This document shows positions 1 to 64,000 of a stretch of DNA of 64,000 nt, piece by piece. The notes beneath the pieces were generated by a model. It saw nothing but the letters and a program-made list of their open reading frames with translations, did not search any database and was not told the origin of the DNA. The translations under genes and the position numbers were made by a program. The stretch comes from an uncultured Bacteroidota bacterium (lineage in GTDB: Bacteria; Bacteroidota; Bacteroidia; Flavobacteriales; Flavobacteriaceae), in NCBI GenBank assembly GCA_902520835.1, contig CABYPD010000002.1:1-64000 (forward strand), written 5' to 3'. Positions within the stretch are counted from its first letter, which is position 1; each line of letters begins with the position of its first letter.

Positions 1-751
1 ATATTCCTACAATGGTTCCTCCAAAAAGAAGTCCAGCCCAAGGAAAATCAGGGTCATCCCAAGGTCTCCACATATTAAAGTGATCAGGACTTACTTCTAA
101 TACAGTTTCAGTTAATTGATTCCAACCACCAACTTCTTGAAATCCTAAATAAGTTATAATAACTGAACCAACAATTAAAACTACTGTTTGTAAAGTTTCG
201 GTGTAGACTACAGCTTTCAAACCACCTATTATCGTGTATATTCCTGTAAAAATTACAATTCCAATAGCTCCAACCCAAAAGTCAAGGTTTAAAAGCTCGG
301 ATACAACTATACCTCCAGCATATATTGTAACAGAAACTTTTGTTAAAACATAAGCAAATAATGAAAAAACTGATAAAAACCATCTTGACCTACTATCAAA
401 TCTTTTTTCTAAAAATTCGGGCATTGTAAAAGCCCCACTTCTAATGTAAAATGGTAAAAACAACCAGCCAAGTAATAAAACAATCCAAGCGTGTAATTCA
501 TAATGAGCTAAAGGCGTGCCAGATGAAAAACCTGTACCAGCTAAACCAACAACATGTTCAGATCCTATATTTGAAGCAAATATTGAAGCACCAATAACAA
601 ACCAACCAACATTCCGACCAGCTAAAAAATAGTCTTCAGTGTTCTTGTTTCTCTGTAAAGCAACCCAAACAGCAACACCTACTAAAATTGCAAAATATAA
701 TCCTAAAACTAACCAGTCTAAACCCTCAAAAATTGATTTTGTCACATCCAT
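1..751 (-). CDS. Sodium:solute symporter (SSS/SGLT family), C-terminal part missing
   Basis: Translating the minus strand from the ATG at 751 gives an uninterrupted frame running off the left edge, so only about 250 N-terminal residues are present. The sequence begins MDVTKSIFEG, then a first membrane helix, then NTEDYFLAGRNVGW and SNIGSEHVVGLAG, which are typical of SSS sodium/sugar symporters. Several hydrophobic helices follow. It starts 5 bases after the xylose isomerase stop and is last in the visible operon, so import of free xylose or a xyloside is the likely job. The substrate is inferred from context; the family itself is clear. Confidence 0.88.
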   Translation of the reverse strand, partial: MDVTKSIFEGLDWLVLGLYFAILVGVAVWVALQRNKNTEDYFLAGRNVGWFVIGASIFASNIGSEHVVGLAGTGFSSGTPLAHYELHAWIVLLLGWLFLPFYIRSGAFTMPEFLEKRFDSRSRWFLSVFSLFAYVLTKVSVTIYAGGIVVSELLNLDFWVGAIGIVIFTGIYTIIGGLKAVVYTETLQTVVLIVGSVIITYLGFQEVGGWNQLTETVLEVSPDHFNMWRPWDDPDFPWAGLLFGGTIVGI

Positions 752-756
752 AAATT

Positions 757-2085
757 TTATTTTATATAATTAAATAATATATTTTCGAATAATTCTTGCT
801 TTCCACTAATTAATTTATACACGTTTTTTGATTTAGATATTTCATAGAGATCTTCAAGTTTTAATTTTCCATTTTCAAAATCTTTTCCTTTTCCAGAATC
901 AAAACTTGCATACCTTTTTTTCAGAAGTTCTGGAATTTCAGATTCATTTAAAATTTTATCTGCAATTAGCAACGCCCTAGCAAATGTATCTGCACCCCCA
1001 ATATGAGCTAAAAACAAATCTTCATAATCCGTTGAATTTCTTCTAAGTTTTGCATCAAAATTCACACCACCTCCTTGTAATCCACCTGATCTTAAAATTA
1101 CCAACATGGCTTCTGTTGTTTCTTGAATATTAATTGGGAATTGATCTGTATCCCAACCATTTTGATAATCACCACGATTGGCGTCAACACTGCCTAACAT
1201 ACCATGCTTAGCAGCAACTGTTAATTCATGTTGAAAAGTATGTTGAGCTAGAGTTGCGTGATTTACCTCAATATTGATCTTAAAATCTTTTTCAAGTCCA
1301 TAATTTTTTAAAAACCCAATAGCAGTAGCAGTATCAAAATCGTACTGATGTTTTGAAGGTTCCATAGGTTTTGGTTCGATAAAGAAATTACCTTTAAAAC
1401 CTTTACTTCTAGCATAATCTCTACAAATTTTTAAAAATTGAGCCATATGATCTAGCTCTCTAGACATGTCTGTATTAAGCAATGACATGTAACCTTCTCT
1501 ACCTCCCCAAAAAACATAATTTTCACCTCCAAGCTTTATTGTTGCATCCAAAGCTAATTTTACTTGACCTCCTGCTCTAGAAACAATATCAAATTCAGGA
1601 TTGGTTGCAGCACCATTCATGTATACTGGATTTGAAAAACAATTAGCTGTTCCCCACAATAATTTTATTCCAGATTCTTTTTGTTTTGTTTGAATATAAT
1701 CAGTTATTATTGAAAGTCTTTCTTCAGATTCATGTAATGAACTTCCTTCAGAAATTAGATCATAGTCATGAAAACAATAATAATTGAATCCCATTTTTGA
1801 AATAAATTCAAAAGCAGCATTAGCTTTATCTTTTGCAGCTTGAACAGGATCAGTAGATTTATCCCAAGCAAAATTTTGAGTTGCATGTCCAAATGGATCT
1901 GAACCATTTCCACAGAACGAGTGCCAATATGCAACAGCAAATTTAAAGTGATCTTTCATCGATTTTCCAGCAATTATCTTATCAGGATTATAATATTTAA
2001 ATGCAAAAGGATTCTTTGAATCTGAGCCTTCATATCTAATTTTATCAATTCCCTTAAAATATTCAGTATTTCCGGTTGTTGTCAT
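757..2085 (-). CDS. xylA: Xylose isomerase
   Basis: Interconverts D-xylose and D-xylulose in the cytoplasm, the first step of pentose use. The 442-residue length is normal for the long (class II) enzymes. Visible signatures are FHDYD (catalytic His106/Asp107 region), VFWGGREGY around 191-199, and IEPKPMEP around 236-243 carrying the metal-binding Glu and the Lys. It lies 4 bases after xylB and 5 bases before the symporter, so the three are surely co-transcribed. No signal peptide is present. Function is secure from family motifs and the kinase neighbour. Confidence 0.97.
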   Translation of the reverse strand: MTTTGNTEYFKGIDKIRYEGSDSKNPFAFKYYNPDKIIAGKSMKDHFKFAVAYWHSFCGNGSDPFGHATQNFAWDKSTDPVQAAKDKANAAFEFISKMGFNYYCFHDYDLISEGSSLHESEERLSIITDYIQTKQKESGIKLLWGTANCFSNPVYMNGAATNPEFDIVSRAGGQVKLALDATIKLGGENYVFWGGREGYMSLLNTDMSRELDHMAQFLKICRDYARSKGFKGNFFIEPKPMEPSKHQYDFDTATAIGFLKNYGLEKDFKINIEVNHATLAQHTFQHELTVAAKHGMLGSVDANRGDYQNGWDTDQFPINIQETTEAMLVILRSGGLQGGGVNFDAKLRRNSTDYEDLFLAHIGGADTFARALLIADKILNESEIPELLKKRYASFDSGKGKDFENGKLKLEDLYEISKSKNVYKLISGKQELFENILFNYIK

Positions 2086-2089
2086 ATTT

Positions 2090-3553
2090 TTAATTTAAAA
2101 TTAAACTTAGTTTTTCTTTCCATTTATTATATGAATCAAAATAAATATTTTTATTTTTAGATGGAATTATTTCTTTTAAAAAATCATTATTTGTTTGTTT
2201 AGATATTTCAACATCAAGACTGGCGGATCTTGCTGCACCATAAGCGCCTGTAACATCAAATATTTCAATTTTACTTTCACTAAGAGTTGAAAAGGTTTTT
2301 GAAAAAACTTCTGATTGAAATAAATTATCATTCCCTGCTCTAATTAAAGTAGGATTTACATTATCATTTTTTAAAATTTCAAGTCCATATATCATTGAAA
2401 AAACTATTCCCTCGATTGAAGATCTTACTAAATGATCTGTAGAATGTTTATTCAAATCTATATTTATAAAACTAGATCCTATATTTTTATTATCAAACAT
2501 TCTTTCAGGACCATTTCCATAAGGGAAAACAAATAGATCTTCAGACCCTACATCTACATTTTCAGCCATATCATTCATTTGATAATATGAATCAATACCA
2601 AGAATATTTTTCATCCATCTATATTTTATTCCAACTCCATTAACACATAGTAATTTACCTAATACTGGATTCTTTCTAGTATAGTTTACATGAGCAAAAT
2701 TATTTATTCTTAAAGACTCTTTTGAACCTAAATTGTCTGAAACAGCATATATTACGCCAGACGTACCAGCAGTAACTGCTACTTCTCCAGGATTAAGAAT
2801 ATTTAAAGAGAGTGCATTGTTTGGTTGGTCTCCAGCCCTATAGTTAATTGGGATATTGTATGGTAATCCAGTTTCATTTGCAGCCTTCCTGTTAGTGAAA
2901 CATTGATTTGTAAAGTTTTCAACAATTTCAGGACATAATGCAGTATTTATTCCATAGTGATCAAATAAAAAATTAGCTAATTTATTTTCTTTATAATCCC
3001 AAAAAATACCCTCAGACAACCCAGTTATTGTAGTTGTGACATCACCAGTCAATTTATAAGCTAAGAAATCCCCAGGAAGCATAAACTTATAAGTCTTATC
3101 ATAAATTTCTGGAAGATTTTCTTTGACCCAAGCAAGTTTAGACGCAGTAAAGTTTCCAGGTGAATTCAGAAGAAATTCCATACATTTTTTTTCTCCAATT
3201 TCAGAAAAAGCTTTATTACCAATATCAACAGCCCTTCCATCACACCAAATTATTGAATTATATAAAACCTGAAAATTTTTATCTACAAGTACAAGTCCAT
3301 GCATTTGATATGAAATTCCTATAGCAACAATTTCAGATGATTTGATTTTAGACTCCTTTATTATTCTTTTTGTTCCATCACAAAAATATTTCCACCATTG
3401 GTCAGGATTTTGTTCAGCCCAATTTTTATTTTTTGAAATAATATTCATTTCATAATTTGGCTCTTGTAATACACAAATTTTTTTCCCATTTTTTGCATTT
3501 GTTAATGCAATTTTCAAAGAAGAGCTTCCCAAATCATATCCAATATTATACAT
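2090..3553 (-). CDS. xylB: Xylulokinase (FGGY family)
   Basis: Phosphorylates D-xylulose to D-xylulose 5-phosphate with ATP. The 487-residue protein shows the N-terminal phosphate-binding motif [12 protein letters not shown] and the C-terminal actin-fold motif around GTSGVIYAV, with [16 protein letters not shown] near the end, as in FGGY kinases. [10 protein letters not shown] is the xylulokinase-like substrate segment. Its start codon follows the GH43 stop without a gap, and xylA follows 4 bases later. FGGY kinases vary in sugar, but adjacency to xylA makes xylulose the obvious substrate. Confidence 0.95.
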
Positions 3554-4597
3554 TTAATCTATTAATGTTGTTATTGTTTCTATAGTTCCATCTGAATTAT
3601 GAGTCATTTCAGAAAATTTAACGTTTCTTAAAAAATCTTTTCCTGAGAGTTGTGTGTCATGATAAAATAAATACCACTTATCTGCAATTTTAATTGTTGA
3701 GTGATGGTTTGTCCATCCCTGAACAGGATTGTTTAAAATTCCTCTGTATGTAAATGGACCATAAGGATTATCACCTGTTGCATATACAATATAGTGCGTA
3801 TTTCCTGTAGAATAACTCAAATAGTAAATTCCATTTCTTTTGTGAATCCATGCCGCCTCAAAAAATCTTCGATCGTGATCTTTAGTAAGTATTGGGTTAC
3901 CATTTTCATCAATGATTCTAATTGGCTTTGGATCTTCTGCAAAACTTATCATATCATTTGACATTTTAGCAATTCTTGGTGAAATAGCAGGACTGTTGGG
4001 AATACCATTATCTTGTGTTTCACATCCGGAGGGAGTATAATTATTATTTTCATCCCATCTTTGAAGTTGTCCACCCCAAATACCTCCAAAATACATATAA
4101 TAAGAACCATCATCATCCTTAAATACAGATGGATCCATACTATAACTGCCCTCTATTGCTGTTTTTTTTGACCTAAAAGGTCCTTCAGGTTTATCTGAAA
4201 CTGCTACACCAATTCTAAATATATCATCTTTATCCTTAGTTGGAAAATATAAATAAAATTTACCATCTTTTTCAGCTGCATCTGGAGCCCAAAATTGTCT
4301 TTTAGCCCATGGTACGTCGTCTAAATCTAAAGCAACGTCATGAATTGTGACTGGTCCTCCGATATAATCCATAGATAAAACTCTGTAATCTCTCATTGCA
4401 TACTGACTTCCACAATCATCGTACAGAGGGTTTTCCTCAATTATATCATGAGATGGGTAAACATATATTTTTCCATTAAAAATATGTGCTGAAGGATCAG
4501 CAGTAAATATTTCTGAAACTAAGGGCTGATCTTTAAATTTATTTTGACTGAAACTTACTGCAGTCACTAAAAAAGCTAAGTATATTATTTTTTTCAT
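3554..4597 (-). CDS. GH43-family glycoside hydrolase (probable beta-xylosidase or arabinofuranosidase)
   Basis: A 347-residue exported five-bladed propeller hydrolase with an N-terminal signal peptide ending near SFSQN. The inverting triad is visible: Asp34 in ADPSAHIF, Asp155 in SMDPSVF and Glu247 in FFEAAWI. GH43 enzymes release xylose or arabinose from xylans and related glycans. The start ATG overlaps the sulfatase stop in an ATGA junction, and xylB follows directly, so terminal xylose release feeding the kinase/isomerase pair is the simplest reading. The subfamily cannot be assigned by eye. No C-terminal CBM is present. Confidence 0.92.
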   Translation of the reverse strand: MKKIIYLAFLVTAVSFSQNKFKDQPLVSEIFTADPSAHIFNGKIYVYPSHDIIEENPLYDDCGSQYAMRDYRVLSMDYIGGPVTIHDVALDLDDVPWAKRQFWAPDAAEKDGKFYLYFPTKDKDDIFRIGVAVSDKPEGPFRSKKTAIEGSYSMDPSVFKDDDGSYYMYFGGIWGGQLQRWDENNNYTPSGCETQDNGIPNSPAISPRIAKMSNDMISFAEDPKPIRIIDENGNPILTKDHDRRFFEAAWIHKRNGIYYLSYSTGNTHYIVYATGDNPYGPFTYRGILNNPVQGWTNHHSTIKIADKWYLFYHDTQLSGKDFLRNVKFSEMTHNSDGTIETITTLID

Positions 4598-6072
4598 TTT
4601 ACTGTAATTGGTCTGTTGCTGAAATCTCTCATTTCTTTTAATTTTTTCGAATAAATTTTTACAATACTTTTATTTTCTGGATTTGTTGAAATATTATAAA
4701 ATTGTTTTTTGTCATTAACCATATCAAATAGCATATTATATTGTACACTTCCATCTTTATTTAAAACTTCATGATATGAGTATTTTTTATCTTGAACAAC
4801 TTCAAGTGTATGATAACGACTATATATTTCACTCTTTGTTTCGTATTTCGGATTTTCCAGAATTTTTTTAAAGCTTTTTCCATGCAAATATTTAGGAACT
4901 TCAATTCCTACAATATCACACAGTGTTGGATATAAATCAATATATTCAACCATTGAATTAGTTTTAATATTTTTTTTCATCCCAGGAGATGAAATAATTA
5001 ACGGTACATGAATTGCTTCTTGAAAAGTATGATGCTTACACCACATTCCATGTTCACCTAGAAAAAATCCATGATCACTCCAAAAAACAATTGTAGTATT
5101 TTCTCTTAAACCCAAAGTTTCAAGCGCATTAATTAATTTACCAACCATTGCATCGGTATAACTTACACTTGCATAATATGATTTAATTAAATCTTCCTCC
5201 ATCTGCACACTAACTGGCCCTTTTAAAGGAATATCAGTATACCCGTTTCTTAATTCAGTCCAATCGTGAGCAATTGACCTAGGAGGTGCATTTACAGGGG
5301 GTGTACGTTGGTCAGAAAAAACTAAATCACTTTTTTTATATAAATCCCCATATTTTGTTGGCTGAATAAACGGGAGATGTGGAGAAACATAACCAACAGC
5401 AAGAAAAAAAGGCTGTTTACTATTTTTATATTTCTTGAGCTGTTTTATGACAGCATCAGTAAGTTTTCCATCATTGTAGGAGTCATCACTGACATCTGCA
5501 TACTCAAAAGCTGGTCCTGCATTTTTTCCACTATATGGAACTATTTTGGTTGAGTTTTTTTGTTTTATTAATGATTCTTCATTTTGATAATCACTTTGTT
5601 CTCTGAAATTTCCAAAATCATCCCAGTCATCTCTGTTATCATCTGCATGGTGAGAAATTTTTCCAAAAGATGCAGTTCTGTAGCCATTTTTTTTAAAAAT
5701 CTGAGGAAGAGTTGTAACATTTGGAGTATCCGTCTCAGCTTTTGAATAATAATGATAAAACCTGTTTAAACTTCCTCTAATTCCAGTCAATATGCTTGCA
5801 CGACTAGCACCACAAACAGCAATATTAACGTAAGCATTATTAAATTGCACACCCTCAGAAGCTAATTTATCTAAGTTAGGTGTGTGCATTTGAGTATTTC
5901 CATAAGAATTTAATAATGGTCTTAAATCATCAACACCAATAAATAAAATATTTTGCTTTTCACCAATTGTACTGTCATCATTTAAAATCTTATGATTTGT
6001 AACTGTTGTGGTAACAGTTAAAATAAAAGATGACAGTACTACTAGCTTAAACACTTTATAAAAAGTACTCAT
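4594..6072 (-). CDS. S1-family sulfatase, iduronate-2-sulfatase-like
   Basis: Type I sulfatase of 492 residues with an N-terminal export signal. The formylglycine site is Cys87 in CGASR (CxAxR) followed by ILTG, and metal-binding Asp48/Asp49 lie in GVDDLRP. FWSDHGFFLGEHGMW is the conserved C-terminal metal-site segment. VDDLRPLL and the CxAxR variant resemble iduronate-2-sulfatase-like members. It lies between susD and GH43, so removing sulfate from the imported or surface-bound oligosaccharide is expected. Activity needs an anaerobic or FGE-type maturase, not seen in the window. The sulfate position is unknown. Confidence 0.93.
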   Translation of the reverse strand: MSTFYKVFKLVVLSSFILTVTTTVTNHKILNDDSTIGEKQNILFIGVDDLRPLLNSYGNTQMHTPNLDKLASEGVQFNNAYVNIAVCGASRASILTGIRGSLNRFYHYYSKAETDTPNVTTLPQIFKKNGYRTASFGKISHHADDNRDDWDDFGNFREQSDYQNEESLIKQKNSTKIVPYSGKNAGPAFEYADVSDDSYNDGKLTDAVIKQLKKYKNSKQPFFLAVGYVSPHLPFIQPTKYGDLYKKSDLVFSDQRTPPVNAPPRSIAHDWTELRNGYTDIPLKGPVSVQMEEDLIKSYYASVSYTDAMVGKLINALETLGLRENTTIVFWSDHGFFLGEHGMWCKHHTFQEAIHVPLIISSPGMKKNIKTNSMVEYIDLYPTLCDIVGIEVPKYLHGKSFKKILENPKYETKSEIYSRYHTLEVVQDKKYSYHEVLNKDGSVQYNMLFDMVNDKKQFYNISTNPENKSIVKIYSKKLKEMRDFSNRPITVK

Positions 6073-6119
6073 GAAAATTTTAGTATGTGAAGTTAAAAAC
6101 TAATATGTAATAAAAAATT

Positions 6120-7739
6120 TTAGTTAATTAACTCATTTGTATTAATCTCATTTAAAGGAATTGGCATATGCATGATTTGATTAGGATCAGTAGAAAACTC
6201 TACTTCTAAGTTTTTAGCATATTTTTTAGCTCCCACACCAACTTTCTTTCCGAAAGAAGAATTGTGAGGAGTTAATGTTTTGTCCTTAAAATACTGAATT
6301 CCTCTTCTTCTAACATGCCAAGAGTCATGACCTTCACCAATTAATTCAAATTTATATTCATCCATTATTGCGTCTCTAAAAGCTACTTGCCCCTGTGAAA
6401 ATTCTGGTCGAGCTGTAACTCCAGCTCTATCAAGAACTGGTTGTAAGTAAGTCATTTCTTGTCCATTACCTAGCTCATTTGCAATTTCAGCAAGCATTAA
6501 TAATAGTTCAGCATATCTATAAACAACGATATTTTGACTATTAAATTGGTTATTATGAGATTTGTCTTTTTCAGTCCACTTAAATAAGTAAGGATGTGCA
6601 ATAGCAAATCTTCCACGTGATGGATTATGCGGATAAACTCTTACTAATCCAGCAGGTGGGGTTCTATCAGCTCTATAATATTGCGAGAGATATGTTGCCT
6701 TGTAACGACTATCTGGAAAAGTATCTAGATTATTAGCATTCCAAGTAGTATTTCCACCATAAGTTTTTAAATGTTTATCATGCTGAAAAGCAGTCACTCT
6801 AAACCAACCAAAGTGCATTCCAGCTTTATACTTCCAGGGTGTGAAGTTTCTTCCCATTTGTGAATTTGTTGCATCTTGGGAGATTTGAAGCTCAAAAATT
6901 GATTCTGAAGAATTTTCACCTTGAACTGTAAATAAACTTGAAAAATCATTTACAAGTGAATATTGACCATAAGCTGATTGAGCAGCCTGATTAGCCATTG
7001 TCCAATAATCCATCGCACTTCCATCAGTTTGTAAATCAGCGTTTGTAGCCATAGTCATGTATACTTTTGCTAATAACATATTAGCTGCATGAGCTTTTGG
7101 ATATCCAACTCCAGCATTTCCATTAAGTAATGAAGCTGCAGTAGAAGCATCCGAAATAATTTGTTGATATACATCAGATTTACTTGAAACTGCTTTATTC
7201 GTATTTCCAGAGGATGGAAGTTCTAACCATAATGGAACATCACCAAATAGGTTTGCCAATTCAAAGTAACTCCATGCTCTGACAAAATATGCATGACCAG
7301 CAACATCATTAAAGACAACTTGATCATTTGATGATGGTGTTGCTACTGTTTCAATATTAGAAATCGCACCATTACATCTTGCAATAGCTTGATATAAACC
7401 TCCCCATACAGCTGACGCATCCATATGATACCCCGGTTTTAGGGAAACTAATGTTGACATATCTCTAGTGTTAACTCTATTTCCACCTTTTCCAGTAAAC
7501 ATTAAACCAGAATATAGATTAGTGATGAACAACCTTCTCTCTTGGGTATTGTATGTGGTTAATGCTTGATAAATACCATCTCGAGCAGCTTGAGCACTTT
7601 GAGAATCTGTGTAAATAGTTTCATCTAAAAAAGGTGGTTCCTCTTCAAGATCACAACCAATAAAAAATAGAATTGGGAGTGTAAAAATTAGATATTTAAA
7701 ATATCTTATTATAAATGTTTTATTTAATAAATTTTTCAT
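6120..7739 (-). CDS. SusD/RagB-family glycan-binding lipoprotein
   Basis: Surface lipoprotein of 539 residues that caps the adjacent SusC channel and captures oligosaccharide. A long signal ends at a lipobox FFIGC with Cys29, followed by the acidic stretch DLEEE expected for export to the outside of the outer membrane. The TPR-like body and the C-terminal VYRYAELLLMLAEIAN segment are SusD hallmarks. It starts 5 bases after the susC stop. Ligand specificity cannot be read from the sequence; the locus points to a sulfated xylose-containing glycan. Confidence 0.95.
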   Translation of the reverse strand: MKNLLNKTFIIRYFKYLIFTLPILFFIGCDLEEEPPFLDETIYTDSQSAQAARDGIYQALTTYNTQERRLFITNLYSGLMFTGKGGNRVNTRDMSTLVSLKPGYHMDASAVWGGLYQAIARCNGAISNIETVATPSSNDQVVFNDVAGHAYFVRAWSYFELANLFGDVPLWLELPSSGNTNKAVSSKSDVYQQIISDASTAASLLNGNAGVGYPKAHAANMLLAKVYMTMATNADLQTDGSAMDYWTMANQAAQSAYGQYSLVNDFSSLFTVQGENSSESIFELQISQDATNSQMGRNFTPWKYKAGMHFGWFRVTAFQHDKHLKTYGGNTTWNANNLDTFPDSRYKATYLSQYYRADRTPPAGLVRVYPHNPSRGRFAIAHPYLFKWTEKDKSHNNQFNSQNIVVYRYAELLLMLAEIANELGNGQEMTYLQPVLDRAGVTARPEFSQGQVAFRDAIMDEYKFELIGEGHDSWHVRRRGIQYFKDKTLTPHNSSFGKKVGVGAKKYAKNLEVEFSTDPNQIMHMPIPLNEINTNELIN

Positions 7740-7743
7740 GTTT

Positions 7744-10700
7744 TTAGAAATTTAAATTTATACCAACTAAGAAAGATTGAGAATTCGGTTTATTATTCCA
7801 ATCTGTTCCTTGTATTAAACCGTCATATAAAAATGTAGTAATTTCTGGATCGTAGCCTGAGTAATCAGTCCAAGTAAATAAGTTTTGTCCAGTAACATAT
7901 ACATTAGCAGATTCAATAAAGTTTATTGAATTCATAGGAAGATCATAACTTACTGTAATATTGTTTAATCTCAAATATGTGCCATCTTCAATAACTCTAT
8001 CCATCAATGCTCCAAATAAATTCGCAGAATACCCTAATCTTGGATAATCATTTGTTGGGTTACTTTGAGTCCATCTATTGTGATATGCATCACTTAAAAT
8101 ATTTCTGTAAGTTCCTTCAGCCCATCCCATACGATAAAGATTTCCATTTACAATATCATTACCACTAACACCGTTAAGTAAAGCACTTAATGAGAAAGAT
8201 TTATATGAAAAATCTAAATTAATTCCATAAACGAAATCAGGATTTGGATTACCAATGACAGTCCTATCGTCTAAATCAACTTGTCCGTCACCATTGAGAT
8301 CTAAAACTTTTATATCACCTGGTTGAGACATAGAACCATTAATTCTATACATTTGGTCACCTGTTTGAAAAATACCATCGGTCTTCCAACCATAAAATAA
8401 TGCAACCTCTTCACCTTCCATAAAAATATTAACGGGGAATTTTATACTATTACCTCTACTTGGTATATTACCAAAATAATGAGATCTTTTTTCTGTTGTA
8501 TATGTTCCATCACCATTATCAACCATTACATTTCCTGGTGTCAAACCAAGATTTTGAATTTCAGTTTTATTAAATGCAATATTTCCACCAATATTTAATG
8601 AAAAATCTCCACTATCTACAATTGCAAGATCTAGGCCTAATTCTAATCCTTTATTTTCTAATGAGCCTCTATTTATAAGAATACTACTAAAACCAGAAGA
8701 TGTAGGAATTGGGCTCTGCTGTAACAAATCTTTTGTAGTTTTTTCATAAAGATCTAAAGTACCAGAAATTTTTCCATTTAAAAATCCAAAGTCTATTCCG
8801 AAATTAAGTTGTTCAGTTGATTCCCAAGTCAATCCTGGATTAGCAATATTAGCTAGGATTAATGGAACTGTTGTTCCATTGTTACTTGTAGCATATAACC
8901 TGGATGAAGCACCATAATTTGAAAGAGTTCCATAAGGACCAATTCCATGATTACCTATTGATCCCCAACCCGCTCTAACTTTAAGGCTTGAAAACAAATT
9001 TAGATTACTAATAAATTTTTCGCTACCTGCTCTCCAAGCAAAAGCAAATGAAGGAAAAAATCCATATCTATTCTCCTCAGCAAACTTTGAGACTCCATCT
9101 CTTCTAAAGCTTGTGGTTAAAGTATATTTATTTTTAAAAGTATAATTAACTCTACCAAGAAGTGAGAAAAGTTGTTGGTCAGATGCTCTCAGTAAGAGAG
9201 GTGTTGAAATAACTTGACCTAAGAAAGGTTGAGCTGTTCCTAACTGCGCCGTAACAAAATCTTCAACAGCATAAACACTGCTTTCAACATCTCTTACATC
9301 ATAAGTAACACCTAAAGCGGCATTAACCCTGTGGTTTTTATTATAATTTCTGTTATATCTTAAAAAATTATTGACTTGATAAGTTAAAGAGTTTAACTTC
9401 ATATTTTGTAATAAGCCATTAGAATTAGCACCTTGCCAAGTAGTTACACCATAAAATCTTGACCTATCTTTATCTCTTAGGTTTCCACCAACCTTAAATT
9501 CATATAATAAACCTGGTGTATTAAATTTATATTTTAAAGCTAGGGATGCAATTAGTCTATTTTCCCTAGATTCATCAGTAAAATCATTGATCCATGCATA
9601 TGGATTTGATATTGTTTGTCCATCAATAAAATCTTCAACATTATCTGCATCATTAGGTATTATTGGATTATAAGTTAATGTTTGTTGAACAAAACTTTGA
9701 TCACCACCTATTAAATCTCCACCCTCAGCAAAGTCAGATTTACTAAAAAAGGAACTTAACCTTGCTTCAATACTTAATTTATCATTTAAATCATAGTTAA
9801 GATTAAGTCTTAAGTCCTGGGTTTTAAAACTTGAATTTTCAACTAAACCATTTAGATCATTAAATCCTGCAGATAAGTAATAATCACCTTTTTCATTACC
9901 GCCTGAGAAAGAAACACCAAAACTAGTACTTACTCCTGTATCATACACTTCATCTTGCCAATTATGAACCTGATTTGGTGTACTATCTACAGTGTTAGTT
10001 TGATTTCCTGAATTATCATTTATATATGAAAAAACTTGACTACCATTAATAACATATCTAGCAGGCTCTCCAACACTAGCTCTTATATCATTTTGATACA
10101 TTGCATATCCAACTCCGTCAAGCATATCGTATGTGTTTGTTATATCTCTAACTGTAGTTGTAACATAAGCGTTAATTTTTCCCTTTTCTTGGTTATTACC
10201 ACCTTTTGTTGTAATCAAAACTACACCATTTGCTCCTCTGGATCCATAAATAGCTGTAGCTGAAGCATCTTTCAAAATTTCAATTCTTTCAATATCTCTT
10301 GGATTTAAGCCATTTAATCCACTTTGAGCTTCTTGTCCTGTATTTCCTGTACCTGTTGGAATTACATCTTCTCCAGCAGATGATATAATAACTCCATCAA
10401 TTACATAAAGAGGTTCATTATTACCTCTCAAACTGTTGGTTCCTCTAATTCTTACACTAACACCGGAATTTGGATTAGCAGAATTTTGAGTTACTTGAAC
10501 ACCTGCAGCTCTTCCTTGTAATAGTTGATCAACAGTAGCAGATTGTCTTGAAACTTCATCTTCAACTACTACTGAACTGACAGCTCCGGTAAGATCTCTT
10601 TTTAAAACAGTACCATATCCAACTACAACAACTTCTTCTAAAGCTTCAGTGTCAGGTTGTAAATTAATGTTAATTGAAAGTTGATTTGATACATCAACCT

Positions 10701-10938
10701 CTTGATTTACATAACCAATGTATGAAATCACAAGTACATTTGATGAATCACTAGGAATTGATATAGAAAAATTTCCATCAAAATCTGTAATTGCACCAAC
10801 TGTATCAGAACCTTTTAACTGAACGGTTGCGCCAGGTAAAGGTGTCCCATTTTCATCATTTACAGTCCCACTAACATTTTTAGACTGTGCAACAATAAAA
10901 AAAGGGAAGATCAAAAAAATAAATAAAATTTTCCTCAT
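7744..10938 (-). CDS. SusC-like TonB-dependent outer-membrane transporter
   Basis: A 1064-residue porin for glycan uptake. In order it has a signal peptide, a carboxypeptidase-D-like domain (GTVNDENGTPLPGATV, about 22-110), the SusC linker VVVVGYGTVLKRDLTGAV, a TonB plug with VRIRGTNSL and YGSRGANGVVLITTK, and a 22-stranded barrel ending in a C-terminal aromatic residue (LNLNF). It pairs with the following susD. The 154-base upstream gap carries two near-identical palindromes that look like regulator sites. No anti-sigma-interacting N-terminal extension (STN domain) is visible, which argues against ECF/anti-sigma control. Confidence 0.97.
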   Translation of the reverse strand: MRKILFIFLIFPFFIVAQSKNVSGTVNDENGTPLPGATVQLKGSDTVGAITDFDGNFSISIPSDSSNVLVISYIGYVNQEVDVSNQLSININLQPDTEALEEVVVVGYGTVLKRDLTGAVSSVVVEDEVSRQSATVDQLLQGRAAGVQVTQNSANPNSGVSVRIRGTNSLRGNNEPLYVIDGVIISSAGEDVIPTGTGNTGQEAQSGLNGLNPRDIERIEILKDASATAIYGSRGANGVVLITTKGGNNQEKGKINAYVTTTVRDITNTYDMLDGVGYAMYQNDIRASVGEPARYVINGSQVFSYINDNSGNQTNTVDSTPNQVHNWQDEVYDTGVSTSFGVSFSGGNEKGDYYLSAGFNDLNGLVENSSFKTQDLRLNLNYDLNDKLSIEARLSSFFSKSDFAEGGDLIGGDQSFVQQTLTYNPIIPNDADNVEDFIDGQTISNPYAWINDFTDESRENRLIASLALKYKFNTPGLLYEFKVGGNLRDKDRSRFYGVTTWQGANSNGLLQNMKLNSLTYQVNNFLRYNRNYNKNHRVNAALGVTYDVRDVESSVYAVEDFVTAQLGTAQPFLGQVISTPLLLRASDQQLFSLLGRVNYTFKNKYTLTTSFRRDGVSKFAEENRYGFFPSFAFAWRAGSEKFISNLNLFSSLKVRAGWGSIGNHGIGPYGTLSNYGASSRLYATSNNGTTVPLILANIANPGLTWESTEQLNFGIDFGFLNGKISGTLDLYEKTTKDLLQQSPIPTSSGFSSILINRGSLENKGLELGLDLAIVDSGDFSLNIGGNIAFNKTEIQNLGLTPGNVMVDNGDGTYTTEKRSHYFGNIPSRGNSIKFPVNIFMEGEEVALFYGWKTDGIFQTGDQMYRINGSMSQPGDIKVLDLNGDGQVDLDDRTVIGNPNPDFVYGINLDFSYKSFSLSALLNGVSGNDIVNGNLYRMGWAEGTYRNILSDAYHNRWTQSNPTNDYPRLGYSANLFGALMDRVIEDGTYLRLNNITVSYDLPMNSINFIESANVYVTGQNLFTWTDYSGYDPEITTFLYDGLIQGTDWNNKPNSQSFLVGINLNF

Positions 10939-11001
10939 TTTTTAGTTAGTTATTATTAATAAAATGAATTTAGCTATAAAAAATCAATAAAAAAATATCT
11001 A

Positions 11002-11013
11002 GAAAACGTTTTC
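11002..11013. promoter_or_regulatory. Palindromic operator candidate 1 upstream of susC
   Basis: GAAAACGTTTTC is a perfect 12-base palindrome with a central CG, the form of LacI/CcpA-class operators. It shares GAAAAC(G/A)TTTTCGTTTA with the site at 11078-11091. It lies 64 bases before the susC start. No LacI-type gene is in the window, so the regulator is inferred. Confidence 0.6.
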
Positions 11014-11077
11014 GTTTATAATATTGATAATTTTGTGGTAATAAAATTATTAAATTATTAAAATAAAAATATTATTA

Positions 11078-11091
11078 CGAAAACATTTTCG
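11078..11091. promoter_or_regulatory. Palindromic operator candidate 2 upstream of susC
   Basis: CGAAAACATTTTCG is a near-perfect palindrome, broken only at the centre, almost identical to site 1 and centred 77 bases from it, close to a whole number of helical turns. It sits one base beyond the stop codon of the upstream sulfatase. Two copies at this spacing suggest cooperative or looping binding. Confidence 0.6.
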
Positions 11092-11092
11092 T

Positions 11093-12478
11093 TTAATAAT
11101 GGGAATGCATGTAAGCGTTAGACTTAATTTTATTTTTCAAATTGTCTGGCACCTTAGTCCATTCAGTTTCTTTATCCAATGGATGCAATGTTGGTTTTAT
11201 TAGTGGCATTTTATTATTTACTAAAAAATCATTTTGTTTTAACATCCAACTTTTTAATTCTTTTTTAAGTTTTACAAGAACATTTCTAAACCTTTTCTCA
11301 TTGATAAGGTTATTCATTTCGTAGGGATCATTGATTAAATCATATAATTCTTCATGTGGTTTATTTTTAAATGATTGAGCTCCGATTTTTATGAATGCAT
11401 TTTTTATAGAATCCATACCTAAATTTTTTTCATGAATGTCATATGAATTATAGTTTATTATGTATTTATATTTACTATCTCTAATTGATCTTGAAGGAAA
11501 AATTTTTGCGTTTCTAACATTTTGCCTTGTGGATATTCCATATGTATATTTTCGTTTATTAGTAGCCCCTTTCAATGAACTTAAAAAGCTATATCCATCA
11601 AGATTTTTGGGAATTTTATTTCCTGTGGATTCTACTATTGTTGGTAGTATGTCAACTAAATTTATCAAATCACCATTCTTTGAGCCTGCCTTAACAACTT
11701 TTGGCCATCTAATAATTAAAGGGATTTTTAATCCAACCTCATCAACTGACCATTTACCCCTTAAACCCCCATCAGAAGCGTATATAAACAATATATTTTC
11801 ATCTTTTTCATTAATTTCAATAAAATCTAAAATTTCATTTAACTGGTTATTATCATAAACAATATTTTGATAATAGCCTTTTTCATTATTTAAACGATAT
11901 TTTTTTGAATAAGGATTATCATAAATATCACTATCCTTAAATTCATTTCTTGTTGGAAAAGGCCCATGAGGATAGTCTGATGCAATAAACAAACAATAAG
12001 GTTTTTTTGCATTTTTTATATAGTTTTTGATTTTACTCATTGGTAATAATTTCCCCTGATTTTTAAAATATTTGGACCAATTAAATACCGAACTTGGGTT
12101 TACATGGCTTTTTCCTGCTAGCACTACTTCATATCCGAATGACTGCAAATAATCATTAATATCAACTGTGTTTTCCTTGACTGGTAAATGATTTGCATAA
12201 CAACCATTTTTTATTGGATACAATCCTGTATAAATTTGAGACCTACTAGGTGCACAAATTGCTTGAGTTGTATATGCATTCTCAAATGTCATTCCCTCAA
12301 GAGCCAAACGATTAATTGGGCTGGATGGAACAAGATTATTACCATAAACATTATGATCTATTTGATCCTTATCATCCGATAAATAAAAAATAATATTTGG
12401 TGGATTTTTATCATGTGTTTCATCATGGATAAAAAATAAAAAAATGAATAAAAAAGTTTTGAAAAATAAGTTGATCAC
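11093..12478 (-). CDS. S1-family sulfatase (heparan N-sulfatase-like), non-ATG start
   Basis: Exported type I sulfatase of about 461 residues. The formylglycine cysteine lies in CAPSR followed by SQIYTGLYP, and the metal site begins at YLSDDKDQ. SDGGLRGKW is the later metal-binding stretch. The frame opens with a TTG at 12484, but that codon lies inside a good -7 promoter element, so GTG at 12478 is chosen; the signal peptide survives either way. It precedes susC across the operator-bearing gap and probably belongs to the same utilisation locus. Layout resembles sulfamidase-like members; the substrate is not known. Confidence 0.88.
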   Translation of the reverse strand: MINLFFKTFLFIFLFFIHDETHDKNPPNIIFYLSDDKDQIDHNVYGNNLVPSSPINRLALEGMTFENAYTTQAICAPSRSQIYTGLYPIKNGCYANHLPVKENTVDINDYLQSFGYEVVLAGKSHVNPSSVFNWSKYFKNQGKLLPMSKIKNYIKNAKKPYCLFIASDYPHGPFPTRNEFKDSDIYDNPYSKKYRLNNEKGYYQNIVYDNNQLNEILDFIEINEKDENILFIYASDGGLRGKWSVDEVGLKIPLIIRWPKVVKAGSKNGDLINLVDILPTIVESTGNKIPKNLDGYSFLSSLKGATNKRKYTYGISTRQNVRNAKIFPSRSIRDSKYKYIINYNSYDIHEKNLGMDSIKNAFIKIGAQSFKNKPHEELYDLINDPYEMNNLINEKRFRNVLVKLKKELKSWMLKQNDFLVNNKMPLIKPTLHPLDKETEWTKVPDNLKNKIKSNAYMHSHY

Positions 12479-12481
12479 AAT

Positions 12482-12513
12482 CAAACTTAACTTAATTCAA
12501 CATAGTAATCAAA
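12482..12513 (-). promoter_or_regulatory. Promoter of the sulfatase at 11093-12478
   Basis: On the minus strand TTTG (12510-12513), a 20-base spacer and TAAGTTTG (12482-12489) match the Bacteroidota -33/-7 consensus exactly. The -7 element ends 3 bases before the GTG start, predicting a leaderless mRNA. Confidence 0.6.
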
Positions 12514-12518
12514 AAAAA

Positions 12519-12548
12519 TTGTCTAGAATTTTTATTTATTTAAATTTG
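12519..12548 (+). promoter_or_regulatory. Promoter of tRNA-Arg
   Basis: TTG at 12519-12521, a 19-base spacer and TAAATTTG at 12541-12548 match the Bacteroidota housekeeping promoter. The tRNA begins 12 bases after the -7 element. It stands back to back with the sulfatase promoter. Confidence 0.65.
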
Positions 12549-12560
12549 CCAACAATATTA

Positions 12561-12634
12561 GGTCGCGTAGCTCAGCTGGATAGAGCATCTGCCTTCTAAG
12601 CAGACGGTCGCACGTTCGAATCGTGCCGCGATCA
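12561..12634 (+). tRNA. tRNA-Arg (anticodon TCT)
   Basis: A 74-base cloverleaf. The acceptor GGTCGCG pairs with CGCGATC (one G:T), the anticodon stem TCTGC/GCAGA encloses the loop CTTCTAA with TCT, and the T arm GCACG/CGTGC encloses TTCGAAT. The discriminator is A and CCA is not encoded. It separates the polysaccharide locus from the GH20 operon. Confidence 0.97.
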
Positions 12635-12639
12635 CATAA

Positions 12640-12668
12640 ACCCCAACAAAATGTTGGGGTTTTTTTTT
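12640..12668 (+). terminator. Rho-independent terminator after tRNA-Arg
   Basis: ACCCCAACA pairs perfectly with TGTTGGGGT across a 3-base loop, followed by a run of nine T. It is 5 bases after the tRNA. Confidence 0.93.
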
Positions 12669-12707
12669 CCTCTAATATTTATTAACTTCAAATAAACTAG
12701 ACAACTA

Positions 12708-14750
12708 ATGAAATATTTTATCAAAGTATCTTTACTAATCAGCTTTTTTTGTTCATGTAAAAACAATAAAATACAAGAAAGTTTTGTTTTACTGCCAGAC
12801 GTCAAGAATATTGAATTCAATGGAGAATCATCTTCACTTGATCATGATTCTGAATACATTTTTCACTCAGAAAGCAATAATGACATTCCTGTCTTGTTAG
12901 ACAATTCATTAAAATTGATTAAAGGTGATTTTAACAATAATAACTTATCATTTAAAATTAATAATGATTTAGATATTCCAGCAGAGGGATATTATTTAAA
13001 TATTTCTAAAAATAGTATAGATATTACAGCTAAGGATGAAGCTGGGCTTTTTTATTCTTTTAACTCATTAAGACAGTTAATTACTGACTCAAAAGATCAA
13101 AATATTAATTTACCTGTTGTTAAAATTAAAGACTATCCCTCATTAAAATATAGATCAGTTCATATTGATGTAAAACATCATACTGAAAAAAAGGATTATT
13201 ATTTTAAATTAATTGATGAATTAGCTTCAATTAAAATAAATGGAATAATTATAGAGTTTGAAGACAAGCTTGGGTATGAAAGAAGACCAACAATTGCTGC
13301 TCCCGACAGTTATTCAATTTCATGGTGGAAAAGCTTAAGCGAATATGCAAATGAGAGAAATATTAAAATAAGTCCTCTAATTCAAGGTTTAGGACATGCT
13401 TCTTTTATTTTAAAGCATGATAAATACAAAAATTTAAGAGATATACCTAATGATGATTGGGCTTTTAACCCACTTAATCCTAAAACTTATGATGTTCAGT
13501 TTGATTTATATAAAGATGCGATTGATGCTACTCCACATGGTCAATTCCTGCATGTTGGAGGAGATGAGGTAAAAGTGGTTGATAGAGACGGAAAAAAAGG
13601 ATTTGAACTAAACTTAATTTGGTTAAATAAGGTTTCTGAGTTTGCAAAACAAAATAATAGAATCCCAATTTTCTGGGATGACATGTATCTAAAACATGGA
13701 GGAGTGTGGATGGTTACAAGAAATACAAAACTAACAAAAGAAAAAGTAGATAGTATTTGGATTGACAAACAGGAAAAATTAACAGAATATCTTGATAATT
13801 TCCCAAAAAATTGCATTTATATGAGATGGAATTATTTTTCTCCTTGGGCTGAGGGAAATCTTAAGACTATAGATTGGTACAAACAAAATAATCTTAAAGC
13901 AATGGGCGCTACTGCAGGTCAAACAAGATGGATATTAATGCCACAAGACTATGGTAATATTGAAAGAATAAAATCTTTTGCATTGTCTTCTTTTGAAAAA
14001 GACTTGGATGGTTTATTATTAACATTATGGGATGATGACTCACCACATTTTGAGTTATATAAAAGAGGGATTTATGCTTTTGCTAATTATACATGGAATG
14101 GTAATGATTTGAGTCTGGAAGAATTTAAAAATAAATTTAATCATAGGTTCTTTTCTCCTTATGTGAAAAATAATACCAATTTTATAGACGACCTTGATAA
14201 TCCAGTTAGAGATTGGGCTAATTTATTTGTTAAGGAAAAACAGCATAGAAATAGAATAAGTAAAAACAAAAATGCTATTGAAACGCACATCATAGAACTT
14301 CCCAGCTTTGAAAATAAAGGGAAATGGTTAGAATTAAATGCAGAAAAAATTAAAAAAGCCAAAAATCACTCTCAAAACCTTGTAAAAATATTAAAAAACA
14401 TTCAAGAATTAAAAACAAAAACAATTAGAAATAACTATGCCTTAGATGTATATGAGCAAGTTACTAAACTAACTAAATTTAGCTATGATGCTTTTTTAAC
14501 ATTGGAGAATTTAGATAAAGAAGAAGTTTCAATTAATGAAGTGCTTAAATTAAATCAAAAATTTTTTGATGTAAGAAAAGAATTTGAAGATGTTTACTCA
14601 AAAACTAGAAACATAAACAAGCATAACAGTTATATTCTGGATCAAGATGGTCATAACCATACTGCTAATCAATCTTTAAATATGGATTGGCAATTTATTG
14701 CCGAATTAAAGTTATTTGAAAAAATTAAACTTACTTATGAAAAAAATTAG
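12708..14750 (+). CDS. GH20-family beta-N-acetylhexosaminidase-like lipoprotein
   Basis: A 680-residue exported protein with a lipoprotein signal (FFCSCKNN). The N-terminal GH20b-like domain runs to about residue 130, then a TIM barrel with HVGGDEV: Asp286 and Glu287 are the GH20 catalytic pair, His282 precedes them. LTLWDDDSPHFELY near 440 completes the barrel, followed by a helical C-terminal region with coiled-coil character. GH20 enzymes cleave terminal GlcNAc or GalNAc by substrate-assisted catalysis. It leads an operon with DUF1080 and two oxidoreductases. The actual sugar is not established; some GH20 relatives act on sulfated or unusual hexosaminides. Confidence 0.88.
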   Translation: MKYFIKVSLLISFFCSCKNNKIQESFVLLPDVKNIEFNGESSSLDHDSEYIFHSESNNDIPVLLDNSLKLIKGDFNNNNLSFKINNDLDIPAEGYYLNISKNSIDITAKDEAGLFYSFNSLRQLITDSKDQNINLPVVKIKDYPSLKYRSVHIDVKHHTEKKDYYFKLIDELASIKINGIIIEFEDKLGYERRPTIAAPDSYSISWWKSLSEYANERNIKISPLIQGLGHASFILKHDKYKNLRDIPNDDWAFNPLNPKTYDVQFDLYKDAIDATPHGQFLHVGGDEVKVVDRDGKKGFELNLIWLNKVSEFAKQNNRIPIFWDDMYLKHGGVWMVTRNTKLTKEKVDSIWIDKQEKLTEYLDNFPKNCIYMRWNYFSPWAEGNLKTIDWYKQNNLKAMGATAGQTRWILMPQDYGNIERIKSFALSSFEKDLDGLLLTLWDDDSPHFELYKRGIYAFANYTWNGNDLSLEEFKNKFNHRFFSPYVKNNTNFIDDLDNPVRDWANLFVKEKQHRNRISKNKNAIETHIIELPSFENKGKWLELNAEKIKKAKNHSQNLVKILKNIQELKTKTIRNNYALDVYEQVTKLTKFSYDAFLTLENLDKEEVSINEVLKLNQKFFDVRKEFEDVYSKTRNINKHNSYILDQDGHNHTANQSLNMDWQFIAELKLFEKIKLTYEKN

Positions 14751-15447
14751 ATACTGTATATTTTATTTTCTAATCTTGGTTTTTTTAGGTTGCAATTCTT
14801 CAAAAAACCCAAATTGGATATACATGTTTGATGGAAAAACAACTGAAGGATGGAGAGGATATAACAATAAAACAATACCAGAAAAATGGAAAGTAATAGA
14901 TGGTAACTTAACATTTGATACTGAATTAAAATTAGAGGAAGACTGGGATGGTGGAAATGATATCATATACTACAAAGAAGAATTTGACAATTTTGAATTA
15001 TATCTTGAGTGGAAACTTCCAAAAGGTGGAAATAGCGGAATTTTTTATCATGTTCAAGAAGGTTATAATGCTCCACACATGATATCTCCAGAATACCAGA
15101 TTCTCGATGATGATGGGTGGGAAGAAATAAATAATGCTAAACTTATGAATTGGCAAAAAGCTGGAGCTAATTACGGAATGCACGAGCCTAATGGCTCAAA
15201 GAAACTAAATCCATTTGATCAATGGAATAGTTCCAGAATTATATATAAAAATAAAAATGTAGAACATTGGTTAAATGGAAAACTTATTTTATCTTTTGAA
15301 GAAGATTCAGAGGAATGGAATAATTTGAAGAACTCCGATGTATTTGAAGACAAACCAGACTATGGAAAGTTTAAAAAAGGATACATTGCTTTACAGGATC
15401 ATGATACTCCAATTTGGTTTAGAAACATAAGAATAAAAAAATTATAG
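14737..15447 (+). CDS. DUF1080 lipoprotein, putative 3-keto-glycoside hydrolase
   Basis: About 236 residues. The start at 14737 is preferred over 14716 because it gives a clean lipoprotein signal (MKKIRYC to FLGCNSS) and overlaps the GH20 end by only 14 bases. The body is a DUF1080 (PF06439) concanavalin-like fold with MFDGKTTEGWRGY, NSGIFYHVQEG and the final IWFRNIRIKKL. Members of this family have been shown to cleave 3-keto-glycosides made by Gfo/Idh/MocA oxidoreductases, and two such oxidoreductases follow here. Function is therefore a family- and context-based inference. Confidence 0.87.
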   Translation: MKKIRYCIFYFLILVFLGCNSSKNPNWIYMFDGKTTEGWRGYNNKTIPEKWKVIDGNLTFDTELKLEEDWDGGNDIIYYKEEFDNFELYLEWKLPKGGNSGIFYHVQEGYNAPHMISPEYQILDDDGWEEINNAKLMNWQKAGANYGMHEPNGSKKLNPFDQWNSSRIIYKNKNVEHWLNGKLILSFEEDSEEWNNLKNSDVFEDKPDYGKFKKGYIALQDHDTPIWFRNIRIKKL

Positions 15448-15448
15448 T

Positions 15449-16795
15449 ATGTTAGACAGAAGAAAATTTATAAAAAATACATCTGTGCTTAGTACCTTGC
15501 CTTTTTTACCAAATTTTAATTTTTTTAAAACAACTAAAAAATTTATAAGAACAGCACATATAGGTGTTGGTGGTATGGGTAAATCTGATTTAAAGGACAC
15601 AGCATCTCATAAAAATGTTAAAGTAGTAGCGCTATGCGATGTGGACTCAAACGCACTTGAAGAAGCTGGAAAACTTTTTCCTGATGCAAAAAAATATAAG
15701 GACTACAGAGTCTTAATTAAAGAGATGTCTGAAGATATAGATGCTGTGATTGTTTCAGCACCTGATCATACACATGCACCGGCTTCAATTCTTGCAATGG
15801 AAAACAATAAGCATGTTTATTGTCAAAAGCCTCTTACTAATTATGTTTCAGAGTCTAGGGAAATGAAAAGATTAGCGGAAGAAAAAAACCTAATAACTCA
15901 GATGGGGATTCAAGTTCATTCATTTTACGATTATAAATTAGCTACGCTCCTGATTCAATCTGGTTTAATAGGTAAGGTCAGTAAAGTAAGAGCATGGTCT
16001 CCAAAGAATTGGGGCTATGATGGACCCAAACATACTGGTGCTGATGACATTCCCCAAAACCTTGATTGGAACTTGTGGCTTGGGACAGCACAGTCAAGAC
16101 CCTACAAAGAAAAAATATATCATCCTGCAATGTGGAGAAAAATAGAAGATTTTGGATGTGGTACATTGGGAGATATGGGAGTTCATATCTTTGACACACC
16201 CTACAATGCCTTACAATTAGATGTTCCACTTACCATAAAAAATAAGTGCAGAAAGTACAATAGTTATGCTTTTCCTGAAAAAAATTTCGTTGAATATGAT
16301 TTTCCTGGAACTAAATACACAACTGAAAAATTAAAGTGGATATGGGAAGATGGAAAAGGAGCCCCTAGGAGACATAAAGATTTAAAATTACCAAATAACG
16401 ATAAGCTTCCTCTTCAGGGGGCAATGTTTATAGGTGAAAATGGTAAAAAGCTTCTTCTACCACACTTTATGGAATTACCTAGGTTTATAGAAAATGATGA
16501 ATATAAAGATTTTGATGTATCAACTTTTGTCACAAATAATCAGCTGAGCAAGATTCCTGTAAGAGATTACGATGGTGAATCACATTTACATTATCATCAA
16601 TTTATAGATGCATGCTTAGGTAAAGATAAATGTACGGCACCTTTTTCTTACTCTGCAAAATTAACAGAAACAATTCTTTTAGGCGTAATTGCTGGTAGAT
16701 TTCCTGGAAAAACTTTAAATTGGGATAGTTCAACCGCTAAATTTAGAGAGACTGAGGCAAACAAATATTTAAGTTCAAAATATAGAAATTTTTAA
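15449..16795 (+). CDS. Tat-exported Gfo/Idh/MocA-family oxidoreductase 1
   Basis: A 448-residue NAD(P)-dependent sugar oxidoreductase. RRKFIK at the N-terminus is a Tat signal, so it folds with cofactor and is exported. The Rossmann motif is HIGVGGMGKSD (about 38-47). The EKP motif appears as QKP at 126-128, a variant common in exported members. GDMGVHIFD carries the likely catalytic His. It starts one base after the DUF1080 stop. Periplasmic oxidation of a sugar hydroxyl (possibly C3) fits the neighbour; the specific substrate is unknown. Confidence 0.88.
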   Translation: MLDRRKFIKNTSVLSTLPFLPNFNFFKTTKKFIRTAHIGVGGMGKSDLKDTASHKNVKVVALCDVDSNALEEAGKLFPDAKKYKDYRVLIKEMSEDIDAVIVSAPDHTHAPASILAMENNKHVYCQKPLTNYVSESREMKRLAEEKNLITQMGIQVHSFYDYKLATLLIQSGLIGKVSKVRAWSPKNWGYDGPKHTGADDIPQNLDWNLWLGTAQSRPYKEKIYHPAMWRKIEDFGCGTLGDMGVHIFDTPYNALQLDVPLTIKNKCRKYNSYAFPEKNFVEYDFPGTKYTTEKLKWIWEDGKGAPRRHKDLKLPNNDKLPLQGAMFIGENGKKLLLPHFMELPRFIENDEYKDFDVSTFVTNNQLSKIPVRDYDGESHLHYHQFIDACLGKDKCTAPFSYSAKLTETILLGVIAGRFPGKTLNWDSSTAKFRETEANKYLSSKYRNF

Positions 16796-16798
16796 ATA

Positions 16799-18196
16799 AT
16801 GAATAATTTAAATAGAAGAAGTTTTTTAAAATCATCATCAATTTTGGCAGGAGCTACATTAATAACTCCTACCCTACTTAGCTGTCATAACCCAAACTCA
16901 AAACTAAATATAGCAGTAATTGGTGTTGGAGGAAGAGGCAGAGCAAACTGGAATCCTGTATTAGAAACCGAGAACATTGTTGCAATGTGTGACGTAGATG
17001 ATAAAACTGCAAAAAAAGGTTATGATAGAATTATTGAAGTTAGTCCTACAGTTAAAAAATATAAAGACTTCAGAGTTATGTTTGATGAAATGCATAAACA
17101 AATTGATGCAGTAATCATAAGCACACCTGATCACACACATTTTGCTGCTGCAATGATAGCTATGGAAATGGGAAAGCATGTATACATAGAGAAGCCATTA
17201 GCTCATAGTGTTTGGGAATGTAGAACATTGAAAAAAGCTGCAAACTATTACAATATTGTTTCCCAAATGGGTAACCAGGGTCACACAACAAACGGAATAA
17301 GATTAATAAAAGAATGGTACGAAGCTGGTATTCTTGGTGAAGTTGAGGAAATTCATGCTTGGATTGGTGGATACAACTTTGGAAAGGGGCACTATTTTGA
17401 TCTTCCTGAAAATTTTCCCCCTCCTGAAAATGAAATTCCTGATCATTTAAATTGGGATCTTTGGTTAGGACCTAGAGAAAACAGAGATTATAACTCAATT
17501 TATGCTCCGAGATCATGGAGAGGTTTTTTTGACTTTGGTAATGGGAAATTAGGAGATTGGTCATGCCACACTCTTGATGGTCCATTTTGGGCGATGGATT
17601 TAGGTATGCCAACTGAGGTCGATTCATATGTTGAGAACAGGTTTAATGAACATCATTTTGTCTCTGAAAAATCTATTGTAACTTATAAGTTTCCAAAAAA
17701 TGATAAAAGAAATGGAGTAACATTAAAATGGTTTGAAGGTATTCCACCTCAAAATGACCCGTATTGGGCAGCTGAAGAGTTAAAAGCTTGGGGAAAGGAA
17801 CTACCAACTTGGGGCGGAATGATAATGCGAGGCTCTAAAAGATCACTCTACACACATGGTAGACCAAATACTCCTGAATTATTAGTTTCAGAAAATGAAT
17901 GGAATGATATTCAAAAAAGTCTCCCTGAGCAAACAATTCCTAGGTTGAAATGGGGAGATGAAACACCTGTTCAAGAATGGATTGATGCCATAAAAAATGA
18001 TTACTTACCTGAGTCAAACTTTAACTACTCTGCTGATCTGACTGAGATGGCACTCATTGGCACTCTTTCCCAAAGATTTGGGGCAAGAATTATTTATGAT
18101 ACAGAAAATATGAAAATCACAAACCGACCTGATATTGATTCTTACATAAAAGAAACTGTAAGGGAAGGGTGGGAATATGGAAACTCATTAGTTTAG
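16799..18196 (+). CDS. Tat-exported Gfo/Idh/MocA-family oxidoreductase 2 (probable lipoprotein)
   Basis: A 465-residue relative of the preceding enzyme. NRRSFLK is a Tat signal and TLLSC (Cys29) looks like a lipobox, so it may be membrane-anchored. IGVGGRGRAN binds NAD(P), EKP is intact at 131-133, and GDWSCHTLD holds the likely catalytic His. The two paralogues differ in EKP versus QKP, suggesting different substrates or opposite directions of one redox cycle. It is 3 bases after the first and ends by overlapping the convergent DUF3089 gene by 9 bases. Confidence 0.88.
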   Translation: MNNLNRRSFLKSSSILAGATLITPTLLSCHNPNSKLNIAVIGVGGRGRANWNPVLETENIVAMCDVDDKTAKKGYDRIIEVSPTVKKYKDFRVMFDEMHKQIDAVIISTPDHTHFAAAMIAMEMGKHVYIEKPLAHSVWECRTLKKAANYYNIVSQMGNQGHTTNGIRLIKEWYEAGILGEVEEIHAWIGGYNFGKGHYFDLPENFPPPENEIPDHLNWDLWLGPRENRDYNSIYAPRSWRGFFDFGNGKLGDWSCHTLDGPFWAMDLGMPTEVDSYVENRFNEHHFVSEKSIVTYKFPKNDKRNGVTLKWFEGIPPQNDPYWAAEELKAWGKELPTWGGMIMRGSKRSLYTHGRPNTPELLVSENEWNDIQKSLPEQTIPRLKWGDETPVQEWIDAIKNDYLPESNFNYSADLTEMALIGTLSQRFGARIIYDTENMKITNRPDIDSYIKETVREGWEYGNSLV

Positions 18197-19255
18197 TTTT
18201 CTAAAGAAACTTTGTGTTCTTTTTATTGCATTTTGTCTTATATCTTCCCAAAAAATATTGATATCCCCTTTATGATAATCTTTTAAAAATGATACAATAA
18301 TTGATCTTGGAAAACCCATTTTTGGGGTTTTAATATTTATACCTTCATCAATTGATTCGATAAGTACAGCACCTGAAAAAACTTTCTGATTAAGCCATAA
18401 AAAGCCCTTATGATCATTATAATCCTTACTTATGTAATTATTCCAAGTAATTGGATTTGATACTTGGGCATCTTTTAAATATAATCTTTCTATTGTAAGA
18501 TCATATTTACTTTCATTTTTTAAGATTTTAAATGTGTTCCATGTCAAATAACCGCCTGTTTCTTCTTCTGATTCCATTAACTTTAAATCAAAAAAATCAT
18601 TTTCTTTAATTATCGCTCCAGGCAAATAAGCAGCAATTAATTTTTTTTGAAGTTCTTTCCCGTCAAAAAACTCTTTTAAAAGTTTAACTAAGTGACCTGA
18701 ACCCTGACTATGTCCTGCAATGATTATTGGTTTTCCATTATTAAACTTTTGAAGATAAACTTCAAATGATTTTTTAATATCCTCATATGCCAAATTATAT
18801 GCATCTCGTCCTCCGTTATCCCAATATCTTTCATCAAAAACTCTAAAATGGGCTTGCCTGTAGTTAGGTGAATATAAATTCCCAGCATCCATCCAAGCAG
18901 TTGCTTGATATTTTATGGAAGATTGCATTAGAATTTCAGAAAAATTATCATCATCCACACTAGTATTCCAAGATTCATTTCTTTTATCAGAAAACAGAGT
19001 TGGTACAACAAAAAAAACATCTGCTTTCAAAAGATTATTATTTTTAGACAGGAAAGTGTATTTATCTTGATTTTTTTCTGGATGAACCAACCAATTTGAT
19101 AAAGATTCGTAATTTGGTTTTACAGGTGATAATGAATAATCAAAATTTTTGGTCTTATAATCAACAATATTATTGGATTCTTTCAATAACCCACAAGAGT
19201 TAATAAAAAAAGTGATCAATATAATGCCATAAATTTTACTAAATTTAAAGATCAT
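18188..19255 (-). CDS. DUF3089 alpha/beta-hydrolase-like lipoprotein
   Basis: A 355-residue exported protein with lipobox NSC (Cys21). It carries a serine-hydrolase elbow GHSQG with Ser183 and the family landmarks FFVVPTLF and AHFRVFDERYW, matching DUF3089 (PF11288). An esterase or lipase role is plausible but the substrate is unknown. Its start is only 20 bases from the divergent gene at 19276, and an exact TAATTTTG -7 element ends 5 bases before its ATG. The 3-prime end overlaps the oxidoreductase operon convergently. Confidence 0.85.
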   Translation of the reverse strand: MIFKFSKIYGIILITFFINSCGLLKESNNIVDYKTKNFDYSLSPVKPNYESLSNWLVHPEKNQDKYTFLSKNNNLLKADVFFVVPTLFSDKRNESWNTSVDDDNFSEILMQSSIKYQATAWMDAGNLYSPNYRQAHFRVFDERYWDNGGRDAYNLAYEDIKKSFEVYLQKFNNGKPIIIAGHSQGSGHLVKLLKEFFDGKELQKKLIAAYLPGAIIKENDFFDLKLMESEEETGGYLTWNTFKILKNESKYDLTIERLYLKDAQVSNPITWNNYISKDYNDHKGFLWLNQKVFSGAVLIESIDEGINIKTPKMGFPRSIIVSFLKDYHKGDINIFWEDIRQNAIKRTQSFFRKLN

Positions 19256-19260
19256 GAATT

Positions 19261-19268
19261 CAAAATTA
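19261..19268 (-). promoter_or_regulatory. -7 element of the DUF3089 gene
   Basis: TAATTTTG on the minus strand matches TAnnTTTG exactly and ends 5 bases before the ATG at 19255. No clear -33 TTG is visible at 19-21 bases. It predicts a leaderless message. Confidence 0.4.
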
Positions 19269-19275
19269 TATACAT

Positions 19276-19995
19276 ATGTTGAAAATATTAAATAAGCTAA
19301 TTAGTTTATCTCTATTTGCATTACTTTTTTCTTGTTCTTCTAATAATAGTATTTATTTGACAAAGTTAAAAAACTCCCCCTCTTATGAAAATTCAAAACT
19401 GACACTTAAAGATTTGATAACAGATGAAGATGATTATTTGTTCAATTTTGAGATAGATGAATATATGCTAGGAGAACAAACAAAAGGAAATTTTGAATTT
19501 CAAATTGCAAATTCTGCTCAGGGGCAACATATTCACTACATACTTAATAATGGACCATATTCTGCTCATTATGAAAATTCATTCAAAAAAACATTAAATA
19601 AAGAAAATAATATTGTTTTAGCATTTTTATCAAGATCCTATCACGAGTCCGTTAAAAATAAGGATGCCTACTTTATTGGTCAATTTGGTGAAGAAAAAAT
19701 TGATTTGAGTAAAGAATTTTTATTTTACAGTAGACCCAAAGGAACTTATACTGGTGCTGATACAGAAAGAATATTATTAGATTTTTACTTAATAAACAAT
19801 ACACTTTCTCATGAAGGAAATCGCGTAAGAGCAACTATAAATGATGAGGAGTTTTTTATCTATGAGTGGTCCCCCTACATTATCAATGGACTTCCAAAAG
19901 GTGAGACTATAATTAAATTAGAATTATTAGACAATCAAAACAATTTAATTGAAAACCCATTTAATCCAACAACTAGGACGATTATTTTAGAGTAA
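19276..19995 (+). CDS. Uncharacterised lipoprotein
   Basis: A 239-residue protein I do not recognise. It begins with a lipoprotein signal (LFALLFSCSSN, Cys about 20) and the rest looks like a beta-rich periplasmic domain: alternating hydrophobic segments, QGQHIHYILNNGPY, SRSYHESVKN, and a C-terminal IIKLELLDNQN typical of an immunoglobulin-like strand. His- and Tyr-rich positions could bind a ligand or metal. It is divergent from DUF3089 with 20 bases between starts. It ends 28 bases before the convergent acyltransferase with no obvious hairpin. Confidence 0.75.
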   Translation: MLKILNKLISLSLFALLFSCSSNNSIYLTKLKNSPSYENSKLTLKDLITDEDDYLFNFEIDEYMLGEQTKGNFEFQIANSAQGQHIHYILNNGPYSAHYENSFKKTLNKENNIVLAFLSRSYHESVKNKDAYFIGQFGEEKIDLSKEFLFYSRPKGTYTGADTERILLDFYLINNTLSHEGNRVRATINDEEFFIYEWSPYIINGLPKGETIIKLELLDNQNNLIENPFNPTTRTIILE

Positions 19996-20022
19996 ATAGA
20001 TTAATATGTTTAAAATTTCTTT

Positions 20023-20811
20023 TTAAGTCTGAACTTTTTCTTTAGGAACAACTTTTAAAAAAGAATGATGTTGTTCTATAGCAAATTCAATTTTTTCTAC
20101 AATTGATTCAAGTGATTCATCATCGTAATTAATTTCAATTGGTTTTTTAACTTCTATTGATTGTAATATATCTTTTTTCTTAATTAGAATTCCCTTCTTA
20201 TCAAAAGACCTTCTAAAACCATCAATTACAACCGGAACTACGATTGGTCTAAAAGTTTTAATAATATGTGCAGTTCCTCTCCTAATTGGTTTAAATGGAG
20301 TTGTTGTACCCTGAGGAAAAGTAATAACCCATCCATCATCCAAGGCTATGCCAATATTTGATATGTCACTAAATTTTACTTGTCTATTCACTTGTTTTCC
20401 TTTTTCTCTCCATGTTCTTTGGATGGATATTGATCCAGCATATGCCATTAATTTAGCGAGCAAACTTGACTTCATTGTCTCTTTTGCAGCTATATAATAT
20501 ATATTAAGCTTTGGATTCCAAAGATATCCTACATTTTTTATTGAATTGTCTCTACCACTTAGACTAGCATTAAAAACATGAAACATAGCAACAACGTCAG
20601 CAAAATATGTTTGGTGATTGGAGACAAATAAAACGTTTTTATCAGGTAAATTTTTAAGAATTTCAGAGCCTTCAATTTTGAGTTGATTAAATCCTTTGAA
20701 TCTTCTGTGAGTTAGCCAACCAAAAAGCCTAATTATCCATTTTTTAATATACAAGTTATGACCAAATGGATTTGTCTTAAATATTAACACTCTCAAATAA
20801 ATTGAGAACAA
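20023..20811 (-). CDS. PlsC-like lysophospholipid acyltransferase
   Basis: A 262-residue 1-acylglycerol-3-phosphate acyltransferase-type protein. The catalytic block reads NHQTYFAD, giving His and Asp five residues apart instead of the classical HX4D. The second block is FPQGTTTPF in place of FPEGTRS, followed by RRGTAHI. This is the Bacteroidota variant class; substrates may be lysophospholipid, ornithine lipid or another amine lipid. It follows the Nudix gene by 7 bases in the same operon. Confidence 0.86.
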   Translation of the reverse strand: MFSIYLRVLIFKTNPFGHNLYIKKWIIRLFGWLTHRRFKGFNQLKIEGSEILKNLPDKNVLFVSNHQTYFADVVAMFHVFNASLSGRDNSIKNVGYLWNPKLNIYYIAAKETMKSSLLAKLMAYAGSISIQRTWREKGKQVNRQVKFSDISNIGIALDDGWVITFPQGTTTPFKPIRRGTAHIIKTFRPIVVPVVIDGFRRSFDKKGILIKKKDILQSIEVKKPIEINYDDESLESIVEKIEFAIEQHHSFLKVVPKEKVQT

Positions 20812-20818
20812 ATATATC

Positions 20819-21439
20819 TCATTTTTTGTTAGTCATCAAGTGAATAAATTCATTTAAAATCATTGCTGTAGCTCCCCAAATCTTATTATTATCATAATGA
20901 AAATATGGATTTATATTTTCTTCAAATTTTCCTAATTGTACTTCAAAGTTTAATATCTCATCCACACTGGGTAAGATTATACTTTTCACTTCCATTTTAT
21001 ATAATGTGAATGATAAATTTGAATTTGAAACAAATAAGTACGGATAAACCATATAATTTGATGGTGGAATATATATTTTGCTCAGTTTTGTAATTTTATA
21101 ATATAAAGATTCAGAAACACCAATTTCCTCAAATGTTTCCCTTCTTGAGGTTTCTTCATAACTTTTATCACTTTTTTCATATTTACCACCGGGAAAAGCA
21201 ATTTGTCCAGAATGTGTACCTGTGTAATTACTCCTTTTGATTAAGACTAGTCTTGTAATATTGTTAATGTCTGGATACAATAAAACAGCAACACTTGCGA
21301 TTTTATAATTTTTGACATCATTAATATTTCTAATAATATTAATTCTTTCAGTTGGAACCAAGGGAATATGAGAATCTATACCAGGTAAAGATTTATTTTT
21401 TAATTTTAAAATAATTTTTTTTAGATGATTAAAATTCAC
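20819..21439 (-). CDS. Nudix hydrolase, CoA pyrophosphatase type
   Basis: A 206-residue Nudix enzyme. The NuCoA signature RSNYTGTHSGQIAFPGG precedes the Nudix box ending in RRETFEEIGV, so hydrolysis of CoA or acyl-CoA to 4-phosphopantetheine and adenosine 3',5'-bisphosphate is likely. The start is GTG at 21439; no ATG is available before the conserved region. That start overlaps the divergent cyclophilin start by 15 bases, so each gene's promoter must lie inside the other's coding region. PlsC follows 7 bases downstream. Confidence 0.88.
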   Translation of the reverse strand: MNFNHLKKIILKLKNKSLPGIDSHIPLVPTERINIIRNINDVKNYKIASVAVLLYPDINNITRLVLIKRSNYTGTHSGQIAFPGGKYEKSDKSYEETSRRETFEEIGVSESLYYKITKLSKIYIPPSNYMVYPYLFVSNSNLSFTLYKMEVKSIILPSVDEILNFEVQLGKFEENINPYFHYDNNKIWGATAMILNEFIHLMTNKK

Positions 21440-22117
21440 AGAATAATTTTTATTGCCATTATTGTTTTATTAATATCCTGTGTTAAAAAAAATAATTCAA
21501 ATAATATAACTTTAAAAAAAGTTGAAAAAAAAGTTATAAAATCAAATCCAATAAAAGAAGAAAAACCATTTATTCTAAATGATAAAAATGCAATTCCATT
21601 TTTCTTTGAATACTCTAAAAAAAATAAAGAAAATAAGGTTAGGATTCAAACCAAATACGGTGAAATTGATATATTATTATTTGATGAGACACCCTATCAT
21701 AGATCAAATTTTATTTATTTAACCAAAAAAAAATATTTTGATGGAACATATTTTCACAGAATTGTAAAAGACTTTATAATTCAAGGTGGAAACTCAGATT
21801 CATATGAAATATCAAAAAGGAGAAAAAATATAGGAAAATATCTTTTACCACCAGATACCAAAAAAGGGTTCAGACATGACAGAGGTGTGGTTTCTATGCC
21901 GAGCAGTGATATTGAAAATCCGTATAAACTAGCTTCTCCCTACGAGTTTTTTATTGTACAAAGTAAAAATGGAGCCTATCACTTAGATAAAGATTATACA
22001 CCCTTTGGAAAAGTAATAAGAGGAATAAATGTAGTTGATAAAATTAATAGTTTAGAAACTGATAATAGAGATTGGCCTTTTGAAAATATTAAAATAAAAG
22101 TATCAATTATTGATTAA
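21425..22117 (+). CDS. Cyclophilin-type peptidyl-prolyl isomerase lipoprotein
   Basis: A 230-residue exported foldase. A lipoprotein signal ends at LLISC, then a basic linker to about residue 60, then a cyclophilin domain with TKYGEIDILLFDE, FHRIVKDFIIQGG and YTPFGKVIRG. It acts in the periplasm on prolyl bonds. The N-terminal 15 bases overlap the divergent Nudix gene. A run of nine A occurs at about 21724 inside the domain; the frame continues through it. Confidence 0.9.
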   Translation: MIKIHRIIFIAIIVLLISCVKKNNSNNITLKKVEKKVIKSNPIKEEKPFILNDKNAIPFFFEYSKKNKENKVRIQTKYGEIDILLFDETPYHRSNFIYLTKKKYFDGTYFHRIVKDFIIQGGNSDSYEISKRRKNIGKYLLPPDTKKGFRHDRGVVSMPSSDIENPYKLASPYEFFIVQSKNGAYHLDKDYTPFGKVIRGINVVDKINSLETDNRDWPFENIKIKVSIID

Positions 22118-22296
22118 AGAGCACAAACTAAATGAGGATGTTTTGTGACATAATTTTCAACCCACAATCTCAATTCATGATATTCATGAGGAAGAAGAAC
22201 ATTTGCGGCTTTTTTTAATTCTTTCTTAAATAATGAGGTGCTAAAACTTACTTTGATTAATACCTTTTTTGTATAGTCGAAAACCCTTCTTGGCAT
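22114..22296 (-). CDS. Small conserved basic protein
   Basis: A 60-residue protein beginning MPRRVFDYTKKVLIKVSF and ending WVENYVTKHPHLVCAL. I recall similar short proteins across Flavobacteriia but know no function. The ATG at 22296 is chosen over an upstream TTG because that TTG forms part of an exact TAAATTTG -7 element ending 3 bases before the ATG. The stop overlaps the convergent cyclophilin stop by 4 bases. No signal or membrane segment is seen. Confidence 0.72.
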   Translation of the reverse strand: MPRRVFDYTKKVLIKVSFSTSLFKKELKKAANVLLPHEYHELRLWVENYVTKHPHLVCAL

Positions 22297-22299
22297 ATT

Positions 22300-22307
22300 C
22301 AAATTTA
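22300..22307 (-). promoter_or_regulatory. -7 element of the small basic protein gene
   Basis: TAAATTTG on the minus strand, an exact TAnnTTTG match, ends 3 bases before the ATG at 22296. It predicts a leaderless transcript. No clear -33 element. Confidence 0.42.
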
Positions 22308-22341
22308 TAAAAAATGATAGTGCTAATTAATTAAAAAAAAG

Positions 22342-22785
22342 TTAAAATTTTCTTTTTATACTCCACTCAAACTTAAACTCAGAAACAATATCTCCAACTT
22401 CGTCTATACCATTAGAAAACAAAACAATTTTATTAGTTGGTTTATCTTTATCTAATTTGTCAAAAATTTTTTTCACTTCGTGTCCTTGATTACATTTAAA
22501 AATAATCTTACCAACTGCTTTTTTAAAAAACTTTGATGAGTTTGATATCACTAACATTGATACTTTTATTTTGCGATTTCTTATTTCTTGATTGAGTAGT
22601 AATCCAGTAGATAATTCAGCAGACATACCTTGTACAGCCCAAAAAATTGACTTGTAAGGATTTTTATTAAACCAATTATGCCTTACCTTGACTAAGCAAG
22701 TTTTATCATCAATAGATTTTACTCTTACTCCAGACCAGTAAGCTGAGGGTAAATTAAAAAATAAAAAAAAATTATAATTGAACAT
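22342..22785 (-). CDS. DUF4442 hotdog-fold protein
   Basis: A 147-residue protein of the DUF4442 (PF14539) thioesterase-like group, with SAYWSGVRVKSI, NWFNKNPYKSIFWAVQ and GMSAELSTG. These hotdog proteins are presumed acyl-CoA thioesterases, without proven substrate. The start overlaps the trxB stop region (both at 22785), so the two are translated from one message. Confidence 0.85.
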   Translation of the reverse strand: MFNYNFFLFFNLPSAYWSGVRVKSIDDKTCLVKVRHNWFNKNPYKSIFWAVQGMSAELSTGLLLNQEIRNRKIKVSMLVISNSSKFFKKAVGKIIFKCNQGHEVKKIFDKLDKDKPTNKIVLFSNGIDEVGDIVSEFKFEWSIKRKF

Positions 22786-23729
22786 TAATATTCAATTGAA
22801 GCTAAATATCTTTCAGCATCTAATGCTGCCATGCAACCAGTGCCAGCAGCAGTGACTGCTTGTCTGTAATCTTTATCTTGGACATCACCAGATGCAAAAA
22901 CACCTGGCTTATTTGTTTTTGTTGTTTTACCTCTTGTCAAAATGTAGCCAGTTTCATCCATCTCCAGCTGCCCCTTAAAAATACTAGTATTTGGTTTGTG
23001 TCCTATTGCTACAAAAAAACCAGTTATATCTATAGTATCTATTTTTTTAGTTTTATTATTAACAACTTTAATTCCTTCAACAACATTTTCGCCAATAACC
23101 TCAATAACTTCTGAATTATATTTGACAACTATGTTTGATTTTGAGTTTACACGATGTTGCATGGCTTTAGAAGCTCTCATGATATCTCTTCTAACAAGCA
23201 TCGTGACTTTAGAACATATGTTAGATAAATATGTAGCTTCCTCAGCAGCTGTATCACCTCCTCCAACAATTGCAACTTCTTGTCCCTTGTAGAAAAAACC
23301 ATCACAAACCGCACAAGCAGATACACCTCCACCGATAAGTCTTTGCTCACTTTCAAGACCGAGATATTTGGCACTCGCACCTGTAGAAATGATAATCGTT
23401 TTTGCTTGAATTTTAGTTTCATTATTAATTAAAACCTCGTGATAACTATTTTTATTATCGGATAAATTAACCTTTGTAACTTCGCCTATTCTAACATCTG
23501 TTCCAAATCTCTCTGCCTGTTCTTTCAACTCTAACATCATTTGAGGTCCATCTATACCTTTAGGGTACCCAGGAAAATTATCAACATCTGTAGTTGTTGT
23601 TAATTGACCTCCTGGCTCCATCCCTGTATATAAAATTGGCTTTAAATCAGCTCTTGATGCGTAAATTGCAGCTGTGTAGCCGGCAGGACCTGAGCCAATA
23701 ATTAAATTCTTAACCCTTTCAATTGACAT
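22785..23729 (-). CDS. trxB: Thioredoxin reductase
   Basis: NADPH-dependent flavoenzyme of 314 residues that reduces thioredoxin. FAD-binding GSGPAGYTAA (12-21), redox-active CAVC (139-142) followed by DG, NADPH-binding VGGGDTAAEEA and the final FASGDVQDKDYRQ with AAGTGCMAALDAERYL are all present. It is first in an operon with DUF4442. An exact TAATTTTG -7 element ends 4 bases before its ATG. Confidence 0.97.
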   Translation of the reverse strand: MSIERVKNLIIGSGPAGYTAAIYASRADLKPILYTGMEPGGQLTTTTDVDNFPGYPKGIDGPQMMLELKEQAERFGTDVRIGEVTKVNLSDNKNSYHEVLINNETKIQAKTIIISTGASAKYLGLESEQRLIGGGVSACAVCDGFFYKGQEVAIVGGGDTAAEEATYLSNICSKVTMLVRRDIMRASKAMQHRVNSKSNIVVKYNSEVIEVIGENVVEGIKVVNNKTKKIDTIDITGFFVAIGHKPNTSIFKGQLEMDETGYILTRGKTTKTNKPGVFASGDVQDKDYRQAVTAAGTGCMAALDAERYLASIEY

Positions 23730-23733
23730 GATC

Positions 23734-23741
23734 CAAAATTA
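23734..23741 (-). promoter_or_regulatory. -7 element of trxB
   Basis: TAATTTTG on the minus strand, exact TAnnTTTG, separated from the ATG by GATC only, so the mRNA should be leaderless. Confidence 0.45.
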
Positions 23742-23810
23742 AGATAAAATTCATTTTTAGTTTGTTTTTTTTTGACCAATTAACTTTAGTTTATTAACAA
23801 TCATTTTTTA

Positions 23811-23841
23811 TTTGTTCTTAAATGAAAGTGTTATATCTTAG
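23811..23841 (+). promoter_or_regulatory. Promoter of tRNA-Pro (TGG)
   Basis: TTTG (23811-23814), a 19-base spacer and TATCTTAG (23834-23841), one mismatch to TAnnTTTG, placed 10 bases before the tRNA. Confidence 0.5.
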
Positions 23842-23851
23842 CGCCGCTTTT

Positions 23852-23926
23852 CGGGGTGTAGCGTAGCCCGGTTATCGCGCCGCGTTTGGGACGCGGAGGT
23901 CGCAGGTTCGAATCCTGCCACCCCGA
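23852..23926 (+). tRNA. tRNA-Pro (anticodon TGG)
   Basis: A 75-base cloverleaf. The acceptor CGGGGTG pairs with CACCCCG, the anticodon stem CCGCG/CGCGG encloses TTTGGGA with TGG, and the T arm GCAGG/CCTGC encloses TTCGAAT. Discriminator A; CCA not encoded. Confidence 0.97.
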
Positions 23927-23931
23927 CATTA

Positions 23932-23972
23932 AAAATTTCCAATTAACTGATTGTCAGTTGATTGGAAATTTT
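23932..23972. terminator. Long bidirectional hairpin terminator
   Basis: A 19-base-pair stem with one wobble and a 3-base loop. The stem starts with A-rich and ends with T-rich sequence, so it can terminate both the tRNA-Pro (plus) and the convergent sulfatase transcript (minus). Confidence 0.75.
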
Positions 23973-24002
23973 ATTAAATCTCTACTTTCACATCTTTTAA
24001 AT

Positions 24003-25745
24003 TTAAAATATATTTTCTAAAACAATTAATTTGAAATCGATAGATTCTCCACCAATAAGTTTTGTTGTTTTAAGTTTAAGAACGGATTCGCCCTTTTCAA
24101 AATATAAATCCCCCAATATTATTTTTTTAAAGCCTTTCGTATAAGATTCAATTCTTTTGATTCGGTCTTTTTGTATGCCTTCAAGGTCAGGGTCATGGGA
24201 TATCATGATTTCCTTTGTTATTTTTTTATCCATATATTCTAAAGTCAATTCTGTTCCGATACTATTTTTCGGTAGGGTGTAATACAAACTTACCCTACTC
24301 TTTCCAGAACGAAGAGAATTAATATTCCAGTAAATATAATCTTCCTCACTTTTCCAGTTTTCAATAAACGAATCATTAGCGTGTATTGAGCTTCTTCTTA
24401 ATCTTCCTGTAAAATCAGCATCTCTGGCAGGTAAATGAGTATATTTAGATTTATCATAATTAACTGTAAAAGCTCTTTTTTTAGAATTATCATATTTAGA
24501 TAAAACCGATGATAAAAACTCTTCTTTAGATTTTTTTAATTCTTTATAGTTTTGATAGTATTTGTAATTCACAGCTTTTGTTTGTGATAAGTCGTTATTC
24601 AAATCATAAAGACTATCTTTATGATCCAAAATAAAATTGTTATTTCTTACACTAAGTCTTCTATTCCAAAAAGAAAATATTTTACGATTATCATTTTTAA
24701 ATTTTGGATTGTTTAAATATTTTTTAAAACTATTTCCATCAAAATTAATTTCATGATCAAAACCAGTTAAGTCTATCAGTGATGGAAATATATCCATTAC
24801 GCTTGTGATTTGTTCTACAACTAATCCCTTCGGTATTTTTTTAGGCCATTGAATGAAGAAAGGAACACGAACACCACCTTCGTTAGTACTTCCTTTTCTT
24901 TCTTTCATTTCTAAATTCCAACGGTTACCGTTAGGGCCGTTATCACTCAAGAACATAATAATAGTGTTTTCATATTTTTTACTATTCTTAAGACTATTTA
25001 TGACTCTTCCTACATTATAATCAATATTTTCAACCATTGCTAATGCAGCCTTAGTTTTTGTGATATTTTCATTTTTTGAATATCTCCCTCTTAAATTAAC
25101 TTCTTTTTTTTCAAAAAAGGAGTTTGGGACTTGCATTGGAGAATGTGGGGTATTATATGAAATTAAGGCAAAAAAAGGAGAATTAGAATTTTCAATAAAC
25201 CTTATTGACTTATTTGTTATATCATCTGTTATATAGCCTTTTCCTCTGGTCAATTGACCATTTTTTTCCATAATTGGATCAAAATAGTTTCCCCAATGAC
25301 CAGATGTAAAACCATAAAACTCTTCAAATCCTCTATTGTTAGGGTGATATGGTGGCTGTGATCCGTTATGCCATTTACCAAAAAGTCCTGTCCTATAATG
25401 TTTGTTTTTAAAAAAACCTGAAACTAGCTGGTGATCAAGATTCATTCTTTCGTAACCTTTAGTCACACCATTGACACCACTTCTGAAAAAAAATTTTCCT
25501 GTGAGTAATTCTGCGCGGGTTGGTGAACAGACTGGACTTACATAAAATCTATTAAATCTAACTCCATTATTTGCAATTTGATCAAGGTTTGGTGTTCTAA
25601 TATTTGAATTTCCATGTAAACTTAAATCACCCCAACCCTGATCATCAGTTAAAAAAATTATAATGTTAGGGTTTTGATATATTTTATTTTCACATGAGAA
25701 AAAAATTATATAAATAAAAAAAAAGATGAACCAATTGAATTTCAT
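24003..25745 (-). CDS. S1-family arylsulfatase-like lipoprotein
   Basis: A 580-residue exported sulfatase with lipobox FFSC (Cys18). The catalytic Cys73 lies in CSPTR followed by AELLTGK, and metal site Asp34/Asp35 in FLTDDQGWGD. FLSDNGPNGN supplies the later metal-site Asp/Asn. A beta-rich C-terminal domain of about 150 residues is longer than in simple arylsulfatases. It stands alone between two tRNA-Pro genes, away from the polysaccharide locus. It starts 5 bases after a good promoter. Sulfated substrate unknown. Confidence 0.92.
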   Translation of the reverse strand: MKFNWFIFFFIYIIFFSCENKIYQNPNIIIFLTDDQGWGDLSLHGNSNIRTPNLDQIANNGVRFNRFYVSPVCSPTRAELLTGKFFFRSGVNGVTKGYERMNLDHQLVSGFFKNKHYRTGLFGKWHNGSQPPYHPNNRGFEEFYGFTSGHWGNYFDPIMEKNGQLTRGKGYITDDITNKSIRFIENSNSPFFALISYNTPHSPMQVPNSFFEKKEVNLRGRYSKNENITKTKAALAMVENIDYNVGRVINSLKNSKKYENTIIMFLSDNGPNGNRWNLEMKERKGSTNEGGVRVPFFIQWPKKIPKGLVVEQITSVMDIFPSLIDLTGFDHEINFDGNSFKKYLNNPKFKNDNRKIFSFWNRRLSVRNNNFILDHKDSLYDLNNDLSQTKAVNYKYYQNYKELKKSKEEFLSSVLSKYDNSKKRAFTVNYDKSKYTHLPARDADFTGRLRRSSIHANDSFIENWKSEEDYIYWNINSLRSGKSRVSLYYTLPKNSIGTELTLEYMDKKITKEIMISHDPDLEGIQKDRIKRIESYTKGFKKIILGDLYFEKGESVLKLKTTKLIGGESIDFKLIVLENIF

Positions 25746-25750
25746 TCTTT

Positions 25751-25780
25751 TAAAGATATAAATACTAAAGTTAAATTCAA
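25751..25780 (-). promoter_or_regulatory. Promoter of the sulfatase at 24003-25745
   Basis: On the minus strand TTG (25778-25780), 19-base spacer, TATCTTTA (25751-25758), one mismatch to TAnnTTTG. It ends 5 bases before the ATG, again leaderless. Confidence 0.5.
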
Positions 25781-25838
25781 TGCAGTTGTTTAGAATATAA
25801 ATAAGTATTAAATTTTATATTAATTTGTATAAATTAAT

Positions 25839-25912
25839 CGGGATGTGGCGCAGTCTGGTAGCGTACACGCATGGGGTGCGTGGGGTCGCAAGTTCAAATC
25901 TTGTCATCCCGA
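25839..25912 (+). tRNA. tRNA-Pro (anticodon GGG)
   Basis: A 74-base cloverleaf. The acceptor CGGGATG pairs with CATCCCG, the anticodon stem CACGC/GCGTG encloses ATGGGGT with GGG after U33, and the T arm GCAAG/CTTGT encloses TTCAAAT. Discriminator A; CCA not encoded. A second proline isoacceptor 1.9 kb from the TGG gene. Confidence 0.96.
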
Positions 25913-25933
25913 CTTTTTTACTAAATTCATACA

Positions 25934-27052
25934 ATGAGAAATATTAAACTTATTTTATTGTCTATTCTATTTCTGAATGCTTCATGTGCACAAAAAGATA
26001 ACACGATTGTTAGTCCTAAAATTAAGAACTATGAACTGGTTAATGTTTTTGAAAAAGTTGATATTCCGTGGAGTATTGAATTTTTAGATGAAGAAACAAT
26101 TATTTATGCGGAAAAAAAGGGTGAAATTTTCATTATAAAGGATGGAAAAAGTACTAAAATACAAAATGTTCCAGAAGTTTATTTGAGAGGTCAGGGTGGA
26201 TTATTGGATCTAGAACTGCATCCTAACTTTAGTGAGAATAAATTAATCTACATGTCTTATGCATCTGGATCAAGGGATGAGGGTGGTGGTAATACAACTA
26301 TTTGTAGAGCAAAACTAATTGGTAGTCAACTAGCCGATGTAAAACTGCTCTATAAAGCTGAAGGAAACTCAACCAAAGGTCAACACTTTGGCTCAAGGTT
26401 ACAGTTTGATAATAATGGTAAGTTGTTTTTTGCAATTGGAGACAGAGGCAACAGAGACAAGCTCCCACAGGATTTAACTTTAGATGGAGGTAAAATTTAC
26501 AGAATTAATGATGATGGAACTATTCCTAATGATAATCCATTTTTTAATGAAAAAAATTCAAAAAAAGCAATCTATTCATATGGCCATAGAAATCCTCAAG
26601 GTATGTTCTTACATCCTAAAACTGGCGAAATTTGGACAAATGAACATGGTCCTAAAGGTGGTGATGAAATAAATATTATTGACAAAGGGAAAAATTATGG
26701 TTGGCCAAAGATTACATATGGTATTAATTATAGTGGAACAATCATAACTAAAGAAAAAGAACATCCTGAAATGGAACAACCACTTTATTATTGGATTCCA
26801 TCTATTGCTCCCTCAGGATTTGCTTATGTAAGCACTAAGCGATATAAAGGATGGAAAGGTAGTTTACTAACAGGCTCTCTTAAGTTTAAGTATTTGGAAA
26901 GGATTAAATTGAATAAGAACAATAAGGTTATATACAGAGAAAAAGTTGCTGATTCAATAGGTAGAGTGAGAGATGTCAAAGAAAGTCCGGATGGGTTTAT
27001 TTATTTAGCAGTTGAGAATAAAGGTATATTTAAAATAGTACCCAAAAAATGA
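25934..27052 (+). CDS. PQQ-dependent soluble aldose sugar dehydrogenase-like lipoprotein
   Basis: A 372-residue six-bladed propeller of the glucose/sorbosone dehydrogenase family (GSDH). It has a lipoprotein signal (FLNASC), then IPWSIEFLD, RGQGGLLDLELHPNF, FAIGDRGNRD, YGHRNPQGM and EHGPKGGDEINI, the conserved PQQ and calcium-site segments. It oxidises aldose sugars in the periplasm and passes electrons on. Its stop overlaps the start of the cytochrome c gene (ATGA), strongly suggesting that protein is its acceptor. Substrate and true PQQ use are inferred from family. Confidence 0.9.
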   Translation: MRNIKLILLSILFLNASCAQKDNTIVSPKIKNYELVNVFEKVDIPWSIEFLDEETIIYAEKKGEIFIIKDGKSTKIQNVPEVYLRGQGGLLDLELHPNFSENKLIYMSYASGSRDEGGGNTTICRAKLIGSQLADVKLLYKAEGNSTKGQHFGSRLQFDNNGKLFFAIGDRGNRDKLPQDLTLDGGKIYRINDDGTIPNDNPFFNEKNSKKAIYSYGHRNPQGMFLHPKTGEIWTNEHGPKGGDEINIIDKGKNYGWPKITYGINYSGTIITKEKEHPEMEQPLYYWIPSIAPSGFAYVSTKRYKGWKGSLLTGSLKFKYLERIKLNKNNKVIYREKVADSIGRVRDVKESPDGFIYLAVENKGIFKIVPKK

Positions 27053-27435
27053 AATATATTTTTTTTTTACTTTTTAGCGTTGTTATTTTTTCACAGGAAA
27101 AGGAAAAATCTATAGATAGAGGTAAAAACCTTTACGAAGATTTGTGTTTAAGGTGTCACTCACCTGACGGAAATGGAGTTAAAGGAGTTTATCCTCCTCT
27201 AGCAAAATCTGATTTTTTATTCACACATATAAAGGAAAGTATAATTGCTGTAAAGCAAGGAGGAATAGAAGGAAAAATTGTTGTCAATGGAGTTATTTAT
27301 GATAGTCAGATGGAAGATATGGGATTATATAGTGATGAAGTAGCTGATGTAATGAATTACATACTTAATTCATGGGGAAATAAATATGAAAAAATGATAA
27401 CAAAGGACTATGTTGAGGAACTAATAAATAAATAA
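27049..27435 (+). CDS. Class I c-type cytochrome
   Basis: A 128-residue exported monohaem cytochrome. The signal ends near VIFSQ; haem is attached at Cys33 and Cys36 of CLRCH with His37 as ligand, and Met88 or Met91 in QMEDMG is the likely sixth ligand. YPPLAKSDFL is typical of small cytochromes paired with dehydrogenases. Translationally coupled to the sugar dehydrogenase upstream and abutting udk downstream. Confidence 0.92.
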   Translation: MKYIFFLLFSVVIFSQEKEKSIDRGKNLYEDLCLRCHSPDGNGVKGVYPPLAKSDFLFTHIKESIIAVKQGGIEGKIVVNGVIYDSQMEDMGLYSDEVADVMNYILNSWGNKYEKMITKDYVEELINK

Positions 27436-28064
27436 TGATTATTATTGGTGTATGTGGTGGGACTGCTTCTGGAAAGAGTACATTGTCAAAAGAAATAATC
27501 AATTTTTTTAACAAAAAAGAGATTAAGTCTGATTATTTAATGCTTGATAATTATTACAAAGACTTAGGACATTTATCAATAAAACAAAGAGCCTTAGTAA
27601 ATTTTGACCACCCTGAAAGCATAGATTTTGAACTTTTTTATCAACATCTTAAGTTATTGAGAATGGGGAACATAGTAAATACACCTACTTATTGTTATAA
27701 AACACATCTGAGAAAACACATAACTAACCCTGTCGGAAAATCTGATATTTTAGTCATCGATGGATTGTTCATATTGTTTAAAAAAAATATTAGAAACTTT
27801 TTTGATTTAACCATATTTTTGGATGTAGATGTTAATTTAAGAATAAAACGTAGGATAAAAAGAGATCTAGTTGAAAGAGGTAGAAAAAAATTAGATGTTT
27901 TAGAAAGATTTGAGAAAATGATTAATCCGATGCATGAGGAGTTTGTAGAGCCTACTAAGAATTATGCTAAATTACTTTTTAAAGATGACGTTCAACATGA
28001 TCTATTATTCCAAGAGTTAGAGTTGTTTTCTGATGAAATTATTAAGAAAAATAAAAAACAATAG
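27435..28064 (+). CDS. udk: Uridine kinase
   Basis: A 209-residue nucleoside kinase that makes UMP/CMP in pyrimidine salvage. The P-loop GGTASGKST (about 9-17), NFDHPESIDFELF and DGLFILF match udk. It begins at the last base of the cytochrome stop and overlaps the divIC start by 32 bases, an unusually long overlap. It heads the conserved flavobacterial block udk-divIC. Confidence 0.95.
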   Translation: MIIIGVCGGTASGKSTLSKEIINFFNKKEIKSDYLMLDNYYKDLGHLSIKQRALVNFDHPESIDFELFYQHLKLLRMGNIVNTPTYCYKTHLRKHITNPVGKSDILVIDGLFILFKKNIRNFFDLTIFLDVDVNLRIKRRIKRDLVERGRKKLDVLERFEKMINPMHEEFVEPTKNYAKLLFKDDVQHDLLFQELELFSDEIIKKNKKQ

Positions 28065-28347
28065 ATACTTCAAGTTATTTAGTAATATTTACTTTATAAC
28101 TCTTACAATCTTTTTATTTTGGATTTTATTTTTTGATTCTAATTCAATTCTTGTGAATCTTAAATTACAAAAAGAGATTAATCAGCTAAAAGAAAGAAAA
28201 GCTGAACTTGAGGATCAAATATCTATTGATAAAAAGATAATTTCATCTCTTCAAAATATTGACAGCTTAGAAAGGTATGCAAGAGAGAAGTTATATATGA
28301 AGAAAGAAAATGAAGAAATTTATATAATTGAATACACTGAAGAATAA
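28033..28347 (+). CDS. Septum formation initiator, DivIC/FtsB-like
   Basis: A 104-residue division protein. It has a short cytoplasmic N-terminus, one membrane helix (about 17-35), then a coiled coil (LQKEINQLKERKAELEDQI) and the C-terminal region LERYAREKLYMKKENE, the standard FtsB/DivIC layout. It bridges FtsL and FtsQ in the septal complex. Start at 28033 lies inside udk by 32 bases; no later Met precedes the helix. Confidence 0.92.
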   Translation: MKLLRKIKNNRYFKLFSNIYFITLTIFLFWILFFDSNSILVNLKLQKEINQLKERKAELEDQISIDKKIISSLQNIDSLERYAREKLYMKKENEEIYIIEYTEE

Positions 28348-29117
28348 TGGGTAAAATAATCTCAATATCTAATCAAAAGGGAGGTGTTGGAAAGACTACA
28401 ACTTCTGTTAGTCTTGCTGCATCATTAGGTGTATTAGAAAAAAAGGTTTTATTAATTGATGCAGATCCACAAGGAAATGCATCTTCTGGAATTGGTATAA
28501 ACTCTAATGAATTTAATTTATCTACATATGACGTTTTATTAAAAAAATGTAGACCTGAGGATGCAATTATTAAGACAAATAGTCCAAACTTAGATTTAAT
28601 TCCAGCAAATATTGATTTAGTTGCAATTGAAATTGAACTTATAGATATTAATGAAAGAGAACGCATTTTTAGTGAAGTATTAAAAAATATTTCAAAAAAT
28701 TATGATTTTTTAATAATTGATTGCCCACCCTCACTTGGCTTAATAACTCTAAATGCTTTAACAGCGTCGAATTCTGTAATTATACCAATCCAATGTGAAT
28801 ATTATGCTTTAGAAGGCTTAGGGAAGCTTTTAAATACTATAAAAGGTGTTCAAAGTGTGCACAATCAAGATCTTGAGATTGAAGGAGTTTTGCTAACAAT
28901 GTATGATTCAAGATTGAGATTATCTAATCAAGTTAAAGATGATGTTAAAAAACATTTTGGAGGAATGGTTTTTAACACAATTATTCCCAGAAATGTTAGC
29001 TTAGGTGAAGCACCTAGCTACGGCGAAAGTATCATTGTTTATAATGCTACCAGCAAAGGATCGAAAAGTTATATTAAATTTGCTCATGAAATCATAAATT
29101 TAAATCAGTTTGGCTAA
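28347..29117 (+). CDS. parA: Chromosome-partitioning ATPase ParA/Soj
   Basis: A 256-residue Walker ATPase that moves ParB-bound origin DNA. The deviant Walker A KGGVGKTT occupies 11-18, with LLIDADPQGNAS (Walker A prime) and FLIIDCPPSLGL (Walker B). The short N-terminus is of chromosomal Soj type. It overlaps divIC by one base and parB by 8 bases. No parS site is seen within the window. Confidence 0.97.
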   Translation: MGKIISISNQKGGVGKTTTSVSLAASLGVLEKKVLLIDADPQGNASSGIGINSNEFNLSTYDVLLKKCRPEDAIIKTNSPNLDLIPANIDLVAIEIELIDINERERIFSEVLKNISKNYDFLIIDCPPSLGLITLNALTASNSVIIPIQCEYYALEGLGKLLNTIKGVQSVHNQDLEIEGVLLTMYDSRLRLSNQVKDDVKKHFGGMVFNTIIPRNVSLGEAPSYGESIIVYNATSKGSKSYIKFAHEIINLNQFG

Positions 29118-29976
29118 AGCGTATAAAAAAAGAGTATTAGGCAGGGGTTTATCAGCAATTTTGAGTGATGATGACAATAACAGATTTGAAATAAATAAAA
29201 AATCTAATTCATTAAATGAAATTGAAATTGATAAAATAAGTCTTAACCCTAATCAACCTCGAACAAATTTTAATAAAAAATCTTTGGATGAATTAGCGTC
29301 ATCAATTAATGAATTGGGCTTAATTCAACCTGTGACTGTTCAGAAAATTGATGAAAATTTTATTTTAATTTCTGGAGAGAGAAGATTAAGAGCGTTCAAG
29401 CAATTAAATAAAAAATATATTCCAGCTTATATAAGAACAGCTGATGATCAAACATCACTTGAGATGGCTCTTGTGGAAAATATTCAACGCAGAGATCTAG
29501 ATCCAATTGAGATAGCTATCACATATCATAGACTAACTAGCGAATTAAAAATTTCTCATGATGAAATGAGTAAGAGAGTTGGAAAAGATAGATCTACAAT
29601 TACAAACTATATAAGACTTCTTAAACTTGATCCCGTCATACAGTCTGGTATAAGAGACAAATTTATTACTATGGGTCATGGGAGATCTTTGATTAACATA
29701 GAAAACCAAGATGATCAATTAATTGTATATGAGAAAATTTTAAAAAATAATTTGTCAGTTCGAGATACCGAAAAGCTAGTAAGAAACTTAAACAGTAATA
29801 ATTTTAAAATTAATAGAAAGATAATTTCAGATGAGATTAAAAAAGAATTTTCTAAAATTGAGATTAAAACAGGCTTAAATTTGTCATTAAAGTTATCAGG
29901 AGATAAAGCTCACATTATTTTTAAATTTGAGTCAAATAAAGAAATTCTTGAAAATTTAAAAAAATTTAATGACTAG
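29110..29976 (+). CDS. parB: Chromosome-partitioning protein ParB/Spo0J, TTG start
   Basis: A 288-residue CTPase and DNA-binding partner of ParA. The N-terminal RGLSAIL ParA-contact segment, the GERRLRAFK/ENIQRRDLDPIE CTP-binding boxes and the helix-turn-helix MSKRVGKDRSTITNYIRLLKL region are present. Translation begins at TTG (29110) within the parA end. It overlaps the DUF5683 gene by 8 bases. Confidence 0.96.
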   Translation: MAKAYKKRVLGRGLSAILSDDDNNRFEINKKSNSLNEIEIDKISLNPNQPRTNFNKKSLDELASSINELGLIQPVTVQKIDENFILISGERRLRAFKQLNKKYIPAYIRTADDQTSLEMALVENIQRRDLDPIEIAITYHRLTSELKISHDEMSKRVGKDRSTITNYIRLLKLDPVIQSGIRDKFITMGHGRSLINIENQDDQLIVYEKILKNNLSVRDTEKLVRNLNSNNFKINRKIISDEIKKEFSKIEIKTGLNLSLKLSGDKAHIIFKFESNKEILENLKKFND

Positions 29977-30502
29977 ATTATCAAATATTTTTTTTGTAGC
30001 AATAATATTATCTAACACTGTTTATTCTCAAGAAATAAAAGAAGATTACAAAATTAATATCCTTCGTCCTTCAAAAGCAGCATTTTACTCAGCTGTTATC
30101 CCTGGTCTTGGCCAAATTTATAATGATAAATTATGGAAAGTTCCGCTTGTTTATGCAGCATTAGGAATTTCTGGATACTCATATAATTTTAATAAAAAGA
30201 AATATTGGTCATACAGGAATGCATATAAAAGCAGAAAAGCTGGTTTCACTGATGATGAATTTCAAGGGATAATTACTAATGATGAAAGACTCTTAGATGG
30301 TCAAAATTTTCACAGAAGATATAAGGATTTATCAATGGTTTTTATTGTTGGTTTTTATTTTTTAAATATTTTAGATGCAAACATTGATGCGCATTTGTTA
30401 GATTACAATGTAAATGAAAACTTATCGCTAAAACCTTTTTTTGAAAATTCAAACGACTTATATGGAAATCAATTTGGAATGAAACTTAATTTAAATTTTT
30501 GA
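29969..30502 (+). CDS. DUF5683 membrane-associated protein
   Basis: A 177-residue protein of the DUF5683 family found after parB throughout Bacteroidota. A signal peptide precedes PSKAAFYSAVIPGLGQIYND, followed by two probable membrane helices (VPLVYAALGISGYSY and FIVGFYFLNILDANI). Function unknown; the persistent parAB-dapB-lepB neighbourhood suggests an envelope role. Coupled to parB by 8 bases and to dapB by one base. Confidence 0.88.
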   Translation: MTRLSNIFFVAIILSNTVYSQEIKEDYKINILRPSKAAFYSAVIPGLGQIYNDKLWKVPLVYAALGISGYSYNFNKKKYWSYRNAYKSRKAGFTDDEFQGIITNDERLLDGQNFHRRYKDLSMVFIVGFYFLNILDANIDAHLLDYNVNENLSLKPFFENSNDLYGNQFGMKLNLNF

Positions 30503-31206
30503 TGAATATTGCAATAATTGGATATGGGAATATGGGTCGCGAAATTGAAAAGGTTTCAATTTCAAGAGGTCATAAAATTTCAAAAATAATTGACCATGAT
30601 ACGATTGATAAAAACATTGATGAATGTGATGTAGCAATTATATTTTCAACACCAGATAGTGCTGTTGATAATATAAAACTATGTTTCGATAATAATGTGC
30701 CGGTTGTATGTGGAACAACAGGATGGCTTGGACAATTTGAGTTAATAAATGAATACTGTAATATGAAAAATGGCACTTTCATTTATTCACCAAATTTTAG
30801 TATTGGAGTAAATCTTTTTTTTAGACTTAATAATTTTTTAGCTAAAGAAATGTTTAAGAAAAATGAATACAAAGTTTCTGTTTTAGAAAAACATCATACA
30901 AAAAAAATTGATAAGCCAAGTGGAACTGCTATAAAAATTGCTGATGATATTTTAAAAAATTCATCTTTTTCTGAATGGTCATTGGAAGATGATAATAATA
31001 AACTTAATATTAAATGTGAAAGATTTGGAGATGAAAAAGGTTATCATGAAGTTAAATATGAATCAGAAAATGATTTAATTTTTATTGCACACAACGCAAA
31101 GTCAAGATTGGGTTTCGCATTAGGTGCAGTAATGTGTTCAGAATGGATCTACAATAAGAAGGGGATTTATACTATGAATGATTTTTTAAACAATCTTAAT
31201 TTATAA
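30502..31206 (+). CDS. dapB: 4-hydroxy-tetrahydrodipicolinate reductase
   Basis: Reduces dihydrodipicolinate in lysine/diaminopimelate synthesis. 234 residues, the usual short Bacteroidota form. The Rossmann motif IGYGNMGREI lies at the N-terminus and the catalytic EKHHTKKIDKPSGTA is intact. The ATG at 30502 is used rather than a TTG three bases earlier; the A of the ATG is the last base of the preceding TGA. Confidence 0.96.
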   Translation: MNIAIIGYGNMGREIEKVSISRGHKISKIIDHDTIDKNIDECDVAIIFSTPDSAVDNIKLCFDNNVPVVCGTTGWLGQFELINEYCNMKNGTFIYSPNFSIGVNLFFRLNNFLAKEMFKKNEYKVSVLEKHHTKKIDKPSGTAIKIADDILKNSSFSEWSLEDDNNKLNIKCERFGDEKGYHEVKYESENDLIFIAHNAKSRLGFALGAVMCSEWIYNKKGIYTMNDFLNNLNL

Positions 31207-31208
31207 TA

Positions 31209-32903
31209 ATGACTTGGATAGAATGGCTTTATTTTTTCATTTTTATTCAACTCATTCATGGTTTTGGAACTTGGAAACTTTACAAGTTTGCTGGATACAG
31301 CTCATTCCTGAGTTTTATACCAATTTATAACGGTCTCGTTCTTCTTAAAATAATCAGAAGACCATGGTGGTGGCTTATATTACTTTTTATTCCAATAGTT
31401 AATCTTTTAATTTTTCCAATAATATGGGTTGAAACTGCTAAAAGTTTTGGTAAAAAATCTTTAACAGATACAATATTTTCTGTCATAACCCTGGGTTTTT
31501 ATCTGTATAAGATTAATTATTCAAATAATGTTAGTTATAATAAAGATAGATCTATTACTAACGCCTCAAATTTTGGAGAATGGTTTAGTTCAATAATTTT
31601 TGCGATTACATTAGCAACTATTGTACATACATATTTTATTCAGCCATTTATAATTCCAACCGGATCTTTAGAAAAGTCTCTATTAATTGGAGATTTTCTT
31701 TTTGTAAGTAAATATCACTATGGAGCTAGAGTACCTAAAACAGTTGTTGCTTTTCCAATGGTTCATGACACAATCGTTGGAACAGGCATTAGATCATATT
31801 TAAATAAGCCACAACTACCCTACTTGAGATTGCCAAAAATCCAGAAAGTAAAAAGAAATGAAATTGTGACCTTCAACTGGCCAGCTGATACTGTAAGACA
31901 GTTTTTTGTAAAAGAAAAAGGTGTTAAAAAACCTATAGATAAAAAATCTAATTACGTAAAAAGATGTGTAGCAATTCCAGGTGATACCCTAGAATTGAAA
32001 AACGGATTAGTTTATATAAATAATGATATTAGTGAATTTCCATACAGAGCGAAACCAGTTTATAAATATCTTGCATATTCAAAGGACGGTATTTCGAGTC
32101 AAAAGTTGTCAAAGCTTGAAATTTCAGACTTTCAAAGAAAGTTTATAGTTTCAAAGAGAAATCAAAGATCATTTGAGTTTCTTAGACCATTCATTTTAAA
32201 TATAACAGATAATAATTCTGAAAATTTTTCAATAATAACAGGATCTAATGGAATTCCAAAAAATATTATTATAAAAAACAGATTATCAATAAAAGAGGTC
32301 ACTGAAACTGTAAAGAGCCTCAGTTTGACTGAAAATGATTTTAAATTGATAATTAAAAGCTCTATAGTTGATAGTATTGTTAGGGATTACAATAAAATTA
32401 AATCATACAATACATCATTTTTTCCCAACGATATTTCATATGATTGGAATGAAGATAATCTGGGACCAGTAGTTATTCCAAAAAAACATGCTGTAGTTAA
32501 ATTAAATTTAAAAAATCTACCATTGTATAAAAAAATCATTAGGGATTATGAAAAAAATACTTTAGATGTTCAAAATCAAAAAATAATTATAAATAATCAA
32601 ATTGTTGATAGCTATAAATTTAAAATGGATTATTATTGGATGATGGGAGACAACAGATATAATTCTGAGGACAGTAGAGTTTGGGGGTTTGTTCCTGAAG
32701 ATCATATTTTAGGAAAACCGATTTTTATTTGGATGAGTATTGAAGGAATAAATAATGGATTTAAAAATTGGAAAATTCGATGGGACAGAGTATTCACTAC
32801 TATCCATGAGGATGGTGAACCAAAATCTTATTTCATACATTTCATAATATTTGTAGTTTTAATTTGGTCAATGAATAAATTTTTACTGAAAAAGAAAATT
32901 TAA
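31209..32903 (+). CDS. lepB: Signal peptidase I, long Bacteroidota form
   Basis: A 564-residue membrane peptidase, nearly twice the length of typical LepB. It has an N-terminal two- to three-helix module (DUF5684-like, 1-100), then a helix and catalytic Ser153 in PTGSLEKSL, Lys251 in YVKRCVAIPGDT, an insertion of about 190 residues, and the late box MMGDNRYNSEDSRVWG. A C-terminal helix ends the protein. It cleaves signal peptides at the outer face of the inner membrane. Confidence 0.95.
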   Translation: MTWIEWLYFFIFIQLIHGFGTWKLYKFAGYSSFLSFIPIYNGLVLLKIIRRPWWWLILLFIPIVNLLIFPIIWVETAKSFGKKSLTDTIFSVITLGFYLYKINYSNNVSYNKDRSITNASNFGEWFSSIIFAITLATIVHTYFIQPFIIPTGSLEKSLLIGDFLFVSKYHYGARVPKTVVAFPMVHDTIVGTGIRSYLNKPQLPYLRLPKIQKVKRNEIVTFNWPADTVRQFFVKEKGVKKPIDKKSNYVKRCVAIPGDTLELKNGLVYINNDISEFPYRAKPVYKYLAYSKDGISSQKLSKLEISDFQRKFIVSKRNQRSFEFLRPFILNITDNNSENFSIITGSNGIPKNIIIKNRLSIKEVTETVKSLSLTENDFKLIIKSSIVDSIVRDYNKIKSYNTSFFPNDISYDWNEDNLGPVVIPKKHAVVKLNLKNLPLYKKIIRDYEKNTLDVQNQKIIINNQIVDSYKFKMDYYWMMGDNRYNSEDSRVWGFVPEDHILGKPIFIWMSIEGINNGFKNWKIRWDRVFTTIHEDGEPKSYFIHFIIFVVLIWSMNKFLLKKKI

Positions 32904-32905
32904 TT

Positions 32906-33487
32906 TTGACTACTCTAATTCCTGCATATTTCCCTCCAATTTCGCATTGGAAGTACATACTCAAAAATTGTAGTTGGGATATTGACTCTTTTTATAAAAA
33001 GCAAACTTTAAGAAATAGAACATATATTCACGGAGCTAATGGTTTATTGATGCTTACTGTCCCAATAAAACACGTACGAACAGGTAAAAAAAGAAATTTT
33101 AATGAAATTGAAATTGAAAATGATCACGGATGGAAAAAAAACCATTTTAAATCAATTAAAATAGCCTACCAATCCTCACCTTACTATGAATATTATGAAA
33201 GTCATCTAATTGAACTTTTTAACAAGGATTTCAAAAAACTTGTTAATCTAAACCTAGCCTCAATTGAATTAATTTCAAAGTGCTTAAACCTAGAACTTAA
33301 AAATAGAGTTTTAAAAATTAATTCAAGAATCAATAATTCATATTTTGAAATCACTGATACCAAAAGATCAAAAGAAAAAAATAAAAAATATATTCAAACA
33401 TTTCAGGAAAAAAATGGATTTATTTATGACTTGAGTGTATTAGATCTTTTATTTAATTGTGGACCCCAGTCATTCGATTTTTTATAA
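32906..33487 (+). CDS. WbqC-family protein
   Basis: A 193-residue protein of the WbqC (PF08889) family: IPAYFPPISHWKYIL at the start, then RNRTYIHGANG and LTVPIKHVRTGKK. Homologues appear in polysaccharide and glycan-modification loci; activity is uncertain. The start is TTG at 32906, two bases after the lepB stop, since no ATG precedes the conserved motif. It completes the conserved parAB-lepB block. Confidence 0.85.
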   Translation: MTTLIPAYFPPISHWKYILKNCSWDIDSFYKKQTLRNRTYIHGANGLLMLTVPIKHVRTGKKRNFNEIEIENDHGWKKNHFKSIKIAYQSSPYYEYYESHLIELFNKDFKKLVNLNLASIELISKCLNLELKNRVLKINSRINNSYFEITDTKRSKEKNKKYIQTFQEKNGFIYDLSVLDLLFNCGPQSFDFL

Positions 33488-33489
33488 CA

Positions 33490-33773
33490 ATGGCAGACCT
33501 GTAAGCCGGATTCTGTCTAGCCTTATCATTTATCTTGACACAAAATTACTAATATGTTCTAACCGCCTACCCTTCAATATCGGATGAGTAATCCTCAAGC
33601 ATTGATTTACTTGGCGTTTCACCTCACAGAGTTTACATGATTTCACTACAGCCAAACTGTACATTCTTTCTGTTGCACTATTCCTACTATTACTAGCGGT
33701 GGGAGTTACCCACTGTGATACTCTCAGGTGTCCGGACTTTCCTCTTTAAAAAGCGATAAGGAAGTCTGCCATG
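33490..33773 (-). ncRNA. rnpB: RNase P RNA (class A, compact)
   Basis: The minus strand carries the universal core: GAGGAAAGTCCGG near the 5-prime end and GAATCCGGCTTACAGGTCTG near the 3-prime end, with GTGAGGTGAAACGCC between. Helix P1 is visible as TGGCAGAC pairing with GTCTGCCA at the two ends. At about 284 bases it is short for a bacterial type A RNA, implying shortened peripheral helices. This explains the only gene-free stretch over 300 bases in the window. Confidence 0.95.
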
Positions 33774-33774
33774 G

Positions 33775-33782
33775 CAAATGTA
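33775..33782 (-). promoter_or_regulatory. -7 element of rnpB
   Basis: TACATTTG on the minus strand ends 3 to 4 bases before the P1 helix, so the RNA 5-prime end gives an independent check on element-to-start spacing. Confidence 0.5.
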
Positions 33783-33823
33783 ATATATTTTAATTTTTTT
33801 CCTAAAAAAATCAATGGCTAGTA

Positions 33824-33831
33824 TATATTTG
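33824..33831 (+). promoter_or_regulatory. -7 element of dnaX
   Basis: TATATTTG, exact TAnnTTTG, ends 5 bases before the dnaX ATG. The predicted transcript starts at or next to the start codon. Confidence 0.45.
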
Positions 33832-33836
33832 TAATA

Positions 33837-35540
33837 ATGAGCGATTTTGTTGTTTCTTCTTTAAAATACAGACCATCAAATTTTGAAAATGTAGTAGGTC
33901 AAGAACATGTAACAAAAACACTTAAAAATTCAATTTTAGATAAAAAAATACCATCAGCTATTCTTTTTTGTGGCCCTAGAGGTGTAGGAAAAACATCATG
34001 TGCTAGAATTTTTGCAAGAGAGATTAATGATTTTAATTCCACTGATGACTTATCATTTAACATTTTTGAGTTGGATGCTGCTTCCAATAATAAAGTTGAA
34101 GATATAAGAGATCTAATTGATAAAGTTAGAATTCCACCTCAATCTGGAAAATATAAGGTTTATATAATTGATGAGGTTCATATGCTATCTAAAAATGCTG
34201 AAAATGCTTTTCTTAAAACCTTAGAAGAACCACCCCCATATATAGTTTTTATCTTAGCTACAACTGAGAAAAATAAAATTTTACCTACCATTCTGTCTAG
34301 ATGTCAGATATATAATTTCAATAGAATTAGTGAAAATGAAATTTTTGAAAATCTTAAACTAATATGTAATAAAGAAGAAGTTACTTTTGAAGATGAAGCT
34401 CTAAATATAATAGCAAAAAAGTCAGATGGATCATTAAGAGATTCACTTACAATTTTAGACAGAGTTATAAGTTTTACAAATAAAAAAATTTCACTTAAGG
34501 AAACATCTGCAATTTTAAATGTATTAGATGATGAAACCTATATTGAAATTGTAGACAATACAATTAACGGATTTTTAGTTAAAGTAATTACAATATTTAA
34601 CGAATTAAGTGATAAAGGATTTGATGAAAAAGAATTTATGATTGGTTTAGCTAATCATTTTAGAAATCTTTTGATAGTTAAATCATCAAGCTATGAAAAT
34701 TTAATTTCTAATAAATCAAGTTTAGAGTTAGTTAAAAAACAAGCAGATAAAATATCAAAATCGGAAATAGTAAATACAATTTCAAAAATTGAGTACTCAA
34801 TTTTCAAATATTCAGAAATAGAAAATAAAAAATTACTTGTTGAAATACTTTTGATGAAAATTTCATCAATCAAAGATGAATACTCAGGAAATGAAACTAG
34901 TGAAATTGAAAAAAAAAAATCTGAATTAAAAAAACCTGACCAAAATAAAGAAATTACAAATTCTTTTGAAAAAAAAGAATCTCCAAAGATTGAAAAAGAT
35001 TTTAAAGAAAATGAAATTGAATTAAAGTCTAAAGAAGAAGAAGTAGAAGTAGAAGTAGAAGTAGATACAAATAAAGTTAATACTGATATTTCCGCATTTT
35101 CTTTATCAAGTCTAAAAGTTAAAAAGAAAGTTAACGATGAGATTAAAAAAATTGAAGATTCCAAAGAAAAAGAAAATCAGGACTTAGATCTTAATAATTT
35201 AAAAGAAAAATGGAATTTGTATTCAAATGAATTAGAAAAAAAAGGAAAAGGGAACTTTTCAAGTTTATTAACACTTAATGAACCAACAATCGAGGATAAA
35301 ACAAAGATTGTTTATAATGTTCCAACTAAATCAAGTAAGAAAGAACTAATTGAAATTAAAGAAGATTTATCTCGATTTTTAAAATCAAGTTTGAAAAATG
35401 ATTATTTAGTTTTAAAATTTGAGGTTAATAATGAAGTTAATAAAGAATTTTTCCTCACGCCAAAAGAAAAATATGAAAAGTTGAAAGAAATTAATCCCAC
35501 AATTGAAAAACTAAAAACAGATTTAAAACTTGATTTTTGA
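33837..35540 (+). CDS. dnaX: DNA polymerase III subunit gamma/tau
   Basis: A 567-residue clamp-loader ATPase. Walker A GPRGVGKTS lies near 45-53, Walker B IIDEVHML near 114-121 and sensor 1 ATTEKNK follows. Between Walker A and the ELDAASNN segment there is only NDFNSTDDLSF: the four-cysteine zinc module of most DnaX proteins is absent. Domain III ends near residue 345, followed by a charged linker with VEVEVEVD and a tau-specific C-terminal domain. An A11 run at codons 358-361 could yield a gamma-like form. The 3-prime end overlaps ppx convergently by 18 bases. Confidence 0.96.
   Translation: MSDFVVSSLKYRPSNFENVVGQEHVTKTLKNSILDKKIPSAILFCGPRGVGKTSCARIFAREINDFNSTDDLSFNIFELDAASNNKVEDIRDLIDKVRIPPQSGKYKVYIIDEVHMLSKNAENAFLKTLEEPPPYIVFILATTEKNKILPTILSRCQIYNFNRISENEIFENLKLICNKEEVTFEDEALNIIAKKSDGSLRDSLTILDRVISFTNKKISLKETSAILNVLDDETYIEIVDNTINGFLVKVITIFNELSDKGFDEKEFMIGLANHFRNLLIVKSSSYENLISNKSSLELVKKQADKISKSEIVNTISKIEYSIFKYSEIENKKLLVEILLMKISSIKDEYSGNETSEIEKKKSELKKPDQNKEITNSFEKKESPKIEKDFKENEIELKSKEEEVEVEVEVDTNKVNTDISAFSLSSLKVKKKVNDEIKKIEDSKEKENQDLDLNNLKEKWNLYSNELEKKGKGNFSSLLTLNEPTIEDKTKIVYNVPTKSSKKELIEIKEDLSRFLKSSLKNDYLVLKFEVNNEVNKEFFLTPKEKYEKLKEINPTIEKLKTDLKLDF
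34909..34919 (+). other. A11 slippage candidate in dnaX
   Basis: Eleven A in a row spanning codons 358-361. Adding one A gives a stop after KKKI (362 residues); losing one A gives a stop after KKNLN (363 residues). Both would produce a protein ending just after domain III, as gamma does. Confidence 0.45.
35043..35066 (+). repeat. In-frame hexanucleotide repeat in dnaX
   Basis: Four GTAGAA units, the last imperfect, encode Val-Glu repeats in the linker between the ATPase and tau domains. Length changes would stay in frame. Confidence 0.85.
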
Positions 35541-36425
35541 ATTTATTATTTTTTTAACCATTCCATCTGCTAAACCAATTTTAGGAACATATATCTTTTC
35601 AATACTTAAGGTTTTCATTAGAAAATAATAAATTTTTCCAGCAGGAAGTATTACATCGATCCTATCAGGATTTAGCTTTAAATTTAAGAGCATTTTCTTT
35701 GTTGAAGTTTTCTTTAATTTTTTTAGAGTAAACTTAAATTTGGATCTAGATAGAGGTTTTCCATACTTGTTTCCTGAAAGCTTAAATATTTTATTAATAT
35801 TACCTCCAATGCCTACTAGTTTAATTTTTTTTATTTCTGATGCATTTTCTAATAACCAGTTCTTAAATTCATCCCATAATTCTTCATTAACCAAATCATT
35901 TAATAATCTTACTCCTCCTATTTTAAAAGATTTTGATTTATGCAGTTTATTATTTTTGTATATAATTACTTCCGTACTACCACCACCAACATCAATAAAA
36001 CAATAATTTGGAGAATTACCTATATGTTCAGTTATATCATTACTGGCAACTATTTCAGATTCCTTTTTACCAGATATTATTTCAATCTTAATTTTTGTTT
36101 CCCTATAGATAAAATCTAATATTTCCTGTCCGTTAGAAGCATTTCTCATAGCTGAAGTAGCGTATGCTAAATATTCATTAATCTCATTGGCTTCCATAAG
36201 GTACTTAAATGATTTTATAGTATTTATCAACTTATTTTTAGAAGAATCAGCTATTTTACTATTCAAAAAAGAATCTTGTCCCAATCTTACAGGAACTCTA
36301 TGAAGTGAATTTTTAGTATGATATAACTTACCATCTAATCTTATTATATTAGAAATTAGTAATCTGATAGCATTAGATCCAATATCAATTGTTGCAACTT
36401 TTTTTATTAAAATATTATTTTTCAA
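35523..36425 (-). CDS. ppx: Ppx/GppA-family phosphatase
   Basis: A 300-residue actin-fold phosphatase for polyphosphate or (p)ppGpp. ATIDIGSNAIRLLI is the first phosphate loop and FIDVGGGSTEVIIY the second; ATSAMRNASNG lies between. It lacks the C-terminal HD domain of long Ppx proteins, as usual in Bacteroidota. It overlaps ppk by 11 bases, so synthesis and breakdown of polyphosphate are co-expressed. Confidence 0.93.
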   Translation of the reverse strand: MKNNILIKKVATIDIGSNAIRLLISNIIRLDGKLYHTKNSLHRVPVRLGQDSFLNSKIADSSKNKLINTIKSFKYLMEANEINEYLAYATSAMRNASNGQEILDFIYRETKIKIEIISGKKESEIVASNDITEHIGNSPNYCFIDVGGGSTEVIIYKNNKLHKSKSFKIGGVRLLNDLVNEELWDEFKNWLLENASEIKKIKLVGIGGNINKIFKLSGNKYGKPLSRSKFKFTLKKLKKTSTKKMLLNLKLNPDRIDVILPAGKIYYFLMKTLSIEKIYVPKIGLADGMVKKIINSKIKF

Positions 36426-38460
36426 TCTCGTTTAAATGAAATTCATAAATTTTTTCTTGAGATCTAAATTTGCCTCTATTGTTATTTCTGTATTCGTTAT
36501 TTTTTAAAGAATTTACTAACCTTGCTTTGACATTGTCTTTCCAATATATATCAAAAATTTCATTTAGTTTTTTTGAAATATTCTTATCCAATATAGGACA
36601 TGTAACTTCTACTCTATTTTCTAGATTTCTGGTCATCCAATCAGCTGAAGAGATATAAGTCTTGGTCTTGCCTCCATTACAAAAAATAAAAAGTCTAGTA
36701 TGTTCTAGAAATTTGTCTACAACACTTATGACATCAATATTTGAGCTCATATTAGATTGATTAGGTATTAAGCAACAAATTCCTCTAATGATCATTTTAA
36801 TTTTAACACCATTAATACTTGCCCTGTAAAGTTCCTCAACCATAGAATAACTTGTTATATTATTAAGCTTTATATTAATAAAAGCTTCTTTTCCTTTTTT
36901 AGCATTAAGAATTTCATTTTCAATTAATTCAGTAAAATGAGTTTGAGTATTATATGGTGATAAAATAAGATGCTTAAACTTAAATTTCTTGTAATTAAAT
37001 TTGAAAAAATTAAACACCTTAGTTATATCATTTAAAATATCTTTATTTGCAGTAAATAAGGTGAAATCAGTATAGATTTTTGCAGTTGACTCATTAAAAT
37101 TACCCGTACTTATAAAGCCGTATTTTTTAATTTTTTTGTCAACTATTTTTTCAACAACACAAATTTTAGCATGAACTTTTAAACTTGGAATTCCAAAAAT
37201 TAACTTAACTCCTTCCTCCTGCATTAATTTAGCATAATCAATGTTAGCTGTTTCATCAAATCTAGCTTGCAGTTCTATTTGAACTATAACTTCTTTACCT
37301 CCTTTTGCTGCATTTATTAGAGTATTTGCAACACTTGAAAGCCTAGATAAACGATATATAGTTATAGAAATTTTTCTAACATCAGGATCAATTGAAGCTT
37401 CGGACAAAAAACTTAAAATATGATTAAAATTGTGATAGGGAGTATGTTGTAAAAAGTCTTTTTTATCCAAAGTTTCAAAAACACTTTTATTATTATTAAA
37501 ATCAACAATACTTAGAGGAATAATTTTTTTATAAGTTAATTTTGTTTTCAAATTTGGAAAATTCATATAATCTCGTCTGTTATGATATTTACCTCCAGGT
37601 ATTATGCTATCAGTATCAGAGTTGATATTCATTTTAGATAGTAAAAATTTAAGAGTCTCTGCATTAATTTCTTTATCATAAACAAACCTTACAGGTTCTC
37701 CTTTTAGTCTATCTTTAACACTTTGAGATATTTTTTCTAAATAACTCTTAGATATATCGTCATCAAAATCAAGTTCCGCATCTCTACTAAATTTTATCAT
37801 GTTAGCAGTAACTTCTAACGGATCAAATATTTTAAATAATTGATTTAGATTGTATCTTATCAAATCATCAATCATTAATATATTTTTCTTGTTTTTATCC
37901 TCTAAAACGATAAATCTGTTAATTTCTGTCGGTAGTTGAATAAGAGCATAATAAAGTTTTTTGTTTTTTGATTTTATACTAACAATTAAAAATGATGAAA
38001 AATCAGTTAATTGAGGAAAAGTATCATTTTCATTTAATAATACAATTTTAAGGTTAGGAAAAACATTATTTTGAAAAAAGTCATTTAAATATTGTAAGGA
38101 TTCTTGAGGAATATTTTTTTCATTTATGATATGTATATTTTCATTCTTTAGATCTTTTAGAATTGAGTTAAAAATAATTGTACTTTTTTCCTGTAAATTA
38201 ATTGCTCTAAGTGTTATTTTATTTAGTAGATCTCTTGCACTTTCACCTTTATAAAGTTTTTTTGCTTTTTGATTAGATAAAGCAATTCTTTTTACAGTTG
38301 CATACCTTATTTTATAAAACTCATCTAAATTATTTGAAAAAATTCCGATAAATCTTAATCTTTCAATTAATGGAACAGAAATATCTTGAGCCTCTTGTAA
38401 AACTCTTTCATTAAAATCTAACCAACTTAATTCTCTATTCTTGAAACTGTAAGTATTCAT
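36415..38460 (-). CDS. ppk1: Polyphosphate kinase 1
   Basis: Makes polyphosphate reversibly from ATP. 681 residues with the N-domain RELSWLDFNERVLQEA, head domain, and two PLD-like C domains: LKVHAKICVVEK carries the autophosphorylated His, and STGNFNESTAKIYTDFTLFT and SADWMTRNLENRVEV complete the site. Normal length. ATGA overlap with sixA and 11-base overlap with ppx. Confidence 0.97.
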   Translation of the reverse strand: MNTYSFKNRELSWLDFNERVLQEAQDISVPLIERLRFIGIFSNNLDEFYKIRYATVKRIALSNQKAKKLYKGESARDLLNKITLRAINLQEKSTIIFNSILKDLKNENIHIINEKNIPQESLQYLNDFFQNNVFPNLKIVLLNENDTFPQLTDFSSFLIVSIKSKNKKLYYALIQLPTEINRFIVLEDKNKKNILMIDDLIRYNLNQLFKIFDPLEVTANMIKFSRDAELDFDDDISKSYLEKISQSVKDRLKGEPVRFVYDKEINAETLKFLLSKMNINSDTDSIIPGGKYHNRRDYMNFPNLKTKLTYKKIIPLSIVDFNNNKSVFETLDKKDFLQHTPYHNFNHILSFLSEASIDPDVRKISITIYRLSRLSSVANTLINAAKGGKEVIVQIELQARFDETANIDYAKLMQEEGVKLIFGIPSLKVHAKICVVEKIVDKKIKKYGFISTGNFNESTAKIYTDFTLFTANKDILNDITKVFNFFKFNYKKFKFKHLILSPYNTQTHFTELIENEILNAKKGKEAFINIKLNNITSYSMVEELYRASINGVKIKMIIRGICCLIPNQSNMSSNIDVISVVDKFLEHTRLFIFCNGGKTKTYISSADWMTRNLENRVEVTCPILDKNISKKLNEIFDIYWKDNVKARLVNSLKNNEYRNNNRGKFRSQEKIYEFHLNEIEK

Positions 38461-38936
38461 CTAAAACTTTTTGGAAAATAATAACTGATGTCAGAATCAG
38501 AAATATCTTTCCATAAAGATACATTAAATTCAAAAATTAATATACCACAGGTTGGAACATGTAAATATTGATTTGTAAACTTTACTACTAAATTATTACA
38601 AGTATTATTATGAGTAAATATTAAAATACTTGAGTATGAATCATCAACATCTTTAATAAAATTTAAAACTTTATCTCCATGAAAATCATATAAATCATCT
38701 TCAATTGAAAAATTATTTTCTAGAAAGAGTTTGTTATTTTTGAAAAATTCAAAAGTTTGGATTGTTCTCTTGGCTTTACTTATGTAAATATGATCTAGGT
38801 TAAAATCTAATTTATTCAGGATACTAGACATTAGTTTAATGTCACTTTTACCTCTTTTAGAAATTGGCCGCTCTAAATCTGGTAAATCAAAACTCCAATC
38901 AGATTTTGCATGTCTAATTAGAATTAACTTTTTCAT
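38457..38936 (-). CDS. sixA: SixA-like histidine phosphatase
   Basis: A 159-residue branch-2 histidine phosphatase. LILIRHAKSDW gives the RHG-type motif (Arg8-His9), RPISKRG follows, and LIFTHNNTCNNL holds the second His. SixA enzymes dephosphorylate phosphohistidine in phosphotransfer proteins; others in the family have small-molecule substrates. It is tied by ATGA junctions to pdxH and ppk. Confidence 0.88.
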   Translation of the reverse strand: MKKLILIRHAKSDWSFDLPDLERPISKRGKSDIKLMSSILNKLDFNLDHIYISKAKRTIQTFEFFKNNKLFLENNFSIEDDLYDFHGDKVLNFIKDVDDSYSSILIFTHNNTCNNLVVKFTNQYLHVPTCGILIFEFNVSLWKDISDSDISYYFPKSFR

Positions 38937-39568
38937 GGACTAAGTCTCTTAAATAACCATGAATTATCATTTTTATAATAAAGAATTCTGTCGTGGAGTC
39001 TGTTTTTTCTTCCTTGCCAAAATTCAATATTAATGGGATTAATTATATATCCACCCCAATTTAAAGGCCTTAATATTTCAGTGTTATCTGACTTAAAAGA
39101 GTCAAATTTATTTTCTATGTAATCACGGTTTGGAATTTCAGAACTCTGATCAGAAATTATAGCTCCAATCTGACTGTCAATTGGTCTGGAATAAAAGTAC
39201 TTATCAGATTCTTCGTTACTTATCTTAGTACAAATCCCTTCAATTATAACTTGTCTTTCAAACGAAGGCCAAAAAAAGGAAATAGAGACGTTTGGATTAT
39301 TATTAATGTCAATTCCTTTTTTACTTTTATAATTGGTATAAAAAACAAAACCTTTCTTAGAAAATTTCTTAAGTAATACGACTCTATTTCTAGGTTTTTT
39401 TTCGTTATCTACAGTACTTAAAGTCATAGCATTAGGTTCAAGAACAGAATTTGATTTACATAATTCTTCAAACCAAATTTGAAATAACTTAATTGGTTCC
39501 TTTGGCAATTGTTGTTCAATCAAACTTAATTTATCATAACTAATTCTAAAATCAGACAAATCCTTCAT
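38933..39568 (-). CDS. pdxH: Pyridoxamine 5'-phosphate oxidase
   Basis: FMN-dependent last step of pyridoxal phosphate synthesis/salvage. 211 residues with RVVLLKKFSKKGFVFYTNY, SRPIDSQIGAIISDQSS and the C-terminal signature EFWQGRKNRLHDR. Normal length. It follows rnz by 15 bases. Confidence 0.96.
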   Translation of the reverse strand: MKDLSDFRISYDKLSLIEQQLPKEPIKLFQIWFEELCKSNSVLEPNAMTLSTVDNEKKPRNRVVLLKKFSKKGFVFYTNYKSKKGIDINNNPNVSISFFWPSFERQVIIEGICTKISNEESDKYFYSRPIDSQIGAIISDQSSEIPNRDYIENKFDSFKSDNTEILRPLNWGGYIINPINIEFWQGRKNRLHDRILYYKNDNSWLFKRLSP

Positions 39569-39583
39569 GTTGTAAAAATATAA

Positions 39584-40354
39584 CTAAAAATTATATTTCT
39601 GACCTTGTTCTGCTATATGAGAGTTTTGAAAAATTTCTGATGCTTCAATCTTAAAGTTTTCTAAATTCTTATAACGAGTAGAAAAATGTCCCATAAGAAG
39701 CATTTTAACGTTGGCTTCCTTTGCAATTTTAGCAGCATCAACTGAGGTTGAATGTTTTGTTTTACTGGCAAGTAGTTTATGTTGTTTCAAAAAAGTTGCT
39801 TCGTGATAAAGCAAATCAATATTTTTAATTTTCTCTACAATATTAGGATTATATGCTGTGTCTGAACAGTAGGCATATTTAAATATTTTATCATTTAGAG
39901 TAATTGAAAATTTAAATGCATTACAAGAGATTCGATGGTCTAGTTTAAAAGTTTCAACTTTTAAATGATTTTCTGAGTAAATTTCATCTTCTTCCTTGTC
40001 AATTTCTTTGATTTTTAAGTCAAAGCTAGTCCAAGATTTACCATGTTTAAACATGGTAGTCAAAATTTCTTTAATTCCTATGGGACCAAATAAATTAAGT
40101 GGTTTTGTTCTACCTTTTCTATTCATTGTAGTAATTAGTCCAGGTAAACCAAAATAATGATCACCATGTAAATGTGAAATAAATATGTTATTAATAGAGC
40201 TTAATTTAATTTGATGTTTATTAATTAAGGCTTGTGTAACTTCACCACAATCTATCAAATAAGTTTGATTTTTATGAAAAAGCACCTGACTTGATTGATA
40301 CTTATTCAACGTCATACTTGCTGAATAACATCCTAAAATCTGAATATAACCCAT
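39584..40354 (-). CDS. rnz: Ribonuclease Z, shortened
   Basis: Metallo-beta-lactamase nuclease that matures tRNA 3-prime ends; relevant since the tRNAs here lack encoded CCA. SHLHGDHYFG is the metal motif, with DHRIS, CSDT, HEATF and GHFSTRY completing the site. At 256 residues it is about 45 short of usual flavobacterial RNase Z; the loss maps between the DHRIS and CSDT segments. The usual LGTxSATP start reads LGCYSASM. It abuts the 97-residue gene. Confidence 0.9.
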   Translation of the reverse strand: MGYIQILGCYSASMTLNKYQSSQVLFHKNQTYLIDCGEVTQALINKHQIKLSSINNIFISHLHGDHYFGLPGLITTMNRKGRTKPLNLFGPIGIKEILTTMFKHGKSWTSFDLKIKEIDKEEDEIYSENHLKVETFKLDHRISCNAFKFSITLNDKIFKYAYCSDTAYNPNIVEKIKNIDLLYHEATFLKQHKLLASKTKHSTSVDAAKIAKEANVKMLLMGHFSTRYKNLENFKIEASEIFQNSHIAEQGQKYNF

Positions 40355-40648
40355 TTAGATATTTAAAGATCTTTCAATTTCTTCAATTTCAATAATATCC
40401 AATGCTTCCTGCAATGTTGGAGTTATATTATTGAAATTATCTAAAGTTAAGTTTTTAGAAATTAAAACTATAGATTTTTTATTTGTAGAATTATTTTTTT
40501 GTATTTCTTTTAAAAAAATATGATTATGATCATAATCAGTTTCAAATTGAATAATACAGTTATTATCATAATTTAAATCGAAAAAATCTTTAAGATCTTG
40601 TAGTTTGGTATTTTTTTGAATTAAAAAAAAAACTTGAGATTTATTCAT
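40355..40648 (-). CDS. Small conserved protein upstream of rnz
   Basis: A 97-residue soluble protein without signal or membrane helix. It has alternating strands and helices (FFLIQKN, SIVLISKNLTL) and ends TPTLQEALDIIEIEEIERSL, a tail I associate with small proteins encoded before rnz in Flavobacteriia, often labelled ribonuclease Z by transfer. It is too small to be a nuclease. Coupled to pyrB (ATGA) and abutting rnz; a STAS-like or partner-protein role is possible but unproven. Confidence 0.78.
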   Translation of the reverse strand: MNKSQVFFLIQKNTKLQDLKDFFDLNYDNNCIIQFETDYDHNHIFLKEIQKNNSTNKKSIVLISKNLTLDNFNNITPTLQEALDIIEIEEIERSLNI

Positions 40649-41571
40649 AATCTAGAAGCTAATAGATACATAACTGCCATTCTTATTGCTACTCCATTTT
40701 CAACCTGATCTAAAATAACTGTTTTACCTGAATCTATAACATCACTTGATAGCTCAACACCCCTGTTAATTGGTCCAGGATGAGTAATAATTATCTCTTT
40801 TTTTAATTTTAAGAGCTTTTTCTTATTTAATCCAAACACTTTAGCATATTCTCTTGTAGATGGAAAATAACTTTGATTCATTCTTTCATTCTGAATCCTT
40901 AACATACTTGCAACATCACACCAATTTAATGCCAACTCAAAACTTGGCTCAAAATCAACACCAAGCTTGTTAATGTATTTTGGAATTAAACTTTTTGGGC
41001 CACAAACTTTTACTTCAGCACCTAATTTTTTGAATGCAAAAATATTTGATAAAGCTACTCTTGAATGTAGAATATCACCAACAATTACAATTTTTTTACC
41101 ATTCAAATCACCAAGACTTTCAACTAGTGTAAATGAATCTAATAAAGCCTGAGTAGGATGCTCGTGACATCCATCACCAGCATTAACAATGCAAGAATCT
41201 ATATTATTTGCTAAAAAAACACTAGCTCCAGGACTAGGGTGTCTCATAACTACCATATCAACTTTCATTGATAAGATATTATTTACTGTATCTTCTAAAG
41301 TCTCACCTTTACTTATTGAAGAAGAAGATGATGAAAAATTTACTACATCAGCACTCAGTCTTTTTTGTGCTAATTCAAAAGATATTTTTGTTCTTGTACT
41401 ATTTTCAAAAAATAAATTAGCAATTGTTATGTCTCTTAAACTTGGTACCTTTTTTATTTTTCTATTTATAACCTCCTTAAAATTTCTTGCTGTTTCAAAA
41501 ATCAAGTAAATATCATCTTCATTCAGATATTTTATACCAAGTAGGTTTGAAACAGATAACTTATTTGCCAT
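40645..41571 (-). CDS. pyrB: Aspartate carbamoyltransferase, catalytic chain
   Basis: Commits carbamoyl phosphate to pyrimidine synthesis. 308 residues with the carbamoyl phosphate loop ENSTRTKISFE, the HPTQALLD segment, VGDILHSRVA and ITHPGPINRGVE. No regulatory chain PyrI is visible. It overlaps pyrR by 11 bases, consistent with PyrR-linked control. Confidence 0.97.
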   Translation of the reverse strand: MANKLSVSNLLGIKYLNEDDIYLIFETARNFKEVINRKIKKVPSLRDITIANLFFENSTRTKISFELAQKRLSADVVNFSSSSSSISKGETLEDTVNNILSMKVDMVVMRHPSPGASVFLANNIDSCIVNAGDGCHEHPTQALLDSFTLVESLGDLNGKKIVIVGDILHSRVALSNIFAFKKLGAEVKVCGPKSLIPKYINKLGVDFEPSFELALNWCDVASMLRIQNERMNQSYFPSTREYAKVFGLNKKKLLKLKKEIIITHPGPINRGVELSSDVIDSGKTVILDQVENGVAIRMAVMYLLASRL

Positions 41572-42118
41572 TCTTTATATATAAATAAACAGAATCTTCT
41601 CCATCAATTTCCTTCCATTTTACAGTAACTCTTTGGTTATTAATAGCATCTACTTGACAACCACAGTAATCAGGTTGAATAGGTAAATGTCTAGAAAATC
41701 TTCTATCAATTAAAGTTAATAATTCAACTCTGGCTGGTCTTCCAAATGATTGAAGGGCAGATAAGGCAGCTGTTACGCTTCTTCCAGTATAAAGTACATC
41801 ATCAATCAAAACAACTGTCTTGTTTTCAATACTGAAATCAATAGACGTTTTATTAGCGTTTAAAACTTTATTTTCTCTACCAAAGTCATCTCTAAAAAAA
41901 GTAATATCTAAAAAACCTAATTTAATATCCTTAATCTCATGACTTGATTCTAACAAATATTTGATTTTTTTTGAAAGAATTTTTCCTCTAGGTTGAATAC
42001 CAATTAAAACAGTATTTGAAAAGTCATTGTGATTTTCAAATAATTGACTAGCTAACCGGTTTAAAATTAAGGAAAGTTTTGAGGCGTCTAAGATTTTTTT
42101 GTTTAAGTCTACGCTCAT
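41561..42118 (-). CDS. pyrR: PyrR regulator / uracil phosphoribosyltransferase
   Basis: 185-residue PRTase-fold protein with the PRPP loop VVLIDDVLYTGRSVTAAL and RGKILSKKI. PyrR proteins bind pyr leader RNA in Firmicutes and may have UPRTase activity; RNA control in Bacteroidota is not established. ATG at 42118 is chosen over TTG three bases earlier. TAGATTTG ends 7 bases before it, leaving almost no leader for an attenuator, which argues against classic RNA attenuation here. First gene of the eight-gene operon ending at ppx. Confidence 0.93.
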   Translation of the reverse strand: MSVDLNKKILDASKLSLILNRLASQLFENHNDFSNTVLIGIQPRGKILSKKIKYLLESSHEIKDIKLGFLDITFFRDDFGRENKVLNANKTSIDFSIENKTVVLIDDVLYTGRSVTAALSALQSFGRPARVELLTLIDRRFSRHLPIQPDYCGCQVDAINNQRVTVKWKEIDGEDSVYLYIKNGK

Positions 42119-42125
42119 CAAAGCG

Positions 42126-42133
42126 CAAATCTA
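42126..42133 (-). promoter_or_regulatory. -7 element of the pyrR operon
   Basis: TAGATTTG on the minus strand, exact TAnnTTTG, 7 bases before the pyrR ATG. The best TTTG upstream is at a 16-base spacing, shorter than usual. Confidence 0.4.
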
Positions 42134-42158
42134 ACAAAAAATTACAAATCAAAAAAAA

Positions 42159-43406
42159 TTATACTTTGATTCTTTCAGACAACTTCTTATAAGTTCCGTT
42201 ATTAAGTTTGTCTCTAATAGCAGTAAAAGCAGCTAAGGTTTCATTAATATCTTCAGAATTATGAGTTGAAGTAGGTATAAGCCTAAGTAGAATTAATCCT
42301 TTAGGAATAACTGGGTAAACAACTATAGAACAAAAAATATTATACTTTTCTCTTAAGTCTTTAACTAGAACCATTGCTTCAGGGACATCTCCTTTTAAAA
42401 AAACAGGTGTTACACAACTTTGAGTGCTTCCAATATCAAAACCTCTTTCAACTAAGCCATTTTGAAGCATTTTTACATTTTTCCACAGATTTTCTCTTAG
42501 TTGTGGAGTGTTTTTTAGCAATTCTAATCTTTTAAGCGCTCCAGCAACTAATTGCATTTGTAAAGATTTTGCAAACATTTGAGATCTCATATTATATTTA
42601 AGATACTTTATAACTTCGCTTGAACCGGCAACAAAAGCACCTGTAGAAGCCATTGATTTTGCAAATGTTGAAAAATACACATCAATTTCATCTTGGACAC
42701 CTTGTTCTTCACCAGCTCCAGCACCAGTTTTTCCAAGAGTTCCAAAACCATGTGCATCATCAACTAAAAGCCTAAAGTCATATTTTTCTTTAAGTTTTAC
42801 AATTTCTTTGATTTTTCCTTGTTCACCTCTCATTCCAAAAACACCTTCAGAAATTACTAAGATTCCACCACCAGTTTTTTCAACGATATTTTGAGCTCTA
42901 ACTAAGTTTTTTTCAAGACTTTCTATATCATTATGTTGAAATGTAAATCTTTTACCAACATGTAATCGAACTCCATCTACAATACAAGCATGGGAATCAA
43001 TATCATATACGATGACATCGTTTTTAGAGACTAAAGTGTCAACTATTGATAAAATTCCTTGATATCCAAAATTTAATACGTAAGCAGCATCTTTACTAAC
43101 AAATTCAGCAAGTTGCTTTTCAAGTGTTTCATGCAAATCTGTATGTCCTGACATCATTCTGGCACCCATTGGATATGCTGAGCCATACTCTTTACCAGCT
43201 TCTGCATCAACTTTTCTTACTTCAGGATGATTAGATAAACCTAGATAATCATTGACACTCCAAGTGATAACTTCTTTTCCATTAAATTTCATTCTGTTAG
43301 AAATCTGTCCCTCAAGTTTTGGAAAAACAAAATAACCTTCAGCAACTGAAGCCCATTTTCCAAGAGGACCCATGTTTTTTAAAAATTTTTCAAATAAATC
43401 TGCCAT
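42159..43406 (-). CDS. Alpha-oxoamine synthase, probable cysteate acyltransferase of capnine synthesis
   Basis: A 415-residue PLP enzyme of the AOS family (serine palmitoyltransferase, KBL, BioF). SVNDYLGLSNHP, GSAYPMGARMMSGHTDLHE, VDDAHGFGTLG and the PLP-lysine stretch STFAKSMASTGAF are clear. AOS enzymes condense an amino acid with an acyl thioester. It overlaps by one base a cysteine-synthase-like gene able to supply cysteate; that pairing fits the sulfonolipid pathway known from Flavobacterium and Chryseobacterium. Serine palmitoyltransferase is the main alternative. Confidence 0.85.
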   Translation of the reverse strand: MADLFEKFLKNMGPLGKWASVAEGYFVFPKLEGQISNRMKFNGKEVITWSVNDYLGLSNHPEVRKVDAEAGKEYGSAYPMGARMMSGHTDLHETLEKQLAEFVSKDAAYVLNFGYQGILSIVDTLVSKNDVIVYDIDSHACIVDGVRLHVGKRFTFQHNDIESLEKNLVRAQNIVEKTGGGILVISEGVFGMRGEQGKIKEIVKLKEKYDFRLLVDDAHGFGTLGKTGAGAGEEQGVQDEIDVYFSTFAKSMASTGAFVAGSSEVIKYLKYNMRSQMFAKSLQMQLVAGALKRLELLKNTPQLRENLWKNVKMLQNGLVERGFDIGSTQSCVTPVFLKGDVPEAMVLVKDLREKYNIFCSIVVYPVIPKGLILLRLIPTSTHNSEDINETLAAFTAIRDKLNNGTYKKLSERIKV

Positions 43407-44446
43407 TATCTTATAAATTCAATTTGTGATTCTTGCTCATCTTTAGCTTTTATAGAAAATCCTTGATTTTTCATCCACTCATCACTGTATATTTTGCTCA
43501 TATATCTTGATCCATGATCACAAAAAACAGTTACTATAATACTGTTTTCTTCAAAAATATTTAATTTATTTAATTGTTTAATAGCTTGCATGCATGCACC
43601 TGAGGTGTATCCTACAAATATACCTTCCTTTTCAGCAATTTTTCTTGAATAAATAGCACTTTCTTCATCAGTAACTTTTTCGTAGTGGTCAATAACTTTA
43701 AAATCTGTTGAAGTTGGAATAAGATTTTTTCCTAATCCCTCAATTCTGTAAGGATATATTTCATTTTCATCAAACTCACCAGTTTCATGAAATTTTTTCA
43801 GAACTGATCCGTAAGCATCAACTCCTATAATTTTAATTTTTGAATTTTTTTCTTTTAGAAACCTTCCTATTCCAGAGATCGTACCACCAGTTCCACTACT
43901 AGCTATTAAATGAGTAATTTTTCCAGACGTTTGTTCCCATATTTCTGGACCAGTTGTGGAATAGTGAGCATCAATATTTAGTTCATTAAAATATTGATTA
44001 ATATAGATCGAATCTTTAATTTCTTCATTTAATCTTTTGGCAACTTGATAATATGATCTTTTATCATCAGCAGGAACATTTGCTGGACAAACATATACCT
44101 TTGCACCCATAGATTTTAACATATCAATTTTATCTGTCGATGATTTTGAAGAAACTGCAACGATACATTTATATCCTTTGACCATAGAAACCATAGACAA
44201 ACTGAAACCAGTATTTCCAGAGGTTGTCTCAATGATTGTTGTATTTTTATCAATTAAACCTTTCTTTTCTGCTGACTCAATTATATGTAGCGCAATTCTA
44301 TCTTTGTTTGAATGACCTGGATTAAATGCTTCATATTTAGCATAATATGAACCTTTAAAATCTTTGACAATTCTATTTAATCTAATTAATGGTGTATTAC
44401 CAATTAATGAAAGGATATTTTTGTGAGCATCTATTTTATTTTTCAT
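43406..44446 (-). CDS. Cysteine-synthase-like PLP enzyme, probable cysteate synthase
   Basis: A 346-residue beta-family PLP enzyme. The motif around the PLP lysine is GHSNKDRIA rather than the SVKDR of CysK, the substrate loop is TTSGNTGFS, and the phosphate-binding loop is [10 protein letters not shown]. The C-terminal extension past the catalytic core is longer than in CysK. These differences, and direct coupling to the AOS gene, support a role in making L-cysteate from O-phosphoserine and sulfite for capnine. An ordinary cysteine or cystathionine synthase cannot be excluded. Confidence 0.85.
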
Positions 44447-44505
44447 GCACCATTTTGAACATCACTGCGCAAAAATACATCAAATTATTGTTTTTGATGA
44501 ATTTT

Positions 44506-45537
44506 TTAAAAATTGTAATGAATTTTATCTATAGATTCAAGAAAATATTCATGCTGTTCCTGATTATAGTCTAGGTGAGTCACTACTCTTAATTTATTAT
44601 CACCCATACTTATAATTTCTATTCCTTTCTCTGATAATTTATTTTGAAAAATGGAGGAGGAAAATTTATCATCTAATTCAAAAATTACAATATTAGTTTC
44701 TACAGGTTCTACTTTTTTTATGTAATCTAGTTTACTTAAAACATCACCAATTTCTTTAGCTTTAAGATGATCATCTTTAAGCCGATTAATGTTATTATCT
44801 AAGGCATAAATTCCGCAGGCTGCAAGAAATCCTGATTGTCTCATTCCACCGCCGAGAATTTTTCTGATTTTCAAGGCATTTTCAAAATATTTAGATGAAG
44901 TAAGAAGAAGTGATCCTACTGGACACCCCAATCCTTTAGAAAGACAAACAGAAATTGTATCAAAGAGTTTTCCATATTCTTTAAAATTAGTTTTGTTCTT
45001 AACAAAAGCATTCCAAATTCTTGCACCATCTAAATGAAAAAACAGGTTGTTTTCATCACAAATTTTCTTAATTTTTTTCAACTCGATAATATCCCAGCAT
45101 GCTCCGCCACCTTTATTAGTTGTATTCTCAATACAAACCAAGCTAGTTTTAGGGCTATGGTAGAAATCTGGAGGATTTATAGATTTCACAACATCTTCAA
45201 CATTAAATAATCCTCTATTACCCTCTATCAACTTACAAGAAACACTAGAATTAAAGCTTACTCCCCCACCCTCATAATTATAAACATGAGCATATTTACT
45301 GCAAATCAGCTGATCTCCAGGATTGGTTAAAATTTTTATTGCTGTCTGATTTGTCATAGTTCCGGATGGAAAAAATAGTGCTTTTTCCATACCAAAAAGA
45401 TTTGCAACCTTCTCCTCTAATTCATTTACAGTGGGGTCTTCTTTAAAAACATCATCACCAACAGGAGCATTAAACATAGCTTCCATCATACCTTTTGTTG
45501 GCTTTGTAACGGTATCACTTATTAAATTCACATTCAT
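44506..45537 (-). CDS. ltaE: Low-specificity L-threonine aldolase
   Basis: A 343-residue PLP enzyme splitting threonine to glycine and acetaldehyde. SDTVTKPTKGMMEAM, GDDVFKEDPTV, FFPSGTMTNQTA, HLDGARIWNA and the lysine site SVCLSKGLGCPVGS match the family. Transcribed alone; a perfect 12-base palindrome lies 5 bases before the start. Confidence 0.95.
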   Translation of the reverse strand: MNVNLISDTVTKPTKGMMEAMFNAPVGDDVFKEDPTVNELEEKVANLFGMEKALFFPSGTMTNQTAIKILTNPGDQLICSKYAHVYNYEGGGVSFNSSVSCKLIEGNRGLFNVEDVVKSINPPDFYHSPKTSLVCIENTTNKGGGACWDIIELKKIKKICDENNLFFHLDGARIWNAFVKNKTNFKEYGKLFDTISVCLSKGLGCPVGSLLLTSSKYFENALKIRKILGGGMRQSGFLAACGIYALDNNINRLKDDHLKAKEIGDVLSKLDYIKKVEPVETNIVIFELDDKFSSSIFQNKLSEKGIEIISMGDNKLRVVTHLDYNQEQHEYFLESIDKIHYNF

Positions 45538-45542
45538 TATTG

Positions 45543-45554
45543 AATAACGTTATT
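45543..45554. promoter_or_regulatory. Palindrome before ltaE
   Basis: AATAACGTTATT is a perfect 12-base palindrome in the ltaE/prfB divergent gap, adjacent to the ltaE start. Candidate operator; A+T richness makes chance possible. Confidence 0.3.
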
Positions 45555-45608
45555 AATCTAGTTATGTTAAATATAGTTTATGATTAATATTAAAACAATT
45601 AATTTATT

Positions 45609-45616
45609 TAATTTTG
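45609..45616 (+). promoter_or_regulatory. -7 element of prfB
   Basis: TAATTTTG, exact TAnnTTTG, ends 7 bases before the TTG start of prfB. No clear -33 element. Confidence 0.42.
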
Positions 45617-45623
45617 GTATGTA

Positions 45624-46713
45624 TTGATTACTACAGATAATATTAAAAATTTAATTCAACGTCTTGGATCCCTAAGACGGTATCTTTGACTTAGAAAGTA
45701 AAAGAATTGAAATCTCAAATCTCGAAGAAAAAACACTTAATCCTGACTTCTGGAATGATAATTCCCAGGCCCAAATTATTTTAAAAAAAATAAAATCAAT
45801 AAAAGACTGGGTAGTTGATTTTGAACTAGCAGAATCATTATGTGATGAGCTTGAGATCACATATGAATATTTTAAAAACAAGGAAGTTCACGAGTATGGT
45901 TTAACAGAAATTTATGAAAAGTGTAAAAAAACACTTGAAGAATTAGAGTTTAAAAACATGTTATCATCTGAGGGTGATGAATTATCATCCGTGTTGCAAA
46001 TAACCGCAGGTGCTGGTGGAACTGAAAGTTGTGATTGGGCTAGTATGTTAACAAGAATGTACATGATGTGGTGTGAAAAAAGAGGATTTAAAACAAAACA
46101 ACTTAATTTAGTTGATGGAGATGTCGCAGGTATAAAAACAATAACAATTGAAATTCAAGGTGATTATTCATTCGGATGGTTAAAAGGTGAAAATGGTGTT
46201 CATAGACTGGTAAGGATATCCCCTTTTGATAGTAATGCAAAAAGACATACTTCATTTGCCTCAGTTTATGTATATCCACTGGTTGATGAAAGTATAGAGA
46301 TAGAAATTAATAATTCTGAAATTGAATGGGATACGATGAGATCAAGTGGTGCAGGTGGACAGAGCGTAAATAAAATTGAAACAGCTGTTAGATTAAAACA
46401 TATTCCAACTGGGATAGTTATTGAAAACTCAGAAACAAGATCACAGCTCGATAATAAAAATAAAGCATTACTTCTGCTGAAATCTCAGCTTTATGAAATT
46501 GAACTAAATAAAAAACTAGAGGCTAGAAAAAAAATTGAGGATAGTAAGAAAAAAATAGAATGGGGATCACAAATAAGAAACTATGTTCTACACCCTTATA
46601 AGATGGTTAAAGATGTAAGAACAAATACTGAAATTGGAGATGCTTCATCTGTTTTAGATGGTAATATTGATCCCTTTCTTAAATCCTTTCTAATGTCAAA
46701 CAACAATGATTGA
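45624..46713 (+). CDS. prfB: Peptide chain release factor 2 with programmed +1 frameshift
   Basis: RF2, about 362 residues, terminates at UGA and UAA. Reading starts at TTG 45624 (MITTDNIKNL...), reaches CTT at 45684, meets an in-frame TGA at 45687 and resumes in the +1 frame at GAC 45688 (LDLESKRIEI). The rest runs in one frame with SPF at RISPFDS (UGA recognition) and GGQ in SSGAGGQSVNK (hydrolysis). A plain frame search finds only the part from 45958. Overlaps the HAD gene by 8 bases. Confidence 0.95.
45684..45690 (+). other. RF2 recoding site (CTT TGA C)
   Basis: The universal CUU-UGA-C shift site after 21 codons. Slow reading of the weak UGAC stop when RF2 is scarce allows a +1 slip on CUU. 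There is no strong Shine-Dalgarno stimulator upstream; only ACGG lies 3 bases before CTT. Confidence 0.95.
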
Positions 46714-47320
46714 AATTAATACAATTATTTTTGATTTGGGTGGTGTTTTAATTGATTGGAATCCAAGATATGTTTATAAAGATATTTTTAAAAATGATTC
46801 TAAAATGGAATGGTTTTTTGATAATATTTGTACAAATGAATGGAACTTAATGCAGGATAAAGGTTATTCAATGAAAAAAGCAACTGAAGAAAAAATATCA
46901 GAATTTCCAGAATTTGAAAAATTGATAAAAATGTATTATGGTCGATGGGAAGATATGTTAAAAGATGAAATTGGTGAAACTGTAAATATTCTCAAAAAGG
47001 TAGTAAAGTCTAAAAAGTATAGGGTTTTAGCCTTAACAAATTGGAGTCATGAAACTTTTCCAATAGCAATTAAAAAGTTTGATTTTCTGAATTTATTTGA
47101 AGATATAGTTGTATCTGGTGAAATTAAAATGATTAAGCCTGATATAGAAATTTATGATTATATAATTAAAAAACATTCGATTATTCCTGAAGAATCAGTT
47201 TTTATTGATGATAATAGTTCTAATATCATTGGAGCGCAAAAAGCAAAAATTAATGGTATTCACTATAAAAATAGTAGGCAAATGGTTGAAGAATTAAAAA
47301 AATATGGAGTAAAAATCTAA
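46706..47320 (+). CDS. HAD-superfamily phosphatase (subfamily IA)
   Basis: A 204-residue cap-1 HAD enzyme. Motif I is FDLGGVLIDWNP with nucleophile Asp10; the usual second Asp is Gly, as in YihX-like sugar phosphatases. LTNWS is motif II, KPDIEIYDYI motif III and FIDDNSSNI motif IV. Small phosphorylated metabolite likely; substrate unknown. Coupled to prfB. Confidence 0.9.
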   Translation: MIEINTIIFDLGGVLIDWNPRYVYKDIFKNDSKMEWFFDNICTNEWNLMQDKGYSMKKATEEKISEFPEFEKLIKMYYGRWEDMLKDEIGETVNILKKVVKSKKYRVLALTNWSHETFPIAIKKFDFLNLFEDIVVSGEIKMIKPDIEIYDYIIKKHSIIPEESVFIDDNSSNIIGAQKAKINGIHYKNSRQMVEELKKYGVKI

Positions 47321-47475
47321 GTATTATTTTTCTTTCTTTCCTTAAGCCATTCGAAGAAAGAACCAGTTACCCAGTATGGTATGATAAAACCTAAAAGAAG
47401 AATCATTAGCCAAAAACCCATGGTTAGGATGGTCATAAATATTAAGAAACCTAAGTACTGATCAAATTCAAACAT
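47317..47475 (-). CDS. Short membrane protein (52 residues)
   Basis: An open frame on the minus strand from ATG 47475 to TAG 47317. It reads MFEFDQYLGFLIF, continues as one long or two short hydrophobic helices, contains IIPYWVTGSFFEWLKE, and ends in a basic tail KERKKNNT, giving a membrane anchor with a positive-inside tail. It fills an otherwise empty gap and overlaps the convergent HAD stop by 3 bases. Function unknown. Amphipathic end and composition look like a real protein. Confidence 0.68.
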   Translation of the reverse strand: MFEFDQYLGFLIFMTILTMGFWLMILLLGFIIPYWVTGSFFEWLKERKKNNT

Positions 47476-47552
47476 ATCACAAAGATAACCATATAATTAA
47501 TATTTTAAAAGGTTAGAAAATACTTTATCAACATATTTAAATCAGTATTTTG

Positions 47553-47560
47553 TAAATTTG
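47553..47560 (+). promoter_or_regulatory. -7 element of fumC
   Basis: TAAATTTG, exact, 17 bases before the fumC ATG, giving a short leader. No clear -33 TTG. Confidence 0.4.
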
Positions 47561-47577
47561 TATTATAAATTAAATTA

Positions 47578-48960
47578 ATGAAGTATAGAACTGAATCTGA
47601 TACTCTTGGAGAAGTAAAAATTCCAGAAAATTCACTTTGGGGCCCTCAAACTCAAAGATCGATTGAAAATTTCAAGATTGGTAAACCAAGTTCAATGCCA
47701 ATTGAAATTATAAAAGCATACTCTATACTTAAAAAATCATGTGCACAGGCTAATCATGAATCAAAAATTCTTGATAACAAAAAAATGAAATTGATAAGTG
47801 AAGTATGTGATGAAATAATAGAAGGAACTCATGATAATGAATTTCCTCTAGTAATATGGCAAACAGGATCTGGCACACAAACAAACATGAATGTTAATGA
47901 GGTAATTTCTAATAGGGCAAATATTATTTTAGGAAAAACTTTACTTGATGATAAATTTTTAAAAGCAAATGATGATGTTAATATGTCTCAATCTTCAAAT
48001 GATTCTTTTCCAACAGCAATAAACATAGCAGTTACTAAGCTTTTACTTGAAAAAACAATAGTGTCAATTGAAAATTTTATAAAAACTCTAAATTCAAAGG
48101 TTAATGAATTCAGTAAAGATGTTAAAATTGGAAGAACTCATCTTATGGATGCCACTCCCATAACTTTGGGGCAAGAGTTTTCAGGTTATGAATCACAAAT
48201 ATCTCATGGCTTAAAATCTCTTAAAAACAGTCTCTCTCATCTTAAAGAATTAGCAATCGGAGGAACAGCTGTAGGTACTGGCTTAAACACTCCATTAAAT
48301 TTTGATAAAATCGTTGTTAAAAACATATGTAATCAAACAAACATTGACTTTAAACCTGCAAAAAATAAATTTGAATCTATAGCTTCAAATGATGCATTAG
48401 TTGAAACTCATGGGGCATTAAAACAAATAGCAGTTTCTTTATTTAAAATAGCAAATGACATTAGATTGCTTGGAAGTGGTCCAAGATCAGGATTTGCAGA
48501 ACTAATACTTCCATCAAATGAACCAGGAAGTTCTATAATGCCTGGAAAGGTTAACCCAACTCAGTGTGAAGCTCTGTCGATGGTATGTACTCAAATAATG
48601 GGTAATGACTGTACTGTAACTATGGCAGGAAGTCAAGGACATCTAGAATTAAACGTTTTTAAGCCTGTTCTTGCTCACAAACTTATTGAATCTGCCCATT
48701 TGATTGCAGATGCTTGCGAAAGTTTTAATAGAAACTGTTTGAAAGGATTAAAAGCTAATAAGAAGAAAATTAAAGAGCATTTGAATAACTCTTTGATGTT
48801 GGTAACTGCACTAAATAAAAAAATAGGATATTATAAAGCTGCAGAAATAGCAAATAATGCTCATAGAAACGGAACAACACTCAAAATCGAGGCATTAAAA
48901 TCTGGATATCTGAATGAAAAAGAATTTGATGAATGGGTAAATCCAGAAAAAATGATCTAA
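47578..48960 (+). CDS. fumC: Fumarate hydratase, class II
   Basis: Iron-independent TCA-cycle fumarase, 460 residues. [35 protein letters not shown] and the superfamily signature [15 protein letters not shown] are present. The stop overlaps the convergent small membrane gene by 4 bases. Confidence 0.98.
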
Positions 48961-49136
48961 ATTCTTCCTTTTAATGCATTGAATGCCCAACCAATTGCTA
49001 TAAAACCTACTCCAACAACAGAAAATCCAATGGCATATTCAGGGTATTTTAAAACTCCTAGAAGAATTAATGCAATCCCTAAAAGAGTTAATATAAATGA
49101 AGCCCAAGCAAAGATTGAATTTTTATTAAGACTCAT
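48957..49136 (-). CDS. CAL67264-family small membrane protein
   Basis: A 59-residue protein with two membrane helices ([20 protein letters not shown] and [19 protein letters not shown]) and ending NALKGRI, matching the flavobacterial CAL67264 family. Start at 49136 (MSLNKNSIF) fits the family better than 49145. Overlaps the CPBP stop by 11 bases. Function unknown. Confidence 0.85.
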
Positions 49137-50067
49137 AATTGTCATTTATTTTACCAAATAATTTACCTGACCAATTTGTCCAATTATACTTTTTTGAAAA
49201 GTAAAAAATTAGAATTGGATAATAAATAAACATCGGAATTATCATACTAAGTAAATCTGGCTCTTCAACAGACATAAATACTGCATTAGTTTGTACAGCA
49301 TGCCAATCGGCTGTTAGAAATAAGAATACAACTAAATTATTTGCATAATGAGCACCAATAGCTAGTTCATTTCCATCATCCATTAAGGTGAAAATTCCCC
49401 ATGTCATACCCATCAAAATATAGGCTACAAGAAATCCATAACCAAGTTTATCAATTTCAGGATTTAAAATATGTAAAAACCCAAAAATAATAGATGGTAT
49501 GATAAAAGCAGCTGCTCTACTTTTAAAAGCAATACCAAATCCTTGTAGTAAATACCCTCTTACTAATAATTCCTCAAATGTTGTTTGAAATGGCAGCAAA
49601 AAAATACATATCAGAAATAAAATCAAAAATGGTTCTAATTGAAAATTATATTCAAATGATGAAGGAGAAATTAAATATGATATAAAAATCATTAAAGAAT
49701 TGAGTGTAAATATTACTACGAAGCAATGAATAATTCTAGAATAATCAATTTTATTTCTAGAAGTAATTAAAGACTTAAAGTTTTGATTATGAATATTTTT
49801 TACAACAATAAATAATCCCAGAAATCCAATAAGGAAGGAAATTAAAAGTAATGTTAAAACTGTATTTTTACTTCCAATCATAGAAAACATATCATTGGGG
49901 TTTTCTAAAGCTTGTAAACTTTCTAAATCAGAGAAATCCATTTGAGAAATCATCCCTATTATTAATGGGATAGCTCCAATAAACTGCCAAAAAAGAAAAA
50001 TAACAATGAAACCAATTAAATACCTCCACCAATCATTTTTAAAGTCTAATGCTTGTTCAATGAACAT
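49126..50067 (-). CDS. CPBP-family intramembrane glutamic endopeptidase
   Basis: A 313-residue polytopic membrane protein of the CAAX-protease and bacteriocin-processing group. Motif 1 is EELLVRGYLLQG (EExxxR), motif 2 FGFLHI and motif 3 HYANNLV, together the metal-free Glu/His active site. Bacterial substrates are mostly unknown. It sits 8 bases after the PAS-prenyltransferase gene, so co-transcription is likely. Confidence 0.9.
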   Translation of the reverse strand: MFIEQALDFKNDWWRYLIGFIVIFLFWQFIGAIPLIIGMISQMDFSDLESLQALENPNDMFSMIGSKNTVLTLLLISFLIGFLGLFIVVKNIHNQNFKSLITSRNKIDYSRIIHCFVVIFTLNSLMIFISYLISPSSFEYNFQLEPFLILFLICIFLLPFQTTFEELLVRGYLLQGFGIAFKSRAAAFIIPSIIFGFLHILNPEIDKLGYGFLVAYILMGMTWGIFTLMDDGNELAIGAHYANNLVVFLFLTADWHAVQTNAVFMSVEEPDLLSMIIPMFIYYPILIFYFSKKYNWTNWSGKLFGKINDNYES

Positions 50068-50075
50068 ATGTTATT

Positions 50076-51458
50076 TTATAATATTGATTGAATGTAAGGT
50101 ATAAAGTATAAAGCAAATAAAATAAACATTCCATAAAAAATTTGTAAATAAATTGTCTTTAAATTAGAATGTATTAATTCCCTAGATTCATAATTTTTGT
50201 TCAGGTTAATAAATGCTATAAATCCATATAAGAACAATAATCCATTTCCTATATTAAAAAATAAAGAATTGAAATTTTCTATATTAATTTCAAGAAACAA
50301 TGATAAAAGGAATGATGATGCAAACGCAGCTAACAAAATCACCAAATATCCCCATCTTGCAGCTTTCTTTCCAAAAGTTACTATTAAATGATTTTTTCCA
50401 GTTTTTGCATCACTAACAGTATCAGGGAATTGATTTATGTATAAAATGTTTGTAGTTAAAAATCCAAAAGGAATACCTAAGTAAATAGCATTATAAAAAT
50501 CCTCAGAAAATATTTCAACTGTAGTACTTGAAACAGCATATAATGATCCCAAAGTTAATATAGGTCCAAAAGCTAAAAAGATAGCAACCTCACCTAGACC
50601 TCTTCTTGAAACTAATCTTAATGGTCTTGCAGTATAAAAATATCCTAATAAACCACCAACTAAACCAAGAATTAATGCATTCTGAGCATTAGAAAAACTT
50701 CCAGTAACACTATAACTATTAAAGAGTAATATTGCTGTGACTAATATAGCTGCTAACATCATTTTTCTTGCTAAAGACAACGTGCCATCTAATGTAATTA
50801 AACCTAATTCAATTGATCTACTTCCACCAGAGAGTTGAGCTCCTTCTAAAACAGTAGAATTCAGCCCAGCATTAAAATATTCAGTATTTGCGCCATCAGT
50901 ACCATCTTTTACATCATAATAATCATTAAATAGATTAGATGAGACATGTAAAAAACCTATACCCAAAGAACATAAAATTAATGATGTAATATTAAAAAGA
51001 TCATCGCCTGAACCAGCCAAAAATGCTGCAACAGAAAATATTGGAAATAATGAAGCACTTGTGAAACCACCCCTGGTGATAGCAAAAGCCCATTTTATAA
51101 AAATTGTTGAAAATTTAATAGGTATGTTAACTTCCTCTTCAATTGGTACTGTAATACCACAATATCCTGTTTGAGGATTATTTTTTCCATTTGCAAAGGT
51201 TGGGGTAATTTTAATTTGAGCATTAAATTTATTACCATTTTTATTGATAAAATATGTTTTAGTAGAGTATTCGCCATGTTTGTTTGCTTTTGAAAGCCAC
51301 ATTCCTACATTTTGAATAACAATTTCTCCAGCAGAGAATAAAGAAACTCTTTTTTTACCGACAAGCTCCTCTTTTTTATATCCAAATAATTTTTCACCGT
51401 CAGGATTAATTGTTTCTATAACCCCCTCTAAATCACAAGTAATTATACTTTTCATCAT
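50076..51458 (-). CDS. PAS domain fused to UbiA-type prenyltransferase
   Basis: A 460-residue fusion. Residues 1-115 are a PAS/PAC domain (GVIETINPDGEKLFGYKKEEL, VGKKRVSLFSAGE, TGYCGI). After a linker, a multi-helix UbiA/MenA-like membrane domain follows with both Asp-rich prenyl-diphosphate motifs, NLFNDYYDVKDGTD and NQFPDTVSDAKTGK. UbiA enzymes attach prenyl chains to aromatic or other acceptors; the acceptor here is unknown, and MenA is only the closest guess. A sensory domain on such an enzyme is unusual. CPBP protease follows in the operon. Confidence 0.88.
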   Translation of the reverse strand: MMKSIITCDLEGVIETINPDGEKLFGYKKEELVGKKRVSLFSAGEIVIQNVGMWLSKANKHGEYSTKTYFINKNGNKFNAQIKITPTFANGKNNPQTGYCGITVPIEEEVNIPIKFSTIFIKWAFAITRGGFTSASLFPIFSVAAFLAGSGDDLFNITSLILCSLGIGFLHVSSNLFNDYYDVKDGTDGANTEYFNAGLNSTVLEGAQLSGGSRSIELGLITLDGTLSLARKMMLAAILVTAILLFNSYSVTGSFSNAQNALILGLVGGLLGYFYTARPLRLVSRRGLGEVAIFLAFGPILTLGSLYAVSSTTVEIFSEDFYNAIYLGIPFGFLTTNILYINQFPDTVSDAKTGKNHLIVTFGKKAARWGYLVILLAAFASSFLLSLFLEINIENFNSLFFNIGNGLLFLYGFIAFINLNKNYESRELIHSNLKTIYLQIFYGMFILFALYFIPYIQSIL

Positions 51459-51513
51459 TTAATTTTAAAGAACCAAATTTAAGCTATTAAAACAAACTAT
51501 TTAAACTTGTAAA

Positions 51514-51930
51514 TTATTTTTTATCAACGACTATAGTTGTTAACTTACAATGAGAGATTAAATTTGATTCATCATCTGTAACTTTTATCTCCCAAAGATG
51601 AGTTTTTTTTCCAACATGAATCGGATTTGCAGTAGCATAAACATGCCCTTTTTTAGCTGATTTTAAATGATTAGCTGAAATTTCTAATCCTCTTACAGTT
51701 TGATTTAATGGATTTATAAATAAAAACGAGGCAGCACTTCCAACTGACTCAGCAAGTGCTACGGTTGCTCCACCATGTAAAACTCCATCAGGTTGATGAA
51801 CCTTTGAACTTACAGGCATTTTTGCGGTCAAATAATCATTTCCTACATCAATAAATTCAATATTCAAATGCTCCATCAATGTGTTATTATTGACTTTGTT
51901 TATAATTTTTAGTTTTTGATTTTTACTCAT
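51514..51930 (-). CDS. PaaI-type hotdog thioesterase
   Basis: About 138 residues. The start at 51930 (MSKNQKLKIIN) is chosen; an upstream start at 52008 would run through the dnaK terminator. HQPDGVLHGGATVALAESVGSAA is the PaaI/YdiI active-site segment, with VRGLEISANHLK following. Hydrolyses aromatic or fatty acyl-CoA; in menaquinone-making bacteria such enzymes can act on DHNA-CoA, and the prenyltransferase downstream makes that possible here. Confidence 0.88.
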   Translation of the reverse strand: MSKNQKLKIINKVNNNTLMEHLNIEFIDVGNDYLTAKMPVSSKVHQPDGVLHGGATVALAESVGSAASFLFINPLNQTVRGLEISANHLKSAKKGHVYATANPIHVGKKTHLWEIKVTDDESNLISHCKLTTIVVDKK

Positions 51931-51945
51931 AATTGACTTACCTAC

Positions 51946-51975
51946 AAAAAAAAACGTGTCAGTTAGACACGTTTT
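51946..51975 (-). terminator. dnaK terminator
   Basis: On the minus strand AAAACGTGTC and GACACGTTTT form a perfect 10-base stem around a 5-base loop, followed by a T run. It lies 17 bases after the dnaK stop. Confidence 0.93.
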
Positions 51976-51991
51976 AATTTGTAAAAAAATT

Positions 51992-53896
51992 TTACTTAAC
52001 TTCCTCAAAGTCTACATCTTGAACATCATCTTCCCCTTCTTTCTTGGTAGATTTCTCATTTCCAGATGATGAATCATCATTCTTTGAAGATTCGGCTTGA
52101 GCTTTGTAAAGTTCTTCAGATGCATTTTTCCATGCTTCATTTAATTTTTCTAAATCCGTTTTTATAGAATCTAGATTTTTTGCCTCATGAGATTTCTTTA
52201 GTGCTTCTAAAGCATCTTCAATAGGTTTTTTCTTATCAGCTGAAAGCTTCTCACCAAATTCTTTTAGCTGACTTTCAGTTTGAAATATCATAGTGTCAGC
52301 TGAATTCAAAGTATCAGCTTCTTCCTTAAGCTTTTTATCAGAGTCTGCATTCGCCTCTGCTTCCTTTTTCATTTTTTCAATTTCTTCTTCAGTAAGACCA
52401 GAAGAGGCTTCAATTCTAATATCTTGTGATTTGTTAGTAGCTTTATCAAGTGCTGTGACTTGAATTATTCCATTTGCATCTATATCAAAAGTTACTTCAA
52501 TCTGAGGAACACCTCTAGGTGAAGGTGGAATACCATCCAAATGAAATCTTCCAATAGTTTTGTTATCTTTTGCCATCGATCTTTCTCCTTGAAGAACATG
52601 AATTTCAACAGATGGCTGATTATCAGCAGCTGTTGAGAAAACTTGAGATTTTTTTGATGGAATTGTGGTATTTGCTTCAATCAATTTAGTCATAACCCCA
52701 CCCATAGTTTCTATTCCAAGGGAAAGAGGAGTAACATCAAGTAACAATACATCTTTAACGTCACCAGTTAAGACACCTCCTTGAATTGCTGCACCTACAG
52801 CAACTACCTCATCAGGATTAACTCCTTTAGAGGGTTTTTTACCAAAAAATTTTTCAACTTCAGATTGAATTATAGGAATTCTTGTTGAACCACCAACTAA
52901 TATCACTTCATTGATTTCATTTTTATTAATTCCAGCATCATCAATTGCTTTTTTAACAGGCTCCATGGATCTTTTAACTAAATCTGAACATAATTGCTCA
53001 AATTTAGCCCTAGTCAAAGTCTTAACAAGATGCTTTGGCCCAGATGAAGTGGCAGTGACATATGGTAAATTTATTTCCGTTTGAGTTGAAGAGGATAATT
53101 CAATTTTTGCCTTTTCAGCAGCTTCCTTTAGTCTCTGTAAAGCCATTGGATCATCCCTTAGATCAATATTTTCAGATGATTTAAATTCTTCTGCAAGAAA
53201 ATCAATAATTTTTTCATCAAAATCATCGCCACCGAGCCTAGTATCACCATTAGTTGATAATACTTCAAAAACTCCATCACCCAATTCTAATATTGAGATA
53301 TCAAAAGTTCCACCACCTAAGTCATAAACTGCAATTTTTTGATCTTTACCTGATTTATCTAAACCATAGGCAAGAGCCGCGGCTGTTGGTTCATTTATTA
53401 TTCTTTGGACTTTTAAGCCCGAAATCTCACCTGCCTCTTTTGTAGCTTGTCGTTGAGCATCATTGAAATATGCAGGAACTGTAACAACAGCTTCACTAAC
53501 TGAAGTTCCTAAATAATCCTCAGCAGTTTTTTTCATTTTTTGTAAAATCATGGCAGATAATTCCTGTGGTGTATACAACCTACCATCGATGTCGACCCTT
53601 GATGTATCATTGTCTCCTTTAACTACTTTGTAAGCAGATCTTTTTGCGTCATTTTTTGATTCAGAAAACTTACTACCCATAAATCTTTTGATTGATGAAA
53701 TAGTTTTTGTTGGGTTAGTTACCGCTTGTCTCTTGGCAGGATCACCAACTTTAATTTCACCTCCATCAACAAAAGCAATAACAGAAGGTGTTGTTCTTTT
53801 ACCTTCTGCATTTGGAATAACAACTGGTTCATTTCCTTCCATTACGGAAACACATGAATTTGTAGTTCCTAAATCAATTCCTATAATTTTACTCAT
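51992..53896 (-). CDS. dnaK: Chaperone DnaK (Hsp70)
   Basis: 634 residues. [16 protein letters not shown] opens the ATPase domain, [16 protein letters not shown] and [13 protein letters not shown] are the later phosphate loops, and the substrate domain and helical lid follow, ending in the acidic tail [12 protein letters not shown]. Transcribed alone, without dnaJ or grpE nearby, and closed by a strong terminator. Upstream lies a set of repeated half-sites. Confidence 0.98.
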
Positions 53897-53930
53897 AATT
53901 AAATATTTTTAAAAATAATTTCAATGATTA

Positions 53931-53962
53931 TGCCAGTATTATTTACTGCCACAATGTCAGTA
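53931..53962. promoter_or_regulatory. Triple half-site array upstream of dnaK
   Basis: Three copies of a TACTGNCA half-site: TGCCAGTA (53931-53938), TACTGCCA (53944-53951), TGTCAGTA (53955-53962). The last two form a 19-base interrupted palindrome with 7 of 9 pairs matching. Candidate heat-shock or repressor operator between dnaK and panB. Confidence 0.45.
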
Positions 53963-53981
53963 TTTATTAATTTTATTTAAA

Positions 53982-53989
53982 TAAATTTG
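53982..53989 (+). promoter_or_regulatory. -7 element of panB
   Basis: TAAATTTG, exact, 16 bases before the panB ATG. Confidence 0.4.
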
Positions 53990-54005
53990 CTGGAAATATT
54001 TTAAG

Positions 54006-54806
54006 ATGTATAAAAGAATCACAACCAATACACTTCACGAAATGAAATCTAAGGGTGAGAAAATTAGTATGTTAACAGCATATGATTTTACATTTGCTAG
54101 AATTGTAGATGAAGCAAATATTGATGTAATACTCGTTGGCGATTCAGCTTCAAATGTAGTAGCTGGAAATGAAACTACAGTCCCTATTACACTTGACCAA
54201 ATGATATATCATGCATCCTCAGTAGTTAAAGCAGTTAAAAGAGCTTTAGTAGTTGTTGATTTACCATTTGGGTCATATCAGTCTGATCCCACAGAAGCCC
54301 TAAGATCAGCAATTAGAATAATGAAAGAATCGGGAGCCCATGCAGTAAAAATGGAAGGTGGAAGTGAAATTGGAGATTCAATTGATAAAATCATTAAGGC
54401 TGGAATACCTGTAATGGGACATTTAGGGTTAACTCCACAATCAATTTACAAGTTTGGAACTTATAGTGTTAGAGCTAAGGAAGAACATGAAGCTAAACAG
54501 TTAATTGAAGATGCTAAATTTCTAGAGGATAAAGGATGTTTTGCTACTGTCCTTGAGAAAATACCCTCTGATTTATCAAAAAAGGTCAGTAAAGAAACAA
54601 ATCTACCTTTAATTGGTATTGGCGCTGGAAATCATGTTGACGGTCAAGTTCTTGTTCTACATGATTTATTAGGTTTAACTCACGAATTTAATCCTAGATT
54701 TTTAAGAAGATATTTAAATTTGAACTCAACAGTAAAATCAGCTATCCAAAATTATATAGATGATGTTAAAAACCTTGATTTTCCTAATAAAAATGAAATG
54801 TACTAA
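54006..54806 (+). CDS. panB: 3-methyl-2-oxobutanoate hydroxymethyltransferase
   Basis: First step of pantothenate synthesis from alpha-ketoisovalerate and methylene-THF. 266 residues with SMLTAYDFTFARI, VGDSASNVVAG, AVKMEGG and PLIGIGAGNHVDGQVLVLHD. Its substrate is shared with leucine synthesis, whose genes follow two genes later. Confidence 0.97.
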   Translation: MYKRITTNTLHEMKSKGEKISMLTAYDFTFARIVDEANIDVILVGDSASNVVAGNETTVPITLDQMIYHASSVVKAVKRALVVVDLPFGSYQSDPTEALRSAIRIMKESGAHAVKMEGGSEIGDSIDKIIKAGIPVMGHLGLTPQSIYKFGTYSVRAKEEHEAKQLIEDAKFLEDKGCFATVLEKIPSDLSKKVSKETNLPLIGIGAGNHVDGQVLVLHDLLGLTHEFNPRFLRRYLNLNSTVKSAIQNYIDDVKNLDFPNKNEMY

Positions 54807-55469
54807 ATGAAAATTGTTTTTGAAGACAATCATTTTCTAATAGTTAACAAAAGACCCGGACAACTTTCTCAATCTGACAAAACTGGTGATCAATCTATAT
54901 TAGAGCTTTGCAAGAACTACGTAAAATTAAAATACAACAAAAAAGGAAATGTGTTTCTAGGGCTAGTTAATAGAATAGATAGACCTACAAGTGGTTTATT
55001 AATTCTTGCTAAAACCAGTAAGTGTCTTGAAAGAATGAATAAAATCTTAAAGAATAGAGAAATAAAAAAAACTTATCTAGCTATTACTGAAAAGAATAAA
55101 ATAAAAAAATCAGGAAGACTCATAAATTTTCTAAAAAAAAATGAAAAAAAAAACAAATCATTTGTTGTTAATAAAGAAATAAAAGGCTCCAAAGAAAGTA
55201 TATTGAATTATGAACTAGTTAAAGAACTAGATAACTATAATGTATTGAAAATCAAATTAGAAACTGGAAGACATCATCAGATCAGAGCTCAACTTTCAAA
55301 CATTAGTTGTCCAATAATGGGCGATATTAAGTATGGAGCAAAAAGACCAAATAAAGATTTAAGTATATGTTTACACTCTCAAAGTTTAGAATTTATCCAT
55401 CCTATTACAAAAAAACAATTAAAATTTGAAGCAGATTTTCCTGATTTAAAAATCTGGAATAGTTTGTAA
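54807..55469 (+). CDS. RluA-family pseudouridine synthase
   Basis: A 220-residue RNA pseudouridine synthase without an S4 domain. NRIDRPTSGLLILAKT has the catalytic Asp, TYLAI and ETGRHHQIRAQL follow. Target (rRNA or tRNA) cannot be read. It starts directly after the panB stop. Confidence 0.92.
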   Translation: MKIVFEDNHFLIVNKRPGQLSQSDKTGDQSILELCKNYVKLKYNKKGNVFLGLVNRIDRPTSGLLILAKTSKCLERMNKILKNREIKKTYLAITEKNKIKKSGRLINFLKKNEKKNKSFVVNKEIKGSKESILNYELVKELDNYNVLKIKLETGRHHQIRAQLSNISCPIMGDIKYGAKRPNKDLSICLHSQSLEFIHPITKKQLKFEADFPDLKIWNSL

Positions 55470-55481
55470 AAACATTTACAA
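55464..55481. terminator. Small hairpin at the end of the pseudouridine synthase gene
   Basis: TTGTAAA and TTTACAA form a perfect 7-base stem around AACA, overlapping the stop codon, then TTTAT. Weak terminator or operator before leuA. Confidence 0.35.
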
Positions 55482-55524
55482 TTTATCATCATATTTATTA
55501 ATTTAGCCGCTTCATTAAAAGTTA

Positions 55525-56679
55525 ATGCAAAAAGAAAAAGTTAAGATTTTTGATACCACTCTCAGAGACGGTGAACAGGTCCCTGGGTGTAAACTTGAAA
55601 CAAAACAAAAACTTGTAATAGCTGAAAGGTTAGATCAACTTGGTGTTGATGTTATTGAAGCTGGTTTTCCAATATCAAGCCCAGGAGATTTTAATTCAGT
55701 TGTTGAAATTTCAAAAATTGTAAAGAATGCAAGTGTATGTGGTTTAACCAGAGCTGTTAAAAAAGATATTGAAGTTGCAGCTGAATCATTAAAAAAAGCT
55801 GTCAAACCAAGAATTCATACAGGCATTGGGACATCAGACTCTCATATTAAACATAAATTTAACTCGAATAGAGATAATATTCTCGAAAGAGCTGTCGCTG
55901 CTGTAAAGTATGCAAAGAAATTTGTTGATGATATTGAATTTTATGCTGAAGACGCTGGTCGTACAGATAATGATTTTCTAGCTACAGTTTGTGAGAAAGT
56001 TATAGCTGGTGGTGCTACAGTCTTAAATATTCCAGACACAACAGGTTATTGTCTTCCCAACGAATATGGAAAGAAAATTAAATTCTTGATAAACAATGTT
56101 CCAAATATTGATAAAGCAATTATTTCTTGTCATTGTCATAATGACTTAGGTTTAGCTACAGCAAACTCTATTGAGGGTGTTATAAATGGAGCTAGACAGG
56201 TTGAATGTACTATAAATGGAATTGGTGAAAGAGCTGGTAATACTTCTTTAGAAGAAGTGGTTATGGTTTTAAGACAACATAATGAATTAAATCTTGATAC
56301 TAATATAAACTCAAAGCTCCTATATGATACAAGTCAAATGGTTTCAGAGCTTATGGGAATGATTGTTCAACCTAACAAAGCTATTGTTGGATCTAATGCG
56401 TTTGCACATAGTTCAGGAATTCACCAAGATGGTGTTATTAAGAATAGAGAAACTTATGAAATAATCAATCCCCACGATGTTGGTGTTAATGAATCTGCTA
56501 TCGTATTGACAGCAAGAAGCGGGAGAGCAGCTTTAGCATTTAGAGCAAAAAATATCGGATATAATTTATCAAAAATTCAGTTAGATAAAGTTTATCATGA
56601 GTTTTTAAAGTTTGCTGATATAAAGAAAGAAGTAACCGACAGTGATCTTCCTCACATAATAAAATTATCGAATATATAA
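55525..56679 (+). CDS. leuA: 2-isopropylmalate synthase, short form without regulatory domain
   Basis: Condenses acetyl-CoA and 2-ketoisovalerate. The 384 residues hold the TIM barrel ([53 protein letters not shown]) and the subdomain with [13 protein letters not shown]. The C-terminal leucine-binding domain (about 130 residues) is missing, so allosteric leucine feedback is not expected from this chain alone. Homocitrate or citramalate synthase is a formal alternative, but leuC, leuD and leuB follow. Confidence 0.93.
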
Positions 56680-56683
56680 TTAT

Positions 56684-58060
56684 ATGTCAAAAACACTTTT
56701 TGATAAAGTTTGGGATTCGCACATTGTAGAAAGCATTGAAAATGGTCCAGATATTTTTCTAATTGATAAACATTTTATTCACGAAGTTACTAGTCCACAA
56801 GCTTTCGAAGAACTCAAAAGAAAAAATCTTAAAGTTTTTGATCCAGGTAAAATTATTGCTACCGTTGATCATAATGTTCCAACTTTAAACCAACATCTTC
56901 CAATCAAGGACGAACTCTCCAAAAATCAAGTTGAAAAATTAAAATTAAATTGCTTGGAAAATGATATAGACTTATTTGGTTTAGGAAATCCTAATCAAGG
57001 AATTGTTCATGTTATAGGACCAGAACTTGGAATTACTCAACCTGGAATGACAATTGTTTGTGGAGATAGCCATACATCTACTCATGGGGCATTCGGGGCA
57101 ATAGCTTTTGGAATAGGAACAAGTCAAGTTGCACAGGTGCTTGCGAGTCAATGCTTATTACTTAATAAGCCAAAAAAAATGAGAATAAGTATCAATGGAA
57201 AACTAAATAAAAATGTTACACCAAAAGATATAATTCTTTACATAATATCAAAGCTTGGTACTAATGGTGGAACAGGTTTTTTTGTTGAATACAGTGGAGA
57301 TGTTTTTGAAAAAATGTCAATGGAAGGAAGAATGACTATTTGTAACATGAGCATAGAAATGGGAGCTAGAGGTGGGATAATTGCACCTGATGAAATAACA
57401 TTTAAATATTTAGATAATAGAGAATACTCACCAAAAGGTGATCAATTAAAGTCTAAAATAGAGACATGGAATAAATTAAAAACAGATAAAAATGCAATAT
57501 TTGATCAAGAACATTCATTTAATGCATCTGATATTTACCCGATGTTAACATATGGTACTAATCCAGGTATGGGTATGAAATACAATGATAAAATACCTAA
57601 TCATAATAATAAATCTGATTTAAGGTCTTTAGACTATATGGGATTCAAATCTGGTGAAAGCCTTATCGGAAAAAAGATAAATTATGTTTTTATAGGTAGT
57701 TGCACAAACTCTAGAATTGAAGATTTTAGATTAGTTGCTAAATACATAGAAAACAAAAGAAAAGCAGATAATGTTAATGCTCTTGTAGTACCAGGTTCTC
57801 AAAAAGTTTTAAATCAAATTAAAAAAGAAGGTTTAGATAATATTTTTACTGATTCTGGTTTTGAAATAAGACAACCTGGGTGCTCTGCATGTTTGGGCAT
57901 GAATGAGGATAAAATTCCACCAGGTGAACTTTGTGTTTCTACATCTAATAGAAATTTTGAAGGAAGACAGGGGCCTGGATCAAGAACAATTCTTTCTGGT
58001 CCAATATTAGCTGCAGCAACTGCAATTCACGGAAAAATCGTAGATATAAATAATGAGTAA
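56684..58060 (+). CDS. leuC: 3-isopropylmalate dehydratase large subunit
   Basis: Aconitase-family iron-sulfur enzyme subunit, 458 residues. IVCGDSHTSTHGAFG, FIGSCTNSRIEDF and PGCSACLGMN carry the three cluster cysteines. It overlaps leuD by 8 bases. Confidence 0.97.
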   Translation: MSKTLFDKVWDSHIVESIENGPDIFLIDKHFIHEVTSPQAFEELKRKNLKVFDPGKIIATVDHNVPTLNQHLPIKDELSKNQVEKLKLNCLENDIDLFGLGNPNQGIVHVIGPELGITQPGMTIVCGDSHTSTHGAFGAIAFGIGTSQVAQVLASQCLLLNKPKKMRISINGKLNKNVTPKDIILYIISKLGTNGGTGFFVEYSGDVFEKMSMEGRMTICNMSIEMGARGGIIAPDEITFKYLDNREYSPKGDQLKSKIETWNKLKTDKNAIFDQEHSFNASDIYPMLTYGTNPGMGMKYNDKIPNHNNKSDLRSLDYMGFKSGESLIGKKINYVFIGSCTNSRIEDFRLVAKYIENKRKADNVNALVVPGSQKVLNQIKKEGLDNIFTDSGFEIRQPGCSACLGMNEDKIPPGELCVSTSNRNFEGRQGPGSRTILSGPILAAATAIHGKIVDINNE

Positions 58061-58637
58061 TAAAAAAATAAATATAATTGACTCATCTGCAGTACCAATT
58101 CCCATTGAAAATATTGATACAGATCAAATAATTCCTGCCAGATTTTTAAAAGCTACAAGTAAATTAAATTTTGGAGAAAATTTATTTAGAGACTGGAGAT
58201 TCAAAAGTAATAATGAAGTTAATAATGATTTTATCTTAAATAACCCTTTGTTTAATGGAAACATATTGTTGGCAGGAGCTAATTTTGGATGCGGTTCAAG
58301 TAGAGAACATGCAGCTTGGGCCATAAAGGATTATGGATTCGATGTTGTTATATCTAGTTTTTTTGCTGATATATTTAAAATGAATGCTTTAAACAATAAT
58401 ATTTTACCAATCCAAGTTAATAATAAATTGCTTAAATATTTATTTGATGAAGTTTTTAAAAATCCAAGAATAAAAATTAAGATAGACCTCCCTGAACAAA
58501 TTTTAATTATCAATGATAAATCAATTAAATTTGATGTTGATAATTATAAAAAAATGTGTCTTATGAATGGATATGATGATATTGATTATCTTATTTCAAA
58601 AAAGGATTTAATTAAAGATTTTATTAAAGATCAATGA
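58053..58637 (+). CDS. leuD: 3-isopropylmalate dehydratase small subunit
   Basis: 194-residue swivelling subunit. NIDTDQIIPARFL and the substrate loop GANFGCGSSREHAAWA are diagnostic. Forms the isomerase with LeuC. ATGA overlap with leuB. Confidence 0.97.
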   Translation: MSNKKINIIDSSAVPIPIENIDTDQIIPARFLKATSKLNFGENLFRDWRFKSNNEVNNDFILNNPLFNGNILLAGANFGCGSSREHAAWAIKDYGFDVVISSFFADIFKMNALNNNILPIQVNNKLLKYLFDEVFKNPRIKIKIDLPEQILIINDKSIKFDVDNYKKMCLMNGYDDIDYLISKKDLIKDFIKDQ

Positions 58638-59686
58638 TAAAAATTGCTGTACTTCCAGGAGATGGAATTGGACCTGAAATAATTAAAGAATCATTAAAAA
58701 TTATTGAATCTGTTTCAGAAAAAATTGATATGAAATTCAATTATGAATTTTGTGATGTTGGGGCGATAGCCATTGATAAATATAACAACCCATTACCTGA
58801 TGAAACTCTAAAAATTTGTAAAAAGTCTGATGCTGTTTTATTTGGGGCTATTGGACATCCAAAGTTTGATAATAATCCTAATCTAAAGGTAAGGCCTGAG
58901 CAAGGATTGCTAAGGCTTAGAAAAGAACTTGGACTATATGCTAATTTGAGACCGGTTAGATCTTACGATGAACTTTTAAATTTATCTCCACTTAAAAAAA
59001 ATATAATTGAGAATACAGATATGTTAATTGTTAGAGAATTAACTGGTGGTTTGTATTTTGGTGAAAAAAAATCTGAAATTAATTTTTCATCTGATATATG
59101 CACATATACAGTTGATGAAATTAAAAGAGTTACTTATGTAGCAATTGATTATGCAAAAAAGAGAAGAAATAAAATAACTTTAATTGACAAAGCTAATGTA
59201 CTTGAAACCTCTAGATTGTGGAGAAAAACAGTTCAAGAAATTGCATTAAACCATCCGGAAATTGAATTAGATTATATGTTTGTTGATAACGCTGCCATGC
59301 AAATGATTATAAATCCAAAACAATTTGATGTAATTTTAACAGAAAATCTTTTTGGAGATATAATTTCTGATGAAGCAAGTGTAATTGGTGGCTCAATAGG
59401 TATTTTATCCTCTGCTTCAATCGGTAAAACAATGGGGCTTTTTGAACCTATCCATGGTTCATATCCTCAAGCAACTAATAAAAATATAGCTAATCCAATT
59501 GCTGCAATACTATCAGCCTCTATGATGCTTAAATATCTTGGTTATGAAAAGGGAGCTAAGATGATTGAAGAAGCTGTAGAATTTTCATTAAAAAGTAAAA
59601 TTTCTACGGCTGACATCAATAATAATCCATCTAAGACATCAGAAGTTGGTGATTTTATTAAAAAATATATTCAAGAAAATTTCTAA
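58634..59686 (+). CDS. leuB: 3-isopropylmalate dehydrogenase
   Basis: NAD-dependent oxidative decarboxylase, 350 residues. LPGDGIGPEI, RPEQGLLRLRKELGLYANLRP, RELTGGLYFG and LTENLFGDIISDEAS show substrate and metal sites. It completes leuACDB; ilv genes are not present here. Ends 3 bases before the convergent rpsA stop. Confidence 0.97.
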   Translation: MIKIAVLPGDGIGPEIIKESLKIIESVSEKIDMKFNYEFCDVGAIAIDKYNNPLPDETLKICKKSDAVLFGAIGHPKFDNNPNLKVRPEQGLLRLRKELGLYANLRPVRSYDELLNLSPLKKNIIENTDMLIVRELTGGLYFGEKKSEINFSSDICTYTVDEIKRVTYVAIDYAKKRRNKITLIDKANVLETSRLWRKTVQEIALNHPEIELDYMFVDNAAMQMIINPKQFDVILTENLFGDIISDEASVIGGSIGILSSASIGKTMGLFEPIHGSYPQATNKNIANPIAAILSASMMLKYLGYEKGAKMIEEAVEFSLKSKISTADINNNPSKTSEVGDFIKKYIQENF

Positions 59687-59689
59687 AAT

Positions 59690-61687
59690 TTATTTTTCGA
59701 TTTTTTCATCGTCTTCAAACTTCTTTTTTAAATCAGCCAGAGCTTCAATATCACCTAATGTTGACTTATCAATTTTTTCTTTCTTTTTAGATTTTTTTGG
59801 AATATCGGACTTAGTTGATTTGAAAGTTGAAGTGTGAGACATAACAATTCTTTTGAACTCACTATTACATTCAATCACTTTAAAATTAGCATTTTCACCT
59901 TGGTTAAGTATTGAACCATCTTCCTTAGTCATATGTTTTTTTGGAACAATTGCTGATAGTTCATCAGAGAGGTTAATCGTAGCTCCCCTATCACCAATTG
60001 AATCGATACTTAATTCATGAACAGTATCTACTGCATAAATTTTTAAATATTTATCCCAAGGGTTTTTTGTAGTTTGTTTATGACCAAGGCTTAGCTTTCT
60101 TTCATTAACATCTAACTCCAAAACAATTACATCTATTTCGTCAGAGATTGAAAATAGCTCAGATGGGTGTTTGACCTTCTGAGTCCAAGATAAATCAGAA
60201 ATATAAACTAGTCCGTCGATACCTTCTTCAAGCTCTACAAATACACCAAAGTTTGTGAAGTTTCTAATCTTTCCTTTGTGTCTCGAATTTGGAGGATACT
60301 TTGAAGTTATATCTGTCCAAGGGTCATTGGTTAATTGCTTAATTCCAAGAGACATTTTTCTATCTTCTCTATCTAAGGTTAAAATTACCGCTTCAACTTC
60401 TTCACCAACATTAACAAAATCTTGAGCTGATCTTAAATGAGTTGACCATGACATTTCTGATACGTGAACAAGACCTTCAACACCATCAACAACTTCAATA
60501 AAAGCACCATAATCAGCAATTACTGAAACTTTACCTTTGATTTTATCGCCTTCTTTTAAGTTTGGATCTAAATTTTCCCATGGATGATTGCTAAGTTGTT
60601 TAACACCCAATTGAATTCTTGATTTATCATCGTCGAAATCTAAGATAACAACATTTAATTTTTGATCAAGATCTAAAATTTCACTCGGATGATTAATTCT
60701 ATTCCATGATAAATCGGTTATGTGAATTAAACCATCAACTCCACCTAGATCTACAAAAACACCATATGTAGTAATATTTTTGACTATTCCCTCAAGAACT
60801 TGACCTTTTTCTAACTGAGAAATAATTTCTTTTTTCTGCTCTTCAATATCGGCCTCTATCAACGCTTTGTGAGAAACTACAACATTTTTAAATTCATGAT
60901 TAATTTTCACAACTCTAAATTCCATATTTTTATTCACGTACTGGTCGTAATCCCTTATTGGTTTGACATCAATTTGAGAACCAGGTAAAAAAGCCTCTAA
61001 ACCAAAAACATCTACGATCATTCCACCTTTGGTTCTACATTTTACAAAACCTGTGACTACAGTTTCTTTTTCGTGTGATTCTATTACTTTTTCCCACGCT
61101 TTAATTGTTCTTGCTTTTCTATGAGAAAGTACTAATTGACCGGTTTTATCTTCTTGAACATCAACAATAACCTCGACTTTATCGCCAACTTTTAAGTCAG
61201 GGTTATATCTGAACTCATTTAGTGAAATAACACCTTCAGATTTAGCATTAATATCAATAATAGCTTCCCTTTCTGTAATATTTAAAACTTCACCAATTAT
61301 AACATTATCATTATAAGTATCAACAAAATTCTCATCAATTAACTTATCAAACTCTTTAATTTGTTTTGAGTCAATTGTTTGGATACCCTCTTCAAATTCA
61401 GTCCAATTAAAATCATCCTTTACCGTAATATCTGTCTCAGTTTGTTTGGGAGATTCATTTATAATCTCTTCAACTAATTCTTTTTTTACTTTCTTTTTTT
61501 CAGTTGCTTTCTCTTCTGCAGTTATTTTAGTTGTTTTTTTAACAGCAACTTTCTTAGCTGTAGTTTTTTTTGCTACTTTTTTTTCAGCAGTTTTTTTTGT
61601 TGTTGGTTTTTTTGAAGAGATTATTTTTTTAGTTGACTTTTTTGAAGATTTTTCAACTTTTTCCTCCTCCGCTTTTTTTGTAGGCAT
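59690..61687 (-). CDS. rpsA: 30S ribosomal protein S1 with histone-H1-like N-terminus
   Basis: 665 residues. Six S1 OB-folds are visible, including GVFVDLGGVDGLIHITDLSW, GAFIEVVDGVEGLVHVSEMSW and GVFVELEEGIDGLVYISDLSW. S1 binds mRNA on the ribosome. The first 75 residues are almost only Lys, Ala, Thr, Glu and Ser (KKTTAKKVAVKKTTK), like eukaryotic H1 tails. An acidic tail ends the protein. The 154-base upstream gap holds a possible 7-base leader stem (61704-61710 with 61734-61740). Confidence 0.96.
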   Translation of the reverse strand: MPTKKAEEEKVEKSSKKSTKKIISSKKPTTKKTAEKKVAKKTTAKKVAVKKTTKITAEEKATEKKKVKKELVEEIINESPKQTETDITVKDDFNWTEFEEGIQTIDSKQIKEFDKLIDENFVDTYNDNVIIGEVLNITEREAIIDINAKSEGVISLNEFRYNPDLKVGDKVEVIVDVQEDKTGQLVLSHRKARTIKAWEKVIESHEKETVVTGFVKCRTKGGMIVDVFGLEAFLPGSQIDVKPIRDYDQYVNKNMEFRVVKINHEFKNVVVSHKALIEADIEEQKKEIISQLEKGQVLEGIVKNITTYGVFVDLGGVDGLIHITDLSWNRINHPSEILDLDQKLNVVILDFDDDKSRIQLGVKQLSNHPWENLDPNLKEGDKIKGKVSVIADYGAFIEVVDGVEGLVHVSEMSWSTHLRSAQDFVNVGEEVEAVILTLDREDRKMSLGIKQLTNDPWTDITSKYPPNSRHKGKIRNFTNFGVFVELEEGIDGLVYISDLSWTQKVKHPSELFSISDEIDVIVLELDVNERKLSLGHKQTTKNPWDKYLKIYAVDTVHELSIDSIGDRGATINLSDELSAIVPKKHMTKEDGSILNQGENANFKVIECNSEFKRIVMSHTSTFKSTKSDIPKKSKKKEKIDKSTLGDIEALADLKKKFEDDEKIEK

Positions 61688-61841
61688 AACCTAAAAATTT
61701 GTATTCTGATTTAAATTAGTAAGCTTAGAATCCATCAGAAGATTGTTAATTATTTTTTACCTATTTCGCTCACATAATTCTGAAAAAGGTATGCGAATGT
61801 AATATCAATTTATAATTAATACAAATTTTAAATTGAGTATT

Positions 61842-62504
61842 TTATTTAATGAAGTAAAGAATTTTTTTAAAAACTTGATTAATTGATAAATCATCAGAAT
61901 TAATAACAATTGCATTTTCAGGAATTATTAAAGGAGAATGTTCTCTCTCTGAGTCAATAATATCTCTATTCTCAAGATCAGATTCAACAGTGGTTACAGT
62001 TAAATTTTTTTCATCATCTTTTAATTCTTTCCACCTTCTTTTAGATCTATTTTTTAAAGATGCGTATAAATAAAACTTATATTCGGCGTTTGGAAAAACT
62101 ACAGAACCAATATCTCTACCATCCATTACAATTGATTTATTTATAGCAATTTCTCTCTGTAATTTCAACACATAATCTCTAATTTCTTTAATTGTTGCGA
62201 CAGTACTAACATTATTTGATATTATTGTAGTTCGAATTTTACTCTCAATAAACTCATTATTAACACATATTTGAAACTTATTTATATCATTTCTTTTAAA
62301 TGTAATTATATTCTCATTCAAACACTTCATTAATTTTTCTAATTGGACTTCTTTATCTTTAATCAAGTTATTTTCGATAGCTAAATGTGTAATTGTTCTA
62401 TAAATTGATCCTGAATCGATATGAATTATTGAAAAATGATCAGAAATTAGTTTTGCAAGAGTACTTTTTCCTGATGATGATGGACCATCAATTGTAATTA
62501 TCAT
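61842..62504 (-). CDS. cmk: Cytidylate kinase
   Basis: Phosphorylates CMP and dCMP. 220 residues with P-loop DGPSSSGKSTLAK, GSIYRTITHLA, MDGRDIGSVVFPNAE and SDLENRDIIDSER. It follows lon directly and precedes rpsA, the widespread cmk-rpsA order, here on one strand. Confidence 0.96.
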   Translation of the reverse strand: MIITIDGPSSSGKSTLAKLISDHFSIIHIDSGSIYRTITHLAIENNLIKDKEVQLEKLMKCLNENIITFKRNDINKFQICVNNEFIESKIRTTIISNNVSTVATIKEIRDYVLKLQREIAINKSIVMDGRDIGSVVFPNAEYKFYLYASLKNRSKRRWKELKDDEKNLTVTTVESDLENRDIIDSEREHSPLIIPENAIVINSDDLSINQVFKKILYFIK

Positions 62505-64000
62505 CTATATAAGTTTTTTACTATTAGTAGCTTTATTCCTACATAATGAGATTTCAATTACATCTTTCATGAAATTAACATAATGAAATTTTAATCCTCT
62601 TAAATATTTACTATCAATTTCATCAACATTTTTTTTATTATCAATACAAAGTATAATTTGCTTGATATTTGCTCTTTTAGCAGCTAAAATCTTTTCCTTT
62701 ATACCGCCTACTGGGAGAACTCTGCCTCTTAAAGTTATTTCACCAGTCATAGCAAACTTATCCTTAACTTTTCTTTGTGTTAAAAGCGAAACTAATGATG
62801 TCAACATAGTTATACCAGCACTTGGTCCATCCTTTGGGGTAGCACCCTCAGGAACATGCAAATGAAAATTGTATTTTTTAAAGATTTCAGAATCAATTCC
62901 AAAGTCAGATGAATTAGATTTAATAAATTCAAGTGCTATAGTAGCAGACTCTTTCATAACCTTACCTAAATTACCAGTAATTGAAAGCAAACCTTTTCCA
63001 GGTGACAATATTGATTCAATAAATAGAATCTCGCCTCCATATTGAGTCCAAGCTAGACCTGTCGTTACACCAACAACATCATTGTTTTCATACAAAGCTT
63101 TAGAAATTGGAACACCTAAGATTTTAGATACATTTTCAGATGAAATATTATCAATTGAATTGTTATCTTCAACAATTTTTGTTGCAATCCATCTGCATAT
63201 TTTAGCAATATTTTTTTCTAGTTTTCTAACTCCCGATTCTCTGGTGTAACCCTCAATTATTAATTTAATTGTATCAGATTGTAAATTAAATTTATGATCT
63301 GCGAGTCCATGCTCTAAAATTTGTTTCTTTAGTAGGTGTTTTTTTGCTATTTGTACTTTTTCTTCAGTACTGTAACCTGAGATATTAATTATTTCCATCC
63401 TATCCAATAATGCAGGTTGGATGGTATTTAGATTGTTAGCAGTAGCAATGAACAGGACTTTAGATAAATCAAAACCAAGCTCTAAAAAATTATCATAAAA
63501 TTCAGAATTTTGTTCAGGGTCTAGTACCTCAAGCATTGCTGATGATGGATCGCCTTGAGACCCAACTGATAGTTTATCAATTTCATCTAGAATAAAAACT
63601 GGATTTGATGTTTTAACTTTTTTAAGGCTTTGAATAATCCTGCCAGGCATTGCTCCTATATATGTTTTTCTATGGCCACGAATTTCTGCTTCATCTCTTA
63701 AACCTCCTAATGAAATTCTAACATATTCTCTTCCTAATGATTCTGCTATTGATTTTCCAAGTGATGTTTTTCCAACACCAGGTGGACCATAAAAACAAAG
63801 TATTGGAGAATTTAAATCATTTTTAAGTTTTAATACAGCTATTTGTTCAATAATTCTTCTTTTTACATCAGACAATCCGTAATGATCTCTATCTAGAACT
63901 CTTTTTGCTCTTTTTAAGTTGAAATTATCTTTAGAAAATTCATTCCATGGTAATTCTAATACTAAATCTAAATAGTTTCTTTGAATTGAATATTCAGCAA
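62505..64000 (-). CDS. lon: ATP-dependent protease Lon, N-terminus outside the window
   Basis: The frame continues unbroken to the right edge (ending with [19 protein letters not shown]), so the gene is cut at its 5-prime side. Visible are Walker [10 protein letters not shown], Walker [10 protein letters not shown], the AAA lid and the Ser-Lys protease: [11 protein letters not shown] with catalytic Ser and [12 protein letters not shown] with catalytic Lys. It degrades misfolded and regulatory proteins. The stop abuts the cmk start. Confidence 0.96.

Follow-up and report, generated by a model that had tools for sequence, protein, structure and literature searches.

Keto cleavage of glycans, which is non-hydrolytic, has come to be recognised only of late, and most descriptions of it concern glucosides and disaccharides. 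For Bacteroides thetaiotaomicron, the operon BT2156-BT2159 investigated by Nasseri and co-workers in 2024 is reportedly an 'alternative broad-specificity pathway' of this kind. PMC12550630 cites this study (Nasseri et al. 2024, Nature 631:199). The lactose route of Caulobacter is formed by LacABC and a DUF1080 protein, with oxidation at C3 in the periplasm preceding the DUF1080 step (PMC9007349). A literature search revealed no paper describing keto cleavage for hexosaminides, and none dealing with operons that combine GH20 and DUF1080 genes.

Such a combination is found in the window, the whole stretch of 64,000 nucleotides analysed here. Four genes on the + strand, spaced by -14, 1 and 3 bases, occupy positions 12708-18196. 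The first (12708..14750) encodes a HEXD-like GH20 lipoprotein of 680 amino acids with its lipobox at Cys17. It is overlapped by 14 bases by the gene for a DUF1080 (3keto-disac_hyd) lipoprotein (14737..15447; lipobox Cys19), for which the ATG at 14737 is the likely start. Two Gfo/Idh/MocA oxidoreductases with PF01408 domains complete the operon: GFO1 (15449..16795; QKP at 126, GDMGVH at 241), carrying the Tat motif RRKFI, and GFO2 (16799..18196; EKP at 131, GDWSCH at 252), in which the Tat motif RRSFL is accompanied by a lipobox at Cys29, indicating a probably lipidated protein. All export signals were read as motifs. The coordinates, spacings, families and signals of the exported-protein operon described in an earlier note on this DNA were all recovered, and predicted Tat export of both oxidoreductases is further consistent with the presence of TatC in the genome. 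Export by the Tat system implies that a protein is folded with its cofactor before leaving the cytoplasm. Immediately 5' of the operon, a tRNA-Arg(TCT) gene followed by a short hairpin and a T-run (12561..12667, + strand) separates it from a divergent polysaccharide utilization locus (PUL).

The GH20 protein exceeds the Pfam cut-offs for both PF00728 (49.8 versus 22.3) and PF02838 (50.7 versus 26.1), and its AF2 model matches known GH20 structures. The active-site residues are K156, D286-E287, W323, W374-x-Y376 and W441. All seven active-site residues of HEX-2 from Trichuris suis are found and are invariant across 14 orthologs, including the catalytic pair D286-E287 within HVGGDEV. W323 and W441 align to W246 and W348 of HEX-2, at weak alignment scores. 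W374-x-Y376 was matched to W272 and Y274 by residue spacing and strand position in the model; the residue alignment of the C-terminal barrel half to a solved GH20 structure stopped short of this motif. Since every published catalytic and acetamido-pocket residue is kept, the enzyme is most likely a classical hydrolase with no need for a keto intermediate, and a degenerate, non-catalytic member of the family can be ruled out. A keto route for the hexosaminide bond cleaved by GH20 itself, as envisaged in the earlier note, is not supported: the Asp-Glu pair and the Trp/Tyr acetamido pocket that mark hexosaminidases of the classical retaining type are intact in every ortholog. The redox module would therefore be aimed at different bonds in the glycan attacked by GH20. 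The assembly contains no other GH20.

For the DUF1080 protein, PF06439 scores 173.7 bits versus a gathering cut-off of 26.8. Its nearest solved structure is 3u1x, a structural-genomics entry without stated activity, followed by 8tda/8rr2. The nearest solved relatives of GFO1 and GFO2 are 8tdf/8tdh, which reportedly come from the 2024 study of BT2156-BT2159 by Nasseri et al. Both oxidoreductases keep the Lys and Asp-x3-His motifs. They score 291.6 and 349.4 bits, respectively, against the BT_2158 glycoside 3-dehydrogenase profile NF058561 (curated cut-off 750) and 53.3 and 35.6 against the BT_2159 disaccharide 3-dehydrogenase profile NF058563 (cut-off 650); being below both cut-offs, they were rejected as equivalogs of either enzyme. 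They were likewise ruled out as GH109 enzymes, since the C-terminal domain PF21252 and the GHGG acid/base loop are absent from both. GFO2 is from a different clade than GFO1, one usually adjoining GMC (LacA-like) dehydrogenases; its relatives lie next to GMC and small-subunit genes.

In other genera, DUF1080 lies immediately upstream of a GFO1 homolog in 12 of 14 cases and is one gene off in a 13th. Judged by this conserved pairing and by the nearest solved relatives 8tda/8tdf, DUF1080-GFO1 is a widespread two-gene module of Flavobacteriaceae, related to the 3-keto-glycoside system of Bacteroides BT2156-2159, which agrees with the role proposed previously for DUF1080 and Gfo/Idh/MocA proteins. 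Restriction of this module to hexosamines has become less likely, since outside the genus of the window many of the pairs lack neighbouring amino-sugar genes.

All four genes are found in order on 13 of the 15 informative contigs of related marine flavobacteria, with GH20 identities down to 60%, and the arrangement is thus not due to chance. Among 150 sampled Flavobacteriaceae genera, the exact quartet was present in the genome of the window only. It is restricted to a clade of related marine flavobacteria, so that the outcome named in the earlier note as refuting its proposal, no conservation beyond close relatives, holds for the exact quartet, but not for its GH20-DUF1080-GFO1 core, which co-clusters in another genus (G397). 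GH20 is located within 3 kb of DUF1080 in 5 of 15 genomes, versus 0.46 expected; in other genomes, the majority of GH20 orthologs lie away from GFO1.

The G397 orthologs of GH20, DUF1080 and GFO1 are 54%, 51% and 72% identical, respectively, and are part of a cluster of about 30 kb with the gene order sulfatase-GH20-GH109-DUF1080-GH2-GFO1-FGE-AP_endonuc_2-GFO3-esterase-DUF1501-PSD1-sulfatase-symporter-NagB. The genome of the window contains the same cluster lacking GH20, DUF1080 and GFO1 at 274-296 kb of contig C1, and the remaining genes of the two clusters are orthologous, mostly with 63-84% identity. At this second locus, the GH109 protein carries the GHGG loop as SGHGG together with PF21252, and the AP_endonuc_2 protein bears a Tat signal; AP_endonuc_2 is represented by three copies above cut-off in the genome and by none in the operon. 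An independent operon in G486 combines a chitobiase-type GH20, NagX, SIS, two DUF1080 proteins, an uncharacterised protein and GFO1. An amino-sugar glycan as the predicted target of the quartet, already suspected in the earlier note, is thus well supported by the GH109/NagB/sulfatase cluster of G397 and the NagX-SIS-GH20 cluster of G486. Moreover, the gene neighbourhoods in relatives suggest that GH20 and the keto module may share one sulfated amino-sugar glycan, acting on different bonds.

With moderate confidence, the operon is therefore proposed to provide two complementary ways to trim, within the periplasm, a single sulfated glycan that contains amino sugars: hydrolysis by GH20 and cleavage by the keto module. 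As indicated by its intact active site, GH20 would serve as a HEXD-like exo-beta-N-acetylhexosaminidase, removing terminal beta-GalNAc or GlcNAc by the classical substrate-assisted retaining mechanism. Family assignments and conserved linkage suggest that GFO1, an NAD-type enzyme with a tightly held cofactor, could oxidise C3 of another residue, whereupon DUF1080 would eliminate the aglycone across C1-C2. The resulting enone might be hydrated by the Tat-signal AP_endonuc_2 protein of the second locus, and the 3-keto sugar reduced back by GFO1 or GFO2, closing the redox cycle. From the second locus, GH109 would take care of alpha-HexNAc, the sulfatases of sulfate and NagB of the amino sugar set free. 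The pathway is built on the genes present, their order and conservation, their intact motifs and the linkage of the loci, from which the substrates are inferred. Points against it are the GFO1 and GFO2 scores far under the BT_2158 cut-off, the closeness of DUF1080 to 3u1x, the existence of a single-domain DUF1080 protein described as an endo-xanthanase/lichenase, the lack of a hydratase gene in the operon, the restriction of the exact quartet to one clade, the distance of most other GH20 orthologs from GFO1 and the assignment of W-x-Y by spacing and strand position.

Other readings place the redox enzymes differently. If DUF1080 were an ordinary hydrolase or a glycan-binding lipoprotein, the oxidoreductases would reduce or epimerise freed sugars and no keto-elimination would occur. 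The proximity to the uncharacterised 3u1x, the description of the single-domain DUF1080 protein THTE_1561 as an endo-xanthanase/lichenase (PMC9007349) and the scores of GFO1 and GFO2 under the BT_2158 and BT_2159 cut-offs would fit this reading. It is nevertheless considered unlikely, as the DUF1080-GFO1 pairing persists across genera, each of the two proteins has its best match in a component of the characterised system, and Tat export points to cofactor-bound enzymes. Alternatively, and close to what the earlier note suggested, the redox module itself could cleave hexosaminides as a split, multi-enzyme analogue of GH109, with GFO1 oxidising C3 of a terminal N-acetylhexosaminide, DUF1080 eliminating and GH20 only preparing or salvaging oligosaccharides. 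DUF1080-GFO1 is repeatedly linked to GH20, GH109, NagX and NagB, and GH109 demonstrates that oxidation-elimination is feasible on 2-acetamido sugars (PMC10628242). However, complete classical GH20 and GH109 enzymes would already cut beta- and alpha-hexosaminides, the DUF1080 substrates named in the literature consulted are 2-hydroxy sugars (3-ketotrehalose and, as a proposal, 3'-ketolactose), and the pairs lacking amino-sugar neighbours argue in the same direction, which renders this alternative quite improbable. A GH109-like route of oxidation, elimination, hydration and reduction on N-acetylhexosaminides by DUF1080, GFO1/GFO2 and AP_endonuc_2, including linkages or sulfated forms beyond the reach of GH20, is held to be just as doubtful; if true, it would extend 3-keto glycan cleavage to 2-acetamido sugars.

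The divergent PUL upstream contains xylA, xylB, GH43, two sulfatases and SusCD, and looks suited to sulfated xylan. In the window, as well as in L002, L005, L009, L010 and L011, the quartet directly adjoins this PUL, which could indicate that the operon belongs to it and trims side chains of sulfated xylan. Yet both are divergent units with the tRNA gene and terminator-like hairpin in between, xylan offers no expected role for GH20, and the GH20-DUF1080-GFO1 genes of G397 sit within an amino-sugar cluster. Moreover, linkage to SusCD is not constant: in L006, L007 and L012 the quartet lies next to xylAB without the GH43/sulfatase/SusCD block. PUL membership was thus rejected as the main reading and appears very unlikely.

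Trimming of one amino-sugar glycan by both mechanisms would make the operon a testable case of keto cleavage combined with classical hydrolysis on sulfated amino-sugar glycans, made concrete by the linkage to GH109, sulfatase, candidate-hydratase and NagB genes in another genus. The DUF1080-GFO1 core, AP_endonuc_2 and GFO3 provide a gene set for picking substrates.

Like BT2156-BT2159, the quartet comprises one DUF1080 protein and two Gfo/Idh/MocA enzymes per operon. It differs in the additional GH20, in AP_endonuc_2 being encoded outside the operon, with copies elsewhere in the genome, and in that GFO1 and GFO2 are both BT2158-like, although below the curated cut-off, instead of one BT2158 and one BT2159. 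With the Caulobacter system it would share periplasmic 3-oxidation followed by DUF1080, and GFO2 relatives adjoin LacA-like GMC genes; the quartet, however, has NAD-type oxidoreductases in place of the GMC complex. GH109, an NAD-dependent alpha-N-acetylgalactosaminidase in which oxidation is transient, has the Gfo/Idh/MocA fold of GFO1 and GFO2 and adjoins GH20 and DUF1080 in relatives, besides its presence at the second locus, but differs from both by its C-terminal domain and acid/base loop. Finally, the GH20 protein shares the Asp-Glu pair and the W, W-x-Y, W pocket with HEXD-like enzymes such as T. suis HEX-2 (8QK1) and human hexosaminidase D, as well as a Lys replacing the usual Arg and an E-x-ED motif after the second strand, whereas it is distinguished from them as a lipoprotein of about 680 amino acids that contains the GH20b domain and has a more extended helical C-terminus.

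The quartet at 12708–18196 comprises four co-directional genes on the + strand, GH20 (12708–14750), DUF1080 (ATG at 14737, end at 15447) and the Gfo/Idh/MocA oxidoreductases GFO1 (15449–16795) and GFO2 (16799–18196), which are spaced by −14, 1 and 3 bases. 5′ of the quartet lie a tRNA-Arg gene and, after it, a hairpin and T-run, and a convergent DUF3089 gene downstream overlaps the end of GFO2. Motif reading, as distinct from predictor output, revealed a lipobox in GH20, DUF1080 and GFO2 and Tat motifs in GFO1 and GFO2; TatC is encoded in the same genome. Coordinates and motif readings thereby bear out the earlier note, which had described a four-gene operon for two lipoproteins and two Tat-exported oxidoreductases. 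Close by, 19276–19995 encodes a lipoprotein-like protein of 239 aa without Pfam match, whose synteny beside the operon is kept across the clade.

Divergent genes upstream (757–12484) encode xylose isomerase, xylulokinase, GH43, two sulfatases and SusCD, suggesting a sulfated (arabino)xylan polysaccharide utilization locus (PUL); the marine flavobacterial genome that carries it is very small. That the quartet forms part of this PUL was rejected as the principal reading, since three compared loci (L006, L007 and L012) keep it beside xylAB and are devoid of the GH43/sulfatase/SusCD block.

GH20 is the sole member of its family in the assembly. The start of its barrel resembles the HEXD-type enzyme HEX-2 of T. 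suis, and the best matches of its AlphaFold model (mean pLDDT 84) are GH20 hexosaminidases. The HEX-2 residues K66, D198-E199, W246, W272-x-Y274 and W348 (PMC11308363) correspond to K156 and D286-E287, assigned from sequence alignment to HEX-2, W323 and W441, assigned from low-scoring alignment segments, and W374-x-Y376, assigned from its spacing and the strand it occupies in the model. All of these counterparts are invariant across 14 orthologs. Substrate-assisted hydrolysis requires a complete acetamido pocket. As this pocket is complete in GH20, the enzyme would need no keto intermediate, and the keto route previously proposed for its cleavage of hexosaminides is not borne out.

All four genes occur in order on 13 of 15 informative GH20-encoding contigs of related marine flavobacteria. 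At L008 and L016, GH20 and DUF1080-GFO1 are located apart, and a relative of GFO2 is found a few kilobases off, adjoining a GMC oxidoreductase and small subunit. Of 150 sampled Flavobacteriaceae genera, 12 have the GH20 subfamily (full-length in 11), 28 have GFO1-like proteins (E<1e-200) and 7 have GFO2-like proteins. A strong GFO1 accompanies full-length GH20 in 8/11 genomes (hypergeometric 6.5e-5, a value that takes no account of relatedness or of the fact that glycan degraders tend to have both). DUF1080 is found directly upstream on the same strand in 12 of 14 GFO1 loci of other genera, and one gene away in a 13th; DUF1080 and GFO1 form a core module.

PF06439 (DUF1080) is currently named 3-keto-disaccharide hydrolase. 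The nearest solved relatives of GFO1 and GFO2 are 8tdf/8tdh, while 8tda/8tde are among those of DUF1080; these structures are apparently entries of a 2024 Nature study that PMC12550630 cites. BT2157 has been described as 3-ketotrehalose hydrolase, and a DUF1080 protein has been proposed as 3′-ketolactose hydrolase (PMC9007349). The catalytic Lys and Asp-x3-His motifs are kept in both oxidoreductases, GFO1 having QKP instead of EKP. Both score well below the cut-off of the curated glycoside 3-dehydrogenase family BT_2158 and are, judged by these scores, relatives and not proven members. A second DUF1080/GFO/GMC/small-subunit operon of this genome (L075:4439–9079, contig C1) contains a GFO that matches BT_2158 with 443 bits, better than either GFO of the window. 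DUF1080 is strongly expanded in the Bacteroidota G517, G429 and G162 (4 to 25 copies per genome), which suggests that 3-keto-type chemistry is far wider than the few characterised cases.

In genus G397, one cluster of ~30 kb begins with sulfatase-GH20-GH109-DUF1080-GH2-GFO1-FGE-AP_endonuc_2-GFO3-esterase, GFO3 being a further Gfo/Idh/MocA oxidoreductase, and continues with DUF1501-PSD1, symporter, FGE, sulfatase, nucleotidyltransferase, symporter and a NagB fusion. Its counterpart in the genome from which the window comes, at 274–296 kb of contig C1, mostly 63–84% identical gene by gene, includes GH109, AP_endonuc_2, GFO3, sulfatases and NagB and lacks GH20, DUF1080, GH2 and GFO1. Orthologs of GH20, DUF1080 and GFO1 of the G397 cluster (54, 51 and 72% identity) reside in the window operon. 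The gene set is thus in a single place in one lineage and split over two places in the other. This arrangement links the quartet to the use of sulfated amino-sugar glycans and also provides a candidate for the hydratase.

There are further linkages. G413 has GH109-DUF1080-GFO1; in G486 a chitobiase-type GH20 is accompanied by NagX, SIS, two DUF1080 genes and GFO1; and in G472 PSD1-DUF1501 comes after GH20. In three genera (L038, L045, L049), GH20 and a more distantly related DUF1080 lie head-to-head, and in one of these a NagX-like gene adjoins the pair. GH20 and DUF1080 lie within 3 kb of each other in 5 of 15 genomes versus 0.46 expected (probability 6e-5 if independent, ~0.01 with the three head-to-head cases counted once). 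Together with the GH109/sulfatase/NagB cluster of G397, these GH20, GH109 and NagX links uphold the earlier proposal of an amino-sugar glycan as target.

Several neighbouring genes were observed in such loci. A PSCyt1/PSCyt2/PSD1 cytochrome-like protein paired with DUF1501 occurs in flavobacterial amino-sugar loci (L076:2121–5876, L074:4666–8064 and L047:11266–16006), at L047 directly after GH20; the PSD1 and DUF1501 pair is familiar chiefly from Planctomycetes and Verrucomicrobia. An exported protein of 745 aa without Pfam/NCBIfam match is encoded between DUF1080 and GFO1 (L056:9353–11590), in an operon that also has GH20, NagX and a SIS protein. Near the L038 pair are a PQQ-type sugar dehydrogenase with cytochrome c and a fructosamine-kinase gene.

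In the proposed mechanism, GH20 would remove beta-HexNAc ends by classical hydrolysis and GFO1 would oxidise C3 of another residue, upon which elimination by DUF1080, hydration by the AP_endonuc_2 protein and a final reduction by GFO1 or GFO2 would follow. Oxidation, elimination, hydration and reduction are established chemistry in related systems (PMC10628242), and by analogy the same chain of steps may operate here. What is new is the combination of genes, from a pathway of known kind, and not the chemistry.
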